From: Enterovibrio norvegicus DSM 15893
GTDB taxonomy: Bacteria; Pseudomonadota; Gammaproteobacteria; Enterobacterales; Vibrionaceae
Direction of reading: 5' to 3'
Assembly (NCBI RefSeq): GCF_900115495.1
Contig: NZ_FOWR01000024.1
Location: 1 to 64,000, forward strand
DNA: 64,000 nucleotides
The notes below the pieces were generated by a model, which saw only the letters and a list, made by a program, of their open reading frames with translations, was not told the DNA's origin and ran no database searches. The position numbers and the translations under genes were made by a program. The stretch's first letter is position 1. Each line of letters starts with the position of its first letter. Below, in pieces: positions 1-64,000 of this stretch.

Positions 1-318
1 AAGCAGCTTCGTATGGATAACGGGCCCGAGCTTATATCTGAACAATTAACCGACTGGTGTAAAGCTCATGATATCGAGCTTATATATATCCAGCCTGGCA
101 AACCTCAACAAAATGGATTTGTAGAGCGCTTTAATGGCTCATTCCGCCGGGAGTTCCTCAATGCCTATTTGTTTGAATCCATAGAACAGGTTAGAGATAT
201 GGCATGGGTGTGGATGTGTGATTATAACGAAGAACGTACCCACGAAAGCTTAGGAAACATCCCTCCGACCGAATACCGGAGGAAATTGGAAACCTCTAGC
301 TATGCATTGTCTCGCTAA
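1..318 (+). CDS. IS3-family transposase (OrfB, integrase core), C-terminal part only
   Basis: The reading frame is open from the first base of the window, so the 5' part lies outside. It ends in a DDE integrase core of the IS3 OrfB type. Visible are MDNGPE (second catalytic Asp region), the typical stretch IQPGKPQQNGFVERFNGSFR carrying the catalytic Glu, and the C-terminal motif NEERTHESLG followed by PTEYRR. This enzyme would cut and join the ends of an insertion sequence. The stop is 14 bases from a likely IS end (319-332). Whether the element is complete cannot be judged from this window. Family assignment is confident; the subgroup is not. Confidence 0.9.
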   Translation, partial: KQLRMDNGPELISEQLTDWCKAHDIELIYIQPGKPQQNGFVERFNGSFRREFLNAYLFESIEQVRDMAWVWMCDYNEERTHESLGNIPPTEYRRKLETSSYALSR

Positions 319-332
319 AGGGGAAGTGGACA
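319..332 (+). repeat. probable right terminal inverted repeat of the IS3-type element
   Basis: Directly after the transposase stop the sequence reads AGGGGAAGTGGACA. On the other strand it begins TGTCCACTTCCCC, which fits IS3-family ends (TG...CA). The left end is outside the window, so pairing and target duplication cannot be checked. Confidence 0.55.
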
Positions 333-335
333 CTC

Positions 336-887
336 TCACAGAACGTCGTTGAACTGTTTCTTAATCACAGACAACAGGTTGGGCGAAAGCGGCGACACCG
401 AGCTTGGGAAGGTTGCCACCACATCGCCGTTTGGATTGATCAGGTATTTGTAAAAATTCCACCTTGGCTCGACACCCGCTTGACGTGTTATTTCAGCAAA
501 TACCGGGTTAGCGCCGTTACCTCGGACATTGCTTCTCGCCATCATCGGAAAGGTGACACCATAATCGAGGTAACACACCTTGGCGCTGGCTTCTTCACCA
601 CCTCGATCTTGATTAAAGTCATTCGACGGAAAGCCAATCACGGCGAAATCTTGGTCTTTGTATTGCTGATACAGGGTTTCGAGTTGATCAAACTGAGAAG
701 TAAAACCGCACTGGCTTGCCGTGTTCACCACCAGCAAGGTCTTACCCTGAAACGCCTCACACAAGTTCACGGTATCCGTGGAATTCAACTTACGTTGTGA
801 GCCTTTCAAAATATCAGGGCAACTCGCTGCGAAGGCGAGGTTGCTCATGCAAAGCCAGCCAATACCAATCATCATCATTGCTTTCAT
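336..887 (-). CDS. secreted glutathione peroxidase-like protein
   Basis: A thioredoxin-fold peroxidase of about 183 residues that reduces hydroperoxides with a cysteine rather than selenocysteine. The start MKAMMM at 887 is chosen because GGAGAA precedes it by 6 bases and a signal peptide follows (hydrophobic core, then AFAAS). The frame is open further upstream but has no signal sequence there. Motifs: NTASQCGF with the peroxidatic Cys, FPSNDFNQD with the catalytic Gln, and WNFYKYLI with the conserved Trp. Export implies a periplasmic role. It lies just downstream of the diguanylate cyclase on the same strand, about 110 bases away, and may be co-transcribed. Confidence 0.88.
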   Translation of the reverse strand: MKAMMMIGIGWLCMSNLAFAASCPDILKGSQRKLNSTDTVNLCEAFQGKTLLVVNTASQCGFTSQFDQLETLYQQYKDQDFAVIGFPSNDFNQDRGGEEASAKVCYLDYGVTFPMMARSNVRGNGANPVFAEITRQAGVEPRWNFYKYLINPNGDVVATFPSSVSPLSPNLLSVIKKQFNDVL

Positions 888-994
888 GTGTGTTCTCCGC
901 CTTTGTCTGTGAGAGAAAACTTCAACAAGCAAACGCAGCGGCGCGCGAATGCGGTTGAGCGATAGATATTGATACTGGCAAAAACGAAAAGCGA

Positions 995-2872
995 TCATAA
1001 CGCCTCAGTATGCTGCAATGCATCCACACTCGCATAAGCGACGCGGTTGCGGCCTTCTCTTTTGGCTTGATACAAGGCGTGGTCAGCCTCTTGTAACAGT
1101 TGATCGAGATTCTGAGTGCTAGTCCATGTCGCCATGCCGACAGAAATGGTGACATTCACGAATTGGTTTTCGAAGAGGACATCCGTGTTCTCGACAGCCA
1201 ACAGTAAGCGCTCAGTCATGGCTTTTGCTGCATCCTCTGACACGTTTTCCATGATCACGGCGAACTCTTCACCCCCCAGGCGTGAAAGCAAATCGGTTTT
1301 GCGTAACGACAGGCTAAGTGTTTTCCCAACTTCACGAAGAACGCTATCCCCACAGGCGTGGCTGAATGTGTCATTCACCTTTTTGAAATGATCAACATCA
1401 ATCATCAGTAGGTAGACATTTGGGGCGGTGTTGCGCTTTGCTCGCTCAATAAAATGCTGAGCGCCTTCGAAGAAAGAGCGTCGATTAGGTAACCCTGTGA
1501 GCAAATCAGTTCGGGCTTCTTTTTCTGCCAGTGCTTTTGCTTCATAAAGCTGTTTTGTTTGCTCTTTGACCCTTTCTTCGAGCACGTGGGCGGCGTTTTC
1601 TAAGTGCTGACAGTGTTCCGCTTCAATGCGCTGCTTTTCTTGCTGCATGTGCTTGAATCGCAGGATCATGACTGAGGTCAGCAATAACACTTCCACTAAG
1701 CCTCCGAAGTAAATCAGCCATTCCGACAAGGGTGTATCGGCGATATAGCCTCTCAATCGCAATGACGCCAACGCCATCCCAATGACAAAAAATACCCAAC
1801 TCCCGGTGAACAACAGGGCATGAGGCACCTTTTTTTTGTGTGCATAAATGCCAAGCGGTGCCAGAAGGAAAGCGCCAATTGCGGTGAAATCAATGATGAC
1901 CCTCGACAGGTAAGGCTCCCCCAAGAGGTTAAGTATCACGCCAACAACATCAATCGCCACCACGGCAAGCAAGAGTTTATCAATACGTGGAAAATGCTCA
2001 GACACATTCAAAAATTGACGGACGAAGAGGAGTGCGATGATCTGGCAAAGATTGATTTGAAGCACAACCATCCATAATTCGTAGTGGTTTGGTGCGATGA
2101 AATAGCTCCATACCCCGCTGAAAGAGGCAAAGAGTGAGGCGGCTGAAAACGCGAACGCCGCGTAATAGAGAAATAAGCGGTCTTTCGTCGCGAAAAAGGC
2201 GAGTAAAGTCGCGATACCCATGGCGGTTTCCACACACAGTAAAATCATCAAGAGTGATAGTTCAATGTGTGATGAGCGATAAAAGGTATTTTCGTCCCAG
2301 ATGCGCATCGAGTCGAACCGATGCATGGGGAAATCACTGCCTTGAAACAGACGATAGTAAACGTCAACGGTCGAATCAGGTGGAATGGCAACAGAAAACG
2401 CAGGCCTGTAAAAAGAGACTGGCCGCGTGTCGTTGGGTTGGTTATATGCAAAATGCTGATGTGTAAATGTGCCGTTCTCTCTCTTCTCTCCCTTCTCTCC
2501 CATCTCTCCCTGCACTCGCGTGTAAAGATCGATCGTCTCAACGGACGCGTCAACATATTCAACAATGACAGTTTTCTGAAAAGGTTCAGGGTTAAATAGC
2601 TGAAACGTTATCCAAGATGGAACGGTTGAAAACCCTCGGTTTACGACGCCTTTTTCGGGGTGTTGCCAGCGTTGAAGAGACACAGCATCATCAATGGTGA
2701 GTTGATGGGAGGGGTCTTCAACATAGTGATAGCGATCAACCGTCGAGGCGCCACTTTCCCACAGAGATAGATCAATGGCTGTATCGGCGTAAACAACACC
2801 TGCACCACCAAAAGCGATAAACAGGAAAATGAAAAAGGGTGATAATAAATTGCGAATCCGACGTCGCCACAT
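995..2872 (-). CDS. 7TMR-DISM diguanylate cyclase (GGDEF)
   Basis: A membrane-bound c-di-GMP synthase. From the start at 2872 (MWRRRIRN) it has a signal/TM segment, a periplasmic sensor domain of the 7TMR-DISM extracellular type (about 30-190), seven membrane helices (about 200-410), a coiled coil (EERVKEQTKQLYEAKALAEKEA), and a GGDEF domain. The GGDEF domain shows DLLTGLPNRRSF, DVDHFKKVND and active-site GGEEF near residue 535. The frame also opens at a GTG (3022) overlapping the lipoxygenase stop as TAGTG. I prefer 2872 because the signal segment then lies at the N terminus, but the longer form is possible through translational coupling. A low-complexity GEMGEKGEKREN loop lies in the sensor domain. 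Confidence 0.88.
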   Translation of the reverse strand: MWRRRIRNLLSPFFIFLFIAFGGAGVVYADTAIDLSLWESGASTVDRYHYVEDPSHQLTIDDAVSLQRWQHPEKGVVNRGFSTVPSWITFQLFNPEPFQKTVIVEYVDASVETIDLYTRVQGEMGEKGEKRENGTFTHQHFAYNQPNDTRPVSFYRPAFSVAIPPDSTVDVYYRLFQGSDFPMHRFDSMRIWDENTFYRSSHIELSLLMILLCVETAMGIATLLAFFATKDRLFLYYAAFAFSAASLFASFSGVWSYFIAPNHYELWMVVLQINLCQIIALLFVRQFLNVSEHFPRIDKLLLAVVAIDVVGVILNLLGEPYLSRVIIDFTAIGAFLLAPLGIYAHKKKVPHALLFTGSWVFFVIGMALASLRLRGYIADTPLSEWLIYFGGLVEVLLLTSVMILRFKHMQQEKQRIEAEHCQHLENAAHVLEERVKEQTKQLYEAKALAEKEARTDLLTGLPNRRSFFEGAQHFIERAKRNTAPNVYLLMIDVDHFKKVNDTFSHACGDSVLREVGKTLSLSLRKTDLLSRLGGEEFAVIMENVSEDAAKAMTERLLLAVENTDVLFENQFVNVTISVGMATWTSTQNLDQLLQEADHALYQAKREGRNRVAYASVDALQHTEAL

Positions 2873-3021
2873 GCATCTACATCCCTGCGGTGGTTTGGCT
2901 AAGCGTTCAAATGCCTTAGTCACTGCATCTAAATCGCACTGACCATCATGGCCATTTGGATCAACGTAGTGGAGATAGCATGCTGAACGTGGGTGCCCAT
3001 TCAGCATGACATCTACAAGCA

Positions 3022-5202
3022 CTAAATACTGATACTGTTGGGTATCAAAGAGGGCAATTGCATCATGTAAGGCATGGGTCTTGAAGCATTACGCTGATGA
3101 ATGTCGATTTCAATTTTATTTAACCTCATGTGGAATGTGCTCAATATCGGCGCCACGCGTTTATCGGTGAAATAATGGATTCGTGGATCATCGGTATAGT
3201 GGCCCAAGGTATCGTATTGCACCCCCGCCAAGAGGTAAGCAAAAGAGGTTTGATACAGTGCGACATCCAGTGGTGGAAGCCAACTGACAACGTCTTCTTT
3301 GCGCAGTGGTTCACGGCTTCCTGGCATGGGTTTATACAAGGTGCCGGTAGCGCCTGGGATATACGACATGAGAGGGTATTGGGCAAAGTTCACCGAAGCA
3401 TGCTGCGCACTGGCGGTATAAATGATTTGTGCCACAACACGGCAAAGGTAATCGAAGTCATCGATTTGAACTGGGTGCTTGTCATCCCCCGTGGCAGTGA
3501 GTCCCTCCAAGCCTTTTACCGCTGCACGTTTTGGATTAACCAGTTCGTTAACCCAAGCCTGCAATTCCACATCCTCTAAGACCATGTTGTTGCGTTCTTC
3601 CTTAGAACGGCCTTCGTAATAGAGGGACAGATAATCAACCACAAAGTCATGGATCGACGCCCAAAGATCCATCGTGTCTTCCCTAAAGGGGAATGACGGC
3701 AAGGCGTTTTTTTCGACACCGCGTTGACCAAAGATCTTATCTGGATATTGGTCATCAAACCGGCGTTTTTCATAAGCTTCAACCAGCACCTCACCTGTTT
3801 CTTGATGCGAGGTTGAAATCACCGAAGCCACCACACCGCCTGGCACCATTAAACTGGTGTAAGCGCCGTTATTGATGTTCAACGTAAATCGGAAGTGGGG
3901 CTTTAATAACACCATCAGTGGATGCGCTTGTGGTAATTGTCGATGCGAAGCCACAATAATCGGCTCAATCACTAAATGGCATGCCCCTAAATGCGCAATG
4001 GTTTCATGCTCAATCGTACATGCATTTTGAACCACCATTTTTGCAAGTAGCCACTTAGCGCCATCACAGTCATTGTTATTGGTGCAGTCATTTGGCGTGA
4101 AAATGGGCGTGGTGTCGGCATCAAAATGCTGCCCTAATTGAATAGCGATAGGTTGTAACGCGCCGTCAGTAGGAAAGCCACTGGGCGGTGACGCGCTCCA
4201 ATAAAACAACGCAATGGGCGCTTCTGGGTAGCGGTGTAAACCATGCAGTGGCGCGCCCTTTTTACCTTCAAACATGGCGTAATCGCACACGTACAATAAA
4301 CCTTTGTTTGCGGCTTCGGTCAGCGTCAACGTGATGTCACCACTGACGTTTTGCAGAATGTCATCAGTGACGGGCATTTTTTCTAGCAACTCTGACAACA
4401 AGCACACGTTCTCGCACGCCGCTTTTTCGGTTCTCACCCCCCTTAAATTGGTGGTGTTGAACCCTGCAATTTGCATATAGCCAAAGTACCAATCTTGCAG
4501 GCAAATGGGCTGTTCATCATCCGGCATCCACGCTTTACGTTCGATATCCATTGCTTGCGGTGTAGGCAGCGAGTTAAAGAGCAGCTCATAATCTTCCAGC
4601 CCTTTCGCTTGCAAGTAATCCTTTCCACGTTCCTCATTCAGCGTGTAATAAAGCGTATTTTTAAGAAAAGCAGTAAAGCCTTCAGACTCAAACTCTTTCG
4701 TGACTTTGCTGAGACCTTCCACGATATTGGCCAAATCTTTCGGGAGATGAGAAAGGCCTTTGAGCGCAGCCTCGATGGAATTAGGCACTTCTACTAATGC
4801 GTCTAACAGGGCTTTCGTTTGCTCGACATCATCGATCAAAGCCAACGGTGAACTTGATGATTTATGCGCTTTCAATGTGAGGTAGGCGTCATTGACCTTT
4901 TTGATGGTTGAGGAGACATCACTCGTTAAGTCGTCTTCTATCTCTCGTTCAAGCAAAGACAGGACAACATGGGTGAAGTTTTCCAGTAAGGGCAAAAATA
5001 CCTTGGTCACTTTGGCTTCGTATTCAAGCGTAAACGCTTCACCTTCAGGCAGCCCGGCAGACAGAGAAAGTGGTTCAAGATAACTAAACATATAGTTGTA
5101 TGACGCTTGTGAAACCGAGACCTGAAAGGCTCTATCTTGCATGTCTTTCTCAGACAGACCTTGAGGAAGTGATGGGATAATGGGGGTCTTCTTGCGGTGC
5201 AT
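3022..5202 (-). CDS. lipoxygenase (non-haem iron fatty-acid dioxygenase)
   Basis: About 726 residues, typical for a bacterial lipoxygenase without a PLAT domain. The enzyme inserts O2 into polyunsaturated fatty acids. The family signature is clear: WLLAKMVVQNA, then HETIAHLGACH (two iron-binding His, about 398-409), EPIIVASHRQL, HPLMVLLKPH. A second metal-site region QHASVNFAQY lies near 600, and the chain ends in NSISI so that the terminal Ile can ligate iron. The start at 5202 (MHRKKTP) follows AAGGA by six bases; the frame is open 20 codons further. No signal peptide is evident. The stop abuts a diguanylate cyclase gene. Substrate and product regiochemistry cannot be read from the sequence. 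Confidence 0.93.
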   Translation of the reverse strand: MHRKKTPIIPSLPQGLSEKDMQDRAFQVSVSQASYNYMFSYLEPLSLSAGLPEGEAFTLEYEAKVTKVFLPLLENFTHVVLSLLEREIEDDLTSDVSSTIKKVNDAYLTLKAHKSSSSPLALIDDVEQTKALLDALVEVPNSIEAALKGLSHLPKDLANIVEGLSKVTKEFESEGFTAFLKNTLYYTLNEERGKDYLQAKGLEDYELLFNSLPTPQAMDIERKAWMPDDEQPICLQDWYFGYMQIAGFNTTNLRGVRTEKAACENVCLLSELLEKMPVTDDILQNVSGDITLTLTEAANKGLLYVCDYAMFEGKKGAPLHGLHRYPEAPIALFYWSASPPSGFPTDGALQPIAIQLGQHFDADTTPIFTPNDCTNNNDCDGAKWLLAKMVVQNACTIEHETIAHLGACHLVIEPIIVASHRQLPQAHPLMVLLKPHFRFTLNINNGAYTSLMVPGGVVASVISTSHQETGEVLVEAYEKRRFDDQYPDKIFGQRGVEKNALPSFPFREDTMDLWASIHDFVVDYLSLYYEGRSKEERNNMVLEDVELQAWVNELVNPKRAAVKGLEGLTATGDDKHPVQIDDFDYLCRVVAQIIYTASAQHASVNFAQYPLMSYIPGATGTLYKPMPGSREPLRKEDVVSWLPPLDVALYQTSFAYLLAGVQYDTLGHYTDDPRIHYFTDKRVAPILSTFHMRLNKIEIDIHQRNASRPMPYMMQLPSLIPNSISI

Positions 5203-5247
5203 GTGCTTTCCTTGCCTACAGGCCTTTCTGATGCTTTCGCTGTGAGC

Positions 5248-5284
5248 ATTTAGATAACGCAATGAGACATAGCGTTATCTAAAT
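5248..5284. promoter_or_regulatory. 13-bp perfect inverted repeat upstream of the lipoxygenase
   Basis: ATTTAGATAACGC at 5248-5260 is repeated in reverse complement at 5272-5284 with an 11-base spacer. It lies 46-82 bases upstream of the lipoxygenase start. It could be a dimeric operator or a hairpin in the 5' leader. No T-run follows on the lipoxygenase strand, so a simple terminator is unlikely. Confidence 0.55.
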
Positions 5285-5701
5285 GATTCATTTGTGAGAC
5301 AAAGAAACAATAACAAAAGCATCAATACAAGTTCGTACGCGGAAATTCAGGCGCACAACACAAACATCAATAATTGAGACAGATATTTAATTAAATTGTA
5401 AGAAACAGAATGTCATTACACATTGACCCTGGCGCAGGGAAGGCCGTTTTAATACGCGCGTTCTGAGAAAAAGAGCAGCACAACAAAAAAGAGCTGCACA
5501 ACACTCAATGTCTTACCGGATGTCAGCGTAACGGCTCATAGAAGATCCAAACATGCTCGTCAAAAAGCAAAGCTTGTGATGATGGAAAGGAATCCTGCAT
5601 TGTCGGTACAAAGCCATGCCTTTTAGTATCCCTAGAGCGAGGAAACGCTAAGTAATCAGCGTCTCCCGATATCAGAATCAGACTGAGAAAAGGGATTAAC
5701 C
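5285..5701. other. intergenic region between divergent lipoxygenase and carbonic anhydrase genes
   Basis: About 420 bases without a convincing gene. It must hold the promoters of both divergent genes. The part from 5290 to 5420 is AT-rich. I see no RNA gene or clear repeat besides the inverted repeat just to the left. Confidence 0.5.
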
Positions 5702-6283
5702 ATGAGTAATGTAAAGCAAGAAGTGGAGCTCGCAAACCGTGACTACGTTGAAAACTTTGGTGATAAAGGGCAATTACAAATTCCCCCTAGCCGACAGTTT
5801 GCGGTGTTAACATGCATGGATGCACGGTTAGATCCTGCGAAATTTGCCGGGTTTGCTGAAGGCGAGGCACATGTCATTCGTAATGCGGGTGGTCGCGCAA
5901 GTAGCGACGCGATCCGCTCACTGGTGTTGTCACATAAGTTGCTTGGCACACAAGAATGGTTTGTTGTGCACCATACGGATTGCGGCATGGAAAAGTTTGA
6001 CCAACAGACGATGGCAACATTACTGGAAGAAAGCCTGCATACTGCCATTGCCGATCAAACCGGTTGGCACAATGTGACGCAAGAAGGCGGCACCATTGAA
6101 GGGCACTTTGTGAATTGGCTGACGATCAATGATCTTAAACACAGCGTTGTTGAAGACGTTCAACGCATTAAAGCAAGCCCAATGGTGCCTAAAGACATTC
6201 CCATTTACGGCTATGTTTTTGATTGCGAAACGGGCGAGTTGATTGAAGTTGAAGAGGCCACAAAAGCAGGTGTTGCGGCATAA
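5702..6283 (+). CDS. beta-class carbonic anhydrase
   Basis: A zinc enzyme that interconverts CO2 and bicarbonate in the cytoplasm, 193 residues. Zinc ligands and the catalytic dyad are visible: CMDARLD (Cys and the Asp/Arg pair) near residue 38, and VHHTDCG (His and Cys) near 90. [18 protein letters not shown] is the conserved stretch between them. Its compact form, with the Cys motif close to the N terminus, resembles the small beta-CA subfamily rather than the housekeeping Can protein. AGGGA precedes the ATG. It appears monocistronic, with a possible terminator at 6368-6396. Confidence 0.9.
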
Positions 6284-6367
6284 CCAGTAGTGCTTGATGT
6301 GCACCTTTGTGCCTATAAAGGCATGTGGTGTGTCAGTCCCTTGAGGCGCACTTAGGGCGCACTCAAC

Positions 6368-6396
6368 AAAGGGGCATGATGTAAATCATGTCCCTT
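6368..6396 (+). terminator. possible terminator after the carbonic anhydrase gene
   Basis: A stem AAAGGGGCATGAT / ATCATGTCCCTT with a GTAA loop and one mismatch. The T-run is short (TTATTG), so efficiency is uncertain. Confidence 0.45.
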
Positions 6397-6511
6397 ATTG
6401 TGTGTTGATACGCCATGAGATCGCGCTATTCGCTCTAGCATTAGGTCGCATGAGTATCAGGTTGTCATCGTGTCAGTATGCAAACCCAATGCCATCCCGT
6501 GATTACACTTT

Positions 6512-6904
6512 TTAAACCTGTTTATCGCGCTCAGCCAAAGCATGACCAGACAGCACCAATAAGCCAGCGAAAATCCCCAGGTTCTTCACGAAGTTCTGCA
6601 TTTCATGCGCGCCTTCAATGCCTGAGTAGTTCCAGAAATCATGTAACGACACATTGATCACCAGTACAAGACCTGCCAGCAGTAGCGCTACCAGCCAAGT
6701 AAAGCGGTTTGCTATCAGCAAAAGCGCCGCACCTATTTGGAAAACACCCGCAAGCCCCAACAAAACAGGGGTGAACGGCATGTCATGCTTTTCCATCAAC
6801 TGGATATGCATGTCCCACGATGCAAACTTCATGATGCCGGGAATCAAAAAGTACAAAGCCAGCAGGACGCGACCAGCGGTCAGCAATAGTGTGTTCATGT
6901 TCAT
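6512..6904 (-). CDS. DoxX-family integral membrane protein
   Basis: About 130 residues with four predicted membrane helices, the DoxX arrangement: AGRVLLALYFLIPGIMKF with the typical G-x-x-K-F end of helix 1, then GLAGVFQIGAALLLI, VALLLAGLVLVI and NLGIFAGLLVL. The start ATG at 6904 follows AAGGA. DoxX proteins are linked to redox or thiol stress in some bacteria, but their reaction is not settled. The neighbour on the same strand upstream is ohr, which fits an oxidative-stress context. Confidence 0.85.
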   Translation of the reverse strand: MNMNTLLLTAGRVLLALYFLIPGIMKFASWDMHIQLMEKHDMPFTPVLLGLAGVFQIGAALLLIANRFTWLVALLLAGLVLVINVSLHDFWNYSGIEGAHEMQNFVKNLGIFAGLLVLSGHALAERDKQV

Positions 6905-6926
6905 CAATCCTTGAGGGTTAATCGTT

Positions 6927-7004
6927 GAGAGCGAATGTCTGAGAGCGAGTCTTAGAAAACGAGTCTTAGAGAGCTAGTCTTAAATAGCTAGTCTTAAATA
7001 GCTA
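6927..7004. repeat. 14-bp tandem repeat, about 5.5 units
   Basis: Units of 14 bases: GAGAGCGAATGTCT, GAGAGCGAGTCTTA, GAAAACGAGTCTTA, GAGAGCTAGTCTTA, AATAGCTAGTCTTA, then a partial AATAGCTA. The array fills the gap between doxX and ohr and runs into the ohr stop codon. Units diverge gradually along the array, as expected of an old slippage or duplication product. Confidence 0.85.
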
Positions 7005-7424
7005 TAGCGGCGAACCGTTTACAGAGAGCGTAACGTCAATGTTGCCTTTTACAGCATTCGAGTATGGGCAAACCTGATGGGCTGTTTTCACTACTTGCTG
7101 TGCTTGCTCATCGTCGAGATCTAACGTGACAGCCAAGGCAACGGTCAGCGCAAAACCACCTGCGTCATTTGGGCCTATGCCCACTTCTGCCGTGACAGGT
7201 GCTTGAGAGAGTGTGATTTTCATTTCACGCGCAACGTGAAGAATAGCGTTAGAAAAACACGCAGAGTAACCCGCAGCAAACAGCTGCTCAGGGTTCGTCG
7301 CTTCACCTGTGCCGCCCATTTCTTTCGGGTAGCTCAGTGCAAGATCCAGCATGTTGTCGTCGGTGCTTACCTGACCGTTTCGTCCTGCAGAAGCGGTTGC
7401 TTTCGTTTTGTAGAGTGTCGTCAT
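7002..7424 (-). CDS. ohr: organic hydroperoxide resistance protein Ohr (OsmC family)
   Basis: A 140-residue thiol peroxidase that reduces organic and fatty-acid hydroperoxides. Both redox cysteines are present in the right contexts: GYSACFSNA (about residue 55-60) and VCPYSNAVKGN (about 118). NPEQLFAAG is the Ohr/OsmC signature. It is divergent from ohrR, with palindromic AT-rich boxes between them, so repression by OhrR and release by peroxide is the expected control. The stop overlaps the end of the 14-bp repeat array. Confidence 0.95.
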   Translation of the reverse strand: MTTLYKTKATASAGRNGQVSTDDNMLDLALSYPKEMGGTGEATNPEQLFAAGYSACFSNAILHVAREMKITLSQAPVTAEVGIGPNDAGGFALTVALAVTLDLDDEQAQQVVKTAHQVCPYSNAVKGNIDVTLSVNGSPL

Positions 7425-7476
7425 TGTCTCGCCCTTCCATCTGAAATCTTATCTTCATTTAAATTGTTAGCAATTA

Positions 7477-7490
7477 AATTGCGCGCAATT
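7477..7490. promoter_or_regulatory. probable OhrR operator (palindrome 1)
   Basis: AATTGCGCGCAATT is a perfect 14-bp palindrome about 50 bases before ohr. A partly similar AATTGTTAGCAATT lies just left of it at 7462-7475. OhrR of the MarR family binds AT-rich palindromes of this style in ohr promoters; the assignment is by similarity and position. Confidence 0.65.
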
Positions 7491-7535
7491 AACTTTGAAG
7501 GAGTATAAGTCGATCCTAAAATGAAATACAAGTAT

Positions 7536-7547
7536 ATTGTGCACAAT
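7536..7547. promoter_or_regulatory. probable OhrR operator (palindrome 2)
   Basis: ATTGTGCACAAT is a perfect 12-bp palindrome just upstream of ohrR. It shares the ATTG-CAAT ends with palindrome 1, which suggests autoregulation. Confidence 0.6.
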
Positions 7548-7571
7548 CTATTTTTTCTAAGGTGTATTGAG

Positions 7572-8039
7572 ATGGCGAGCTCAGTGGAAAAACGTAATGA
7601 CCATCAGGCAGAAGCGCCTCAGCTTTTGCTTAAAAACCAAGTCTGCTTTTCGCTATACAGCGCATCGAATGCCATGATCCGCGCGTATCGCCCATTACTC
7701 AACGCGCTCGATCTGACCTACCCGCAATACCTCGCCATGATGGTGATTTGGGAAAAAGACGGAATTAACGTGAAAGATCTCGGGCATGATCTTCACCTCG
7801 ACTCAGGCACACTGACACCGCTACTAAAACGCCTAGAAAGCAAAGGCTTTATTGACAGAAAACGCAGCAGTGAAGACGAACGCATTCGTTTGGTGTTTCT
7901 CACCGAGCAAGGGCATGCGTTAAAAGAAAAAGCGCGCTCCGTGCCTGGCGCCATTTTTTGTAAAAGCCAATTAGAGAGGGAAGAACTGCAACAACTCAAA
8001 GCCACGTGCGAAAGGTTATTGGCGAACTTGCAGTTGTAG
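7572..8039 (+). CDS. ohrR: MarR-family organic peroxide sensor OhrR
   Basis: A winged-helix repressor of about 155 residues. The reactive Cys is in NQVCFSLYSASNAMIR, the usual OhrR position near the N terminus. DLTYPQYLAMMVIWE, DSGTLTPLLKRLESKG (recognition helix) and RSSEDERIRLVFLTEQG (wing) match OhrR closely. The start at 7572 (MASSVEK) is preferred. An in-frame ATG at 7521 would put the palindromic operator inside the coding region. It is divergent from its likely target ohr. Confidence 0.92.
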   Translation: MASSVEKRNDHQAEAPQLLLKNQVCFSLYSASNAMIRAYRPLLNALDLTYPQYLAMMVIWEKDGINVKDLGHDLHLDSGTLTPLLKRLESKGFIDRKRSSEDERIRLVFLTEQGHALKEKARSVPGAIFCKSQLEREELQQLKATCERLLANLQL

Positions 8040-8107
8040 CGGGGTGTAAGAAGGCCGAAAAGCACAGGGTTCGTCACTTTTACTTCCCCTGATGTTCCTT
8101 CATGAAT

Positions 8108-8133
8108 GGGAGGGAAAGCCACTTCCCCTCCCA
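8108..8133. terminator. possible bidirectional terminator between ohrR and the isochorismatase gene
   Basis: Inverted repeat GGGAGGG...CCCCTCCC between two convergent genes. It is GC-rich and lacks a long T-run, so it is only a candidate. Confidence 0.4.
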
Positions 8134-8144
8134 GACGTAACAGA

Positions 8145-8708
8145 CTATTTCGCCAGCGCCAAGAGCGCCTGTGTGCTGTCGACATTGCAGTAGCCGAAAC
8201 CTAATGCCGACATAAAGGCCGCATGCACCTGACTGGCAGGCACAGTGACGCCATTAAACACAAGATCAAGCGTGGCACAGGCATCATGCGCCACATGGCA
8301 TTCATAGTTAGAATCAACCGCAGCACGCGTGACAGCGTCAACGCACATATGGCTCATTGCACCCACAATCACCAATGTATCCACGTTTAACTGCGCCAGG
8401 GTGTGTTGCAGTTCCGTTTCCCGAAAACTGTTGATGTGATGTTTTAAAATCACAGGTTCGTCATCTATGGGTGCCACACTGGCATGAATGTGTGCGCCGT
8501 CAGAGTGAGGCAAGAAGAAAGGCGCGTCATTCGACGGAAATTCATGTCTAACATGGATCACAGGCAACCCTTGCTGGCGAAATGCATCGAGTAATGTTGC
8601 CGCGTTGGCTGCTGCCGCTTCCGTGCCTGATAAAGCCCATTTAGCACCAGAGTAAGACGGGAAATAATCGTTTTGAAAATCAATCAATAGTAAGGCAGTC
8701 TTAGACAT
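8145..8708 (-). CDS. isochorismatase-family cysteine hydrolase
   Basis: A cytoplasmic hydrolase of 187 residues with the alpha/beta fold of nicotinamidase and isochorismatase. The catalytic triad is visible: Asp in LLIDFQNDYF, Lys in ILKHHINSF, Cys in SHMCVDA. The substrate is not inferable. The divergent gene is a GlxA-type regulator, and such regulators often control a neighbouring hydrolase of this family, so the pair may form a unit. Confidence 0.88.
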   Translation of the reverse strand: MSKTALLLIDFQNDYFPSYSGAKWALSGTEAAAANAATLLDAFRQQGLPVIHVRHEFPSNDAPFFLPHSDGAHIHASVAPIDDEPVILKHHINSFRETELQHTLAQLNVDTLVIVGAMSHMCVDAVTRAAVDSNYECHVAHDACATLDLVFNGVTVPASQVHAAFMSALGFGYCNVDSTQALLALAK

Positions 8709-8809
8709 AACAGGTTCTCCATTTATCGGTTCGTGTTACCAGTAGAACCCATTATGTCGAGCCTTCACCCCGATTACCGATGGCGAAATTGCCATAAAAC
8801 AAGGCAAAA

Positions 8810-9733
8810 ATGACAACGTGTCTCCGCATTAGCATTGTTGATTACCCAGGCGCGCTGCAAAGCGCAGTGCATGGGTTGAAAGAAATCTTTCTGTTTGCCA
8901 ATAACATTATGGCAGAGGAAGAGAGTGAACTGACGTTCTCAGTGTGCATTGTGCAACCTGATCACCTCGCGTCATCAATCCACAATGGCCAGGTCGTCAT
9001 TTTGCCGCCGAGCGCAGAAGGAGACTATTACCTTCAACCCCATTCCTCGCTCCTTCAGTATTTACATCAAGCCCATCAAGAGGGCGCCATATTGTGCTCA
9101 GCATGTGCAGGGGCATTTCTTTTGGCGAGGGCAGGGGTGTTAGACGGGCGCGTTGTGACCACGCATTGGCAGTTGGCTGACAAATTCAGAGCCGCATTTC
9201 CCCATACGGCGCTAGAGAGTGAAAGCCTGCTGATCAATGGCGGCGATATCATTAGCGCGGGTGGCCTCATGTCATGGGTCGATTTAGGCCTAGAGATCGT
9301 CGCGCAGTATGCAAAGCCACATATCATGCGCAAGCTCGGAAAGTTTTTGATTGTTGATACTGGCAAACGTGAGCAACGGTATTACGAGAGTTTTCTGCCC
9401 AAATTTGATCATGGCAATAAAGCCATCTTACAGGTGCAGCACCATATTCAGGCGCATTATCACCAGCCCATGACCATCCCTCATTTAGCGAGCCAGGCAT
9501 GCATGAGTGATCGAACATTCTTACGGCAATTCACACAAGCGACCACACTAAAACCGACACAATACCTTCAACGCGTCAGGGTACAAAAAGCGTGTGAACT
9601 GCTTGAAACCACCACGCAAAGCTTTGAGCACATCGCCCTCAGCGTTGGCTATGAAGATGCCAACAGCTTTCGTAAAGTCTTTCTCAAAGTCATTGGGTTA
9701 TGCCCTTCCGCGTTCAGGGCGCGGTTTGTGTAA
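8810..9733 (+). CDS. GlxA-type AraC-family transcriptional regulator (DJ-1/PfpI + HTH)
   Basis: 307 residues. The N-terminal DJ-1/PfpI-like domain (about 1-180) shows the nucleophile-elbow motif CSACAGAFLLA and the following VVTTHW. The C-terminal AraC DNA-binding domain (about 205-305) has two helix-turn-helices: IPHLASQACMSDRTFLRQF and FEHIALSVGYEDANSFRKVF. The ligand is unknown. It is divergent from the isochorismatase-like gene with about 100 bases between them. Confidence 0.9.
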   Translation: MTTCLRISIVDYPGALQSAVHGLKEIFLFANNIMAEEESELTFSVCIVQPDHLASSIHNGQVVILPPSAEGDYYLQPHSSLLQYLHQAHQEGAILCSACAGAFLLARAGVLDGRVVTTHWQLADKFRAAFPHTALESESLLINGGDIISAGGLMSWVDLGLEIVAQYAKPHIMRKLGKFLIVDTGKREQRYYESFLPKFDHGNKAILQVQHHIQAHYHQPMTIPHLASQACMSDRTFLRQFTQATTLKPTQYLQRVRVQKACELLETTTQSFEHIALSVGYEDANSFRKVFLKVIGLCPSAFRARFV

Positions 9734-9787
9734 AGCGCCGCCAAGTAAACCTATAAACCTACCCCCGCCCACACCACCGCCACCACG

Positions 9788-9808
9788 ATGAAAGATCCCT
9801 GCGAGTGT
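9788..9808. repeat. left copy of a 21-bp direct repeat flanking the DGC-pepsin-avidin cluster
   Basis: ATGAAAGATCCCTGCGAGTG plus a final T. The same 21 bases with one change (C to T) occur at 12910-12930, where they include the 3' end of the MarR gene. The two copies bracket the three-gene cluster, so this looks like an insertion or recombination scar. Confidence 0.8.
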
Positions 9809-9968
9809 TCCAGCGAGTTTCCCCTTGGTCTTATCATCTAACTGATAAAGTCATGAATATGTTTGCGAGTGATATATCACTAGATGTTGTGTTTGATTGA
9901 CTTTGCTTCCACTGTTTTTAACGTGTCGATATTCGTGTTAACAGATTGTTCATCAGCGAGGTCATCAA

Positions 9969-10898
9969 ATGGAATTGAAGGACCGCTACTACACCGTTTT
10001 AGACGCCTTACCTGAGCATACATTTATCTTCTCGGAGTCTGGGGTATACATCGATGTTTACGGTGGGGAAGATAACGCCACAGGATTCGACTGCAAGCAG
10101 TTCATCGGTTCATCGCTGTATGACGTCGCTCCCGCTGAAATGGCTGAAACGTTTCATTCGTATATTAAAAAAGCGCTTGAAACGAATCAGGTACAACTCG
10201 CCTCGTATAAGTTCGATACCGATAACATGATCGAACTCCCTGACCATGTTATCGCGCCTGAACAGATTTGGTTTGAAGCCACCATTAAACCTATCCCACT
10301 GATTGAAAACGGTGAGCGCACCGTTGTGTGGATAGCGAAAAATATCACTGAGCGCCATCTCTTGGAAAAACGTCTCAAAGAGCTGTCTGAAACAGATGAT
10401 CTTACAGGCATCGCCAACAGGCGCGCTTTTACCGAGGAGTTGCGAGGTGCACTGAAACGGTTTCAAACCGCCAATTCGCCTTTCTCTGTGCTTATGCTCG
10501 ACATCGATCACTTCAAGCAAATTAATGATTCGTTAGGCCATTATTGTGGAGACGAGGCGATTCAGTTCACGGTTAACTTATTGAATAAAAAACTGACGGG
10601 GTCTGATTTTTTCGGGCGAATTGGCGGTGAAGAGTTCGCCATTATCCTTTGGGATTCAGGGATAGAATCGGCCTACCAAAAAGCAGAGGAACTAAGACGT
10701 TTGCTAGAAAGCAGTCGCTTCGTGGCAGAAGAGAAAAAAATAAAACTGACGGTGAGTGTCGGTGTCACCGAGGTTCGTGAATCAGACGACAACATAAAAA
10801 GTATCATGGCAAGAGCCGATACTGCGATGTACCACTCGAAGAAAACGGGCAGAAATAAAGTCAGTCGTTTCTTCTCAAGCCACGAAAAGAAAAACTGA
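9969..10898 (+). CDS. cytoplasmic PAS-GGDEF diguanylate cyclase
   Basis: 309 residues without a membrane segment. A PAS sensor (about 8-130, ending in the typical VVWIAKNITERHLLEKRL) is followed by a GGDEF domain with DDLTGIANRRAF, DIDHFKQINDSLGH and an intact GGEEF site near residue 220. It should make c-di-GMP from GTP in response to a PAS-bound signal. No I-site RxxD is obvious five residues before GGEEF. It is the first gene of a compact operon: the next ATG lies one base after its stop. Confidence 0.9.
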   Translation: MELKDRYYTVLDALPEHTFIFSESGVYIDVYGGEDNATGFDCKQFIGSSLYDVAPAEMAETFHSYIKKALETNQVQLASYKFDTDNMIELPDHVIAPEQIWFEATIKPIPLIENGERTVVWIAKNITERHLLEKRLKELSETDDLTGIANRRAFTEELRGALKRFQTANSPFSVLMLDIDHFKQINDSLGHYCGDEAIQFTVNLLNKKLTGSDFFGRIGGEEFAIILWDSGIESAYQKAEELRRLLESSRFVAEEKKIKLTVSVGVTEVRESDDNIKSIMARADTAMYHSKKTGRNKVSRFFSSHEKKN

Positions 10899-10899
10899 G

Positions 10900-12090
10900 A
10901 TGTTAAATAAAGAAACTGATGGTTTCTCCTTGCCATTACAACGAGGACCTTTCCAGAACAATGGCGCAACACCCTGGTTCTGCGAGTTGAATATGGGTAC
11001 GCCGGGACAAACGTTAAAATTCTGTTTTGATACAGGGAGTAACTTTAACTGGGTGACGTCTAGCCTTTGCTCTGATGATGGTTGCCAACATTATGCGAAT
11101 GGTCGCTTCATGTTTTCTGAATCATCAACCTTTGAATGGATTGATCAAACCGGGACAACGGTTGATTTCGGCCCGTGGGGGTGCATGGAAGCTGAAGAGG
11201 GCAGAGATAAACTTTGTATGCCTACTCAAAAGGCATTGGACACCTGTTTATTCATATCGTTGTACCTGTCTAAAAAATATTCAGGTACACAGTTTGATGA
11301 GCTGGACTGGGATGGCGGTATTGGGCTACCTAGCGGCGAAGTGTCTGAAATTCCTCTCGATAAGCTGTCTGGTGCTTTCAGGCTCGCACAATCTCACGCA
11401 GGGCAACCTATTCACTCCCACTTTTTTCTCGATCTTATGGAAAAAGGGTTCGTCAGTAAAAAGCGACCATTTATCAGTTTTTTAAGCGACATGAGCGAAG
11501 AGAAATCGGCGAGAGGAACCGTTAGCTTTGGATTGCTCGATGACGCGTATTCAACGTCGCTTGAGTACCTCTTTTTACCGTGGGCACGTTATCGGGAAGA
11601 AGTGCCTTACCTTTGGAGCGCCGAGAATGCCTCAATAAGCGTTGGCGATAACCTTATTGGGGAAGATCTCTATTTTACCTTGGACAGTGGCTCTTCTCAG
11701 TTCAAAGGAGACAAAACAGTACTGAAAAAGGTTTTTGAACAGACGACAGAGAGCAGTCCTGTGGTTTCGATTTCTCTGACCGACAGTGGGGGTGAGGAAT
11801 ATGGGTTGTTGGAAATCACCAGTGATGTATATCGATGCGACATTGAGGAAGGGCAGCACAAAGGGCAAGCGGTCTCACAGTTTCAGTCGCTGACGCAGGC
11901 GGAAGGCATGTTATTGGTGGGCTCTGTATTGATGGACCACTTGTACACGGTTTATGAATACGAAGAGCCATCAGACGGCCAATTGGCACCCAAAGGTGTG
12001 TGGATTTTTAATAAGCCTGATGGACCAAAAATTATCCAGACCAAGCAAAAAGAGCCCGCAAGTCTATTCAATACGCTAAAGGCGAAATAA
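10900..12090 (+). CDS. pepsin-family (A1) aspartic protease, bacterial shewasin-like
   Basis: 396 residues with both pepsin active-site motifs, an arrangement rare in bacteria: FDTGSNFNWV near residue 44 (first Asp, followed by the W-V of pepsins) and FTLDSGSSQF near 262 (second Asp). The opening WFCELNMGTPGQTLKF matches the first strand pair of pepsins (usually Y...IGTPPQ). Neither signal peptide nor propeptide is seen, so the enzyme is probably cytosolic, as described for the Shewanella pepsin homologues (shewasins). It has many cysteines. The start is one base after the diguanylate cyclase stop, and its TAA overlaps the next ATG (TAATG), indicating translational coupling at both ends. Confidence 0.87.
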   Translation: MLNKETDGFSLPLQRGPFQNNGATPWFCELNMGTPGQTLKFCFDTGSNFNWVTSSLCSDDGCQHYANGRFMFSESSTFEWIDQTGTTVDFGPWGCMEAEEGRDKLCMPTQKALDTCLFISLYLSKKYSGTQFDELDWDGGIGLPSGEVSEIPLDKLSGAFRLAQSHAGQPIHSHFFLDLMEKGFVSKKRPFISFLSDMSEEKSARGTVSFGLLDDAYSTSLEYLFLPWARYREEVPYLWSAENASISVGDNLIGEDLYFTLDSGSSQFKGDKTVLKKVFEQTTESSPVVSISLTDSGGEEYGLLEITSDVYRCDIEEGQHKGQAVSQFQSLTQAEGMLLVGSVLMDHLYTVYEYEEPSDGQLAPKGVWIFNKPDGPKIIQTKQKEPASLFNTLKAK

Positions 12091-12866
12091 TGCATAAGCA
12101 ATTAACGGGAATTTGGCACAATGATTTCCACTCTAAAATGGAACTCCTTGCGATAGAGAATAGGATCATTGGCCGATATAGCTCACACACTGGCTCGACA
12201 GGGGTTTATCAACTGGTAGGTCACTGCTCTGGTGAAGCCCCAACCAAGGAGATGGGGCAATCTGTCGCGCTCTCCATTTATTGGAAAAACATCGCTGAAG
12301 GTGAGAAAGATGAAAGCTGGCATTGGGTCGGCTCTATGGTTGGTCAACTTCAGCATGATGGAAAGCTAACGCTAACCAATGTGATCGTCGTTTCTGTGCC
12401 ATTTGGAAACTATCAGCAAGGTAACTTCGTTGATAAGTTGGCGTTTAAAAAGTCCTCAACAGACGTTGATCTTGAGTCAGTAAAGAGTGGCTTACCTGAA
12501 GATCGCAACATTGAAGAACGCCCTGTCATTGGAAAGTGGGTCAGTCTCGATCAGCGCCAACTGCTTGATATTTTCCATGTGGAAGGGGCCTCCGGTGCAA
12601 CGTCAGCATGTTTAGTGTGCGGGGATTCGGAAGTGATGCTTACTGGGTTTATAGACGTCGACGCCGAACCGGGAATGGCGCAAAGCTTATCGCTTTCGGG
12701 GTATGAATCAGATGAGCAGTCTGCTTTCTCTTTGTCAGGCATGCTTGAGCCTGGAAAAGATACGATGACCTTGTTTAGCTGGCATGCAGAGCAAACTTCC
12801 CCAGATGACAGTTTCATGCAGACACGCATGGACGCGACGTCCTTTCGCAGACTTACAACACGTTAA
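12090..12866 (+). CDS. tandem avidin-like domain protein (candidate biotin binder)
   Basis: 258 residues with no signal peptide. Residues about 5-120 follow the avidin/streptavidin strand order: LTGIWHNDFHSK (N and S spaced as streptavidin N23 and S27), IIGRYSS (as Y43/S45), YQLVGHCSG, ALSIYWKN (as W79), WHWVGSM (as W92), then NFVDKLAFKK (possible D128 position). Residues about 148-255 look like a second, more diverged copy: IGKWVSL, VMLTGFID, SLSLSGYES, LFSWHA, ATSFRRL. Alignment is by eye, so biotin binding is inferred and the second pocket may be dead. Its ATG overlaps the protease stop, so both are made together. Confidence 0.75.
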   Translation: MHKQLTGIWHNDFHSKMELLAIENRIIGRYSSHTGSTGVYQLVGHCSGEAPTKEMGQSVALSIYWKNIAEGEKDESWHWVGSMVGQLQHDGKLTLTNVIVVSVPFGNYQQGNFVDKLAFKKSSTDVDLESVKSGLPEDRNIEERPVIGKWVSLDQRQLLDIFHVEGASGATSACLVCGDSEVMLTGFIDVDAEPGMAQSLSLSGYESDEQSAFSLSGMLEPGKDTMTLFSWHAEQTSPDDSFMQTRMDATSFRRLTTR

Positions 12867-12898
12867 AATAAGTGGAAAATAAGTGGGACACACACATA
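12867..12898. repeat. REP-like motif (copy A)
   Basis: AATAAGTGGAAAATAAGTGG then GACACACACATA. It is very similar to 16024-16055 and shares the core GTGGGACACACAC with several other sites at 14.6-17.8 kb. It sits between the avidin-like gene and the MarR gene, a few bases from the right 21-bp repeat. Confidence 0.65.
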
Positions 12899-12907
12899 AC
12901 TGGTGTC

Positions 12908-13372
12908 CTATGAAAGATCCCTGTGAGTGTCTAACCAGTTTTTTAGCGTATCAGTGTGTTGCAGCATTTGGCGCATGTCTTCGCTATCCCACTGATCAAA
13001 GCATTGATCCATCACGGGAAGAAAACGCATGAAAGCGGCTTGCACTTTACTCAGCCCTTCCTCGTTGATTTTTATCCACTTCTTCCTGCCATCCGCGTCA
13101 TCTTTTCGAATATCAACGAGCCCCTGATCCGCAAGTTTATTCACCACCTTGGTTAATCCCGGCTGGTTCATTTGCATCACCTGAGCAAGCTGGCTGATGG
13201 TTTGCTCGCGTTCAGGTTGGTGAGAAAAGTGGTTCAGTAGATTGAACTGTGATTGATTCAGCCCACAAGGCTCAAGCGCTTTACTCAGCCAAGCATCCGT
13301 AAGTTGATGAACGATACCTAATGAAATCATTAACTTAAAAGATAATGTTTGTTTTTCTGTCAGCATATGCAT
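12908..13372 (-). CDS. MarR-family transcriptional regulator
   Basis: A winged-helix repressor of about 155 residues. HTH and wing are visible: EQTISQLAQVMQMNQPGLTK, VVNKLADQGLVDIRKDDADGRKKW (split here only for length), IKINEEG. The start at 13372 (MHMLTEK) follows GAGG; the frame opens 8 codons earlier. It is divergent from a nitroreductase-like gene, and two palindromic boxes in the gap overlap its probable promoter, so autoregulation and control of that neighbour are likely. Its 3' end includes one copy of the 21-bp direct repeat. Confidence 0.88.
   Translation of the reverse strand: MHMLTEKQTLSFKLMISLGIVHQLTDAWLSKALEPCGLNQSQFNLLNHFSHQPEREQTISQLAQVMQMNQPGLTKVVNKLADQGLVDIRKDDADGRKKWIKINEEGLSKVQAAFMRFLPVMDQCFDQWDSEDMRQMLQHTDTLKNWLDTHRDLS
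12910..12930. repeat. right copy of the 21-bp direct repeat
   Basis: ATGAAAGATCCCTGTGAGTG plus T, overlapping the last codons of the MarR gene. It matches 9788-9808 at 20 of 21 bases. Since this copy is part of a gene, it is probably the original. Confidence 0.8.
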
Positions 13373-13389
13373 CAAACCTCTTGATATAT

Positions 13390-13421
13390 ATTCCAAGGAA
13401 TGTATATTTATTCCATGGAAT
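13390..13421. promoter_or_regulatory. tandem operator boxes ATTCC-NN-GGAAT
   Basis: ATTCCAAGGAAT at 13390-13401 and ATTCCATGGAAT at 13410-13421. They are exactly 20 bases apart, so they lie on the same face of the helix. They sit in the gap between the divergent MarR and nitroreductase genes. This is a convincing site pair for the MarR dimer. Confidence 0.75.
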
Positions 13422-13455
13422 GTACTTTAACAGAACATGAAAAAAGGGGATAGCG

Positions 13456-14607
13456 ATGAATAGACGGAACTTCATGAAAGTGATGGGAACGGGTGCAGTT
13501 GTGTTAGCGGCAGGACCTATGGTGGTGAGCCAAGTCTCGGGCGCAAGCAATGTGTCGTTCAGGCCGACACTGACCTACACCGACATACGCAAAACATTGA
13601 TTAGCTATGCCATGCTATGCCCCAATCCACACAACATACAGCCATGGAAAGTTGCCTTCGAAGGCAAAGACACCCTGCTGCTTTTCGTGGACAGCGACAG
13701 GCTGCTGCCACAAACCGACCCTGTTCATCGTCAAATTCATATCGGTCAGGGCACATTCATCGAAAGCCTCCTTATTGCCGCCACGCACTTTGGGGTGAGG
13801 GCGAACGTTCACTATTTCCCTCAAGGCGAATACAGCAACCAAGCATTACAAGACAAACCGGTTGCCTCTATCACCCTCGAACGTGACGACAGCATTACGC
13901 CTGATCCCTTGTTCCCGTATTTGCTTACGCGACAATCCACCAAGACCGAATACACCCAGGAACTGCTCAGCGACACCGAATTAAACAAGATAGTGAGCAC
14001 GGCATCTGGCAGCGATTACCGCATTGACCTAGTGCAAGACAATGAAGGGAAAGCCGCGATGCGAGGCTTCTTAAACCAAGCCATGTTCATCGAAGAACAA
14101 AATGCAGACAGAAGCTTAGAGACAATCGGCATGTTCCGCTTCAATGACAAAGAGTATGCACAGCATCGCGACGGTTTCGGGCTTGCTCAAAACGGCGTAA
14201 CAGGCGCAAAGCGTTGGTTAGCTGAAACATTCTTTGTTTCTCGAGGAGCAGCTGAGAGCGACCCGGCGAGTTTTGGGAAAGAAGGCATCAAGTTGACCGA
14301 AGCGGTAACTCAAAGCACCCAGCACTTTGCCTTACTGATCAGCAAAGACAACACCCGCAAAACGCAGGTCGACATCGGGCGCTTATACAATCGCATCAAC
14401 CTGCTGACCGCCACCATGGGCATCGCCCAACACCCCATGAGCCAAATCTTGCAAGAATACAAAGATATGCTGCCATTGCAGAAAGAATTTAAGCAGCGGT
14501 TCAATGTGTCAGAAACAGACACTGTGCAAATGGTATTCAGGCTCGGAAAAGCCCAACGAACGCCAGAGTCACCAAGGCGAGAAGTGAAGGATGTGCTGGT
14601 ATCCTAA
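13456..14607 (+). CDS. Tat-exported nitroreductase-like flavoprotein (Acg-type)
   Basis: 383 residues. The N terminus MNRRNFMKVMGTGAVVLAAG is a twin-arginine signal, so the protein would fold with cofactor before export. The mature part resembles Acg-like nitroreductases: CPNPHNIQPW near the start (the FMN-contact region of the family), DRLLPQTDP, and a C-terminal MVFRLGKAQRTPESPRR. Such proteins are larger and more diverged than housekeeping nitroreductases, and substrates are largely unknown. It is divergent from, and probably controlled by, the adjacent MarR regulator. GGGGAT precedes the ATG. Confidence 0.85.
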   Translation: MNRRNFMKVMGTGAVVLAAGPMVVSQVSGASNVSFRPTLTYTDIRKTLISYAMLCPNPHNIQPWKVAFEGKDTLLLFVDSDRLLPQTDPVHRQIHIGQGTFIESLLIAATHFGVRANVHYFPQGEYSNQALQDKPVASITLERDDSITPDPLFPYLLTRQSTKTEYTQELLSDTELNKIVSTASGSDYRIDLVQDNEGKAAMRGFLNQAMFIEEQNADRSLETIGMFRFNDKEYAQHRDGFGLAQNGVTGAKRWLAETFFVSRGAAESDPASFGKEGIKLTEAVTQSTQHFALLISKDNTRKTQVDIGRLYNRINLLTATMGIAQHPMSQILQEYKDMLPLQKEFKQRFNVSETDTVQMVFRLGKAQRTPESPRREVKDVLVS

Positions 14608-14917
14608 GTAGGACACACACTTTACGAAAAGCATAGGTTTGTCAGTTTCATTGTTCCGTGGGTTTATGCTCAAACATGACAGATGAAGATGAAGATGAAA
14701 GCTAAGTCATTGGGCGATAGTCTTTTCATATCGCCAATGCAAAACCATGTTGAGTTTCAATGACAAAAGCACGCGCCTCTCTTATCAGTGTCGACGCGAC
14801 GCCCTATTACCACTGTGTGTCTCGTTGTGTTCGCCGTTCATTTTTATGTGAATTGAAGAATGTTGTTTGAGGGTGATTTGGCTGTTGTCTAAAAGTGTGT
14901 GTCTTATTAGTTCTCCA
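14603..14917. mobile_element. REPIN-like inverted pair enclosing a RAYT remnant
   Basis: The left end CCTAAGTAGGACACACACTT (14603-14622) and the right end AAAAGTGTGTGTCTTATTAG (14891-14910) form an imperfect inverted repeat with the same core seen elsewhere in the window. Between them lies the N-terminal remnant of a RAYT transposase. The right end, from about 14863, also resembles 17761-17815 in direct alignment. Confidence 0.6.
14760..14870 (+). pseudogene. REP-associated tyrosine transposase (RAYT), N-terminal remnant
   Basis: A 36-codon frame starting [20 protein letters not shown] and continuing [10 protein letters not shown], then an early stop. This is the typical opening of Y1-type REP-associated transposases. 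The HUH motif and catalytic Tyr that should follow are missing, so it is dead. A second, C-terminal remnant lies at 16.1-16.6 kb, so the two could derive from one family but not from a simple split, because their N-terminal parts overlap. Confidence 0.75.
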
Positions 14918-15003
14918 GAGAATAAGAAAAGGATATGGCAGCGTTAGCCGCTGCCGTTAGTTTTACCGAGTGCGCTCTTTACGCATTGCCATCTAGGTGT
15001 TTG

Positions 15004-15237
15004 TTATTCTTGCGTGGTAAGCGCAAGAAAGTTCCAATCTTCAGGAAAACACGCCTTTAAAGCTGTCTCTAATTCATCACTTGTTGCGTCATCAGTACTG
15101 AATTCTGCATCTGAATTCGTGATATTAAATTCAACATCCCAGTGTTTATCTTTTTTGATGGTCTCTGCAATAGCCTGACATTTTATCTCGGAAGGTATGT
15201 CTCTAGGGTTTGGTGGAATCACACTTACACTGGCCAT
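15004..15237 (-). CDS. small hypothetical protein
   Basis: 77 residues, acidic (SDAEFSTDDATSDELETALK), with no recognised domain, signal peptide or membrane segment. Its ATG overlaps the stop of the upstream gene (TAATG), so the two are translationally coupled. GAGGAT upstream serves as ribosome site. It lies between two RAYT remnants in a region of REP-like motifs, which suggests accessory origin. I do not recognise the family. Confidence 0.65.
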   Translation of the reverse strand: MASVSVIPPNPRDIPSEIKCQAIAETIKKDKHWDVEFNITNSDAEFSTDDATSDELETALKACFPEDWNFLALTTQE

Positions 15238-15845
15238 TATTTATCCTCAGTTCTTTCTGAGTAAGAAACGACGTCAATCTTAACGTCACCGTCTTGTGCA
15301 TCATTCAGAAGTTTCATCAGATTGGTGGAGCCCACCACAAGATTATCTAGCGCATTGTCACCACCAGCGGTTCCATCGAGAAGAATGCTTTGACAGAGTT
15401 TGGCGGCTGCGTTGTTACTGAAAAAAGTGTTTAACCCAATGAATTGAATTTCACTGGTAAATGAGTGATCTGAAATATTTGCCCTAATACTGCCAAAGCC
15501 ATCGCAATTAAAGTCTTTGTCGTCTACTACGAGACCAACGTAAAAACCATACCCAAACTGAATGGCATCAGGTCCATCATGTCTAACCGGGTTGGCAAAG
15601 CTTTCAGAGACAGTGCAGCAGATGGTAAGAAACGTTTTATCACTGTCATAGGAGGCTGAGAACAAACTGCCGAAGCTTGCCGAAAAGCTATCCTCGTTTT
15701 CTACTTTCTGGGTAAACACAGACAGTGCACCTAAGTTAGTTTTCTGAAGGTTTTGGATTTTACTCCATGTTTCATCACCCAAATAGACTGCCGGTGCAGA
15801 GAAATTCTCGCTGTACTTGTCTGGAGTACAAAAAACTTTCGCCAT
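15237..15845 (-). CDS. hypothetical protein coupled to the 77-residue protein
   Basis: About 202 residues, unrecognised. The start MAKVFCTPDKY at 15845 is chosen because AAGGAT lies 6 bases upstream; an in-frame ATG at 15851 sits too close to it. The sequence is mainly predicted beta, with no signal peptide and no membrane helix (GYGFYVGLVVDDKDFNCDGF, SFTSEIQFIGLNTFF). Together with the small downstream gene it forms a two-gene unit. No function is proposed. Confidence 0.7.
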   Translation of the reverse strand: MAKVFCTPDKYSENFSAPAVYLGDETWSKIQNLQKTNLGALSVFTQKVENEDSFSASFGSLFSASYDSDKTFLTICCTVSESFANPVRHDGPDAIQFGYGFYVGLVVDDKDFNCDGFGSIRANISDHSFTSEIQFIGLNTFFSNNAAAKLCQSILLDGTAGGDNALDNLVVGSTNLMKLLNDAQDGDVKIDVVSYSERTEDK

Positions 15846-16023
15846 GTTCATATCCTTGTGAAATTGAGGTGTCTTAAAATTGAAACAGCAAAAGTAGGTA
15901 TAGCTAAATATTTATAACTGCCTTAAAAAAAGACCTGGAAGACTAGAAAAACGTGCATCTGATCTCTCTTTTCTCTGGCTTTGTTGGTGCCTCTCAGCGC
16001 GCTTTAAACAATAGGTCACATCT

Positions 16024-16055
16024 AACAAGTGGAGAATAAGTGGGACATATATGGA
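16024..16055. repeat. REP-like motif (copy D)
   Basis: AACAAGTGGAGAATAAGTGG then GACATATATGGA. It aligns with copy A at 12867-12898 over about 30 bases. It precedes the second RAYT remnant. Confidence 0.6.
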
Positions 16056-16096
16056 CGCTTCTCGAACGTCAAACCTAAACGCACATGTCGTTTCGC

Positions 16097-16606
16097 ATAG
16101 CGAGACGATATTGACCACTGTGTTTCTCGTTATGTCCGCCGTTCATTTTTAAGTGGATACGATGAAAAAGCGCTGGCTGCTGCTATGGCGTATGTTGATT
16201 TGAATCCAGTACGGACAGCGATAGCGGAAACTCCAGAAACGTCAGAACACACATCCGTCAAAGCGCGTATTGCGTCATTAAAGAAAACACGAGTGACGCC
16301 CTCTAACATGTTTCCCTTCGCAGGAAACCCGCGAGAAAACATGCCTGATGGCTTACCGTTTAGATTGATGGATTACCTAGAGCTTGTTGATTGGACAGGG
16401 CGACAAAGCCGAGACGATAAGCGTGGGCATATTGATGGGAAAGAACCGGAGATACTCAAACGTTTAGGGTTTGATTCAGCCCAATGGCTTGCTAACTATA
16501 AGCACGCAGAAAAGGGCAGCATGATTGGCACAGAATCGTCCATTAAGGTTGCCTTGCCGTTGCTAGGTCGCAAACGGCTGTGTGGGTTTCGGATACCCGC
16601 TGGCTA
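16097..16606 (+). pseudogene. REP-associated tyrosine transposase (RAYT), internally deleted
   Basis: In one frame the sequence reads HCVSRYVRRSFLSGYDEKAL, which joins the N-terminal motif directly to the C-terminal third (AAAMAYVDLNPVRTAIAETPE ... FRLMDYLELVDWTG ... LGRKRLCGFRIPAG). The central part with the HUH and catalytic Tyr region, roughly 100 residues by family comparison, is gone. The 5' end lacks a start codon. From an ATG at 16185 a 140-codon frame is still open, but it would be inactive as a transposase. Confidence 0.8.
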
Positions 16607-16611
16607 ATACG

Positions 16612-16634
16612 AACTATCGGGACACACACTTCAT
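16612..16634. repeat. REP-like motif (copy E)
   Basis: ACTATCGGGACACACACTTC at the 3' end of the second RAYT remnant. It carries the shared core GGGACACACACTT. Confidence 0.5.
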
Positions 16635-16809
16635 CAAACCAAGGCCCCCATCTCTTGGTGTACACCTTACCATTGTATTTTGGAGTGAATCGCAACCACG
16701 GTAATCAGCGTAGAGCTGCAATGATAAACCCTGCTACCTTCCTTTTGAGATAAAGGTCAAAGCTCATTGGCTTTGAGTCGGAGAGTCCAAATAAGAGGAA
16801 GAAATAGCG

Positions 16810-17397
16810 GTGAGTGACAAGCAAGTTCCAGATGAAATTAGGGGCTGGAATTGGGGAGCGTTGCTCCTCAATATCATTTGGGGCATACGTTTTAGATGTT
16901 ACAGAACCTTATGGGTGCTCTTCCCATTTTTTGGTGTTTTCTATCTGTTTGTTGTGGGTGCGAAAGGTAATGAGTGGGCATGGAAAAACAACGAGTGGGA
17001 GAGTGTCGAAGCGTTCAAGGCATCACAAAAAAGATGGTCGCGAGCGGCGCTTGCCTATATTGGTGTTCTCGTTTTGTTTTCCATTGTCTTCACCAACTTC
17101 CTGACTCATGAGTTTGATAACTCTCCTTCCACCGAGATAGCTCTAGCGACGCTTGAGAAAAGTGAATCCTTCAAAGCCAATATAGGTGTCCCCTATGATT
17201 ACTCTTTGAAGCATGGAAAGCTTGGTGGTCCTGAATCAGAGGGCTTTGCTGAAATGGAGTATGCTATTGAAGGATTCAAAGGCGAAGGCATACTTTTCTT
17301 CAAAGCTAGCCATATTCTCCAGGACTGGACATTGGATTGTTTGACGATTCAGTATACTGACACACAAGAAACTGAGGCCGTTATACCTTGTGATTAG
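16810..17397 (+). CDS. membrane protein with C-terminal Coa1-like domain
   Basis: 195 residues from a GTG start preceded by AAGAGGAAG. The N-terminal half has two short hydrophobic segments around RTLWVLFPFFGVFYLFVVGA and ends in a membrane helix AYIGVLVLFSIVFTNF. This N-terminal part resembles DUF2628-like small membrane modules. The C-terminal part (about 115-195: SESFKANIGVPYDYSLKHGK, GEGILFFKA, LDCLTIQY) resembles the Coa1/Tim21-like domain named for a cytochrome oxidase assembly factor. Assignment is by pattern only. No respiratory genes are nearby, so a role in oxidase assembly should not be assumed. Confidence 0.65.
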   Translation: MSDKQVPDEIRGWNWGALLLNIIWGIRFRCYRTLWVLFPFFGVFYLFVVGAKGNEWAWKNNEWESVEAFKASQKRWSRAALAYIGVLVLFSIVFTNFLTHEFDNSPSTEIALATLEKSESFKANIGVPYDYSLKHGKLGGPESEGFAEMEYAIEGFKGEGILFFKASHILQDWTLDCLTIQYTDTQETEAVIPCD

Positions 17398-17455
17398 CTA
17401 TTTGAAAATAGTGATAAAGCAATGGATAAGCTGCAAAAGGCATAAGTGCAGCTTT

Positions 17456-17677
17456 CTAATTTTGAACCTCACAGATAAAGATATCTCGTCCTTCACCGTT
17501 GAATGACTCTCCAACGATGCGCTCTATTTGTGCTAGTTGTTTATGGTTTACATCAGCACCGTCACCCTCTAAATGAAAACCAAATATTCGGTGAACGTCT
17601 TCAGGTGTGAGTGCGGTTAATGCGCATTCTTCGAGTAACTCTTCAGTCTTTTTGTCAAAAAATTCGAGTTCAAACAT
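17456..17677 (-). CDS. small acidic hypothetical protein
   Basis: 73 residues from MFELEFFDKKTEELLEECAL; the frame opens 14 codons earlier without a ribosome site. No membrane segment or signal. The small, acidic and solitary character is like that of immunity or anti-type proteins, but nothing toxin-like lies beside it, so no function is claimed. It is immediately followed on the right by a REPIN-like element. Confidence 0.55.
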   Translation of the reverse strand: MFELEFFDKKTEELLEECALTALTPEDVHRIFGFHLEGDGADVNHKQLAQIERIVGESFNGEGRDIFICEVQN

Positions 17678-17710
17678 TCTACTTTTCAGCCTTTCTTTCG
17701 AAGAGCAATC

Positions 17711-17815
17711 AGGACACACGCTTTACGCTAGTTGCCGCCTCTATACCTTGAATCAAAAAGTGCTATTTGAGGTTGATTGTGTTGTTTTCTAAATGTGAGT
17801 GTCCCATTAGTTCAC
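17711..17815. mobile_element. REPIN/MITE-like element of about 100 bp
   Basis: The left end is AGGACACACGCTTTACG (17711-17727). The right end TAAATGTGAGTGTCC has the reverse complement GGACACTCACATTTA, which matches the left end with few changes. The left end also matches 14610-14626 (AGGACACACACTTTACG). The right 55 bases match the right part of the element at 14.6 kb. It abuts the integrase fragment and probably marks where that gene was cut. Confidence 0.65.
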
Positions 17816-18130
17816 TTGAATAACGAAGCCTATAACGCGCTTACGAACTGGCGAGAGCAAAACCAAACATCGCGGTATCTGTTTGAAGGTAAAAACGGCG
17901 TACCACTGAAAGAAGTGAAAAAGCCGTGGGCGACAGTGTTGGATTTGGCGCAGATTCAAGGCTTTAACTTTCACGACCTCCGCCACCACTTCGCGAGCAA
18001 GCTAGTGATGGCGGGCGTTGACCTCAACACAGTTCGAGAGCTGCTAGGACATGCTGACCTTAAGATGACGCTAAGGTACGCACACTTAGCGCCGGAGCAT
18101 AAGGCTGCTGCTGTTAATTTAATTGGGTGA
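17777..18130 (+). pseudogene. tyrosine recombinase (integrase), C-terminal fragment
   Basis: Homology begins near 17815 (HLNNEAYNALTNWREQNQ). Present are HDLRHHFAS (His and second Arg), LLGHADL and the catalytic Tyr in MTLRYAHL, followed by a phage-integrase-like tail. The N-terminal SAM-like domain and the first catalytic Arg are absent, replaced by the REPIN-like element. A product starting within the element could not recombine DNA. It converges with the McrC-like gene, 11 bases away, and is probably the relic of the integrase that brought in the island. Confidence 0.85.
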
Positions 18131-18141
18131 ACGTGATATGT

Positions 18142-19152
18142 CTAAGTTAGCTTGCCAATCAATAGGGCTAGCTTATTCTGAAATACAGATAGTTTTGATG
18201 GTCTTAAATTTATTCCACCTAAGGAGGGTAACAATGGCATTGAACCGGACAGGCTATGCTCGGACGAATAGTATTCTGAGTCGACAATTTTCTTTCCGCG
18301 TTTAGGATACAAAGCCCAAACAGCTTGTGTAGGAGACCTTCCTAGTTGTCCATTTTCATTTACGTAATGGATACCAAAAAAGTATTTATGAATTAACTCA
18401 GTCAGAGAATAATTTTCTACTGATGAAGATGGTGAATATCTTGAGTCGAATATCAAAAAGTCAACGCTCTTACTATCAATATTCTTTATCTCAATAAAGA
18501 AATCTGGGGATATATAAGAATTTACATTACTTTCATTTGCAGATAAAACAGCCACTGGATCACCATTTCTAGCATTTTTCATTCTCCAAATGTTAGGTTC
18601 ATAATGCAGGGTGACTAAGGTCTTGTCTTTCCTTAATGTAAAGAAATTATTTGGAAGATTTATTGGCCTTTTAGATGGTTTTCCACCAAATGGTTTTTCT
18701 TTATAATTCCTCCATTCTTGAGATCGTATTTCAAATCCAATTGAAGATAGCGAATCGATTATCATTATCAAACAACAGAATTCATATATCTTAGTAAGGT
18801 GTCTAAGACCATTAAATAACTCACTATCATTAAATGTGACATCTCCTAAAGCATACCAGTCAAAAATAACACCAAATATCCTTCTGTAATGTATATTTCT
18901 TGATGCGAAAGGTGTGATTATAGGAGGGTGAAAGGATGGTATTTTTTTAACTCCCATTAAGCCAGAAAGCTTTCTGTACAATAATGTGGATCTTTTCTGT
19001 AATCCATCTAGCTTTCTAATTATCTCTGTTATTAATGGCTCTCGATATTTAGATATAATATTATCTAAACTTATATATTCAGAGTAATTATTTTTGATGC
19101 CACCTTCTGGGTTTTCTTTAGTGAGGATTTCCTTTATGGTTAAAAGTTTTTT
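18142..19152 (-). CDS. McrC-like nuclease part (PD-(D/E)XK), -1 frame continuation
   Basis: About 330 codons open in the -1 frame relative to the preceding DUF2357 part, with no ATG at the junction (first candidate start is TTG at 18981). It reads KKLLTIKEILTKENPEGG, then EPLITEIIRKLDGLQKR, and later the nuclease core SPDFFIEIKN and VDFLIFDSRYS. The PD...(D/E)-x-K pattern of McrC/LlaJI-type nucleases would give DAKY here; this protein has DSRY, an Arg in place of the catalytic Lys. Continuity of sense across the junction argues that both parts form one protein of about 610 residues, made by frameshifting or split by an indel. Confidence 0.7.
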   Translation of the reverse strand, partial: KKLLTIKEILTKENPEGGIKNNYSEYISLDNIISKYREPLITEIIRKLDGLQKRSTLLYRKLSGLMGVKKIPSFHPPIITPFASRNIHYRRIFGVIFDWYALGDVTFNDSELFNGLRHLTKIYEFCCLIMIIDSLSSIGFEIRSQEWRNYKEKPFGGKPSKRPINLPNNFFTLRKDKTLVTLHYEPNIWRMKNARNGDPVAVLSANESNVNSYISPDFFIEIKNIDSKSVDFLIFDSRYSPSSSVENYSLTELIHKYFFGIHYVNENGQLGRSPTQAVWALYPKRGKKIVDSEYYSSEHSLSGSMPLLPSLGGINLRPSKLSVFQNKLALLIGKLT

Positions 19153-19976
19153 TGTATTTGTGAAAGGTAGCTTAGTATTACAAGGTTCTCCTTAATGTTA
19201 GTGTTTTGCTTTATTTTTTCTACTGCACTATCAAAAATTTTTGCTGGTAAGTTGTTAATCCTAACTGTCTGTTCATTAATATCACAAAATATAATATTGG
19301 ATTGGTTTTGACTCAACCAAATAAGGCCTTCAGGTGAGTCAGGAATCCCCCCTCTTTGTATTGCAATATTTCTTTCTGGAACAGATCTTATGTTTCTAGA
19401 GAAAAATGGCCACAATGATTCAATCGTTGATATACCTCTTTCAGCCTCACTTATTAATTTAGATATATTACACTCTTTAGATTGATCATCATTACCTGTA
19501 CCTTTTAATGTTCTTGAAAAGCACAGGTTAATTACATCATCGAATTTTGATGACATGTATCCCAGCATTTCTTGGCAAAGAGCTTCGTTTTCCTTTGATG
19601 CAAGTACATCAATGTTTAATTTTTTACATATGCTTGAATTAGTAAACTCTATAGAGATTACAGTGTTCCCAGCATTATTGAAGAATATGTTGTCATATGC
19701 TGATTCATAATTTGAGAATGGTTTTTTGAATGTAGAAATCCAAGTGCTAGACGCATCATCTTTACTATCCAACCTTAGTTTTACTGGAATATCTCCAATG
19801 TTTAATATAGGAGAGCCTCGGTCTAAGTTTTTATCTTTAATGATAAAGGAGAATGATAAACTAGCGCTCTCTGGAATCTGGAATCGTTTACCAAAACAGA
19901 AGCCTGATTCTATAAGAGTTATGGCTTGAGAGGGGTAGCTCCTCCCCCCTTCTATGTGACAAATAAGATCAAACAT
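19140..19976 (-). CDS. McrC-like protein, N-terminal DUF2357-type part
   Basis: 278 codons from the ATG at 19976 (MFDLICHIEGGRSYP), 11 bases after the stop of the McrB-like gene. The frame stays open upstream to a TTG. It reads like the beta-rich N-terminal half of DUF2357/McrC proteins (ISFSF-type strands, SNIIFCDINEQ), which connects the nuclease to its AAA partner. The frame ends at TAA (19142-19140) two codons after the heptamer A AAA AAC; the -1 frame then continues into the nuclease domain. Family call is moderate and rests on order and the downstream nuclease. Confidence 0.65.
   Translation of the reverse strand: MFDLICHIEGGRSYPSQAITLIESGFCFGKRFQIPESASLSFSFIIKDKNLDRGSPILNIGDIPVKLRLDSKDDASSTWISTFKKPFSNYESAYDNIFFNNAGNTVISIEFTNSSICKKLNIDVLASKENEALCQEMLGYMSSKFDDVINLCFSRTLKGTGNDDQSKECNISKLISEAERGISTIESLWPFFSRNIRSVPERNIAIQRGGIPDSPEGLIWLSQNQSNIIFCDINEQTVRINNLPAKIFDSAVEKIKQNTNIKENLVILSYLSQIQKNF
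19146..19152 (-). promoter_or_regulatory. candidate -1 ribosomal frameshift heptamer A AAA AAC
   Basis: On the coding strand the codons are CAA AAA AAC TTT TAA. This puts A AAA AAC in the correct phase for tandem slippage (X XXY YYZ), right before the zero-frame stop. A -1 shift enters exactly the open nuclease frame. No clear downstream stem or upstream Shine-Dalgarno stimulator is seen. A one-base indel in the A7 run is the alternative. Confidence 0.5.
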
Positions 19977-19986
19977 TAGTTTATCT

Positions 19987-21864
19987 CTATGCTGGAAACT
20001 TATAGCTATACAGGTTTTGTTCACCAATCATAATTATATCTTTCAGTATTCCAGAACTTAGTTTCATACTGTGAATTTGAAGTATTTCATTCAGGTTGTT
20101 AAGGCGTCGACCATAAGCCTCTCCATATCCGGAAATCATTGGTAATACATATTGAGAAATGGCATGATCGAGCGATATGAAATCGTCGAAGTCAATGAGG
20201 ATGCTATTTGAAACCTCGATGTAATCAAGTATTTTCTTTTTCTTTCTATGGCTAATTATATGTCTTTGCCCTAACTCTATGTTATTTTCAGATAAGCAGT
20301 TAGATACATTTTCTAATGCTATTTTTATATTTTCAGGAATTGATTCTCCGTTTGATGAAAACAAATCAATCCAGTCCTTGGCTGGATATTTAGGAAGGCG
20401 AATGTTTGAGTCTTTACTTACGGGTGTATTGTTAGTTACGCCATCAAAAAGTATTACAGCCGAACGATCTAGCATTCTAGGAGATAGAGGCTGTACTGTT
20501 TCATCTTGGTTGATTGTTCCAATAAACTTGACGTGATCAGGTACGGAAAGTAGTTCTATATCAGGGTGGCCTGTGAATATTTCTCTTTTTGATTCATTAT
20601 CAGCCAAATCTAAAAATGAGCTAAAGTAGTGTTCAGGCGAACTTAAATTCATTTCATCTAATAGTAGAAGTACAGGTAATACTTTTTCTGAATCGTCGCT
20701 TTGAACACTGTTAAGTAAATCCCATAACCCTGTAGGTGCAGAATGGTAAGATCCACTCAGTCCATTGTAGTAACCAAGAATATCCTTCATTGATGTCCAA
20801 GATTTTGCAACTGGTATTGTGTGTTGTCTACTACCGAGCTGCATAGCTTTGCCTATTATTTTTACTAAACTAGTTTTTCCACTACCAGGGAGTCCTGATA
20901 AAATTGTAAATTGAGATTGAGCTAATGTGACTACTATATTTACTACCTGCTCTCGTGACAGGTTCCGGTCATACTTGCTCAGCGTGACCTCCATCGCATC
21001 TATATATTCCTGTCTTGCAGAATGTATAGAGTCCATGTTATTTACCCTCGATATTCCCTCTGACTCCTCTTCCTTAAATAAATTGCTAATAACATTATTT
21101 TTAATTGGTGAGGTCATTGCTTTAAATAAAGAGTGGACTCTAACATACTCTTCGGTTAGCTGAGTTGATGCACTAACTATAGTTTTTTCTAGGTCATCTT
21201 TTGTATTGTTTAATCCGATATTTAATGATGTTAGACCCGCATGCTCATCTGAGAGTTTTTTGTTTTTTTCAATTAGATCATTTAGGTTTTTGTATTGGTT
21301 GTATTCCTCTTTAAATTTAAATAGTTTTTCTTTTATTCTAGATACTTCTTGTTGTAGTTCCTCTTTCTCTTGTTCTAATTCTTTCCTTACTTTATCCTCT
21401 GCTTTTGCTCTATACTCTGCCTCCATTTCTGCTTGTTCTTTACGTTTGTCATCTGCTTCTTTACCTAGCTCTCTGATGGTGCTTCTTAGAGAGCTCTCTT
21501 TTATTTTAAGTTTTGTTATCTCGTCGTTTATAGTGTTTTCAACAATGTTGAATTTTTCAATTCTATACTTTGTGAAAAAATCTTCCTCGTTTTTATTTAA
21601 AAACTCATCTAACTGCTCTTTGCCTTGTTCTGAGTTTAATAGTTGATTGAATAGCTCTGTTCTTTCTTGCTGCCAATCTACTGATTTATTTAATAGAAAT
21701 AGAGCTCTAGCTAATCTTGTTTTATTATGCTTTGATTTGCTTGCCATATTTACGCTAGATTTTAGTAACTCTAAACCTTTTGAGGTGAGGCCATTGAAAG
21801 GCTTTGCCTTTAGTAGTTCAGAGGCATAGTCCTTTAAAATTCTATCATCTTGCATGATATCCAT
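19987..21864 (-). CDS. McrB-like AAA+ NTPase with long coiled coil
   Basis: 625 residues. A helical N terminus leads into a long charged coiled coil (about 110-250, rich in KEQAEMEAEYRAKAEDKVRK-type repeats). A AAA+ domain of the McrB type follows: Walker A GLPGSGKTS near 326, Walker B LLLLDEMNLSSPEHYFS near 400 (the DEMNL...HYF form is typical of McrB relatives), sensor FIGTINQDE near 448, and LSPRMLDR with candidate arginine finger near 462. It would drive the downstream McrC-type nuclease. GGAG precedes the ATG. The arrangement, coiled-coil McrB plus DUF2357 nuclease, recalls coiled-coil McrBC relatives such as the CoCoNuT systems; a defence role is inferred. Confidence 0.82.
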   Translation of the reverse strand: MDIMQDDRILKDYASELLKAKPFNGLTSKGLELLKSSVNMASKSKHNKTRLARALFLLNKSVDWQQERTELFNQLLNSEQGKEQLDEFLNKNEEDFFTKYRIEKFNIVENTINDEITKLKIKESSLRSTIRELGKEADDKRKEQAEMEAEYRAKAEDKVRKELEQEKEELQQEVSRIKEKLFKFKEEYNQYKNLNDLIEKNKKLSDEHAGLTSLNIGLNNTKDDLEKTIVSASTQLTEEYVRVHSLFKAMTSPIKNNVISNLFKEEESEGISRVNNMDSIHSARQEYIDAMEVTLSKYDRNLSREQVVNIVVTLAQSQFTILSGLPGSGKTSLVKIIGKAMQLGSRQHTIPVAKSWTSMKDILGYYNGLSGSYHSAPTGLWDLLNSVQSDDSEKVLPVLLLLDEMNLSSPEHYFSSFLDLADNESKREIFTGHPDIELLSVPDHVKFIGTINQDETVQPLSPRMLDRSAVILFDGVTNNTPVSKDSNIRLPKYPAKDWIDLFSSNGESIPENIKIALENVSNCLSENNIELGQRHIISHRKKKKILDYIEVSNSILIDFDDFISLDHAISQYVLPMISGYGEAYGRRLNNLNEILQIHSMKLSSGILKDIIMIGEQNLYSYKFPA

Positions 21865-21909
21865 TCTTACTCCACTCTTACTAAAGACTTTGTGTAAATC
21901 TTTAGGATT

Positions 21910-22547
21910 TTAAAGGAAGAGTCTAGGCTCATCTTGGATATTTACTTCTATAGTGAAATCATCTAAATCTACGCTGGAGATTTTATAAGAGTAATAATCT
22001 GAAGTGTTTATTCCATTTATTGGTGTTCGTGATGGTGATGTTAAATCAAGGAACTCTTCTTCAAATTCATTCTTGTAATATTTCCAACTTAAGGGGCCGA
22101 GTATTTGAGTGTTAGAATTACTATCTTCAAATGACAACATTATGTAATCAGTGGAAGGTTTATATCTAACTTGAATCGTGAATGAATTTATATCTGGAAT
22201 TTTAGGTGTGTTTATTATTTCAAATAATTGATTGCCATTTAGCTTTTGTACTCTTAAGTAATCAACAACATACTCTTGCTTTCGTGTCGGATTATTACTT
22301 CTTTCTGACTCTATAAGAAGTAATTGACCATATTCAAATTTTTCTTTAAGATTTTTGAAGTTTCTAGTTACAAACGCTTTTTCACTCTCACAGTATAGGC
22401 TTTTTTGTTAATTGGACAAAACTCTGCCTCTCCGTTGTTATCGAATTTTTCAAATGAAATATCTAATAGACCAAACCAATCTTGTTCATCGTTACCTGAC
22501 CAAGACTCTCCTAAAACACCAACAACAAATCTAGTACCTTCTGACAT
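21910..22547 (-). pseudogene. first gene of the McrBC-like operon, unknown, frame broken at an A6 run
   Basis: From ATG at 22547 the frame reads MSEGTRFVVGVLGESWSGND and so on to FCPINKK, then stops after the A6 tract (T6 at 22401-22406 on the + strand). In the -1 frame the sense continues: SLYCESEKAFVTRNFKNLKE through to DEPRLFL and a stop at 21910. If the run had seven A the gene would be one frame of about 212 codons. No known domain is recognised; it is beta-rich without a signal. It lies 45 bases upstream of the McrB-like gene and may be a specificity or sensor component. Either a decayed gene, a phase-variable tract or an assembly indel. Confidence 0.6.
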
Positions 22548-23064
22548 ATTCTACTCTTAAATAATATCTATAGACTCATGCTGACAAAAATTGCCTTCAT
22601 GAAATTTAATTTTAACAATTTTAACATTAACTAATGAAAAGATTTTACCTTCAGGATTTTAATCCAATTCATTCTGGGTAAGAACAATAATTGTAGAGTT
22701 TATTTTTGGTTTTATGTTTTTATGTGTGCTTGTGTTTTTTTTGGGTAGCTTTTGTTGCGTTTTTTTGGGGTTTTTGTTTTGATTTTTCGCTAGTGTTAAA
22801 TGTTCTTTACTTTCTTTTTTATTTGGTATAGCTCAAGTGAGTTATATTTTTAACCTAATAAATTGCTTGATAGTATCTTCTGTAAATATAAATCACGAAT
22901 TAGGTTGCTTTTTATTAGAGCCTGCTTTTAATCGTAGGACGTTATTATGGAGGGAATGGGTTAAATGTTGAAGTCGTAGTTTGTACTGCATGGTATCAAA
23001 ACCTAAAGATCTAATTCCTCGGTCTATCAAGCCGTTAGGCTTACCAAAACCACCACTAAAAAAC
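22548..23064. other. AT-rich intergenic stretch without recognisable genes
   Basis: About 520 bases, strongly AT-rich with a T/G-rich part (22690-22790). It contains the promoter of the leftward McrBC-like operon and leads into the iteron-like repeats. I see no RNA gene. Short open frames here run through the repeats and are not convincing. Confidence 0.5.
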
Positions 23065-23438
23065 GTTCGGTCAGTTAACCGACGAAGCCGCATAAACACT
23101 AGGCTTCTAGCCGAGCATGCTTATAGCACTTCTCGGTTAGGTAGCCGACGAAGCGGCATGAACACTAGACTTCTAGCCGAGCGAGGTTTTAGCACACGTT
23201 CGGTTAGATAACCGACGAAGCCGAATGAACACTAGGCTTCTAGCCGAGCGTGGTTTTAGCACTTGTTCGGTTAGATAACCGACGAAGCCGCATAAACACA
23301 GGGCTTCTAGCCGAACACGGTTATAGCACTAGTTCGGTTAGGTAACCGACAGAGTCGCATAAACGTTCGGCTTCTAACCGAACGTATTGATCAAGCCTGT
23401 TCGGTTTGTTTAACCTATAGGTTAGAAAACAGGATAGG
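23065..23438. repeat. iteron-like array: five 66-67-bp units plus a partial sixth
   Basis: Units start at 23065, 23131, 23198, 23265 and 23332, with a partial one at 23399. Each begins GTTCGGTTAGATAACCGAC (palindrome CGGTTA-NN-TAACCG), then GAAGCCGCATAAACACTA, then GGCTTCTAGCCGA (second inverted repeat) and ends near TAGCACT. The last full unit has GTTCGGCTTCTAACCGAAC. The even 67-bp phase and position just before the first gene of the replication module suggest binding sites for a replication or regulatory protein, probably the element's origin or incompatibility region. Confidence 0.8.
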
Positions 23439-23450
23439 AAGTAGGCACGG

Positions 23451-24368
23451 ATGCTGAAAAGACGCTTTTACCGCTTAGATGAAATCTCAGATGTAACGCC
23501 ACTAACCAAAGGTGATTTGCTTTATGCGGTAGAGCAACGTCAACTTATGCTCTTCGCAAAGATAAACAGTAAAGGTTTGGCTTACTGTTATTCGAAAGTC
23601 ATAGACGGATACAAGAAGACGCTTGGTGATATCTTTGATTACGATGGCGTTGTTGTGCTGTCAAAAAAGGATTCTCAACGCGCAAGCAATGAGCCGAAAC
23701 TCGATTTGGATAAGGTTTTGATTGCGCAGCCTGAACTTGCTACAAACTGGCGTCTTGTGAGTGACGTTTTCCCGTCTGCGAAAACCAGTGGTTTTTTTGT
23801 TGCCAATGTTGCCCCCCTCTCCAAACTTCCTACAAAGCCATTCTTTGCAGTAGGTGAAGTTGTGGAAAGGCCTAGCGGGCTAGAAGAGGCGGTAAAAAAG
23901 GAGATTGAGAGAGATAACTCAGGAGAGGGATTTCTCGGCGCGTTAGAGGTGTTTAGTAAAGCTTTTGTTGGTATGAAAGAGAAACAGTTAGGCACTGTGC
24001 CCACTCGGGTCAATAAGGCTGATCTTCGGTTTGACCTTAGAGAGGTCAATAAAGTGTTTGGTTTAGAAACCACTAAAGACGGGCTTCAAAGCCAAAAAGT
24101 TGTTGATACGAGTGATGTAGAGACGCATCCCATCAAAATCATGATTAATCGTGTATTGCTTGGAAACGCTACCGTTGATACTCGAACTATTTGGAATGTG
24201 ATTAAACGAGATCATCAGGCTGATACCCGAGAGATTGACTTAGACAGCTTAATCAGCGACATGAACAATGATGAAATTGAGTGGTTTGGGCAGGAAAACA
24301 CGGTTAGAACCATGAAGTATAAAACCTTTAAAAACTATGTAACGACGGCTAAAAACAATCAAAACTAG
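23451..24368 (+). CDS. hypothetical protein of the replication module
   Basis: 305 residues, not recognised. The N terminus (MLKRRFYRLDEISDVTPLTK, then GDLLYAVEQRQLMLFAKI) resembles the start of small regulators that carry a helix-turn-helix. The centre is low in motifs, and the C terminus (IWNVIKRDHQADTREIDL, MKYKTFKNYVTTAK) looks like a compact helical domain. AGGAAG precedes the ATG. It starts 12 bases after the iteron-like repeats, so it is the best candidate for the protein that binds them, and it is followed by AlpA- and Rep-like genes. Function is inferred from place only. Confidence 0.7.
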   Translation: MLKRRFYRLDEISDVTPLTKGDLLYAVEQRQLMLFAKINSKGLAYCYSKVIDGYKKTLGDIFDYDGVVVLSKKDSQRASNEPKLDLDKVLIAQPELATNWRLVSDVFPSAKTSGFFVANVAPLSKLPTKPFFAVGEVVERPSGLEEAVKKEIERDNSGEGFLGALEVFSKAFVGMKEKQLGTVPTRVNKADLRFDLREVNKVFGLETTKDGLQSQKVVDTSDVETHPIKIMINRVLLGNATVDTRTIWNVIKRDHQADTREIDLDSLISDMNNDEIEWFGQENTVRTMKYKTFKNYVTTAKNNQN

Positions 24369-24373
24369 AAACT

Positions 24374-24419
24374 GTCCCAGCTAGCGTCCCAACCAGAGTC
24401 CCAAGCCTATTGGGACGCT
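24374..24419. promoter_or_regulatory. operator-like cluster of four GTCCCA boxes
   Basis: GTCCCA occurs at 24374, 24386 and 24398 (12-base phase) and inverted as TGGGAC at 24411. AGCGTCCCAA (24383-24392) and TTGGGACGCT (24410-24419) form a perfect 10-bp inverted repeat. The cluster lies just upstream of the AlpA-like gene and after the stop of the upstream gene. It could be a repressor operator or a hairpin; no T-run follows. Confidence 0.6.
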
Positions 24420-24455
24420 TACGGTATCTCCTAACCAACAAAGGGAGATACCAAA

Positions 24456-24698
24456 ATGCAAACAGAACATACACAGAAACGCGCATACACAGAGCAAGAG
24501 ACTTCCGCCTACATCGGCATGAGCCGTTCCTTTTTGCGTCAATCACGCATGGAAGGTCATCGACAGAACCGCACCGAAGCGCCGCCATTTATCAAAATCG
24601 GTCGTGCGGTGCGTTACCTCAAAGAAGACCTCGACCAATGGCTCGATAACCAACGTAAATACACCCAACTCGTATGTGACGGGGGTGTGCATGCTTAA
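24456..24698 (+). CDS. AlpA-like helix-turn-helix regulator / excisionase
   Basis: 80 residues, MerR-like HTH of the AlpA type: YTEQETSAYIGMSRSFLRQS, then PPFIKIGRAVRYLKEDLDQW, the wing signature of AlpA/phage regulators. Such proteins activate or repress excision and replication genes of satellites and prophages. A strong GGGAG lies before the ATG. Its 3' end overlaps the next gene by 8 bases, so they are co-translated. The GTCCCA boxes upstream may be its own operator. Confidence 0.85.
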   Translation: MQTEHTQKRAYTEQETSAYIGMSRSFLRQSRMEGHRQNRTEAPPFIKIGRAVRYLKEDLDQWLDNQRKYTQLVCDGGVHA

Positions 24699-24954
24699 GT
24701 TAAATCCATACCTAATTAGCATCATCAAAGCCATGCAAGACGGGCATTGGTTTGAGCTTTGTGCTGACTATCGCGTGAATAATACGGGTTACGTTGGCTC
24801 TAGAGGTTTCGACATTAAATTGAACCCTCGTACCGTGCTGAAACTGTATCGAGAAGGGCTGATCACCTACCGAACCATTTTCCCTTATGGCATTAAGCGA
24901 GATGTGTTTGAACTGACTCAGAAAGGGAGGACGATTGATGTCTCCAATTACTGA
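24691..24954 (+). CDS. small hypothetical protein between alpA-like and rep genes
   Basis: 87 residues from ATG 24691 (MLKLNPYLISIIKAMQDGHW), overlapping the AlpA-like gene by 8 bases and the rep gene by 17. Predicted winged-helix-like pattern (NPRTVLKLYREGLITYRT, DVFELTQKGR), which would fit a small DNA-binding accessory protein. No family is recognised with certainty. The tight overlaps show that it belongs to the replication operon. Confidence 0.75.
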   Translation: MLKLNPYLISIIKAMQDGHWFELCADYRVNNTGYVGSRGFDIKLNPRTVLKLYREGLITYRTIFPYGIKRDVFELTQKGRTIDVSNY

Positions 24955-26476
24955 GGAAGAATACGAAACACTCGATCGATTCGACAGGCCGTTCGTGGAA
25001 GAACGGCTTTGCCGTTTGCCACCGAAAGCACAGCGCATTCTCTTTAAACGCTATATCGCCATTTCAGATGCTTTCACCCGAAACACTGACCTTCGTGAAA
25101 CCGTTGATAGCCTTGTTTCGAAGCTGACCGTATCCCCTGAAAAGCTCAATCTCAATATTTCAGAAGATGAACTGCGTGAAGAAGCCGAAACGCTGGTTGA
25201 TGCTGCGTTATCTATCCGTCGCACTTTGTATGGCGCAGAAGATGAAACCATCAATGCCCTACATGCGCTCTGCTTGAGCTTTGGCTTTGAGCCGCCAGAT
25301 GAAGACAAATACACGTTAGAGGGAAGGCTAAGAAGGCTTTCTGATAAATCATGGTGGCTGCGTAAACTTCGCAAGGCATTGCGAAAGAACATTGAAACCG
25401 TGATGCGTCATTTGAATCAAGTTACCCGTGTAAGAGCTATTTACTGTTCAGATGAAACGCTTGAAGCCAGAACTGCACAAAAGTTTCATCAAGCGCAATA
25501 CCTTGAAAAGACGATAGTCACCAATCAACTAGGCCAAAGCTTTAGCCTGTTGGAGCTATCTCAAAAGGGTGTGTCTGATCCGAAAATCCGCAAAATGGAA
25601 TTGATGGTTCGTGCGCGTGGCTTTGAAGACCTAGCTAACGAGTTAGGCCATTCAGCGACGTTTTTAACGCTAACTTGCCCATCAAAGTATCACCGCAGCT
25701 ACGCCACTACAGGCGATGAAAACCCAAAGTGGGGCGGTTACACACCCGCCGAAGCGCAAGCCTACCTTAACGACATTTGGAAGCTCATTCGCGCCAAGCT
25801 TCAACGTGAAGAGGTGCGTTTCTATGGTTTTCGCGTCGTAGAGCCTCAGCATGACGGCACACCGCATTGGCATTTATTGTTGTTTGTAGAGCCAAGGCAC
25901 TATGACGTGTTGGTAGATACCATGCGTGAATACAATTTACGCGAAGATAGCGACGAAGCTGGCGCAGATCGCCACCGTTTCACCGAAGTGAAGATTGACC
26001 CTAATAAGGGTTCAGCAACGGGTTACATAGCTAAATACATTTCAAAGAACATCGACGGCGAAAACCTCGAATCAGGCGTTTATGGTGAAGACCCAAAATG
26101 CGCAGCGGCAAGGGTGGAAGCGTGGGCGGCCTGTTGGAGCATTCGCCAGTTTCAACAACTCGGCGGTTGTTCCGTCACCGTGTGGCGCGAACTGCGCCGC
26201 TTGAAAGAAATGATGGGCGAAACCAAGTTAGTCACAGACATTCATGAAGCCGCAGACAACGGTTGCTGGAAGTCCTACACGGCATTAATGGGCGGTGTGT
26301 TCTGTAAGCGCACTGAACAAGCCATAGCGCCACATTACGAACTCAGCGTGGATTACGCGACCGGAGAGGTTAAAAGCTCCATGTATAGCGAAGAGGAGCT
26401 TTTAAAGGTACTCAAAGGCATCTCAGCAGGCGGGAAAACCATCATCACCCGCGTCAATGAGTGGCATTTGTCCTAG
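24938..26476 (+). CDS. HUH replication endonuclease, P2 gpA-like
   Basis: 512 residues. It has the three motifs of rolling-circle Rep proteins of the phage GPA family: FLTLTCPSKYH near 246, PHWHLLLF (the HUH metal site) near 308, and ATGYIAKYISKN near 362 with two tyrosines four residues apart, as in the two-Tyr gpA enzymes. It would nick the origin and drive rolling-circle replication of the element. The start at 24938 is chosen from GGGAGG seven bases upstream. No capsid, tail or terminase genes are near, so this is a satellite or plasmid-like element rather than a P2 prophage. Confidence 0.88.
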   Translation: MSPITEEEYETLDRFDRPFVEERLCRLPPKAQRILFKRYIAISDAFTRNTDLRETVDSLVSKLTVSPEKLNLNISEDELREEAETLVDAALSIRRTLYGAEDETINALHALCLSFGFEPPDEDKYTLEGRLRRLSDKSWWLRKLRKALRKNIETVMRHLNQVTRVRAIYCSDETLEARTAQKFHQAQYLEKTIVTNQLGQSFSLLELSQKGVSDPKIRKMELMVRARGFEDLANELGHSATFLTLTCPSKYHRSYATTGDENPKWGGYTPAEAQAYLNDIWKLIRAKLQREEVRFYGFRVVEPQHDGTPHWHLLLFVEPRHYDVLVDTMREYNLREDSDEAGADRHRFTEVKIDPNKGSATGYIAKYISKNIDGENLESGVYGEDPKCAAARVEAWAACWSIRQFQQLGGCSVTVWRELRRLKEMMGETKLVTDIHEAADNGCWKSYTALMGGVFCKRTEQAIAPHYELSVDYATGEVKSSMYSEEELLKVLKGISAGGKTIITRVNEWHLS

Positions 26477-26766
26477 TGGCAAATGTGCTTTTACTTGGAG
26501 TTCTGTGAATAACTGTATTTTGACAAGTAGGTTGTGATGGGGCTGAACCGAAAAAGTGACTCTCGACTTATACACAATATCGGATGTCGTTTGTGAGTCA
26601 TATATATCGGGAGAGTCCCTTGGTATGTCACTTATATCTGGGTAAAATCAGAAAGCTTTTGTCCATAGGGGCAGCAATGAACACTTTGAATGGGTTGTTG
26701 ATTTTAAAATCAATCATTGGTCATTGATGTATGCTATTTGAGTGAAAACACCATTGGAGAAATATA
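26477..26766. other. intergenic stretch between rep and the ATPase-TOPRIM pair
   Basis: 290 bases with no credible gene. It should contain the promoter of the ATPase gene, in its AT-rich right half. No terminator with a clear T-run is seen after rep. Confidence 0.5.
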
Positions 26767-27894
26767 GTGATTAACTCAGTTTGGATTGATAATTTTAAGT
26801 CGTTAGTGGACTTTGAGCTTCCTTTGTCAAAGTTCAACTGTGTTGTAGGACTCAATGGTTCGGGAAAATCTACAATTTTACAGGCTATGGATTTCATTTC
26901 TCAGTTGATGTGTGGGGAAGTTGAAGAGTGGCTTAATGCTAGAAATTGGGATAGCTCCGATTTGAATTCAAAGCTTACAAAAAAAAGTAATATTGAGTTC
27001 AAGGTTGGCCTGAAAGTTGATGGGAAAGAACTGTCATGGCAGGGAAGTTTTAATCGTTCTTCTTTGAGTTGTACAAAAGAATCAATTTACTGTGGCGCAG
27101 ATAAAATATTGTCAGTTGAAGATGGTAGCTACATCTATAGAGGAACGAAGCATAAGATAATTTTTGACTATCAGGGTTCAATATTATCTAGGTTGAAAGA
27201 TAACCAACAAGGAACGGATCTAAAAAATTTAAAGGAAGTAATTCTGAACATTCGTTCGCTTGATCTCATTAGCCCAGAGCTTTTAAGAAGTCAAAATAGA
27301 AGTGCTGATGGGAAGCTAGGACTTGGAGGTGAAAAGTTATCCGCATTCATCCATGAATCGGGAACAGAAACTGCTGATAAGTTAAGAGAAGAATTAAAAA
27401 AGATTTACCCACAACTAGATGAAATTAGAACAAAATCTCTCAGATCTGGCTGGAAGCAGTTAGAAATCAACGAGAAATTCAATGACAGAAAAGTATCGTC
27501 AACAGCACGACATGTGAATGACGGAATGCTTCGCCTCATGGCTGTATTATTGCAATTGCAGATAGGGAAAGCGTTCTTACTCTTTGATGAAATTGAGAAT
27601 GGAATTAATCCTGAGCTTATAGAGTATCTGATTGATCACTTAGTTAAATCGAATGATCAGATTATGGTTACAACTCATAGTCCTATGGTGCTGAACTTTA
27701 TGGATGATGATGTAGCTAAAGACAGTGTCATATACCTCTATAAGGATGAGCAAGGGCAAACTAAGTCTAAGAGATTATTCGATATTCCTTCTATGGCAAA
27801 AAAGCTGGATTTTATGGGGCCTGGTGAAGTATTTATTGATACAGATTTGACCAAGCTTTGGATGGAGATAACGGATATGAGTTCGGAGTCTTAA
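26767..27894 (+). CDS. ABC-type/OLD-like AAA ATPase (AAA_21), candidate defence protein
   Basis: 375 residues, starting with GTG. The ABC/RecF-type ATPase parts are all present: Walker A GLNGSGKST near 30-38, a signature-like helix RHVNDGMLRLMAVLL near 255, Walker B FLLFDEIENGINPEL near 272, and the H-loop VTTHSPMVL near 300. The insert between the halves is short, with no long coiled coil as in SMC proteins. The next gene begins one base after its stop and has a TOPRIM-like fold. ATPase plus TOPRIM pairs act in phage defence (OLD, PARIS, Rlo-type), so that role is inferred. Confidence 0.82.
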   Translation: MINSVWIDNFKSLVDFELPLSKFNCVVGLNGSGKSTILQAMDFISQLMCGEVEEWLNARNWDSSDLNSKLTKKSNIEFKVGLKVDGKELSWQGSFNRSSLSCTKESIYCGADKILSVEDGSYIYRGTKHKIIFDYQGSILSRLKDNQQGTDLKNLKEVILNIRSLDLISPELLRSQNRSADGKLGLGGEKLSAFIHESGTETADKLREELKKIYPQLDEIRTKSLRSGWKQLEINEKFNDRKVSSTARHVNDGMLRLMAVLLQLQIGKAFLLFDEIENGINPELIEYLIDHLVKSNDQIMVTTHSPMVLNFMDDDVAKDSVIYLYKDEQGQTKSKRLFDIPSMAKKLDFMGPGEVFIDTDLTKLWMEITDMSSES

Positions 27895-27895
27895 A

Positions 27896-28639
27896 GTGTA
27901 TTTTTTATTAAGTGGTGAGGGTAAAGGTGATATAGGAAGATGCGGCAACGGGGCATTGAGTTGTGATAGGGATAATTTTGACGAAGGACCTATGGCGCTC
28001 ATTGTGGATCAGCTGGTTGATATCTTCCAAGGCTATGAAATGTCACACCTTGATGTGCGGCGAGTTTCTTATGTGTCAGAAGCTGAACTAGCAGAAAAAA
28101 AAATCCCAGCAGCAAGAAAAGCTATGTCTCTCCGAGGCAAGAAAAAACCTCAAGAAACGAAATATTATTTTGAGAATGCAAGGTCATTGTCGGAGTTAGC
28201 CAAGAACAAAAGTGAGGAAGTCGGAGATACGGTAATCGCCGTTCTGTTTAGGGATAGTGACGGAACTGCTTCATCGGGCAGAGGTGATTGGCAGAACAAG
28301 CGTGATTCAATGCTAGAGGGATTCAGGGCGCAGAACTTTGAGTTTGGCGTGGCTATGATTCCAAAACCAAAATCTGAGGCATGGCTATTGTGCGCATTGA
28401 AACCTCCTCATTATCAAAATTGCGACAATCTTGAAGAGCGTTCAGGAAATGATGACAGCCCTAACTCACTTAAAGGGGAGTTGCGCAATGTCCTCAATAA
28501 CGAGGCTGGAACATTTGAAATCAAGCAACTGATTAATGACCGTTCAATTGATGTAAATCGAATTGTGATGCCTTCATTCGAGGCTTTCAAGGATAGCTTA
28601 AGATCTGCGATGGAAAATGCGAATACTTTAGCTCGTTAA
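27896..28639 (+). CDS. DUF4276/TOPRIM-like protein paired with the ATPase
   Basis: 247 residues from a GTG start right after the ATPase stop. Candidate TOPRIM acidic sites: Glu in LLSGEGKGDIG near residue 8, and the D-x-D of VLFRDSDGT near 118; PKSEAWLLCAL near 162 is the kind of E-x-WLL motif found in DUF4276 proteins. It may be the nuclease effector released or controlled by the ATPase. No membrane segment. Family call is by motif only; RloB and DUF4435 proteins are alternatives. Confidence 0.7.
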   Translation: MYFLLSGEGKGDIGRCGNGALSCDRDNFDEGPMALIVDQLVDIFQGYEMSHLDVRRVSYVSEAELAEKKIPAARKAMSLRGKKKPQETKYYFENARSLSELAKNKSEEVGDTVIAVLFRDSDGTASSGRGDWQNKRDSMLEGFRAQNFEFGVAMIPKPKSEAWLLCALKPPHYQNCDNLEERSGNDDSPNSLKGELRNVLNNEAGTFEIKQLINDRSIDVNRIVMPSFEAFKDSLRSAMENANTLAR

Positions 28640-28705
28640 GGCATTAGGCCACTATCAGATGTTGGAATCTGCTATAACGATGCTATAACAGCTATAAAAA
28701 CGCGA

Positions 28706-28738
28706 AAGGCCTGAGTGGTTACTAACCCCTCAGGCCTT
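28706..28738. terminator. terminator downstream of tRNA-Ile2 (and the TOPRIM gene)
   Basis: AAGGCCTGAG (28706-28715) pairs perfectly with CTCAGGCCTT (28729-28738) across a 13-base loop. On the - strand it lies 9 bases after the tRNA 3' end and is followed by a TTTCGCGTTTTT tail. It can also stop rightward transcription from the island. Confidence 0.7.
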
Positions 28739-28746
28739 GCTGTATA

Positions 28747-28822
28747 TGGTGGCCCCTCCCAGACTTGAACTGGGGACCAATCGATTATGAGTCGAGTGCT
28801 CTAACCACTGAGCTAAGGGGCC
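28747..28822 (-). tRNA. ileX: tRNA-Ile2 (anticodon CAU, lysidine type)
   Basis: On the - strand it begins GGCCCCTTAGCTCAGTGGTT, has anticodon loop CTCATAA (anticodon CAT), the TTCAAGT T-loop, acceptor partner AGGGGCC and an encoded CCA. It closely resembles E. coli ileX, which also lies beside rpoD. The CAU anticodon is read as Ile after TilS modification, so automatic tools may call it tRNA-Met. Its 3' end faces the island, the usual orientation for integration at a tRNA gene. Confidence 0.92.
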
Positions 28823-28924
28823 GTATAGGCGGTTGATTATAGGGGAACGCGGGTAGGGTGTCTAGACGCAACCATGCCCTAATCAGTATGGATTTTAGCC
28901 ACTTAAACCGATTCTTGGATATGA

Positions 28925-28947
28925 AAAAGGCGAGCTGTGCTCGCCTT
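28925..28947 (-). terminator. terminator of rpoD
   Basis: Stem AAGGCGAGC / GCTCGCCTT with a 3-base loop, followed on the - strand by TTTTTC. It lies about 30 bases after the rpoD stop. Confidence 0.85.
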
Positions 28948-28975
28948 CTCATTTTTTACGTTCGAACCAGACGAA

Positions 28976-30805
28976 TTACTCGTCAAGGAAGCTACGAAGC
29001 ACTTCTGAGCGGCTTGGATGGCGCAGCTTACGCAGTGCCTTCGCTTCAATCTGACGGATACGCTCACGCGTTACGTCGAACTGTTTGCCCACTTCTTCTA
29101 ACGTGTGGTCGGTGTTCATGTCGATACCAAAGCGCATACGCAGAACTTTCGCTTCACGTGGCGTTAGGCCAGCAAGTACTTCGCTGGTTGCCATGCGTAG
29201 ATTGTTCATGGTTGCTGAATCCATTGGCAGTTCGAGGGTGGTATCCTCGATAAAGTCACCCAGATGCGAATCTTCATCATCACCGATTGGTGTTTCCATG
29301 GAGATTGGCTCTTTGGCGATCTTCAGTACCTTACGGATTTTGTCTTCTGGCATTTGCATGCGCTCTGCCAGTTCTTCTGGCAGTGGCTCACGACCCATCT
29401 CCTGAAGCATCTGACGAGAGATACGGTTCAGTTTGTTGATGGTTTCAATCATGTGAACAGGGATACGAATGGTACGTGCCTGGTCAGCGATTGAACGTGT
29501 GATTGCCTGACGGATCCACCACGTTGCGTACGTCGAGAATTTGTAACCACGGCGGTATTCGAACTTGTCGACCGCTTTCATTAGACCGATGTTACCTTCT
29601 TGGATCAGATCCAGGAACTGTAGACCACGGTTGGTGTACTTCTTCGCGATGGAGATTACGAGACGCAAGTTTGCTTCTACCATCTCTTTTTTCGCACGGC
29701 GTGCTTTTGCTTCACCGATAGACATACGACGGCTGATGTCTTTGATACGCTCAACGTTCAGGCCGGTTTCGTCTTCGATGATTTTCAGTTTTTGTACGCA
29801 GCGACGAAGATCTTCTTCGTATTGCTTCATACGTTCAGCAAACGGTTTGTCTGAAGACAGTGCTTTATCTAACCAGCTGTCTGACGATTCGTTACCTGCA
29901 AACAATTGTACGAAGGTTTTCTTCGGCATTTTTGCTTGGTCAACACATAGACGCATAACAAGACGCTCTTGCGTGCGTACGCGGTCCATGGTGTTGCGCA
30001 TTTGGGTAACTAGACGGTCAAACTGTTTCGGGATTAGACGGAACTGTTTAAACGTTTCAGACAGCTCGGCAACTGAACCTGCTGTATCTGCATGGAAGCG
30101 ACCATTCTTTTGAATTGCGGCTTGCATGTTTTCGTATGACACGCGAAGTTCGTTGAACTTCTCACGAGCAAGCTCCGGGTCGATGCCCGTATCTTCTTCC
30201 TCTTCGTCATCATCATCATCATTCTTGTCTTCATCGTCCAACTCTTCTTGGCTCAGTTCTGAACCAATGTGTGTTGCGGTTGGTGCGATGTCGTCTTGGC
30301 TTGGGTCAACAAAGCCAGAAATGATGTCTGTTAGGCGCAGCTCTTCTGCTTCAACTTTATCAAATTGGTCGAGCAGGTAGCTGATTGAGCCTGGGAATTC
30401 GGCGACTGAAACCTGTACTTGGTTAATACCGTCTTCGATGCGCTTGGCGATGTCAATTTCGCCTTCACGAGTAAGCAGTTCAACCGTACCCATTTCACGC
30501 ATGTACATGCGCACTGGGTCAGTTGTACGACCTATCTCAGATTCAACGCTTGATAATGCTGCAGCTGCGGCTTCGACGGCATCTTCGTCGGCGACAGTTT
30601 CAGACATCATCAGCTCATCGGCATCAGGAGCGGTTTCCACTACCTGAATACCCATGTCGTTGATCATCTGAATAATATCTTCTATCTGATCGGAGTCGAC
30701 AATGTCTTCTGGTAGGTGGTCATTAACTTCTGCATAGGTTAGATAGCCTTGCTCCTTACCTTTTGCGACAAGCAACTTTAGCTGTGACTGCGGATTTTGA
30801 TCCAT
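28976..30805 (-). CDS. rpoD: RNA polymerase primary sigma factor sigma-70 (RpoD)
   Basis: 609 residues, the usual length. Region 1.1 is at the N terminus ([20 protein letters not shown]), region 1.2 at [20 protein letters not shown], then a non-conserved acidic insert ([20 protein letters not shown]), region 2 ([20 protein letters not shown], and the -10 recognition helix [16 protein letters not shown]), region 3, and region 4 with the -35 HTH ([20 protein letters not shown]). It is the last gene of the rpsU-yqeY-dnaG-rpoD operon and sits beside tRNA-Ile2. Confidence 0.99.
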
Positions 30806-30898
30806 AGACGATATCCAACTTCGGGTCTGAGTGAAGAATTTAGTATGCGGGAGCGCAAACTTCCAATTCTAGCAAATTACAATAGTGCTGACTACTTT

Positions 30899-32650
30899 CT
30901 AGTCGGGACGGCTTTGGATTAATAGCCACAATTCCCGCTGTTCTTCGGCTGATAAGCCGACGCTTCGGTCTTTTGCTTGTAACTTGTCTATTTGTTGTGA
31001 GACACACTGCGCAAGAATCTTGTCCAGTGAATCTAAAAATACATCTAATGCATTGTACTCATTGATGGGAAGTTCCCAACTGGCCAACTTGGCTAACAAT
31101 GCTTCTTGTTCGGTGCCGCGCCAAAATTCGAGCAGCTGTCCTGTAGTAATATTGGGACGCTGTATACAGAGTTCAAGCATGGTCGTAAATAATTTAAGAC
31201 CTGGGATGTTGAGATCATCCATTCCGCCTAGCGGGGGAAGCGATTCTGCAAAACGTGGGTTTTGCAATAATAGGGTGATTACCTCACGCATTGGCGTGCG
31301 CTTCATCTCGGGTAATGGCTTGCGAGCCTGTGCTTTACCTTGTTGACTGATCAGCTTTTCGAGCTGCTGTTCGTCAGGTAATCCGAGCTTTTGTCCAAGC
31401 ATATTACGGAGATAGAGTCTTAATGTGCCACCAGGCACTTTGTCTATCAGTGGTACGGCGAGCGTGGTTAATTTCGCTTTGCCTTCTTGGCTGCTGCTAT
31501 CAACCTGCTCCATAAGGGTAGAAAACAAAAACTCTGAAAGCGACATTGCTGCGGCAAGATCGGCTTCAAAGGCGTCTTTTCCTATTTTTCGGACCATGGA
31601 GTCAGGGTCTTCGCCATCAGGCAAGAACATGAACTTGAGTTGGCGTCCGTCATTCAAATGCGGCAGGGCTTGCTCCATGGCACGCCATGCTGCTTCTCGT
31701 CCTGCGCGGTCTCCATCATAACAACAGATGACGTTGGAGGTTTGACGGAACAGGGTCTGCATGTGTTCGGCGGTGGTGGCTGTGCCCAATGAGGCGACGG
31801 CGTAATCCACACCAAACTGTGCGAGTGCGACCACATCCATATAGCCTTCAACAACCATGAGCTGTTTCGGTTCACGGTGCGCTTGTAGCGCTTCGTAAAG
31901 CCCGTATAGCTCACGCCCTTTATGGAATATAGGCGTTTCTGGTGAGTTGAGGTATTTGGGTGTGCCGTCATCTAACACGCGACCACCAAAGCCAATCACG
32001 CGACCGCGTCTGTCCCTGATGGGAAACATGACACGTCCACGGAATCGGTCATAACGTCGGCCATTGTCGTTTTCAATCAACATGCCGGTAGAGACCAGTG
32101 CTTTCTGGCTCTCGTTATCTTTACCAAAACGGGTTCGAACTTGATCCCATTCATCGGCAACAAAGCCAACACCAAACTTTTGTACGATTTCGCCAGAAAG
32201 CCCACGCCCTTTAAGATAGTCAATCGCGACATGTCCTGCTTCGGTGCGCAGGCTGCTTTGATAGAACTGGGCAATTTGCCCCATCATTTGGTAAAGGTCG
32301 CGTTTCTGATCGCTTCGTGCATACGGGCCTTTTGGGGCACCGCTGTCGTTTTCACGAGGGACGTCAACGCCGAGTTGAGAGGCGAGCTCTTCAATGGCTT
32401 CAACGAATTCAAGGCGATCGAACTCCATGATGAAGTCGATGGCATTGCCGTGCACGCCACAACCAAAACAATGATAGAACTGTTTTTCTTGGCTGACGGA
32501 AAAAGACGGTGTTTTTTCGTTATGGAAAGGGCAGCAGGCACCGTAGTTCTTGCCCTGCTTTTTGAGTTTCACACGTGCGTCTATTAGCTCGACTATGTCC
32601 AGTCGGGCGAGTAGATCGTCAATGAAAGCACGTGGGATTTTTCCTGCCAT
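30899..32650 (-). CDS. dnaG: DNA primase (DnaG)
   Basis: 583 residues. It makes RNA primers for replication. An N-terminal CHC2 zinc finger (CCPFHNEKTPSFSVS, then FHCFGCG-like FYHCFGCGVHG), then the RNA polymerase/TOPRIM domain (MVVEGYMDVVALAQFGV with the catalytic Glu, CYDGDRAGREAAWRA with D-x-D), and a C-terminal DnaB-interaction domain. It lies between yqeY and rpoD on the same strand, the standard macromolecular-synthesis operon with an extra yqeY. Confidence 0.98.
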   Translation of the reverse strand: MAGKIPRAFIDDLLARLDIVELIDARVKLKKQGKNYGACCPFHNEKTPSFSVSQEKQFYHCFGCGVHGNAIDFIMEFDRLEFVEAIEELASQLGVDVPRENDSGAPKGPYARSDQKRDLYQMMGQIAQFYQSSLRTEAGHVAIDYLKGRGLSGEIVQKFGVGFVADEWDQVRTRFGKDNESQKALVSTGMLIENDNGRRYDRFRGRVMFPIRDRRGRVIGFGGRVLDDGTPKYLNSPETPIFHKGRELYGLYEALQAHREPKQLMVVEGYMDVVALAQFGVDYAVASLGTATTAEHMQTLFRQTSNVICCYDGDRAGREAAWRAMEQALPHLNDGRQLKFMFLPDGEDPDSMVRKIGKDAFEADLAAAMSLSEFLFSTLMEQVDSSSQEGKAKLTTLAVPLIDKVPGGTLRLYLRNMLGQKLGLPDEQQLEKLISQQGKAQARKPLPEMKRTPMREVITLLLQNPRFAESLPPLGGMDDLNIPGLKLFTTMLELCIQRPNITTGQLLEFWRGTEQEALLAKLASWELPINEYNALDVFLDSLDKILAQCVSQQIDKLQAKDRSVGLSAEEQRELWLLIQSRPD

Positions 32651-32796
32651 AACCTATTGTTTATGTGATGAGTTTGGGCGAGTCGGTTAATGCTAGCACA
32701 TGCATAAGCATGGCGACATTTTACTACCGATAAGATACGAACAAGCCGCGCATTCCGCAATTGGATAGCACGGCTTGTTTGCAGGTTGGAAAAAAT

Positions 32797-33240
32797 TTAC
32801 GCCAGATTAGATTTAACCAATTGGCTAATTTTTCCCATGTCAGCACGGCCCTGAACTTGTGGTTTCAGGATGGCCATGATTTTGCCCATGTCTTGCATGG
32901 AGCTCGCACCAGAGGCTGCAATGGCTTCTTTAACCATTGCATCCACTTCGTCGTCGCTGAGTGGTTGTGGCATGAACTCGTCCAAAACAGAGATTTCAGC
33001 CAATTCCACATCAGCAAGGTCATCACGACCGGCTGACTGGTACTGAGAAACGGAATCGCGACGTTGCTTAACCATTTTGACTAAAACTGCCAACACTTCC
33101 TCGTCGTTCAGCGTTTTCTGACCGTCGATTTCTTGTTGTCTTACTGCAGAAATAACCAAACGAATGGTGCCAAGGCGAGGTTTATCTTTCGCCTTCATCG
33201 CTACAATTTGTTCGCTTTTAATGCGACTAATCAATTCCAT
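32797..33240 (-). CDS. yqeY: GatB/YqeY-domain protein
   Basis: 147 residues, a stand-alone version of the tRNA-binding YqeY domain found at the end of GatB. Typical helices: RLVISAVRQQEID, DEEVLAVLVKMVKQRRDS, ISVLDEFMPQPLSDDEVD and MGKIMAILKPQVQGRADM. Its function is unclear; a link to aminoacyl-tRNA is suspected from the family. It lies between rpsU and dnaG, a position conserved in many gammaproteobacteria. Confidence 0.95.
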   Translation of the reverse strand: MELISRIKSEQIVAMKAKDKPRLGTIRLVISAVRQQEIDGQKTLNDEEVLAVLVKMVKQRRDSVSQYQSAGRDDLADVELAEISVLDEFMPQPLSDDEVDAMVKEAIAASGASSMQDMGKIMAILKPQVQGRADMGKISQLVKSNLA

Positions 33241-33265
33241 TTCACAATTCCTGTATTAATCGTAA

Positions 33266-33481
33266 TTAGTACAGGCGAACGCGGCGTGCGTTCTCACGAG
33301 CCAGCTTCTTCAGGTGACGCTTAACAGCGGCAGCCTTAGCGCGTTTGCGAACGGTAGTTGGCTTTTCGAAGTGCTCACGACGGCGAACTTCAGAAAGAAT
33401 ACCTGCTTTTTCACAAGAGCGCTTGAAGCGACGCAGTGCTACGTCGAATGGTTCGTTTTCACGTACTTTAACTACTGGCAT
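33266..33481 (-). CDS. rpsU: 30S ribosomal protein S21
   Basis: 71 residues, basic: [40 protein letters not shown], and the Arg/Lys-rich tail ending ENARRVRLY. It belongs to the small ribosomal subunit near the mRNA exit. First gene of the operon rpsU-yqeY-dnaG-rpoD and divergent from tsaD, so the shared gap (33482-33689) holds both promoters. AGGTG precedes the ATG. Confidence 0.99.
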
Positions 33482-33689
33482 ATGCCTTTCACCTCAGGGG
33501 TTGTTCAGTAATCGCTGGAGACAAAATGACCAGCTTTGATTAAAAATGGTGCGGAATTCTAATCCGATACTGGGGCGCTTGTAAAGCATAACTGGTGAAT
33601 TTGATCGGGCGCATGTAATATTGCGGCCTGTTTTTGAAACTGGCAGATCGATCGCGGATCGATCTGGGATCCAAGAGAGCTGAGGTGTT

Positions 33690-34709
33690 ATGCGAATTCT
33701 GGGCATCGAGACATCGTGCGACGAGACTGGCGTTGCGATTTATGATGATGAAAAAGGGCTTTTAGCGCATCAGCTATATAGCCAAGTAAAGCTGCACGCG
33801 GACTACGGTGGCGTGGTACCGGAGCTGGCATCTCGCGATCATGTGAAGAAAACCATTCCTCTTATTAAAGCGACGCTCGCGGAAGCCGGTTTAACGCCGA
33901 GCGACCTTGATGGCGTGGCCTACACGGCGGGGCCTGGCTTGGTTGGCGCGCTGCTTGTGGGCGCAACCATTGGCCGTAGTCTTGCGTATGCGTGGAACCT
34001 GCCTGCCGTGGCTGTCCACCACATGGAAGGCCATTTGCTTGCGCCTATGTTGGAAGACACACCGCCTCCGTTCCCATTTATTGCACTGTTGGTGTCTGGC
34101 GGTCACACTTTGTTGGTTGAAGTGAAGGCCATTGGTGAGTATCAGATCTTGGGTGAATCCATTGATGATGCTGCGGGCGAAGCGTTTGATAAAACCGCGA
34201 AGCTGATGGGCTTGGATTACCCGGGTGGTCCATTGTTGTCGAAACTGGCTGAGAAAGGTGACAGCGCTCGCTTCACGTTCCCTCGCCCGATGACAACGGT
34301 TCCGGGCTTAGACTTTAGTTTCTCGGGCCTGAAAACCTTTACGGCCAATACCATCGCTGCGAACGATAATGACGATCAAACCCGAGCGGACATTGCGCGC
34401 GCATTTGAAGATGCCGTTGTGGATACGCTGGCAATCAAATGTAAGCGTGCGTTGAAACAGTGTCACATGAAACGTCTTGTGATTGCGGGTGGCGTGAGTG
34501 CTAACCGTCATTTACGCGTGAAGCTTGAAGCTTTGATGACGTCGCTCGGCGGTGAAGTGTATTACCCACGTACTGAATTTTGTACCGACAACGGTGCGAT
34601 GATTGCGTACGCAGGTATGCAACGCCTGAAAAACGGCGAGCACAACGATTTGGGCGTGAAAGGTTTCCCACGTTGGCCGATTGACCAGTTGATGACGATT
34701 AAATCTTAA
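33690..34709 (+). CDS. tsaD: tRNA N6-adenosine threonylcarbamoyltransferase TsaD
   Basis: 339 residues of the ASKHA fold. It transfers threonylcarbamoyl to A37 of tRNAs that read ANN codons, together with TsaB and TsaE. Motifs: [17 protein letters not shown] at the N terminus, [10 protein letters not shown] (metal-binding His), [27 protein letters not shown], and [10 protein letters not shown]. Divergent from rpsU and convergent with plsY, the normal gammaproteobacterial position. Confidence 0.98.
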
Positions 34710-34738
34710 GAACTGAATCGGTTCTGGGAAAAGAAAAA

Positions 34739-34761
34739 GCGGACCTAGGTGCTAGGGCCGC
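34739..34761. terminator. terminator between convergent tsaD and plsY
   Basis: GCGG-A-CCTAG and CTAGG-G-CCGC form a stem with one mismatch and a GTG loop. On the - strand it is followed by TTTTTC, so it mainly ends plsY transcription; its left arm is preceded by an A-run, so it may serve both. The right flank overlaps the plsY end. Confidence 0.65.
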
Positions 34762-35380
34762 TCTGCTCTTCCTTCTCTTCCCTGCGCTTTTTGTTCTTAT
34801 GCCAAATCTTGGTCTCTTCCCCATTCAACAACCGACGAATGTTGTCTTGATGCCTGAAAATGATCAGACACGCCAACATGGCGACGGGCATTGTAAATTG
34901 CGGTTTTACGAGCCAGGTAAAGAAAGGGGCAATCAGTGCGGTCGCTAATGCGCCTGCCGATGAGAAGCCGGTGACTAACACGGCGACAAGCCAAGTGAGG
35001 AGCAAACCACCGGTGAGATCCAAGCCGATAGGGGCGATGGCACCCAGTGCAGTGGCGACACCTTTTCCGCCTCGGAAATGGAAGAAGATAGGGTAGATGT
35101 GGCCTAAGCAGGCTGCGATACCAATCAAGCCCAGCATGAACGGGTTGATGCCGATGAGGTAGGCGATCCAGACGGGGATCGTGCCTTTGAGCATGTCACA
35201 CAAGAGCACCAATCCAGCGGCCAAACGGCCACCCAATCGAAAGACATTCGTTGCGCCAGGGTTGCCTGAGCCTTGGTCTCGTGGGTCGGGTAACCCATAC
35301 AACCGACAGATCAGCACCGCACTGGATATTGAACCCAGTAGATAAGCGGCAACAATCATCAGCATTCCAAGTGCGGTCAT
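34745..35380 (-). CDS. plsY: acyl-phosphate glycerol-3-phosphate acyltransferase PlsY
   Basis: 211 residues, an inner-membrane enzyme that makes lysophosphatidate from acyl-phosphate. The start at 35380 ([20 protein letters not shown]) fits the family; the frame is open 22 codons upstream. The three family motifs are visible: [32 protein letters not shown] (phosphate loop) and [20 protein letters not shown]. Five to six hydrophobic segments. The C-terminal tail [15 protein letters not shown] is charged and lies over the terminator. Confidence 0.96.
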
Positions 35381-35561
35381 TCCATCATCCAACTTTGAAC
35401 AGTCGCTAGGGCGGCGAGAACTTGCTATAGTTCGCGCACAAAACACAAGGCCACCTGTTGTATCGGTGCATTGTGTATTAATAGTGTGGTTCGTTATGTG
35501 ACTGTGAGCGATGTTACGTGCTTTTGCGCATAATGGGTATCCGACCTCTGAAAAAATTTAG

Positions 35562-35921
35562 ATGAACATGGATTTAGTATTTATTGAGCAGCTTGAAGTC
35601 ATTACCACCATTGGTGTGTACGACTGGGAGCAACAAATCAAACAGAAGCTCGTGTTTGATATTGAAATGGGTCATGACAACAAACCTGCTGCTAACAGTG
35701 ATGACGTGGCTTTTGCGCTAGATTACGCCTCTGTGAGTAATGCCGTTATTCAGCACATTGAACAAGGCCGATTCTTGTTGGTTGAGCGTGTTGCAGAAGA
35801 AATTGCCTCGCTGATTCAGCAGCAATTTTCTGTTTCTTGGATTCGTGTAAAAGTCAGCAAACCGGGAGCTGTGCCACAAGCTCGCGCTGTTGGTGTAGTC
35901 ATTGAGCGAGGCACACGGTGA
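35562..35921 (+). CDS. folB: dihydroneopterin aldolase FolB
   Basis: 119 residues. It converts dihydroneopterin to 6-hydroxymethyl-dihydropterin in folate synthesis. Motifs: LEVITTIGVYDWEQQIKQKL (with the catalytic-site Glu/Tyr region) and VKVSKPGAVPQARAVGV (with the conserved Lys). Its stop overlaps the GTG of folK by four bases (GTGA), so the two consecutive pathway steps are translationally coupled. Divergent from plsY. Confidence 0.97.
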   Translation: MNMDLVFIEQLEVITTIGVYDWEQQIKQKLVFDIEMGHDNKPAANSDDVAFALDYASVSNAVIQHIEQGRFLLVERVAEEIASLIQQQFSVSWIRVKVSKPGAVPQARAVGVVIERGTR

Positions 35922-36418
35922 CACAAAGAGCAGGTACGCAGGTATTGGTGAGTGTTGGATCGAATATCGAACGCGAACGCCATATTGTTGAAGGGATTGC
36001 TGCACTGAAAGAACTCGATGCGAATTGTCGTAGTTCCCGTGTGTTTGAAGCTGTACCTGTGGGCTTTGAAGGCCCTAATTTTTATAACCTTGTCGTTGAA
36101 CTTCATACCGATCTAACGCTGGAAGGCATTGTTGCAGCGCTTCGAGACATCGAATCGCGCTGGGGCCGTGAGCGTGATGCGGTGAAGTTTCGTGATCGTA
36201 CATTAGACATTGACCTACTGACCTATGGCGACCGTGTTCAGGCTGAAGGGCCGACATTGCCACGTAAGGATGTCTATAAGTTTGCTTTCACACTCTGGCC
36301 TCTCGCTGAGTTGTGTCCTGAACAGGTGATTCCTGGCGACACGCAAACGTACGAACAAGCATGGAATGCATTCTCTGATGAGCAGCCCCTCTGGCCTGTG
36401 TCTGATTTTTCCGTGTAA
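35918..36418 (+). CDS. folK: 2-amino-4-hydroxy-6-hydroxymethyldihydropteridine pyrophosphokinase FolK
   Basis: 166 residues. It transfers pyrophosphate from ATP to the product of FolB. Motifs: VSVGSNIERERHIVEGI, VPVGFEGPNFYNLVVEL, ESRWGRERDAVKFRDRTLDI with the following DIDLLTYGD (metal-binding Asp pair). GTG start within the end of folB. Confidence 0.97.
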   Translation: MTQRAGTQVLVSVGSNIERERHIVEGIAALKELDANCRSSRVFEAVPVGFEGPNFYNLVVELHTDLTLEGIVAALRDIESRWGRERDAVKFRDRTLDIDLLTYGDRVQAEGPTLPRKDVYKFAFTLWPLAELCPEQVIPGDTQTYEQAWNAFSDEQPLWPVSDFSV

Positions 36419-36458
36419 GAAACCTTTTTCTTTTTTAACTTTTAAGTGATGACTAACT

Positions 36459-37262
36459 ATGAGTATGTTTGAAGCCTTTGCGCTGGCTTTAATTCAGGGG
36501 CTGACGGAATTCCTTCCTGTTTCTAGCTCTGCACACCTTATTCTTCCGTCAGAAATTCTTGGTTGGCAAGATCAAGGCCTTGCCTTCGACGTGGCCGTAC
36601 ACGTCGGTACGCTTCTGGCGGTTGTGGGCTACTTCCGCAAAGAAGTGACGCAGTTACTTGGCGCTTTCTTCCGTTCTATTTTCAAAGGCGAACGCTCATC
36701 TGATGCGACCTTGGCGTGGATGATTGCACTGGCGACCATTCCTGCCTGTATCTTCGGTTTGTTCATGAAAGACATCATCGAGATGTATCTGCGTTCTGCG
36801 TGGGTGATCGCGGTGACCTGTATTGTGTTTGGTCTTCTGCTTTGGTGGGTGGACAACAATGCGAAATGTGAAATCGATGAATACAAAACCACGCCAAAAT
36901 CTGCACTGCTGATTGGCTTGTCGCAAGCGCTGGCAATGATCCCGGGTACGTCACGCTCTGGTGCAACCATGACCATGGCGCTTTACTTGGGCTACACCCG
37001 TGAAGCGGCGGCACGTTTCTCGTTCCTGATGTCGATTCCCATCATTGTTCTGGCGGGTAGTTACCTTGGCCTTGGCCTCATGAAAAGCGATGTGCCTGTG
37101 ATGTGGTCTCCGATCCTTGTGGGTGTGTTTGTGTCGTTCGTGAGCGCCTACATCTGTATTCACTGGTTCTTGAAACTGGTCACGACCATGGGCATGAAAC
37201 CCTTCGTTATCTACCGCATTGTGCTGGGCGTAGGCTTGGCGGCGTTCCTTGCAACGCGATAA
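36459..37262 (+). CDS. uppP: undecaprenyl-diphosphatase UppP (BacA)
   Basis: 267 residues with about eight membrane helices. It dephosphorylates undecaprenyl diphosphate so that the carrier can be reused for peptidoglycan, and gives bacitracin tolerance when abundant. Motifs: [17 protein letters not shown] (the E-rich and SSSAH active-site motif), [11 protein letters not shown], and [11 protein letters not shown] with the conserved Arg. It follows folK by 40 bases and is ended by a strong terminator at 37327-37351. Confidence 0.98.
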
Positions 37263-37326
37263 GCAGGTTAGGAAGAGCGGGAAAAGAAGGTCCTAGGAAG
37301 AAACGTTTCTAGAGCCTAGTAAAAGA

Positions 37327-37351
37327 AAAGCTGCCGATGGCAGCTTTTTTT
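37327..37351 (+). terminator. terminator after uppP
   Basis: Stem AAAGCTGCC / GGCAGCTTT with GAT loop and a run of seven T. It lies about 65 bases after uppP and before the convergent cca gene. Confidence 0.88.
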
Positions 37352-37379
37352 GTGGGGTTGGTAATCTGTTCTTTAGAAG

Positions 37380-38609
37380 CTAGTTTCTAGCTTCTTCCAA
37401 ATACTTCGCAACACTCACCACCCGTCTGCGCGTCAACTCTTCGCGAATGCCTTGGCCTGTAAAGCCTTCCGCCACGATGGGTTTTACCTCCACGCTGTTT
37501 GCGGCGTTAAACGCGCCAAGCAGCCAGTCGGCTTGGGGATACGGGCGATCTTCAAACCCTGTGCGCCCTTGGTGATCGGCTTGGCTGGCGACGGCCAGTT
37601 GGGTAACGCGTTCGGGTTTTCGCCACACATCATTGCGATCGAATATCTTGATGTAGGTGGAAGCTTTCAGCTCGCCTGCATTGTGCACGTTGGTGTGTTC
37701 AGCGCAGACCAGCAGTGCGGCATCGCGATAGGCGTTGGGGACGCGTACGCGGTCACACACGGCTTTTACGGGCACTTTGCCCGTTGATGTGTGCATTCTG
37801 TGGCTTGGCCACTCCGCTTGCGGCGTAAGGGCTTTGCCGAGGTCATGCAGTTGTGCGGCGAAGCGGATGCAGGTGTCGTCAGTGAGCGTTGCAGCTTGGC
37901 GCGCGACCATGAGGGTGTGAATGCCAGTGTCAATTTCTGGGTGCCATTGCTCGGGTTGCGGCACGCCAAACAGCGCGTCGATTTCAGGTAGCACCACCGC
38001 CAGTGCGCCGCAATCACGCAGCACACGTAAGAAAACATCTGGGCGCGGCGTCGACAGGGATTTCTCCCATTCAATCCAAACACGCTCTGGGGTGAGTACA
38101 TCTAATTCGCCACTTTCGGCAATGGTGCGCATGAGTGACATGGTGTCATCAGCAACCGTAAAACCCAGATCGTGAAAACGGGCGGCGAAGCGTGCCACGC
38201 GCAACACGCGCAGTGGATCTTCCACAAAAGCTGGTGAAACATGACGCAGGATTTTATTGTCGAGGTCGGTTTTGCCGCCGTAAGGGTCAACCAAGGTGCC
38301 ATCATCGGCTTGGGCGATGGCGTTAATGGTGAGGTCACGGCGCTGCAAGTCTTCTTCAAGCGTCACATCCGATGCGAAGTCGCACACAAAGCCGGTATAG
38401 CCTTGGCCTGATTTTCGTTCAGTGCGAGCCAGTGCGTACTCTTCATGGTTTTTAGGGTGCAAGAAAACGGGAAAGTCCGCCCCAACTTGTTGGTAGCCTG
38501 CTTTCAGCATGGTCTTGATGTCAGCGCCGACAACGACCCAATCTCTGTCTTTTACATCGAGCCCGAGCAATGTATCTCGTACTGCGCCACCCACAAGGAA
38601 GGTATTCAC
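37380..38609 (-). CDS. cca: CCA-adding tRNA nucleotidyltransferase (multifunctional, HD domain)
   Basis: 409 residues, the long gammaproteobacterial class with a C-terminal HD domain for phosphatase/phosphodiesterase activity. The polymerase core is at the N terminus: [20 protein letters not shown] (with the D-x-D metal site), [11 protein letters not shown], and [16 protein letters not shown]. The HD motif [11 protein letters not shown] lies near residue 255. It repairs or completes the CCA end of tRNAs. Confidence 0.97.
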
Positions 38610-38826
38610 ATTGTTATCCAGTTATTAAGCGATAATAAGATCATGATAAACCCTGCAGATTCACCAAACCACCCGTTATGCGTTCGACGTACAGCGCGAT
38701 GTGTGTAAAAGGTGCGAACCTGCGCCCGAATAGTCGGTCATAGGATGTGTTCACCTTTACATGCATAAGGTGTCACGCTACTTTGGCGAGCTTAACGGAC
38801 AGCATTGAGGACGTAGAGAACTTCCC

Positions 38827-41196
38827 ATGTATCAAGACTTTTTCCGGCTTTCAGAGTCGCCATTCGCGATTGTGCCAAACCCAAAATTCTATTTCCTTAG
38901 CGAACGCCATAAAGAGGCGTTGAGCCATGTGCTCTCTGGCATAGAAGATGGTGGCGGTTTGGCGTTGCTGACAGGGGAAGTGGGTACGGGGAAAACCACG
39001 ACCATGAAAGCCTTGCTTGAGCGCATGCCCGAGCAAAGCCAAGTGGCGACGATCCTCAACCCTAGTGTGTCCGTGCTGGAATTGATGCAAACCCTGTGTG
39101 ATGAACTGGGGATTGAGTATGCGCGAGACGATGGCTTTAAGCCGCTGAACGACGCCATCTCTGCAAAATTGCATGACAACGATCAGCAAGGCATTCAAAC
39201 CATTTTGCTGGTGGATGAAGCGCAGCATTTGATGCCGGATGTGTTGGAGCAACTGCGTTTGCTCACCAACATCGAAACCTCACAACGCAAGCTGCTTAAG
39301 GTGATCTTGATTGGTCAGCCTGAGCTGCAAGAAATGCTTCGCCAGCAGCACTTACGTCAGCTTGCCCAACGCATTACTGCCCGCTACCACTTAATGCCGC
39401 TGACGGCACAAGAAGTGCGTCAGTACATTTTGCACCGTCTGAGTTGTGCCGATCGGCTGGACCCATTGTTCGATGATGGCGCGTTTAAAGTCATTGCCCG
39501 TGATAGTGGCGGCATTCCAAGATTGATTAACCTCGTGTGTGACCAGTCGTTAAAAATGGCGCATCGAGATTCCAAGCAACGCATTACCGCGAAAATTGCC
39601 ACCAAAGCCAGTAAGGAAGTGCTGAACTGGCAGAGTGTGTCGAGCCATGCTGAGCGCCATGGATTTATGCGTTACTGGCCGGTTTACCTTGGCGCGATTG
39701 GCGGGGCCGCGTTGTTGGCTGTGGCGATTCGTTGGGGGTTAGATGGCAATTCATCCCCTGCGCCGACGGTGGCAAATGTAAACACTGCGCCTAAGGAGCA
39801 AACAGAACGTGTGCCTGCCCCGACAGTGAAAGAGGTGCCAGCGCCCATTGTCGTGGATGTGGCCATCAAGAAATCGCCTGAGCGTGACGCGTCAACACCG
39901 AATGTTTCCTCTGGGCAGGCATCCGCGCCGCAAAGCCTTTCGAATCTGCCTGCCACGGTTGAAACAGTGGCGTTCGCAGAGTTAGCGAAACAAAGTTTGA
40001 GTGCAGGTTCTGCGATGCAAGCGCTCTATCGTTTGTGGGGTTTTGAAGCGGATGTGCTTGCGGCTGGTTGTTCGAGTGACGTGCGCGGTGAGCTTGCTTG
40101 TTATAAAGCCACCTTACCGTTAACCCAGTTGCTCAGCATCGACCGACCTGCGGTTCTGACCATGAATGGCCCTGTCGGGCAGCGTTGGTTTGCCGTGTTA
40201 TATGGCATGGGTGATGGGCAGTTTGAGTTGCTATCTGGCGGACAACGCGTGATGGTGAGTGAGGCCTTTTTCAAACAAGCGTGGACGGGTGATGCGCTAT
40301 TACTTTGGCGTCCACCGCAAGCGAACCCTGCCACCTTATCCATTGGTCAACGCAGTGAGCGCGTGCGCTGGCTGGATCAACGTTTGAACTTAGTGCTAGG
40401 AGAAACCGGTGTGGCTTCTGACCGCTTTGGGCCTAATCTTCGCGCTAAAGTCAGAGATTTCCAGCGCAGCAAAGGTTTGGATGCTGATGGCTATGCAGGG
40501 CCCATTACCTTGATGGTGCTGGACACGGTATTAACCCTGCCGGGGCCAACATTGGCGAGCAGCATCGAAGCGACGCAATCTGAGTCTGCGGCATTGGCGC
40601 AAGGTGACATCGTTGTGTTACCAATGACCAGTGACACCTCGCTGGCGCTTACGCCACTTCCTGAGTCTAAACCTGTTGTGGTTGCTATCACCAAGCCAGC
40701 ACCGACGAGCAATGCTAGCCAAGCGGCAGAAAAAGCGAGTGCCTCCTCTGAACAGCCGGTGACGGAAGCGAATGCAGAGGTCACCACCATTACCGCATCG
40801 GGCAATGGAGCGAGTAACCCTGATGGTGATTTAAACCTAGAAGATCTGGATCTCTCATCGTTGTCACCTGAATTGGCGTTGAAGGTACAAAACGCGTTGG
40901 GCGGCGACCGCGCAAGAGGGTTGGATGCCAAGCTTGGACGCACCGATGGGAAGAGCAATGTTGTCTCGATCGCTGATATCTCATCACAAATGTTCGACCG
41001 CTTGCCGAAAATGGACTTCCAAACCCACATCTATGCGTCTGATGCACAACGCAGTTGGGTGAAGGTCAATGGGCGAGAGACGAAAGAAGGGCAGTTCGTC
41101 GCAGACGGCGTGTTGCTCCGTGGCATTGAGCCACAGCAAGTGGTGGTGCAGTTTGAAGACTCGCTGATCGCGATACCCGCGTTGACGAGTTGGTGA
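38827..41196 (+). CDS. fused GspA-GspB type II secretion assembly protein (ExeA-ExeB fusion)
   Basis: 789 residues. The N terminus is an ExeA-type ATPase: FRLSESPFAIVPNPKFYFLS, Walker A LTGEVGTGKTT near 58, Walker B ILLVDEAQHL near 138. A membrane helix (PVYLGAIGGAALLAVAIRW, about 285) leads to a periplasmic half with a Pro/Ala-rich linker, a peptidoglycan-binding domain (LNLVLGETG...LRAKVRDFQRSKGLDADGYAG, about 520-580) and a C-terminal GspB domain (MDFQTHIYASDAQRSWVKVN ... GIEPQQVVVQFEDS). GspA and GspB normally act together to insert the secretin through the cell wall. Here both are in one chain. No other gsp genes are near. Confidence 0.9.
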   Translation: MYQDFFRLSESPFAIVPNPKFYFLSERHKEALSHVLSGIEDGGGLALLTGEVGTGKTTTMKALLERMPEQSQVATILNPSVSVLELMQTLCDELGIEYARDDGFKPLNDAISAKLHDNDQQGIQTILLVDEAQHLMPDVLEQLRLLTNIETSQRKLLKVILIGQPELQEMLRQQHLRQLAQRITARYHLMPLTAQEVRQYILHRLSCADRLDPLFDDGAFKVIARDSGGIPRLINLVCDQSLKMAHRDSKQRITAKIATKASKEVLNWQSVSSHAERHGFMRYWPVYLGAIGGAALLAVAIRWGLDGNSSPAPTVANVNTAPKEQTERVPAPTVKEVPAPIVVDVAIKKSPERDASTPNVSSGQASAPQSLSNLPATVETVAFAELAKQSLSAGSAMQALYRLWGFEADVLAAGCSSDVRGELACYKATLPLTQLLSIDRPAVLTMNGPVGQRWFAVLYGMGDGQFELLSGGQRVMVSEAFFKQAWTGDALLLWRPPQANPATLSIGQRSERVRWLDQRLNLVLGETGVASDRFGPNLRAKVRDFQRSKGLDADGYAGPITLMVLDTVLTLPGPTLASSIEATQSESAALAQGDIVVLPMTSDTSLALTPLPESKPVVVAITKPAPTSNASQAAEKASASSEQPVTEANAEVTTITASGNGASNPDGDLNLEDLDLSSLSPELALKVQNALGGDRARGLDAKLGRTDGKSNVVSIADISSQMFDRLPKMDFQTHIYASDAQRSWVKVNGRETKEGQFVADGVLLRGIEPQQVVVQFEDSLIAIPALTSW

Positions 41197-41317
41197 TGAA
41201 GAGCAGAATTGAGGAAGAGCAGAATCGAGAAATAGAAGATTAGAGAAAGAGCAAAACAGAGAAAGAGCAGTGAAAGCGACAAAAAAGCGGGAGCTTGAAC
41301 ATGAAGATGTTCAACAT

Positions 41318-41389
41318 TTCTCTGCTTTCTCTGCTTTCTCTGCTTTCTCTGCTTTCTCTGCTTTCTCTGCTCTCTCTGCTCTCTCTGCT
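41318..41389. repeat. 9-bp tandem repeat, eight units
   Basis: Six copies of TTCTCTGCT followed by two CTCTCTGCT. On the other strand it reads AGCAGAGAA. It lies between gspAB and the terminator of the SH3 gene. The flank at 41200-41275 is rich in related GAAGAGCAGA / GAGAAAGAGCAG pieces, so the array seems to have grown from this purine-rich spacer. Confidence 0.9.
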
Positions 41390-41400
41390 CTTAATGATCA

Positions 41401-41426
41401 AAAAAGCCGCATCAGCGGCTTTTTTA
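41401..41426. terminator. bidirectional terminator between gspAB and the SH3 gene
   Basis: AAAAAGCCGC / GCGGCTTTTTT with a short ATCA loop and A/T runs on both sides, so it works for both convergent genes. Confidence 0.88.
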
Positions 41427-41444
41427 GTCTTCAAAGGGAGATGC

Positions 41445-42059
41445 TTACGCCCAACCGTTATTACGCTTCTTACGACGTGGAATAAGGTGCGGAAGAATCA
41501 GACCAAACAGCAGACCTGCGCCAGCAACCATTGCGCCGTAGGTGAACCAACGCATCAGAAGGTCATCTTTTTGTGTATCAATGCGCGCGCGTAGTTCGCG
41601 AATTTCGCTTTGTGCGTCGATCAGTTTTTGGTTCAGCTCGCTGGTGTGCGTTTCGAGTTCTTTTAGCTGTGCATTACGCTGCTCAAGAGATTCAATCAAG
41701 CCTTTGGTTTTTGCTTCTGAATCGCCTTGTGCATTTGCTAGTGCTGATTTCACTTGCGTGAGTTCTTTCTCAAGCGCAGGCATACGCGTTTTTAGGCCCG
41801 GTTGGTTAGACACGTATTTACTTTCAACCCAACCTTTACGACCGCGCTCATCCAGCACTTGGGTGTAACCCGCGTTGCGGTTTCTATCTACAACGGTAAC
41901 TTTCGTGCCCGCGTCGATACTGCCGAGAATACGGAACTGAGTACCCGGACCAGAATGCATGTAGGTGAATAGTTCATCGGAGATGTAGTTGTCCTGCGCA
42001 TGGGCGGCTGGTACTACAAGCATCAAAATCACAGCCAGAGCAGAAAAAAGTTGCTTCAC
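41445..42059 (-). CDS. TIGR04211-family SH3 domain protein (YgiM-like)
   Basis: 204 residues. A signal peptide (LFSALAVILMLVVPAAHA) is followed by a bacterial SH3 domain (YISDELFTYMHSGPGTQFRI, LGSIDAGTKVTVVD, WVESKYVS), a coiled coil (about 90-165) and a C-terminal membrane anchor (YGAMVAGAGLLFGLILPHLI) with a basic tail RRKKR. An envelope protein of unknown function; the SH3 domain suggests cell-wall contact. Found in this neighbourhood in other gammaproteobacteria. Confidence 0.9.
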   Translation of the reverse strand: MKQLFSALAVILMLVVPAAHAQDNYISDELFTYMHSGPGTQFRILGSIDAGTKVTVVDRNRNAGYTQVLDERGRKGWVESKYVSNQPGLKTRMPALEKELTQVKSALANAQGDSEAKTKGLIESLEQRNAQLKELETHTSELNQKLIDAQSEIRELRARIDTQKDDLLMRWFTYGAMVAGAGLLFGLILPHLIPRRKKRNNGWA

Positions 42060-42132
42060 GGTTTATTCCTTTGGTTGGTCGCGAATATCTGTTTGTGTCA
42101 GATACTAAAAAATTTTACCCCTCAGGTACAAC

Positions 42133-42159
42133 AAAAGGGAGGCATAACCTCCCTTTTTT
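42133..42159. terminator. terminator after pit
   Basis: AAAAGGGAGG / CCTCCCTTTT stem with CATAA loop. On the - strand it follows pit by about 50 bases and has a short T-run; T6 also follows on the + strand. Confidence 0.75.
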
Positions 42160-42207
42160 GACCGAAGACTGACATCACCGCACAAAAACGTGACGGAAAT
42201 GGACTTC

Positions 42208-43476
42208 TTATACGCCGAACGCTGCGCGCATCATGTAGAAGAAGACAACGGCAAGTAACGCGCCTGCTGGTAGGGTAACGACCCAAGATGCCACGATGTT
42301 ACGCACAACACCGAGGTTCAATGCACCAATACCGCGAGCAAAACCAACCCCCAATACTGCACCCACCAATGTTTGTGTGGTTGAGATTGGCAGGCCAGTG
42401 CCTGATGCCAATACAACGGTAGACGCGGTGGCTAGCTGTGCGGCAAAACCACGGCTTGGTGTGAGTTCAGTGATGCCTGTACCCACGGTGGCCATTACCT
42501 TGTGACCGAGCGTTGCAAGGCCCACCACGATACCGATACCACCAAGAGGCAAAATCCACCAAGCGATGTGTGCTTTTTCGGTGATTGCGCCCATGTTCTC
42601 AACGGTAGACACGATAGCGGACAGTGGACCAATCGCGTTTGCTACGTCGTTTGAACCGTGTGCGAATGCCATGGCACACGCCGTGACAACCATGAGCAAA
42701 CTGAATACGCGCTCTACACCTTCGTAGCCGTTCGCAGACGCCGCAGAGTTGTCTGCGTATTTGCGGGCGATATAGAAGTAGCCAAATAGCATGACCAAGG
42801 CTGAAACAGCAACAGACACCATCACGGCTTCACCCGTTGTTAGGTGCAGCCCCACATGCTTAAGGCCTTTCTTGATGGTCACCATCGCGATGATGAGCGC
42901 AGTCAGGAACATGTACACAGGGACAAAACGCTTTGCGTTGATCAGGGGGTTGTCGGTATCAAAAATCAGGCGCTGGGCACTGATGAAGATAATGTAAGCG
43001 AACAGACCTGAAATCAGCGGGGTAACAATCCAGCTACCTACAATGCCTTGCACTGAGCTCCAATCCACCGCTTCTGTGCCCACAGACACACACGCAAAAC
43101 CGATGATGGCACCGATGATGGAGTGAGTAGTTGATACAGGCCAGCCCATGAAGGATGCCAGCAATAGCCATGTACCTGCTGCAAGAAGCGCAGACATCAT
43201 GCCGTAAACGAGGATTTCGGGCTGATTCGCGTACAGCGACGTTTCAATAACACCTTTTCGGATCGTGTCGGTGACTTCACCGCCAGCTAAATATGCGCCA
43301 GCGAATTCGAAAATCATCGCAATGATAATGGCTTGTTTAACGGTCAGTGCTTTAGAGCCTACCGACGTACCCATGGCATTGGCAACGTCATTTGCACCAA
43401 TACCAATTGCCATCATGAAACCAAAAGCCGCGGCCACCAAAATAATAATGGTGCCGTAATTCGCCAGGATTTCCAT
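42208..43476 (-). CDS. pit: inorganic phosphate transporter, Pit family
   Basis: 422 residues with about ten hydrophobic segments and the two internal PiT repeats: GANDVANAMGTSVGSKALT near the N terminus and GSNDVANAIGPLSAI in the second half. It imports phosphate with a cation (H+ or Na+, not separable by eye). The upstream gene on the same strand encodes the DUF47/PhoU-like partner that usually accompanies Pit transporters, with a 35-base gap, so they form an operon. Confidence 0.95.
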   Translation of the reverse strand: MEILANYGTIIILVAAAFGFMMAIGIGANDVANAMGTSVGSKALTVKQAIIIAMIFEFAGAYLAGGEVTDTIRKGVIETSLYANQPEILVYGMMSALLAAGTWLLLASFMGWPVSTTHSIIGAIIGFACVSVGTEAVDWSSVQGIVGSWIVTPLISGLFAYIIFISAQRLIFDTDNPLINAKRFVPVYMFLTALIIAMVTIKKGLKHVGLHLTTGEAVMVSVAVSALVMLFGYFYIARKYADNSAASANGYEGVERVFSLLMVVTACAMAFAHGSNDVANAIGPLSAIVSTVENMGAITEKAHIAWWILPLGGIGIVVGLATLGHKVMATVGTGITELTPSRGFAAQLATASTVVLASGTGLPISTTQTLVGAVLGVGFARGIGALNLGVVRNIVASWVVTLPAGALLAVVFFYMMRAAFGV

Positions 43477-43511
43477 TGTTATACCTTGTTAATAATTCAT
43501 TGATTGTTGCA

Positions 43512-44192
43512 CTAAGAACGCGAAAGCATGAGCTCAAGACGCGAGCCAACACGTTGTGCTTGGTCAGCAATTTCACCGACCCATTCGAGAATTTTGTACA
43601 GGAACATGACGTCAACCGGGTTGTATTGGTGTTCGATGGACATCAGTTTCTGACGAAGAAGGATTTGCATCGAGTCAGTATCGTCTTCGATGGTATCCAG
43701 TTGATTGATCATTTCTTCGACCAGTGTGACTTCACGTCCTTTAAAGCCTGTTTCGAGTAGTTCGTCTAGCTCGTTTATGACACGACGCGCTTGATCGGCA
43801 GCATCGAGACACCTTTGCACATACGCAACAAAATCGGTGTAAATAGGAGAAGGCATCTGCAATTGACGACCAATAACACGGCCTGAGATGTCTTTAGCAA
43901 GGTTGGCGAGTTTGTCCTGCTGAGTAACAAGATCCAACATGTCGGTACGGTCTACAGGAAGGAACAGACCGCGAGGGAGTTTGAGGCGAATTTCTCGCTT
44001 CAGGTTATCAGCCTCTTTTTCGAGGGTGGAAATTTGGTGGCGAATTTCAGCTGCCTTTTCCCAATCCCCATTTTCACAGGCGTCAAAGAAAGGCACCAAC
44101 TGTGAGCAACATTCGCTAACGCGGCTCATGTGGGTCTGAAGTGGTTTCAGCGGGCTTTTTGCAAATAGCCCCATAATTGTATTTACTGGCAT
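43512..44192 (-). CDS. TIGR00153/DUF47 PhoU-like protein
   Basis: 226 residues, all-helical like PhoU: MPVNTIMGLFAKSPLKPLQT at the N terminus, CSQLVPFFDACENGDWEKA, EKEADNLKREIRLKLPRGLF, and a late helical bundle ending in QRVGSRLELMLSRS. It is thought to regulate the Pit transporter encoded directly downstream. Divergent from ygiF. Confidence 0.93.
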   Translation of the reverse strand: MPVNTIMGLFAKSPLKPLQTHMSRVSECCSQLVPFFDACENGDWEKAAEIRHQISTLEKEADNLKREIRLKLPRGLFLPVDRTDMLDLVTQQDKLANLAKDISGRVIGRQLQMPSPIYTDFVAYVQRCLDAADQARRVINELDELLETGFKGREVTLVEEMINQLDTIEDDTDSMQILLRQKLMSIEHQYNPVDVMFLYKILEWVGEIADQAQRVGSRLELMLSRS

Positions 44193-44367
44193 AGCCGTAT
44201 CTACCTTTATAGTCTGCGCAGAGACTAAATTTCAAACGATGATAAATCGAGCGGCGAATGTTAGCGCAATCACAATTGCAATGAAACTGGTTCAGATCAA
44301 TGAAAGGTTCTTGCTCGTCTAAGCAATTGCCCATATCCTTGTTCTGCTATTGGTTATGGGTCCCTTT

Positions 44368-45888
44368 ATGGAAACTGAGATAGAGTTAAAGTTTTTTGTC
44401 TCATCCGATTTTTCACGCCAAATTCGAGACAAAGTTGCCGATTTAAAGGTCTTGCAGCAACGCCAGCGAAACCTCGGCAACATCTATTACGACACCCCGG
44501 ATTACTTGCTACGCCAGCATGATATCGGTCTTCGAGTCCGACGTTATGATGACGTGTATGTACAAACGCTGAAGACTGCAGGCCGTGTAGTGGCCGGTCT
44601 ACATCAGCGTCCAGAGTATAATGCAGAACTTGATTCTCCGGCTCCCGATCTTTCCCTTATTCCCGCAGATGCTTGGCCTGATGGCTTCGATATAGAAGCG
44701 CTTGGTGCCAACATTAATCCTTTGTTCTCTACAGATTTTGAACGCCAACAATGGCTTGTGGCGATGCCAGACAGTAGCCAGGTTGAACTTGCGTTTGATA
44801 GCGGTGATGTCACGACTGAAAACGGTGGTTACGATCCGATTTGTGAAGTTGAGATCGAACTCAAATCTGGCCAGATTGATGCCTTGTTTGTGTTAGCGCG
44901 TGAGCTAGCAGAACAAGGGGGTTTACGTTTGGGTAACTTGAGTAAGGCTGCGCGTGGCTATCGATTAGCCACGGATTATCAAGGTGATAGCGTTAAAGCG
45001 TTAAGCTTGGTGCCGATTGATGGCATGCAGTCTACCGAGCAAGCGTTTGTTAAAGCGCTAGAACATGCACTGGAACATTGGCACTACCACGAGCAAATCT
45101 ATGTTGAACGCCCTGAACAGGATGCGATTTTAGAGATTTGCAACGCCGTGGGGTTAGTGCGACAAGCACTTGCGCTCTATGGTGGTTTGATTCCACGTCG
45201 TGCGAGTGCGCTGTTGCGTCAAGAGCTTCAATGGCTGGAAGGCGAGCTGGATTGGGTGTTTGAAGCGCGTGCGATTACCCGTCTTCAAAGCGACAAGGGC
45301 TACTTCCTACGAAAATTGAACAGCCAGAAGCCACTGTTGGTGAAACTGGGCGAGCGTTATGAAGCCTTGCCAGAGCGCAGTGAAATGTTGGCGCTTTTCC
45401 ATTCATCACGTTACTGCAATCTGTTGCTTGATCTTAGCCGTTGGATCCTGACGCGCGGTTGGCAGCCTTTTGTGGACGACAAAGTGCGCGATAAATTGGC
45501 TGAGCCAGTTCGTAGCTTCGCTAACCGTTCGCTAACGGTCTCGTGGGATGAGTTATTGAGCGTCTTCGCGCTTGAAAACGAATTGGATCGCTTTGGGTAT
45601 CTGGATCAGTTGCCACGTTTGTTGCGTAACTTGCTGTCGGGCTGCTGTGTCGCGCTACTTTATGATGAAGAAGATCGCGAAACCTTCCGTCTGCCTTGGC
45701 TGGATTTGATGCAAGGCATCGAAGACATTCAACTGCTCGAACCTGTTCGTAAGCTTGCGAGCGAGTTTGATGAAGATGACTGTGCGCAGATTGAAAAATG
45801 GCTGACCCGTAAAGAGGAGTCTTTGCTTCATGCCATGATGCAAAGCCGCCAAATCGGTGTCGCGTTAACGCCATACTGGGAAGTGTAA
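44368..45888 (+). CDS. ygiF: CYTH-CHAD inorganic triphosphatase (YgiF)
   Basis: About 506 residues. The N-terminal CYTH domain has the E-x-E-x-K signature (METEIELKFFV) and hydrolyses tripolyphosphate. The C-terminal CHAD domain (about 220-500) is helical and rich in basic residues for polyphosphate binding. The start METEIELK is chosen from the family, because E-x-E-x-K is normally at the very N terminus; the frame opens six codons earlier. It lies near glnE as in other gammaproteobacteria, here separated by a channel and a chemoreceptor gene. Confidence 0.93.
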   Translation: METEIELKFFVSSDFSRQIRDKVADLKVLQQRQRNLGNIYYDTPDYLLRQHDIGLRVRRYDDVYVQTLKTAGRVVAGLHQRPEYNAELDSPAPDLSLIPADAWPDGFDIEALGANINPLFSTDFERQQWLVAMPDSSQVELAFDSGDVTTENGGYDPICEVEIELKSGQIDALFVLARELAEQGGLRLGNLSKAARGYRLATDYQGDSVKALSLVPIDGMQSTEQAFVKALEHALEHWHYHEQIYVERPEQDAILEICNAVGLVRQALALYGGLIPRRASALLRQELQWLEGELDWVFEARAITRLQSDKGYFLRKLNSQKPLLVKLGERYEALPERSEMLALFHSSRYCNLLLDLSRWILTRGWQPFVDDKVRDKLAEPVRSFANRSLTVSWDELLSVFALENELDRFGYLDQLPRLLRNLLSGCCVALLYDEEDRETFRLPWLDLMQGIEDIQLLEPVRKLASEFDEDDCAQIEKWLTRKEESLLHAMMQSRQIGVALTPYWEV

Positions 45889-45947
45889 GCATCACGCCTT
45901 AGCGTGCACGCTCTTTAATGCATGTGCGAAGCAAACACATACGTAGA

Positions 45948-45975
45948 AAATAGCGCCTTATTGGCGCTATTTTTT
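45948..45975. terminator. bidirectional terminator between ygiF and the ion channel gene
   Basis: AAAATAGCGCC / GGCGCTATTTT with TTATT loop and seven T on the + strand. It lies between two convergent genes. Confidence 0.88.
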
Positions 45976-45978
45976 TAT

Positions 45979-46776
45979 CTAGGGTTTGTCTGTATCAGGT
46001 GGAATCTGCTGCCCGCTTTTTGTCTCATCTAGCCGCGTTTCAATGGCGGCTAATCGGTGCAATATTTCTTCTTGCTGGGCGAGCAACAATTCAAGTGCTG
46101 CACGTCGGTGTTGCTCTCTTTCTTGTTCTTTTTGCTCGGGCTTGGTGACGTAAGAGGTCACCAAGCCTGTGATCGCACCAAAGATCCCCACACCACACAT
46201 GATCACTATGATGGCGACGGCACGACCTGCTGGCGTCACAGGGTAATAATCGCCATAACCCACGGTGGAAATGGTCACGAACATCCACCAAATCGCATCG
46301 GTAAAGTTGTCGATATTGGCATCGGGTGAGTGGCTTTCAAACGCGAAAATCGAGGCAGATCCTGCCGATATCAGAACGGTCAGCAGCAATAAGATGCTGG
46401 CGAGCGTGGTCTCGCTTCGGTTTTCGTTCATGTAAGTGAACAGGGGTTGGCTGGCTTTGAGTAAGCGTAATACACGGAAAATCTGGAAGATGCGTGCAAA
46501 GCGGAGCGCTTCTATCACAGGAATACTGGCGAGAACATCGACCCAATGTTTTTTTAGATAAGTGACTTTGTTATCAGTTTTGAGAAGATGTATGGCGATT
46601 TGGAGCAGAAAAACCATACAAATTAAAGTGTCAATGCCTAGCAGTAGGGTATAAAGGGGATCATCGTTCGGTATCAATAAAATTGTGCTCACTACGCACA
46701 ATGAAACGAAAGAGAGCAGCAAGCTCAGCAAACTCATTGGATTCAGATCTAAATTTTGCGCTTGGCTGTCTGCCAC
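45979..46776 (-). CDS. voltage-gated-type potassium channel protein
   Basis: 265 residues with six membrane segments and a pore loop. The selectivity filter is complete: TISTVGYGDYYPVT. The S4-like segment ALRFARIFQIFRVLRLLKAS carries regularly spaced Arg residues, as in Kv channels. The C-terminal tail is a charged coiled coil (KPEQKEQEREQHRRAALELL) that may tetramerise the channel; no RCK domain is present. Confidence 0.92.
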   Translation of the reverse strand: MADSQAQNLDLNPMSLLSLLLSFVSLCVVSTILLIPNDDPLYTLLLGIDTLICMVFLLQIAIHLLKTDNKVTYLKKHWVDVLASIPVIEALRFARIFQIFRVLRLLKASQPLFTYMNENRSETTLASILLLLTVLISAGSASIFAFESHSPDANIDNFTDAIWWMFVTISTVGYGDYYPVTPAGRAVAIIVIMCGVGIFGAITGLVTSYVTKPEQKEQEREQHRRAALELLLAQQEEILHRLAAIETRLDETKSGQQIPPDTDKP

Positions 46777-46895
46777 TGCTCAATTCCTTTTGTTGAACGC
46801 CGCTATAGAACGTGAATTTAGCACGCTTGCGCCATCTTCTGTATCACCATGCTGTCTCTCAGTGTGGAGGATTTGCACATCAAGGAGCCAAAAGA

Positions 46896-48494
46896 ATGTC
46901 TCAGATGATTTTCAAGCCTTGGGAAAAGGCTGTCAGTAACATCAAACTCGTCCCTAAACTTATTCTGTTGATGGTTTTCAGCACGTTACTACTGACGGCA
47001 AAGCAGCTTTGGGATGCGAACGCGTTTCGTGAATCGGTTACTGAGATCACTGAAAGCCAAAGCCGCACCCAAGCGATTCGCAGTGCGGAATTAACCAAAG
47101 AGTTGCTGACATTACCCGAGGGCACGGCGTTACTTGAACGCGTATTGACCCGAGAAAATGCCACCGGTTCAGAGCAAGAATATGTCTACCTTGCGAATGC
47201 CCGTTCAGGTGAGGTGTTAGCGCACCCCAGCATTTCAGATTTTAAGGGGCTGAATCTGCGCTTAGAGAACGGCACAAACTTGGCTGAACAATTAAAGAGT
47301 ACGCGCAGTGAGTTTGTTTACCACCTTGCGAATGACGATCGTCACGGCATCGCTATTCCTGTGTCGGGTACGGATTGGGTAGCCATTGCATCGCAGCCTG
47401 ATTCTGCAGCAAGCCATTACTATGAGGCCTACCTGGTGCAAGTTGCGTGGCAGACCGCCTTGATGATTTTGGCATTCATGGTGATTTTGTTAGGTGGAAG
47501 CCGTTTGATGCTTCGCCAGATTCATTACCTCACAGAATGCATTCGCGGCATGTCTTGTAAAAACTTGAGCCAACCTGTGGTCATGAATTGTAAGGATGAG
47601 TTTGGTGAACTTGCTCGTGAGCTGGAATCAACACGTGCGCAATTGGCAAGTGTGATTAAAGCGCAACGTGATTCGTCTGAAGCGCTGTCAGGCATGACGG
47701 AAGTGATGACCATCAGCATGGATGAAACCCGTGAGTCTGCAAAAGAACAGTTCGGTGAAATTGACCTGCTGGCATCGGCCATGAGTGAAATGACCTCAAC
47801 GGTTCAAAGTGTCGCGGGGCATGCCCGTGCGGCATCACAAGCGACGGAAAGCTCGCGTATGCAGGCGATCAGCGGTCAACACTATGTCAGCAATACCATT
47901 GGTACGATCAATAAGCTGTCTGACGACATTCGTGAATCTGCCAGCGCGGTGAACCAAGTTGAAGAACGTGTTGAGCGCATCAGCTCTGTGGTGGTGACTA
48001 TCCAAGGTATTTCCGAGCAAACAAACCTACTTGCCTTGAATGCCGCCATTGAAGCGGCGCGCGCAGGTGAAGCAGGTCGAGGCTTTGCGGTGGTGGCAGA
48101 TGAAGTGCGTAATCTCGCTCAAAACACGCAAAAAGCGACGGTCGAAATTCAAGACATGATCACCCAGCTGCAATCCTCAGCGCAGCAAGCCGTTGGCTTG
48201 ATGGAGCAAAGCGTGATTGAAGCGGTTGAGAGTGTGGAATCGGTGAGTAAGGCGGGTGAAGAGCTTAACCTTATCGTTGAACAAATTGGCCAAATCAACG
48301 ACATGAACTTCCACATTGCCTCTGCGGCGGAACAGCAAGCCTCAGTGGCGGATGAAATGAACCTGAATTTGACCAATGTGAGAGAGCTGGTGGAGGCGTC
48401 GGTTACTGTCGTCACTGAACTTGCGGAAACCTCCGGCAGCATGCAAAACAACGCAAACCAACTTGATCTAAAAATCAAAGAGTTCGCCGTGTAG
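46896..48494 (+). CDS. methyl-accepting chemotaxis protein
   Basis: 532 residues. TM1 (LVPKLILLMVFSTLLLTA), a short periplasmic sensor of the single-Cache type (about 40-190, VYLANARSGEVLAHPSISDF), TM2 (TALMILAFMVILLGG), HAMP, and a signalling domain with the hairpin tip ISEQTNLLALNAAIEAARAG. It reports an extracellular cue to CheA/CheW; the ligand is not known. The start at 46896 follows AAGGAG. Confidence 0.95.
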   Translation: MSQMIFKPWEKAVSNIKLVPKLILLMVFSTLLLTAKQLWDANAFRESVTEITESQSRTQAIRSAELTKELLTLPEGTALLERVLTRENATGSEQEYVYLANARSGEVLAHPSISDFKGLNLRLENGTNLAEQLKSTRSEFVYHLANDDRHGIAIPVSGTDWVAIASQPDSAASHYYEAYLVQVAWQTALMILAFMVILLGGSRLMLRQIHYLTECIRGMSCKNLSQPVVMNCKDEFGELARELESTRAQLASVIKAQRDSSEALSGMTEVMTISMDETRESAKEQFGEIDLLASAMSEMTSTVQSVAGHARAASQATESSRMQAISGQHYVSNTIGTINKLSDDIRESASAVNQVEERVERISSVVVTIQGISEQTNLLALNAAIEAARAGEAGRGFAVVADEVRNLAQNTQKATVEIQDMITQLQSSAQQAVGLMEQSVIEAVESVESVSKAGEELNLIVEQIGQINDMNFHIASAAEQQASVADEMNLNLTNVRELVEASVTVVTELAETSGSMQNNANQLDLKIKEFAV

Positions 48495-48572
48495 TGAGCC
48501 TGCGTTGTGTGTATCTGAAGCACTCGAAACATTTTGCCTGAAGCATGGTAAAACATGTCTGAGTGTTTGAAG

Positions 48573-48599
48573 AAGCCCACCGATTGTGTGGGCTTTTTT
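48573..48599 (+). terminator. terminator after the chemoreceptor gene
   Basis: AAGCCCAC / GTGGGCTT with a seven-base loop and T6. It ends about 55 bases before glnE. Confidence 0.88.
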
Positions 48600-48652
48600 A
48601 TGGTACTGTGGTGAGTAACGTCTTGGACTCGTGGCTGATAGGAAAGGAATAC

Positions 48653-51499
48653 ATGTCACTGCCTTCTGAACTTAAACATCGCGCAACTCGCGCATTGGAT
48701 GCGTTGTCTGAAACGCAAGCGGAAAACCTCGCACAATGGCAAGGTGAGCAGCGTGAATTGCTGAGCCGCACCTTAGCACTGAGTGACTTCATTTCTGAGT
48801 CGATGCTGCACGATGCAACCCTGTTGCCTTGGCTGAAAGATAACCTCGATTCTGGACCACGCCGAAAAGCGTATCGCCAGCGTTTAAAAGAAAGGCTGGA
48901 TAGCCAGATTGATGAAAACGGTATCATGCGTGAACTGCGCCGTTTTCGCCGCCAGGAAATGGTGTGGCTTGCGTGGCATGATTTTAACGATGCGATGAGT
49001 CTTGATGATAGCCTCGCTCACCTGTCTAAACTGGCAGAGTCCATGATCATGGAAGCCTACGGTTGGCTTTACCGTTACTGCTGCAAAGAGTGGGGAACCC
49101 CTCGCGATGACGCAGGCAATGCGCAACCCATGTTGATCCTCGGCATGGGGAAATTGGGTGGCGGCGAGCTTAATTTCTCTTCTGACATCGATCTTATTTT
49201 TACCTATCCTGAGAACGGAGAAACGGAAGGCGCGCGCCGCAGTATCTCCAATGCACAGTTCTTTACCCGCCTCGGTCAGCGTTTGATCAAAGCGTTGGAT
49301 CAACAAACCTTTGATGGCTTTTGTTATCGCGTAGACATGCGGCTGCGCCCCTTTGGTGACAGCGGGCCTTTGGTCATGAGTTTTGCCGCGCTTGAAGATT
49401 ACTACCAAGAGCAAGGTCGAGACTGGGAACGCTACGCGATGATCAAAGCGCGGGTGATGGGCAAGGAGCAATTTGATTGCTACCAAACGTTACGCCAAAT
49501 GCTGCGTCCGTTTGTGTTCCGCCGATATATCGATTTCAGTGCGATCCAATCACTGCGCCGCATGAAAGCCATGATCCGCAGCGAAGTACGTCGTCGTGGC
49601 TTGACCAACAACATCAAGCTTGGCGCGGGTGGGATTCGTGAAGTGGAGTTTATCGCGCAATCCTTCCAGTTGATCCGCGGCGGTCGCGATCCGTCTTTGC
49701 GTCAGCGTGGCCTGTTTATCACCTTAGATGCCATCAAGACCCTTAACATGTTGCCACCCGAAGATGTGGACACACTTGAGGCGTCATACCGCTATCTTCG
49801 TCGCACTGAAAACTTACTGCAGGGCATTGGCGACAAACAAACCCAAACCTTGCCAGATGACAGCTTGGATCAGTTGCGCCTTGCTATCGCGATGGGGGAA
49901 TCCTGTTGGGACGATTTGCACACCAAGATCCTTGCGCACATGAAAGGTGTTCATGATGTGTTTGATGATCTGATTGGCGAGGAAGAAAACAGCGACGAAG
50001 CCAAAGTAGATGATGTTTTTGGGGAAGTGTGGGATGCCGCGCGTGACACAGAGCTTGTCGAGAAGATCCTTCAAGACATGAATGCCAAGTCGCCGACGGA
50101 AAAAGCCCATGCACTGCTGAGCTTTAAACAGGAGCTTGCCAAACGCACCCTTGGGCCGCGTGGCCGAGAAGTGCTTAACCGTTTGATGCCTGTCGTTCTG
50201 AGTCAGATCCTGGGTCGCGATGATGGATTCGCCGTGCTTGAGCGCGTGCTCACATTGTTGGTGAGCATTGCCACGCGTACCACGTATCTTGAGTTACTGG
50301 ATGAGCACCACAGTGCCATTGCGCAGTTGGTGAGACTGTGCGGCGCAAGCCCGATGGTGGCAGAGCAACTGTCGACTTTCCCGATTTTGCTTGATGAGCT
50401 GTTGGATCTTCAACACCTTTATAATCCAACGCCGTTGGATCAATACCGCAATGAGTTGTTCGAATTTCTGGCTCGGATCCCCGAGGAGGACATGGAACAG
50501 CAAATGGAGATGATCCGTCAATATAAGCAAACCCAATTGCTACGTATTGCGGCAGCTGACATTGCGGATGTGCTGCCGGTGATGGAAGTGAGTGATCACC
50601 TGACTTACTTAGCCGAAGCGATCGTGGAAGCGGTGGTGAATCAGGCGTGGTATCAAATGGCAGAAAAATATGGCCAGCCTTCGCACCTTACGGATCGCAA
50701 TGGTCGCGGCTTTGCTGTCATTGGTTATGGCAAAGTGGGCGGCATTGAACTGGGGTATAACTCGGATCTGGATGTGGTGTTCCTGCATGATTGTCCTGAT
50801 AACGTGTATACCGATGGGCCTAAAGAAATTGATGGTCGTCAGTTCTATCTCCGTTTGGCGCAGCGCATTGTTCACCTGTTTTCGACGCGCACGGCCTCGG
50901 GCGTGTTGTATGACATCGACACACGCCTTCGTCCGTCGGGCGCATCCGGCATGTTGGTGACGACGATAGAATCTTTCCTTGAATATCAAAACACCGAAGC
51001 GTGGACGTGGGAACATCAAGCTTTGGTGCGTACGCGCATGATTTTCGGCGATGCGCTGTTGGCGAAAGGCTTTGCCGATGTACGCAAACAGGTGCTGACC
51101 AAGGAAAGGGATCGCGATTCTCTGCGCAAAGATGTGGCAGACATGCGCATCAAAATGCGCGATCACCTCGGCAGCAAAGAAAAAGACAAATTCCACATCA
51201 AGCAAGACCCTGGTGGTATCACGGATATTGAGTTTTTAACGCAATATCTGGTGCTCGCGAACAGTCATGATGAAGGAGCGCTCACTCGTTGGAGTGACAA
51301 CGTCCGTATCCTTGAAGACATGGCGCAAGTGGGCATTCTCGGTACGGCACAAGCGCTCAAACTGCGCGATGCTTACACCACCATGCGTGATGAAATCCAC
51401 CGTCTTAATCTGCTCGATGCGTCGGTTGAAATTGCAGATGACAGCTTTCTTGAAGAGCGCGAGGTTGTGCGGGATGCGTGGAAGGTGTGGATGGAGTAA
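48653..51499 (+). CDS. glnE: bifunctional glutamine synthetase adenylyltransferase/deadenylase GlnE
   Basis: 948 residues. The two halves each contain a nucleotidyltransferase domain: GMGKLGGGELNFSSDIDLIF near 165 (deadenylase half) and GYGKVGGIELGYNSDLDVVF near 695 (adenylylase half). It attaches or removes AMP on glutamine synthetase in response to PII. The start at 48653 (MSLPSELK) follows AAAGGA; the frame is open 30 codons earlier over the terminator. Confidence 0.97.
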   Translation: MSLPSELKHRATRALDALSETQAENLAQWQGEQRELLSRTLALSDFISESMLHDATLLPWLKDNLDSGPRRKAYRQRLKERLDSQIDENGIMRELRRFRRQEMVWLAWHDFNDAMSLDDSLAHLSKLAESMIMEAYGWLYRYCCKEWGTPRDDAGNAQPMLILGMGKLGGGELNFSSDIDLIFTYPENGETEGARRSISNAQFFTRLGQRLIKALDQQTFDGFCYRVDMRLRPFGDSGPLVMSFAALEDYYQEQGRDWERYAMIKARVMGKEQFDCYQTLRQMLRPFVFRRYIDFSAIQSLRRMKAMIRSEVRRRGLTNNIKLGAGGIREVEFIAQSFQLIRGGRDPSLRQRGLFITLDAIKTLNMLPPEDVDTLEASYRYLRRTENLLQGIGDKQTQTLPDDSLDQLRLAIAMGESCWDDLHTKILAHMKGVHDVFDDLIGEEENSDEAKVDDVFGEVWDAARDTELVEKILQDMNAKSPTEKAHALLSFKQELAKRTLGPRGREVLNRLMPVVLSQILGRDDGFAVLERVLTLLVSIATRTTYLELLDEHHSAIAQLVRLCGASPMVAEQLSTFPILLDELLDLQHLYNPTPLDQYRNELFEFLARIPEEDMEQQMEMIRQYKQTQLLRIAAADIADVLPVMEVSDHLTYLAEAIVEAVVNQAWYQMAEKYGQPSHLTDRNGRGFAVIGYGKVGGIELGYNSDLDVVFLHDCPDNVYTDGPKEIDGRQFYLRLAQRIVHLFSTRTASGVLYDIDTRLRPSGASGMLVTTIESFLEYQNTEAWTWEHQALVRTRMIFGDALLAKGFADVRKQVLTKERDRDSLRKDVADMRIKMRDHLGSKEKDKFHIKQDPGGITDIEFLTQYLVLANSHDEGALTRWSDNVRILEDMAQVGILGTAQALKLRDAYTTMRDEIHRLNLLDASVEIADDSFLEEREVVRDAWKVWME

Positions 51500-51554
51500 A
51501 GAGGTACGAGAGGCGAGAAAGAGCAGTCTCGAGTAAGAGCAATATCAAAAAACG

Positions 51555-51580
51555 AAAAGCCAGCATAAATGCTGGCTTTT
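51555..51580. terminator. terminator after glnE
   Basis: AAAAGCCAGC / GCTGGCTTTT with ATAAAT loop. It lies between convergent glnE and lpxL and can serve both. Confidence 0.8.
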
Positions 51581-51603
51581 CTGTGTATGAGCGGCATCAT
51601 TCT

Positions 51604-51666
51604 TCGAATCTCGAATCTCGAATCTCGAATCTCGAATCTCGAATCTCGAATCTCGAATCTCGAATC
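51604..51666. repeat. heptanucleotide tandem repeat TCGAATC, nine perfect copies
   Basis: Nine uninterrupted copies from 51604 to 51666. The array stops exactly where the lpxL stop codon begins (51667), so it lies directly 3' of that gene. Each unit contains the palindrome TCGA. Seven is not a multiple of three, so growth into the gene would change the LpxL C terminus. Confidence 0.95.
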
Positions 51667-52596
51667 TCAATCGTACAACGACGGCTCGCCGTCTGGTCGA
51701 CTCTTAAATCGGCGGTGCAACCACATGTATTGCTCCGGCGCGCGAAGGATCGAACGTTCTACAAATTTGTTGGTGTAGATGGCAGCGGCTTCTTCGTCAT
51801 CATACGGGAAAGCCTCTAGCGGTGGATCTAAGGTCATGGTGTAACCGGTACCTTCGCGATCACGCGTGATGGTGAAGGTAAATACGGTGGCTTGACCTGC
51901 CGATGCCAGCAAATGCGTGCCCGTGGTGGTGCACGCTTTCTCAACGGCAAACAACGGTGCCCATGTGTAACGGTGACGGCCATAATCATGATCGGGTGCG
52001 TACCAGATTAATTCACCTTTACGCATTTCTTTGACCATGCGTTTTACGTCGCGGCGATCGATCGCGCCATTATCGCGGGTGCGTCCGCGGTATTGGAACC
52101 AATCGTAAACGGGGTTGGTGTTAGGGCGGTATACGCCGTAACCCGGGGTGTGCGTGCCAAACGCGCGTGCGCCCAATTCAAGGTTGAATGAGTGCACAGC
52201 AAGCACAAGCCCACCTTTCTTACTGGCTTTGAGTTGTTCTAAGCGTTCAAAACCCACGAATTTCATGTGCTTCTTAATGCGCCATTTCGGCCAAAACCAT
52301 GCCATGCAGGTTTCAAAGAGTGCCATACCCATGTGCTCAAAGTTTTCTTTGAGCATGGCTTCGCGCTCGCCGCCCGTCATTTCTGGAAAGCACAGCTGCA
52401 AGTTGCGATCGGCAATCTTTTTGCGGCTTTTAAAGAACTTCATGATCACTAGGCCAATCTTGAAGCCTAAAAAGCGTTGCACGCGATACGGCAGCCAACT
52501 GATAAGAAACATCAAGCCAACCCCAATCCAAGTATGCAAGTACTTAGGGTGGAGGAAAGACCATTGGAATGTTGGTGCTTCGTGTTTGTTGCTCAT
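51667..52596 (-). CDS. lpxL: lipid A biosynthesis lauroyl acyltransferase LpxL-type
   Basis: 309 residues. An N-terminal membrane anchor (HTWIGVGLMFLISWLPYRVQ), then the acyltransferase motif HSFNLE (H-x4-E form) in LVLAVHSFNLELGARAFG. It adds a secondary acyl chain to Kdo2-lipid IVA at the inner membrane. LpxL and LpxM are hard to separate by eye; the N terminus HPKYLHTWIG favours LpxL. The stop adjoins the TCGAATC array. Confidence 0.88.
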   Translation of the reverse strand: MSNKHEAPTFQWSFLHPKYLHTWIGVGLMFLISWLPYRVQRFLGFKIGLVIMKFFKSRKKIADRNLQLCFPEMTGGEREAMLKENFEHMGMALFETCMAWFWPKWRIKKHMKFVGFERLEQLKASKKGGLVLAVHSFNLELGARAFGTHTPGYGVYRPNTNPVYDWFQYRGRTRDNGAIDRRDVKRMVKEMRKGELIWYAPDHDYGRHRYTWAPLFAVEKACTTTGTHLLASAGQATVFTFTITRDREGTGYTMTLDPPLEAFPYDDEEAAAIYTNKFVERSILRAPEQYMWLHRRFKSRPDGEPSLYD

Positions 52597-52802
52597 GGCT
52601 GAATTGCGCTTCCTAAATAAAGCTCGATATTAAGAGCGTTAGTCTAACCGTAAATGTGTTTATACCCAAATAACCTCAAGTTGCAGAGTTCAGATTGTTT
52701 GGGTCTAAGTTGCAGGTTTCAATGTGCTTCTTTGTTGGGAAGCTGTTGCTTTGAATGCATTGTGGTAATATCGCACGCGTTCCTTTGTCCCTGGAGATAA
52801 CA

Positions 52803-54233
52803 ATGAAACTGACTTTGCCTGACTACCAGCAAGCCGATGTATTGGTTGTTGGTGACGTAATGCTTGACCGTTACTGGTACGGTCCTACAGGTCGTATCTC
52901 ACCAGAAGCGCCTGTGCCTGTGGTGAAGATTAATCAAACAGAAGAGCGTCCTGGTGGTGCAGCTAACGTGGCAATGAACATTGCGGCGCTTGGTGGTAAA
53001 GCGAGATTGATTGGTCTCGTGGGTCAAGATGAGCAGGCAAGTGTGCTGAATGAAACCCTTAGCTCACTGAAAGTGGATTGTAACTTTGTTGGTTTGGCGG
53101 ATTACCCAACCATCACCAAACTGCGTGTGATGAGCCGAAACCAGCAATTGATTCGCCTTGATTTCGAAGAAGGCTTCCACAATGTGGATGTTGCGCTAAT
53201 CCTTGAGCGTATCGAAGCCTCGTTGCCGCACACCAAAGCGATGATCTTGTCTGATTACGCGAAAGGTGCGTTGGAAAACGTTCAGCCAATGATCCAGCTT
53301 GCACGTCGTGCAGGTATTCCTACTTTGGTTGATCCAAAAGGCGCTGACTTTGAACGTTACCGTGGTGCAACACTGTTGACGCCAAACATGAGCGAATTTG
53401 AAACCGTAGTGGGCGCATGCCCAACGGAAGAAAACATCATTGAGAAAGGCCTAGAGCTTATTCGTCAGTTTGAGTTTGAAGCGTTACTTGTTACGCGCAG
53501 TGAGCACGGCATGATGCTGCTTCAAGAAGGCCAAGAGCCATTGAGCCTGCCGACGCTGGCAAAAGAAGTGTATGACGTGACCGGTGCAGGCGATACCGTG
53601 ATTTCTGTGTTGGCGTCATCGCTTGCTGCAGGTAAATCACTGGCTGATGCGTGTGCCCTTGCGAATGCTGCAGCGGGTGTTGTTGTTGGCAAACTGGGTA
53701 CGTCTACGCTGTCGACCATCGAATTGACCGAAGCGGTACACGGAAGCCACCAATCTGGTTTTGGTGTGGTTGTTGAGAATCAACTGATTGCTGCCGTTCA
53801 AATGGCGAAAGCTCGTGGTGAAACCGTGGTCATGACCAACGGTTGTTTTGATATTCTGCATGCTGGCCATGTGGCTTACTTGAATGAAGCGGCGAAATTG
53901 GGCGATCGCCTAATTGTTGCCGTGAACACCGATGAATCTGTACGTGGCTTGAAAGGCCCGGGTCGTCCTGTTAACCCAACTGACCGCCGTATGGCTGTAT
54001 TGGCCGGTTTGAGTGCGGTGGATTGGGTTGTGCCTTTCGCTGAAGAAACGCCTCAACGCTTGATCAGCGAAGTGCTGCCTAGCTTGCTGGTAAAAGGCGG
54101 TGACTATAAGCCCGAAGACATTGCGGGTGGTAAAGAAGTGATTGCTGCAGGCGGTAAAGTGCTTGTGTTGAACTTCGAAGATGGTTGCTCAACCACAGAG
54201 ATCATTAACTCTATTTTGAGTGGTCATAACTGA
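52803..54233 (+). CDS. hldE: bifunctional heptose kinase/adenylyltransferase HldE
   Basis: 476 residues. The N-terminal PfkB-type kinase has [20 protein letters not shown] and the GAGDT anion hole ([20 protein letters not shown]). The C-terminal cytidylyltransferase-like domain has [20 protein letters not shown]. Together they make ADP-heptose for the LPS inner core. The start at 52803 (MKLTLPDY) follows GGAG. Divergent from lpxL, which fits shared LPS function. Confidence 0.97.
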
Positions 54234-54338
54234 TTTGGCTTGGTACTGCTCTGGCTTTAGGGGCTCTTGATTGAGGGCCTCAAATTTGAGAGCGGTTAAC
54301 TTGCAAAAGTGCGGTGAATCTTTGATTGGCCGCAGAAT

Positions 54339-54366
54339 AAAAAAGGCACCCTAGGGTGCCTTTTTT
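54339..54366. terminator. bidirectional terminator between hldE and tolC
   Basis: AAAAAAGGCACC / GGTGCCTTTTTT with CTAG loop, perfectly symmetric, between convergent genes. Confidence 0.92.
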
Positions 54367-54389
54367 GATCGCGTAAGATGAGTGACCGA

Positions 54390-55709
54390 TTACTTCTTCG
54401 GTGGCACTAAACCTTGGTTGATCTCAACAAGGTCTTCTTCATTTAAGGTACCCACTGCTTGGCGCAGTTGCAGTACGCTTAGGATGTAATCGTAACGTGC
54501 ATCTGACAAGCTACGGTTTGCATCGTAAAGACGACGTGTTGAATCGAGTACATCAACAATGGTACGTGTACCCACTTCAAAGCCGGCTTCTGTCGCTTCA
54601 AGTGCTGAACGTGCAGACACAACGGTTTGCTCAAACGCACGAAGAGAGCCAATGCTTGCATTGATGTTGTTGTAGAAGGCACGCACATCTTTCACTGTAC
54701 TGCGGTAACGCGCTTCAAGTGCTTCTGACGCAGCAACATAGTTGAACTGCGCTTCTTTCACTTGGGCGGTGGTTCTACCACCAGTATAAAGAGGCATGTT
54801 GAAGTTAATGCCGCCAGTCAATTGGTTATTACTGAAATCCCCAGAAGAATCTGTTTCATTCGCTCGGTCTGTATACCCGTAACCCAAATCTAGCGTCAGC
54901 GATGGCATGTGACCTGATTCGGCCAAGCTAATACGCTCTTTTGATGCGTCACGTGTGATGCGCTGCGCGAGCAAGCTAAGGTTGGTTTCTTCTGCTTGTT
55001 TCACCAGCGCGTCTTGCGTTTGTTCTGGGCTGCTTGCCGAGAAGGTGCGGGTGTTCAACACGCTCAGGTCAGCATGGCTTTGGCCAGTGATTTCACGCAA
55101 TTCTTCATAGCTGTTGGTAACAACGTTCTTGGCCTGAATTTCTTGAGCCAGTACTGAGTCATACTGAGCTTGCGCATCGTGCACGTCAGTAATGGCTGAC
55201 AAACCGACCTCAAAGCGCTGCTTCGTTTGTTCTAGCTGACGGCCAACGGCGGCTTTTTCTGCGCGAACAAATACCAAATCATCGATGGCGCGCAAAACAT
55301 CAAAATAAGCCGTTGAAACACGAAGGATCAGAGATTGTTGTGAGGCTGCATAGGTAGCGTCAGCTTGACGTGCCGTAATTTCGGCAAGGTCTAAGTTGAT
55401 CCAGCTGTTTTGATCGAACAGTTCCTGACTAAAATCTATCCCAGCAGTTAATGTATTGGTGTCATTAACAAAGGTATCTTCACTGTTGCGAGAAAGGTTA
55501 TAACCTGCACTCAAATTGATTTGAGGCAGCAACGTACCGCGGTTTGTGTCAACAGCAGCGAAAGCAGCATCTTTTGTCGCCGCAGCTTGCAGCAATTGAG
55601 GATCACTTTGTTTCGCTTGTTCATAAACCTGAATAAGGTCGTCTGCGCTAGCCAGGGGAGCGACGGTGCCAAGCGCAACCCCGATAAATAAGGGGAGCAA
55701 TTTCTTCAT
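54390..55709 (-). CDS. tolC: outer-membrane channel TolC
   Basis: 439 residues with a signal peptide (LLPLFIGVALGTVAPLASAD). The two internal repeats of the TolC fold are visible (AYNLSR-like beta strands, ALQLRQAVGTLNEEDLVEIN at the end). It forms the outer-membrane exit of drug efflux and type I secretion. Divergent from nudF, as in E. coli and Vibrio, which confirms the identity. Confidence 0.96.
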   Translation of the reverse strand: MKKLLPLFIGVALGTVAPLASADDLIQVYEQAKQSDPQLLQAAATKDAAFAAVDTNRGTLLPQINLSAGYNLSRNSEDTFVNDTNTLTAGIDFSQELFDQNSWINLDLAEITARQADATYAASQQSLILRVSTAYFDVLRAIDDLVFVRAEKAAVGRQLEQTKQRFEVGLSAITDVHDAQAQYDSVLAQEIQAKNVVTNSYEELREITGQSHADLSVLNTRTFSASSPEQTQDALVKQAEETNLSLLAQRITRDASKERISLAESGHMPSLTLDLGYGYTDRANETDSSGDFSNNQLTGGINFNMPLYTGGRTTAQVKEAQFNYVAASEALEARYRSTVKDVRAFYNNINASIGSLRAFEQTVVSARSALEATEAGFEVGTRTIVDVLDSTRRLYDANRSLSDARYDYILSVLQLRQAVGTLNEEDLVEINQGLVPPKK

Positions 55710-55955
55710 AATAAGTAGTCCCTGAACTTGTCGTATTCTAATAAATTGCCAAAAGGGTATCCGACCCTAGTGTAAACCATGCAACCTTACTTGGAACTGA
55801 CAATGTGATGGTTTATTGAGAAAAATTGATTGTAAAACAATCTGTCTTCGAATGGGATTCAAATAATTCTGCAATGTATAACAAAAAAGTAAAGGTTTCT
55901 GATTGCAGCTTCCCAGAAGGCGTAGTTATCATTTGCCCCCTTATACGGAGACAAT

Positions 55956-56585
55956 ATGGAAAAGTCCGTGCCACAGAAAATGCAGCCAAATCAGTTTGGA
56001 CATGAAGACGTACAGATTGATAAAAGTGACCTTGTCTATAATGGTTACTTTAAGATGGTGAAATATCGCTTCCGCCACCGTTTGTTTGCAGGCGGGTGGA
56101 GTGACACTATCGAAAGAGAGTTGTTTGAACGTGGTCAGGCGGTTGCGATGCTCCCTTATGACCCTGTGACAGACAGTGTTGTTTTGGTTGAGCAAATCCG
56201 TATTGGCGCCATGGTTGCCAGTGATGAACCCTGGCAATTGGAAATCGTTGCAGGGATCATTGATAAAGACGAATCACCTGAAGACGTCGCGGTGCGTGAA
56301 TCAGAAGAAGAAGCGGGGCTGCCCGTTCAAGAATTGACGCCGATTACGAGCTACCTTTCAACGTCGGGTGGGTGCTCAGAGCGCATTCATTTATACCTGG
56401 GTAAGGTGGATGCGTCGAAAGCGAAAGGCATTCACGGCTTGCCGGAAGAAGGTGAAGACATTTTGGTTCATGTCGTGCCAAGAGAAACGGCATACCAATG
56501 GGTGCAAAGTGGCAAGATTGAAAACGCCGCATCAATTATTGCGTTGCAGTGGTTGATGCTAAATGTTGAGACTTTGCGCGAGTAG
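55956..56585 (+). CDS. nudF: ADP-ribose diphosphatase NudF
   Basis: 209 residues. The Nudix box is complete: GIIDKDESPEDVAVRESEEE followed by AGL. It hydrolyses ADP-ribose to AMP and ribose-5-phosphate. Starts the nudF-yqiB-cpdA-yqiA-parE-parC row that follows tolC in gammaproteobacteria. The gap to yqiB is about 50 bases. Confidence 0.96.
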   Translation: MEKSVPQKMQPNQFGHEDVQIDKSDLVYNGYFKMVKYRFRHRLFAGGWSDTIERELFERGQAVAMLPYDPVTDSVVLVEQIRIGAMVASDEPWQLEIVAGIIDKDESPEDVAVRESEEEAGLPVQELTPITSYLSTSGGCSERIHLYLGKVDASKAKGIHGLPEEGEDILVHVVPRETAYQWVQSGKIENAASIIALQWLMLNVETLRE

Positions 56586-56638
56586 GCACTTTTACTGCAT
56601 TTACACTGCAGTATTAGCAAGATCACGTAGGATATAAG

Positions 56639-57067
56639 ATGTTGAGACAAGGGTATCGGGTTGATTTGAACGCCCTGATGCGAATGTATGAGACCAATTA
56701 TGCCAAGTTACTAAGGCTGATGCCGCGTCAGGATGATGTTGGTGAATTCTGCGTGTATGAAATACAAGGTAACGAATTTCAAGTCGATATCGTAGAATCA
56801 ACGCGTTACACCACGTTGTTAGATATATGGCAGCGCGGAGATGTCCCTGAGTACCTCAGACCACGATTGGTTGTGCGTATGTATCACGATGCTCGGGTGG
56901 CTGACGTATGTACCAGTCAGAGTATTTCCCAAATTCAGCCGCGCTATGATTACCCCAACCCGCGTATGCTTCAGCAAGACGAGAAGCATCAAATTAACGC
57001 CTTTCTTTCTGATTGGTTGGGGCATTGTCTGAGAAACGGAATTACGAAACACGACGCAATATATTAA
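56639..57067 (+). CDS. yqiB: DUF1249 protein YqiB
   Basis: 142 residues of unknown function. Typical opening LNALMRMYETNYAKLLRLMP, then VVRMYHDARVADVCTSQSIS and the conserved RYDYPNPRMLQQDEKHQINA. It always travels with nudF and cpdA. No membrane segment or signal. Confidence 0.95.
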   Translation: MLRQGYRVDLNALMRMYETNYAKLLRLMPRQDDVGEFCVYEIQGNEFQVDIVESTRYTTLLDIWQRGDVPEYLRPRLVVRMYHDARVADVCTSQSISQIQPRYDYPNPRMLQQDEKHQINAFLSDWLGHCLRNGITKHDAIY

Positions 57068-57148
57068 GCGCTGATCGCGTACTTCTTCGCAGTATGTCGT
57101 CAGTGTGATACACATTTAAGCTCATTTACGATCAGGATTTTCAAGACG

Positions 57149-57973
57149 TTGCGGATTTGCCATCTACCAAGCCAACACAGCCAAACCGTTCGGTTGTTGC
57201 AAATTACAGATACACACCTTTTTGCAGACCCGCACGGCAGTTTGTTAGGGATTAACACGGCTGCGAGTTACAAAGCGGTTGTGGAAGAGATCCAAGCACA
57301 AGACATTTCCTTTGACGCCATTATCGCGACGGGCGACTTGTCGCAAGATCACACCGCAGAATCGTACCAGCGTTTTGTTGATGGTATCGCGCATTGGTCG
57401 CAGCCTTGCTATTGGTTGCCGGGTAACCATGATTACCAACCTGAAATGAACGCCGTGCTTGAGCAATCCACCTTGGTGCGATGTGATCAAGTGTTACTGG
57501 GTGAACACTGGCAGATGATCATTTTAGACAGTCAGGTAAAAGGGGTGCCGCACGGTCGACTCACGAGCGAGCAATTGGCGTTGCTAGAGCAAGCGCTCAC
57601 GTCTTATCCTGAACGACATACCCTTATTCTGCTTCATCACCATCCTTTGCCCGCGGGCAGCGCGTGGCTTGATCAGCATCAGCTTCATAACCAAGATGCC
57701 TTTTGGCTGCGCGTGGAAAAGCACAGCAACGTGAAAGGCGTGGTGTGTGGGCACATTCATCAAGCCTTGGACACTGAGCACGCAGGACGTCGAGTCATGG
57801 CCGCACCGTCGACATGTATTCAATTCCTCCCTGATTCAGATGATTTTGCGTTGGATTCGACCAATCCAGGGTGGCGCGAAATTTCCTTGCATCAAGATGG
57901 CACCATCTCCAGTGAAGTGGGTCGATTGAAAGGCATGGGCTTCCATCCTGATATGAATTCGGCAGGCTACTGA
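57149..57973 (+). CDS. cpdA: 3',5'-cyclic-AMP phosphodiesterase CpdA
   Basis: 274 residues from a TTG start. Calcineurin-like metallophosphatase motifs in order: LLQITDTHLF, IIATGDLSQDH, WLPGNHDY, LILLHHHPLP and VVCGHIHQAL. It degrades cAMP and so tunes CRP activity. The stop is two bases before yqiA, so they are coupled. The TTG is chosen because no ATG/GTG precedes the first motif; AGGA lies a little far upstream. Confidence 0.94.
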   Translation: MRICHLPSQHSQTVRLLQITDTHLFADPHGSLLGINTAASYKAVVEEIQAQDISFDAIIATGDLSQDHTAESYQRFVDGIAHWSQPCYWLPGNHDYQPEMNAVLEQSTLVRCDQVLLGEHWQMIILDSQVKGVPHGRLTSEQLALLEQALTSYPERHTLILLHHHPLPAGSAWLDQHQLHNQDAFWLRVEKHSNVKGVVCGHIHQALDTEHAGRRVMAAPSTCIQFLPDSDDFALDSTNPGWREISLHQDGTISSEVGRLKGMGFHPDMNSAGY

Positions 57974-57975
57974 TC

Positions 57976-58554
57976 ATGCCGGTTTTGTTGATCTACATTC
58001 ACGGGTTTAACAGCTCACCGCTTTCACTCAAAGCGCAGCAAATGCAGCAATGGTGCGAGATCCACCGCCCAGACATAAAACTGGAAGTTCCAAGGCTGGC
58101 TTGCTACCCTGCCGCCGCTGCAGCGCAACTCAATGCATTAGTTGATCGTTACAAAGGTGACTATCGCATCGGGTTAGTAGGTAGTTCTTTAGGTGGCTAC
58201 CTTTCGGCGTGGCTAAATAGCCAACATGGATTCCCTGCAGTTGTGATCAACCCTGCGGTTAAGCCTTACGAATTGCTTGCTGATTACTTAGGTCCGCAGA
58301 AAAACCCCTATACTGGGGAGCAATACCTGCTGGAAACTCATCATATGGATGAACTGAAAGCATTGGATACTGAATCCATTACTCATCCCGAGTCAATGTG
58401 GCTGTTGCAGCAGGAAGGAGACGAAGTTCTCGACTATCGTCAGGCCGTCGCCAAATACCAGGGATGTAAGCAAACTGTTGAAGCTGGGGGCGATCATGCC
58501 TTTGTAGGCTTCGAAAGATACCCCGCTGAAATCATTCAATTCCTGGGACTGTGA
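57976..58554 (+). CDS. yqiA: YqiA-family esterase (alpha/beta hydrolase)
   Basis: 192 residues. Motifs: YIHGFNSSPLSLKAQQM (oxyanion region) and LVGSSLGGYLSAWL (nucleophile Ser), with GGDHAFVGFERY carrying the catalytic His. A cytoplasmic esterase for short acyl chains; physiological substrate unknown. It sits between cpdA and parE. Confidence 0.95.
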   Translation: MPVLLIYIHGFNSSPLSLKAQQMQQWCEIHRPDIKLEVPRLACYPAAAAAQLNALVDRYKGDYRIGLVGSSLGGYLSAWLNSQHGFPAVVINPAVKPYELLADYLGPQKNPYTGEQYLLETHHMDELKALDTESITHPESMWLLQQEGDEVLDYRQAVAKYQGCKQTVEAGGDHAFVGFERYPAEIIQFLGL

Positions 58555-58650
58555 GTGTTCCTCACAGATTGTCCTCGTTAGCTGTGTCATTATTTGACAA
58601 GGTAACGGGCCATCACAGACCATGTGAAAAATTTTAAAAGCCAATCATTT

Positions 58651-60543
58651 ATGACAGAGCAAGTTTATAACGCGGGATCCATTGAAGTACTCAATGGTCT
58701 TGAGCCGGTTCGTCGTCGTCCCGGCATGTATACAGATACGACCCGTCCAAACCATCTTGGTCAGGAAGTCATCGATAACAGTGTCGACGAAGCGTTGGCA
58801 GGACATGCACGCAAAGTAGAAGTCATCCTTCATGCGGATCAATCCCTTGAAGTTATTGATGACGGCCGTGGTATGCCTGTCGATATTCACCCTGAAGAAG
58901 GGGTGTCAGGTGTCGAACTGATTCTCTGTAAACTGCATGCTGGTGGTAAGTTCTCCAACAACAACTACCAATTCAGTGGCGGTTTGCACGGTGTGGGTAT
59001 TTCGGTAGTGAATGCGCTATCGAACCGCGTCGAAGTCTCTGTCAAACGCGATGGTCAGGTGTATGAAATTGCATTTGAGCATGGCGATAAAGTACAAGAG
59101 CTAACGGTTACTGGGACTTGTGGGCGCCGCGCCAAAGGTACGCGCGTGCATTTCTGGCCGGAAGCAAAGTACTTTGACTCTCCAAAATTCTCCGTTTCTC
59201 GTCTGAAAAACAACCTGAAAGCCAAAGCGGTACTTTGCCCAGGGCTTGAAATCGTCTTTACCGATAAAAACACCAATGAAACCATCAAGTGGTGTTATGA
59301 AAGTGGTTTGAAAGACTACTTGGCGGAAGGCGTGAAAGGGTATGAACTGCTGCCAGCAGAACCGTTTGTCGGTGAGTTTCGTGCGCCACATGAAGCGGCT
59401 GATTGGGCGATTATCTGGTTACCTGAAGGTGGTGAACTCATCACTGAAAGTTACGTTAACCTGATCCCGACAGCACAAGGCGGTACGCACGTTAATGGCT
59501 TACGCCAAGGCTTGCTGGATGCGATGCGTGAATTCTGTGAATTCCGCAACTTACTGCCGCGTGGCGTGAAGTTAACAGCTGATGATATTTGGGACCGATG
59601 TGCTTATGTATTGTCGGTGAAGATGCAAGACCCTCAATTCGCGGGTCAAACCAAAGAGCGTTTGTCATCGCGCCAATGTGCAGCCTTCGTGTCTGGCGTG
59701 GTCAAAGATTCGTTCAGCTTGTGGCTTAATGAACGCCCACAACTGGCAGAACAACTTGCAGAAGTGTGTATCGCGAATGCGCACAAACGTATGCGAGCAG
59801 CCAAGAAGGTGGTGCGTAAGAAAGTGGCCTCGGGCCCTGCATTGCCGGGTAAGTTGACTGACTGTTCCATGCAAGACTTAGCGCGTACTGAACTGTTTTT
59901 GGTCGAGGGTGACTCGGCAGGCGGTTCGGCGAAACAAGCGCGTGATCGTGAATTCCAAGCCATCATGCCGCTACGCGGTAAGATCCTAAATACGTGGGAA
60001 GTGTCTGCTGACCAAGTATTGGCGTCACAGGAAGTGCATGACATTTCCGTCGCATTGGGTATTGACCCTGACAGCGAAGATCTTTCAGGTTTGCGATACG
60101 GTAAAATTTGTATCCTCGCCGATGCGGACTCGGATGGTCTGCACATCGCCACCTTGCTGTGCGCCCTGTTTGTAAAACACTTTCATGCGTTGGTAAGAGC
60201 GGGTCACGTCTATGTGGCAATGCCGCCTCTGTATCGCATCGACTGCGGGAAAGAAGTGTTCTATGCGCTCGATGATGCAGAGAAGGCCGGTATTTTGGAA
60301 AGCCTTAGCCAAAAACGCGCCAAGATTGACGTTCAGCGATTCAAAGGTCTGGGTGAAATGAACCCGCTTCAGCTTCGCGAAACCACCATGGATCCGAACA
60401 CGCGCCGTCTTGTTCAGTTGACCATTGACGATCAGGAAGAAACCGATCGCATGATGGACATGTTGCTGGGTAAAAAACGCGCTGAAGATCGTCGCCATTG
60501 GCTACAAGACAAAGGCGACATGGCTGAGTTAGCAGAAATTTAA
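58651..60543 (+). CDS. parE: DNA topoisomerase IV subunit B (ParE)
   Basis: 630 residues, ATPase subunit of topoisomerase IV, needed to decatenate daughter chromosomes. GHKL motifs: VIDNSVDEALAG, VIDDGRGMPVD, GGLHGVGISVVNALS; TOPRIM motifs: FLVEGDSAGGSAKQARDR and ILADADSDGLHIATLL. Start at 58651 (MTEQVYNAGSIEV) chosen by family; a GTG nine codons earlier is open. parC follows after 26 bases. Confidence 0.97.
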   Translation: MTEQVYNAGSIEVLNGLEPVRRRPGMYTDTTRPNHLGQEVIDNSVDEALAGHARKVEVILHADQSLEVIDDGRGMPVDIHPEEGVSGVELILCKLHAGGKFSNNNYQFSGGLHGVGISVVNALSNRVEVSVKRDGQVYEIAFEHGDKVQELTVTGTCGRRAKGTRVHFWPEAKYFDSPKFSVSRLKNNLKAKAVLCPGLEIVFTDKNTNETIKWCYESGLKDYLAEGVKGYELLPAEPFVGEFRAPHEAADWAIIWLPEGGELITESYVNLIPTAQGGTHVNGLRQGLLDAMREFCEFRNLLPRGVKLTADDIWDRCAYVLSVKMQDPQFAGQTKERLSSRQCAAFVSGVVKDSFSLWLNERPQLAEQLAEVCIANAHKRMRAAKKVVRKKVASGPALPGKLTDCSMQDLARTELFLVEGDSAGGSAKQARDREFQAIMPLRGKILNTWEVSADQVLASQEVHDISVALGIDPDSEDLSGLRYGKICILADADSDGLHIATLLCALFVKHFHALVRAGHVYVAMPPLYRIDCGKEVFYALDDAEKAGILESLSQKRAKIDVQRFKGLGEMNPLQLRETTMDPNTRRLVQLTIDDQEETDRMMDMLLGKKRAEDRRHWLQDKGDMAELAEI

Positions 60544-60569
60544 CTGGATTTTAGGGTCGGACGTTTTCA

Positions 60570-62855
60570 ATGACTGATATTACTTATGACGGTGTCGAGC
60601 AACTTCCATTAAGGAAGTTCACCGAGGATGCATACCTCAACTACTCGATGTACGTCATCATGGACCGTGCTTTGCCATTTATTGGTGACGGTCTTAAGCC
60701 TGTGCAGCGTCGCATCATTTATGCGATGTCAGAGCTGGGCTTGTCGGCAACGGCAAAATACAAAAAATCTGCCCGTACTGTGGGTGACGTACTCGGTAAG
60801 TATCATCCACACGGTGATTCTGCGTGTTACGAAGCCATGGTATTGATGGCGCAGCCGTTCTCTTACCGCTACCCATTGGTTGATGGTCAAGGTAACTGGG
60901 GTGCGCCGGATGATCCGAAATCGTTCGCTGCGATGCGTTATACCGAATCGCGCCTTTCTCGCTTCTCGGAAGTGCTTTTGGGTGAAATCAGTCAAGGCAC
61001 TGTCGATTGGCAGCCGAACTTTGACGGCACCATGAAAGAGCCGAAAACCATGCCAGCGCGTCTGCCACACATTCTGTTGAATGGCGTGACAGGTATTGCG
61101 GTTGGTATGGCGACTGACATTCCACCGCATAACGTGCGTGAAATTGCGAATGCCGTCATTGCACTTATCGACACGCCAAAGCTCGATTTGGATGGCGTGC
61201 TGGAATACGTTAAAGGCCCTGATTACCCGACGGAAGCCGAAATCATTACTCCGCATGTAGAGCTTAAAAAGCTGTACCGCAGTGGTAAAGGCTCTGTTCG
61301 CATGCGTGCTTGCTGGCACAAAGAGAACGGCGACATCGTGATCAGCGCGCTGCCTCATCAAGTGTCTGGCGCAAAACTGCTTGAGCAAATTGCGAACCAA
61401 ATGCGCGCGAAGAAACTGCCGATGGTGGAAGATCTTCGTGATGAGTCGGATCATGAAAATCCGACGCGTATTGTTATCGTGCCGCGCTCTAACCGTGTGG
61501 ACTGCGATCAGCTGATGAATCACTTGTTTGCGTCTACCGATCTAGAACGTAGCTACCGTGCAAACTTGAACATGATTGGCCTTGATGGACGTCCTCAAGT
61601 GAAAGGCCTTGTTCAAATCCTGTCTGAATGGATTGAATTCCGCCGCAGTACGGTACGTCGTCGTTTGCAATACCGCTTGGATAAAGTGCTGGCGCGCTTG
61701 CACATCCTTGATGGTTTGTTAGCGGCTTATCTCAACATCGATGAAGTCATTGAAATCATCCGCACGGAAGACAACCCGAAAGCGGAATTGATGCAGCGCT
61801 TCGATTTGAGTGAGCGACAAGCTGAAGCGATCCTTGAAATCAAACTCCGCCAGTTAGCCAAACTGGAAGAGATCAAGATCCGTGGTGAGCAAGACGAATT
61901 GAACAAGGAGCGCGAGCAGTTGGAAAAACTGTTGGGCTCAGATCGTCGCCTCAATACCTTACTGAAAAAAGAAATCACCGCCGATGCTGAAAAGTATGGC
62001 GATGATCGTCGCTCTCCATTGGTTGAGCGTGAAGAAGCAAAAGCAATGACTGAGCGCGACTTGATCCCAAGCGAGCCAATCACTGTTGTGCTGTCTGATA
62101 AAGGTTGGATCCGTCATGCGAAAGGCCATGATGTTGACCCAACAAGCTTGAGCTACAAATCCGGTGACGGCTATCTCGCGGCCGCGCGCGGCAAGAGTAG
62201 CCAACCTGCAGTCTTCGTGGGCACGGATGGTCGAAGCTATGCACTTGAGTCGCACAGCTTGCCATCAGCGCGAAGCCAGGGTGAACCGATCACAGGTCGC
62301 TTGAACATCACCGCAGGAACGACGATTCGTCATGTGTTGATGGGCGAGAATGACAACCTGATGTTGATGGCCTCTGATGCTGGTTATGGTTTTGTGTGTA
62401 AGCATGATGACCTGCTATCGAAAAACCGCAGCGGTAAAGCGTTGTTGAGTTTGCCGCAAGCTGCAGAAGTGATGCCGCCACAAAAAGTGTCTGACATTGA
62501 AAATGATGACATTGTGGCGATCACGAACGAAGGTCGTATGTTGGTCTTCCCAGTGAAAGAGTTGCCACAGCTAGGCAAAGGCAAAGGGAATAAGATCATC
62601 AATATTCCTGCAGCGCGCGCGAAAGCGCGTGAAGAGCTACTGGCGCAATTGTTTGTTGTTCCTCAAGGTTCAACGGTCACACTGCATGCTGGTAAGCGTA
62701 AATTGTCTCTGAAACCTGCAGATATGGATAACTTCCGTGGTGAACGTGGCCGTCGAGGCTCTATGCTGCCACGCGGCTTACAGCGTGTTACGGCGATTGA
62801 AATCACGGCGTCAGGCTCGACGCCAAGTGATGAGACCGAATCACCAGACGCATAA
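60570..62855 (+). CDS. parC: DNA topoisomerase IV subunit A (ParC)
   Basis: 761 residues, the DNA-cleaving subunit. The catalytic Tyr is in [17 protein letters not shown]. The quinolone-resistance region reads [20 protein letters not shown], with the wild-type Ser and Glu. Further GyrA-type core features include [14 protein letters not shown] and an intact C-terminal beta-pinwheel. The C-terminal tail is acidic ([11 protein letters not shown]). Confidence 0.97.
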
Positions 62856-62860
62856 TAAGG

Positions 62861-62887
62861 AAGCCCTCCACTCGGAGGGCTTTTTTT
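62861..62887 (+). terminator. terminator of the parE-parC operon
   Basis: AAGCCCTCC / GGAGGGCTT with ACTC loop and seven T, right after parC. Confidence 0.92.
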
Positions 62888-63037
62888 CATCGGTTAAATG
62901 TTAGCTAGCAGGTGAATTTTGCTGGCGGATACGTATACTACTCAGAGTTTTATTTAAGCGTACACGTGTACGCTCTAATTCGCCGACACGTCCATTCTGC
63001 TTTCTGTTCGGTGATGTATTGGTTTTAGGAGAAAAGA

Positions 63038-63766
63038 ATGTATTTCATACTGCGACTTTTGGCTGTCGCGTTATTTGCGATTGTCATGCTCATCTTTGGT
63101 TGTGGTTACTGCCTCCTAAGCCCTAGAAACCCTAAAAACGTGTATACCATTGGACGCTGGTTCGGCAAAATGTCGGCGATTTTTGGCATCAAACTTGAAT
63201 TGCGCCAATCAGAAGCCTCTAAAGCCGCTGGCACGTGTGTGTACATCGCTAACCACCAAAGTAATTGGGATTTGATCACCGTATCGAATGCGGTTCGCCC
63301 TGGTGCTGTGACAGTGGGTAAGAAGAGCCTGGCGTACATCCCTATCTTCGGCACCTTGTACTGGCTAACGGGTAACATTTTGATTGACCGTAATAATCGC
63401 AGCAAAGCGATGGGGACGATTGGTCAGGTTATCGATAAGATTAAAGAACGCGATGTGTCAGTGTGGCTGTTCCCTGAAGGTACGCGTTCACGCGGCCGCG
63501 GTTTATTACCATTTAAAACGGGTGCATTCCACGCAGCCATTGGCGCGGGCGTTCCAATCGTGCCTATTGTGTGTAGCTCAACAAGTCATTTGAAAGCTTC
63601 TCTTGGCAACAACGGTCATATCATTGTGGAAGTGATGGATCCGATTTCAATTGAAGGCTACAACAAAGACAACATACGCGAACTCTCGAAGCATTGTCAT
63701 GCGGTGATGACAGAAAAACTGGCAGAGTTGGACGCTGAAGTGGCTGAGCTAAACAAGAAGTCTTGA
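63038..63766 (+). CDS. plsC: 1-acyl-sn-glycerol-3-phosphate acyltransferase PlsC
   Basis: 242 residues. An N-terminal membrane anchor (LLAVALFAIVMLIFGCGYCL) and the acyltransferase motifs: NHQSNWDLIT (H-x4-D), GNILIDRNNRSKA, FPEGTRSRGRGLLPFKTGAF and VPIVPIVCSS. It makes phosphatidate, the step after PlsY. Placed after parC as in E. coli and Vibrio. Confidence 0.97.
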   Translation: MYFILRLLAVALFAIVMLIFGCGYCLLSPRNPKNVYTIGRWFGKMSAIFGIKLELRQSEASKAAGTCVYIANHQSNWDLITVSNAVRPGAVTVGKKSLAYIPIFGTLYWLTGNILIDRNNRSKAMGTIGQVIDKIKERDVSVWLFPEGTRSRGRGLLPFKTGAFHAAIGAGVPIVPIVCSSTSHLKASLGNNGHIIVEVMDPISIEGYNKDNIRELSKHCHAVMTEKLAELDAEVAELNKKS

Positions 63767-63826
63767 GGTTAACGCGGAGTAGCAAAGTGCTACCTTGCGT
63801 AATAAACTTAAGGCATTGAACGAAGA

Positions 63827-63853
63827 AAAGGATACGCATTGCGTATCCTTTTT
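63827..63853 (+). terminator. terminator after plsC
   Basis: AAAAGGATACGC / GCGTATCCTTTT with ATT loop and T5. Confidence 0.9.
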
Positions 63854-63895
63854 GTATTTTCTGATAATAAACGCGAGTAAAGAAGTAAGGCGAAT

Positions 63896-64000
63896 ATGCA
63901 GAAAAATCAGGTTGTTCTGGTCACTGAAAGTGGTCAGCAAACAGGTCTTGCTGACAAAATGGCGGCACATGAGCAAGGGCTACTCCACCTTGCGTTCTCT
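63896..64000 (+). CDS. idi: isopentenyl-diphosphate delta-isomerase (type I), N-terminal part
   Basis: 35 codons before the window ends: MQKNQVVLVTESGQQTGLAD, then KMAAHEQGLLHLAFS. This matches the opening of type I Idi (VILLN-G-x-x-x-G-x-x-E/D-K-x-x-AH...LHLAFS). It interconverts IPP and DMAPP. TAAGG precedes the ATG by six bases. The Nudix motif and catalytic residues lie beyond the window, so the call is moderate. Confidence 0.75.
   Translation, partial: MQKNQVVLVTESGQQTGLADKMAAHEQGLLHLAFS

Follow-up and report, generated by a model that had tools for sequence, protein, structure and literature searches.

Within the 64,000-nucleotide stretch of Enterovibrio norvegicus DSM 15893 DNA analyzed here (the window), positions 9969-12866 carry genes for a PAS-GGDEF protein, a pepsin-family (A1) aspartic protease and an avidin-like protein, each scoring above its Pfam cut-off. 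The initial annotation had considered a cytosolic module for signalling, proteolysis and ligand binding conceivable; comparisons with other genomes give good support to a conserved, mobile unit, and its function as a module is putative. We tentatively propose, with a probability of roughly 40%, that the trio is a horizontally exchanged cytosolic c-di-GMP module in which the avidin would bind a ligand and direct the protease and the PAS-GGDEF protein would relay the event. The anatomy of this module is observed, and its ligand, substrate and direction are what we infer.

Gene layout and domain composition

All three open reading frames lie on the + strand (9969-10898, 10900-12090 and 12090-12866), with one base between the first two and one base shared by the last two (TAATG), as the initial annotation had described. 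Its view that the genes are translationally coupled does not extend to every trio, as tight spacing is no family feature: across seven trio loci, the gap between genes 1 and 2 ranges from 1 to 169 bases and that between genes 2 and 3 from -4 to 15 bases. Inspection by eye agreed with it that no signal peptide is evident in the three window proteins. Upstream, a 5' region (9857..9968, +) accompanies the trio, as judged by homology to G016, a genome of the same genus. A promoter scan of this region found no sigma-70 consensus on the + strand and a single site on the opposite strand, compared with an average of 4.4 in shuffles.

The first gene (9969..10898, +) encodes a 309-aa protein with a PAS domain at about 9999-10358 (+; Pfam PAS_4, 35.2 bits versus a cut-off of 23.1) and a GGDEF domain at 10389-10859 (+; 150.7 bits versus 23.8). 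With its GGEEF motif, the product is a putative diguanylate cyclase. A search of the host genome found no paralogue of the window PAS domain (E up to 0.001). Of the other 17 carriers searched, however, 9 have related PAS domains elsewhere, and the PAS domain is therefore not dedicated to the module. The second gene (10900..12090, +) encodes a 396-aa protein whose assignment as a pepsin-type protease holds (PF00026, 60.5 bits versus 19.9). Eukaryotic pepsins carry an inhibitory propeptide, and none was seen in the window protease.

The third gene (12090..12866, +) was likewise correctly called avidin-like: the Pfam match (PF01382, 32.6 bits versus 24.0) covers the N-terminal part only, and this first avidin domain (residues 1-122; 12090..12455, +) matches streptavidin by profile comparison with an E of 3.8e-8. 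Asn11 and Ser15 are kept in all 15 rows having a letter at these positions, as are Tyr30, Ser32, Trp65 and Trp79 in 17/17 rows. We take these pocket residues to be the equivalents of streptavidin Asn23, Ser27, Tyr43, Ser45, Trp79 and Trp92; five other residues on the same assumed contact list are not conserved, namely Asn49, Ser88, Thr90, Trp108 and (as aligned) Asp128.

The protein had also been called a tandem avidin, and on this point the comparisons differ. The C-terminal half had no Pfam match for the window, L034 or L042, and when the two halves were compared in a 13-row alignment, the score of 18.96 was exceeded by 2/100 shuffles (best 20.5). In a 17-row alignment, however, the C-terminal half matched a profile of nine short avidins with a probability of 88.9 and a score of 39.1, compared with 16.9 for the best of 60 shuffles, 12.8 for the reversed control and 9.3-12.1 for five unrelated profiles; its 17-row profile also matched the N-terminal domain with a probability of 93.1, again above its shuffles. 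None of the avidin alignments includes L032, whose avidin is interrupted by an insertion, and L025 is represented only by the piece following its stop. Overall, the results support, at the profile level only, a putative second, divergent avidin domain (residues 143-258; 12516..12866, +).

Distribution, shared descent and movement

The initial annotation would have been refuted by absence of the trio from every other genome, and this is not the case: in our surveys, which are samples, the trio occurs in seven loci from four families, six of them outside the window. In eight further loci, the A1 and avidin genes precede those for a hybrid kinase and a REC-GGDEF protein, and in four of these the A1 and avidin are fused. 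The A1 protease and the two-domain avidin are thus either co-inherited or fused, and they lie beside a GGDEF output that has a PAS sensor in two separate architectures: a PAS-GGDEF gene upstream of A1-avidin (type 1) or a PAS hybrid kinase and REC-GGDEF gene downstream of it (type 2). GG[DE]EF is intact in all 15 of their GGDEF proteins (7/7 in type 1 and 8/8 in type 2), and the kinase of one type 2 genome, G298 (L027), is divided between two reading frames. Altogether, 15/18 loci with both A1 and avidin adjoin such a GGDEF system, although these are not independent events because the carriers are related. Further, the same six of 394 genomes have both an extended avidin and the close A1. L042, L088 and L089 carry an A1-avidin fusion with no GGDEF neighbour, L109 has an extended avidin without A1, and L006 has GGDEF and A1 genes without an avidin; therefore, none of the parts is required at every locus.

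The A1 tree divides according to partner type and not host (support 100/99), and families f1 and f10 are each represented in both branches. Distances among the three trio proteins correlate with r of 0.92-0.97, values reached by only 2, 7 and 1 of 5040 label permutations. Another genome of the same genus carries the trio as a clean 3.4-kb insertion, which the window also has but at a different site. Homology between the window and G016 runs from 9857 to 12855 (90% over 3001 columns), and no match beyond these positions was found when 3000-22000 of the window was compared with 14 kb of G016. The downstream flank of the window cassette matches G011 and G013. The upstream flank has no match among 17 other genomes of the genus, and for this reason the window's own empty site was not found. 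All three genes are under purifying selection, with low dN/dS (0.08 for the PAS-GGDEF gene, window versus G016), and the module is patchily distributed among genomes. Overall, some marine bacteria share these genes and seem to swap them as one piece.

Given this conservation over divergent loci, together with the fusions, the shared phylogeny and the movement as a unit, it is very improbable that the three genes are chance neighbours with no shared function, even though a GGDEF neighbour is not rare in itself, given 46 GGDEF matches in the host genome.

Proposed mechanism and alternative explanations

We posit that the first avidin domain would bind a cyclic-ureide ligand, which could be biotin, a protein or peptide carrying biotin, or some other cyclic urea, and that the ligand-bound avidin would direct or license the protease. 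This event would then reach the PAS protein, leading its GGDEF domain to make c-di-GMP. The protease could act on the PAS protein, make a ligand for it or destroy the avidin-bound target. Besides the linkage and movement described above, this reading is favored by the conserved catalytic Asp pair, the GG[DE]EF motifs and the six retained pocket residues. Against it stand the Phe flap of the A1 protein, the changed pocket residues, the DTA motif and divided kinase of G298, the loci that lack one of the parts and a PAS domain not dedicated to the module. A bolder form of this proposal, which we regard as doubtful, is a new kind of intracellular sensor: a two-domain avidin would recognise a cyclic urea, for which biotin, a biotinylated protein and a hydantoin-like metabolite are candidates, and steer the pepsin-type protease, the two together forming a portable c-di-GMP input for any PAS-GGDEF system wired to them.

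It is unlikely, in our judgement, that the roles are the reverse, with the PAS-GGDEF protein (or the kinase and REC-GGDEF pair) as a controller that increases c-di-GMP locally in response to a stress cue, and A1-avidin as the effector that then attacks or sequesters targets bearing biotin or a ureide, for instance during defence or competition. Mobility and a patchy distribution, which the module shows, are common in defence cargo and would fit such a role. A defence link has also been suggested for an A1-fused avidin (Laitinen et al., PMC8033661). However, Pfam revealed no c-di-GMP-binding domain in the A1 protease or the avidin, PADLOC defence models matched 0/3 window proteins (E up to 0.01), and the window A1 had no match in phage or plasmid records. 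Further, the proteins look cytosolic by eye, and action on other cells is therefore unlikely.

Nor do we favor a metabolic device that captures and processes cyclic-urea or biotinylated peptides, with the GGDEF genes as local co-regulators only, which we likewise consider improbable. Its support comes from gene neighbourhoods: in G1222 and G1306, which belong to one genus, the A1-avidin fusion is preceded by same-strand genes for hydantoinase A and B, a binding-protein-like product, a racemase and an MFS transporter, and L041 (A1 alone) and L109 also lie near hydantoinase A/B. These hydantoinase/oxoprolinase neighbours, seen at four loci that carry one or both of A1 and avidin, suggest ligands of the cyclic amide or urea kind and in this respect also favor our own proposal. 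Against this explanation stand the GGDEF neighbours at most A1-avidin loci and the tracking of GGDEF partner type by the A1 phylogeny. For the window itself the hydantoinase link was dropped, as no such gene was recognised by eye among the ORFs at 6000-17000.

The A1 protein might instead be a pseudo-protease, the A1-avidin pair acting purely as the ligand receptor of the PAS-GGDEF protein; we think this rather improbable. In its favor, the flap Tyr75 is replaced by Phe90 in 20/20 A1 rows, the psi-loop of the first lobe reads Gly-Ile-Gly instead of hydrophobic-hydrophobic-Gly, and DTA replaces DTG in G298. Rawlings and Bateman judged inactivity likelier for the Marinomonas and Sinorhizobium A1 proteins, chiefly through lost psi-loop motifs, and noted that replacement of the flap Tyr75 is common and no criterion for exclusion from family A1 (PMC2761423). 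However, the catalytic Asp44 (codon 11029-11031, +) and Asp262 (codon 11683-11685, +) are kept in 20/20 rows; each lobe contributes one of the two D[TS]G motifs, and the Gly of the first motif is kept in 19/20. The second-lobe psi-loop is Leu-Val-Gly, its Val-Gly kept in 20/20, and the dN/dS of the A1 gene is 0.19 (window versus G016). The residue counts, like the A1 tree, exclude the distant A1 of G439 (L033; Pfam 95.9 bits).

In conclusion, we prefer the reading in which a ligand-bound avidin would direct the protease and the PAS-GGDEF protein would relay the event. In the literature compared here, no natural function is established for intracellular bacterial pepsins or protease-linked avidins, and a conserved operon tying both to c-di-GMP offers a concrete pathway for testing them. 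If the avidin does sense biotin or another cyclic urea in the cell, it would constitute a new type of ligand input for second-messenger signalling, as well as providing a protease-avidin tool of natural origin. The linkage of pepsin, avidin and c-di-GMP points to an undescribed way of sensing inside the cell.

Comparison with known systems

The first avidin domain matches streptavidin and other avidins and keeps what we take to be six of their pocket residues, but the protein differs from them in having two domains per chain, other pocket residues changed, no signal peptide seen and a link to a protease.

The initial annotation knew this combination from no described system, which requires qualification because rimABK provides a precedent for a c-di-GMP enzyme with an aspartic protease, albeit from unrelated protein families (PMC11957791). 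As here, the rimABK operon comprises three genes, encoding a c-di-GMP enzyme, an aspartic protease and a partner; some hosts have hybrids of protease and partner, and the gene trees disagree with those of the hosts. However, RimA degrades c-di-GMP, RimB is retropepsin-like, and RimK adds glutamate to a ribosomal protein; instead of this phosphodiesterase, protease and glutamate ligase, the window has PAS-GGDEF, A1 and avidin proteins and is not rimABK.

The bacterial pepsin homologues shewasins A and D (PMC2761423, PMC4814920) are, like the window protease, family A1 members with no signal peptide and no typical propeptide, and shewasin D is reported to be active and mainly cytosolic; the neighbour-gene terms searched for occur in neither paper. 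The Phe flap of the window A1 is also listed for the Marinomonas and Sinorhizobium homologues, whereas Shewanella has Tyr, and its Asp44-Phe90 spacing equals that of Marinomonas D49 and F95 (PMC2761423).

A1-avidin fusions were published in 2021 (Laitinen et al., PMC8033661). The pairing of A1 with avidin is thus not wholly new, but for its c-di-GMP link we found no account in the open-licence PMC literature. As here, the A1 domain of those fusions is N-terminal to the avidin, and some avidins are described as extended at the C terminus by ∼150 residues. No conserved domain was identified in that extension, whereas here it appears to be a second avidin-like domain. The terms GGDEF, diguanylate, histidine kinase and operon do not occur in that text, whereas here the pair is tied to PAS-GGDEF systems.

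Three coupled genes and their recurrence

The open reading frames of the window confirm the three genes at the positions given in the initial annotation: a PAS_4-GGDEF gene (9969-10898), an A1 protease gene (10900-12090) and an avidin-like gene (12090-12866) lie on the forward strand. A single base separates the PAS_4-GGDEF gene from the A1 gene, and the A1 and avidin-like genes overlap by one base. All three matched Pfam above the curated cut-offs, the second and third proteins matching pepsin (PF00026) and avidin (PF01382) as had been proposed. NCBIfam confirmed the first gene at the domain level only, and it returned nothing for the A1 protein and no meaningful match for the avidin-like protein.

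When the A1 protein was used as the query for a pattern scan of the collection of species genomes, three loci were returned, in Psychromonas antarctica (locus L005), Vibrio sp. Of7-15 (L007) and an Aliivibrio MAG (L006). The first two contain all three genes in the order of the window. The third has the GGDEF and A1 genes, the place of avidin being taken by an IS200-like transposase gene on the opposite strand (9338-10336; Pfam Y1_Tnp, 25.0 bits against a cut-off of 23). By eye, this transposase has a motif in common with a window ORF ∼3.3 kb past the trio (16185-16607), which has no Pfam match. Neighborhood reading placed the trio in six loci outside the window: L005, L007, L034 (in G016, a genome of the same genus), L029 (G350), L023 (G306) and L030 (G460).

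In genome samples that include the genome of the window itself, A1 matches were found in 4/61 genomes of relatives, 10/296 of the family, 7/394 of the order and 3/369 of the class. In the same order sample, extended avidins (an avidin domain plus a C-terminal half) matched in six of 394 genomes, which are identical to the six genomes with a close A1 match; in the seventh (G439), the only A1 is a distant one, and its neighborhood yielded no avidin.

Architectures around the A1-avidin pair

Reading of 12-14 kb neighborhoods together with Pfam revealed two designs that include GGDEF. Type 1 (PAS_4-GGDEF, A1, avidin) comprises the window and the six loci above, to which L006 is additional as a type 1 locus without avidin. 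Its GGDEF genes were identified with a dedicated profile, and Pfam also recognized those of the window, L007, L030 (PAS_4 under the cut-off) and L034. Type 2 (A1-avidin, hybrid kinase, REC-GGDEF protein) comprises eight loci (L024, L025, L026, L027, L028, L031, L032 and L090), in all of which REC and GGDEF of the REC-GGDEF protein exceed the Pfam cut-off. The type 2 kinases contain HisKA (partial only in L027), HATPase and REC by Pfam, and their frames span 779 to 928 residues, L027 excepted. PAS_4 is above the cut-off in six and under it in L024 (21.4 versus 23.1); the L027 kinase (genome G298) is split over two reading frames, with a PAS-like part, seen by eye, in the other piece. A1 and avidin are fused in four type 2 loci and separate genes in L031 and L090. 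In L025 (G242), they share one frame divided by a stop at 7509-7511, and in L032 (G470), ∼260 bases (about 5796-6058) break the avidin gene. By eye, this insert has terminal inverted repeats and resembles a small non-autonomous mobile element. The stop in L025 and, in G298 (L027, 2946-5721), the split kinase and DTA in place of DTG in A1 are signs of decay.

Three further loci have A1 and avidin without an adjacent GGDEF match, all of them fusions (L088, L089 and L042). The L042 fusion has a signal-like start and adjoins a convergent PAS-kinase-REC gene; with Pfam its avidin part reaches 23.9 bits, narrowly short of the cut-off (24), whereas our own profile gives 98.8. Thus, with seven type 1 and eight type 2 loci, a GGDEF system that includes a PAS sensor adjoins 15 of the 18 loci having both A1 and avidin. 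From the 46 GGDEF matches in the host genome, we estimate the chance of a GGDEF neighbor at roughly 1/100 per adjacent gene.

PF01382 matched in 16/398 genomes of the phylum. Four of these (G000, G1154, G1222 and G1306) have extended avidins, each fused to or adjoining A1; in the remaining twelve (13 loci, 7 to 13.5 kb read), A1 was not found. A counterexample is a Novosphingobium plasmid with an extended avidin, where 18.8 kb contain neither A1 nor GGDEF of the trio or type 2 kind.

A hydantoinase/oxoprolinase neighborhood is a third context, outside both GGDEF designs. In G1222 and G1306 (one genus), the A1-avidin fusion is preceded on the same strand by genes for hydantoinase A, hydantoinase B, a binding-protein-like product (by eye), an Asp/Glu/hydantoin racemase and an MFS transporter. 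Hydantoinase A and B genes also adjoin the A1-only locus L041, and racemase and hydantoinase A/B genes are annotated downstream of the Novosphingobium extended avidin. In coordinates, hydantoinase/oxoprolinase A and B accompany A1, A1-avidin or extended avidin at L119 (496-9575), L120 (2175-12553), L041 (6751-11953) and L109 (8995-18771); an Asp/Glu or hydantoin racemase is also present in three of these four.

Shared descent and movement

In a maximum likelihood tree of 20 A1 proteins, one branch (100/99 support) sets the eight type 1 rows, L006 included, apart; the tool warned that groupings of the long outer branches could be spurious. Despite this split, host families f1 and f10 are represented in both types. 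Across the seven trios, the correlation of protein distances is 0.95 for GGDEF-A1, 0.92 for GGDEF-avidin and 0.97 for A1-avidin. Of 5040 label permutations, 2, 7 and 1, respectively, gave values as high; the shared descent of the hosts can contribute to these correlations.

Comparison of window positions 3000-22000 with 14 kb of G016 revealed only 9857-12855 in common, at 90%. In G016, the trio lies within 3,368 bases that are missing from the corresponding sites in G008, G009 and G010, where the flanks are 18 or 19 bases apart; only the three trio genes, and no recombinase, were seen inside. A short interspersed repeat with dozens of copies in genomes of this genus occurs at about 10160-10230 of L034. 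Between the window and G016, dN/dS is 0.08 for PAS-GGDEF and 0.19 for both A1 and avidin.

Protein features, possible ligand and earlier descriptions

Both catalytic Asp residues, Trp51 and the second psi-loop Val-Gly are kept in 20/20 A1 rows, and flap Tyr75 is replaced by Phe in all 20. The A1 profile aligns with chymosin and pepsin over both lobes; no propeptide was seen, the start lying within about 20 residues of the catalytic domain.

The avidin profile matched streptavidin in its first domain (E 3.8e-8). In alignments read by eye against the biotin-contact residues, the equivalents of streptavidin Asn23, Ser27, Tyr43, Ser45, Trp79 and Trp92 are invariant wherever rows have letters, those of Asn49, Ser88, Thr90 and Trp108 are altered, and Asp115 (16/17 rows) is two residues off the aligned place of Asp128. 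The kept set includes most residues holding the ureido ring, and therefore the ligand may be a cyclic urea other than exactly biotin. Hydantoin and biotin have a cyclic urea in common, and because of this a cyclic ureide is proposed as the likely ligand class of the avidin domain.

The claim of a tandem avidin is supported at the profile level. Profile comparison of the second half with nine short avidins gave a probability of 88.9 (pairwise, without correction for database search) and a score of 39.1. Every control scored lower: the highest of 60 shuffles reached 16.9, the reversed second half 12.8, and none of five unrelated profiles exceeded 12.1. Pfam found nothing there and an earlier, smaller comparison was negative. 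This half (12456-12863) evolves faster than the first between the window and G016 (dN/dS 0.31 versus 0.10).

A1, avidin and GGDEF are joined by linkage, co-descent and movement as a unit, and A1 and avidin also by fusion, with catalytic motifs conserved. In the proposed mechanism, whose steps may follow more than one order, the first avidin domain would bind the ligand and may control the protease, PAS would serve as relay, and c-di-GMP would be the output.

The proposal that the combination is undescribed is supported in part: A1-avidin fusions and the avidin C-terminal extension have been described (PMC8033661), whereas our search of open-licence PMC papers found no account of a c-di-GMP link. 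In PMC8033661, the extension is given no domain and GGDEF or kinase terms are absent; here, by contrast, the extension is a second avidin-like half by profile comparison, and A1-avidin lies beside GGDEF systems.
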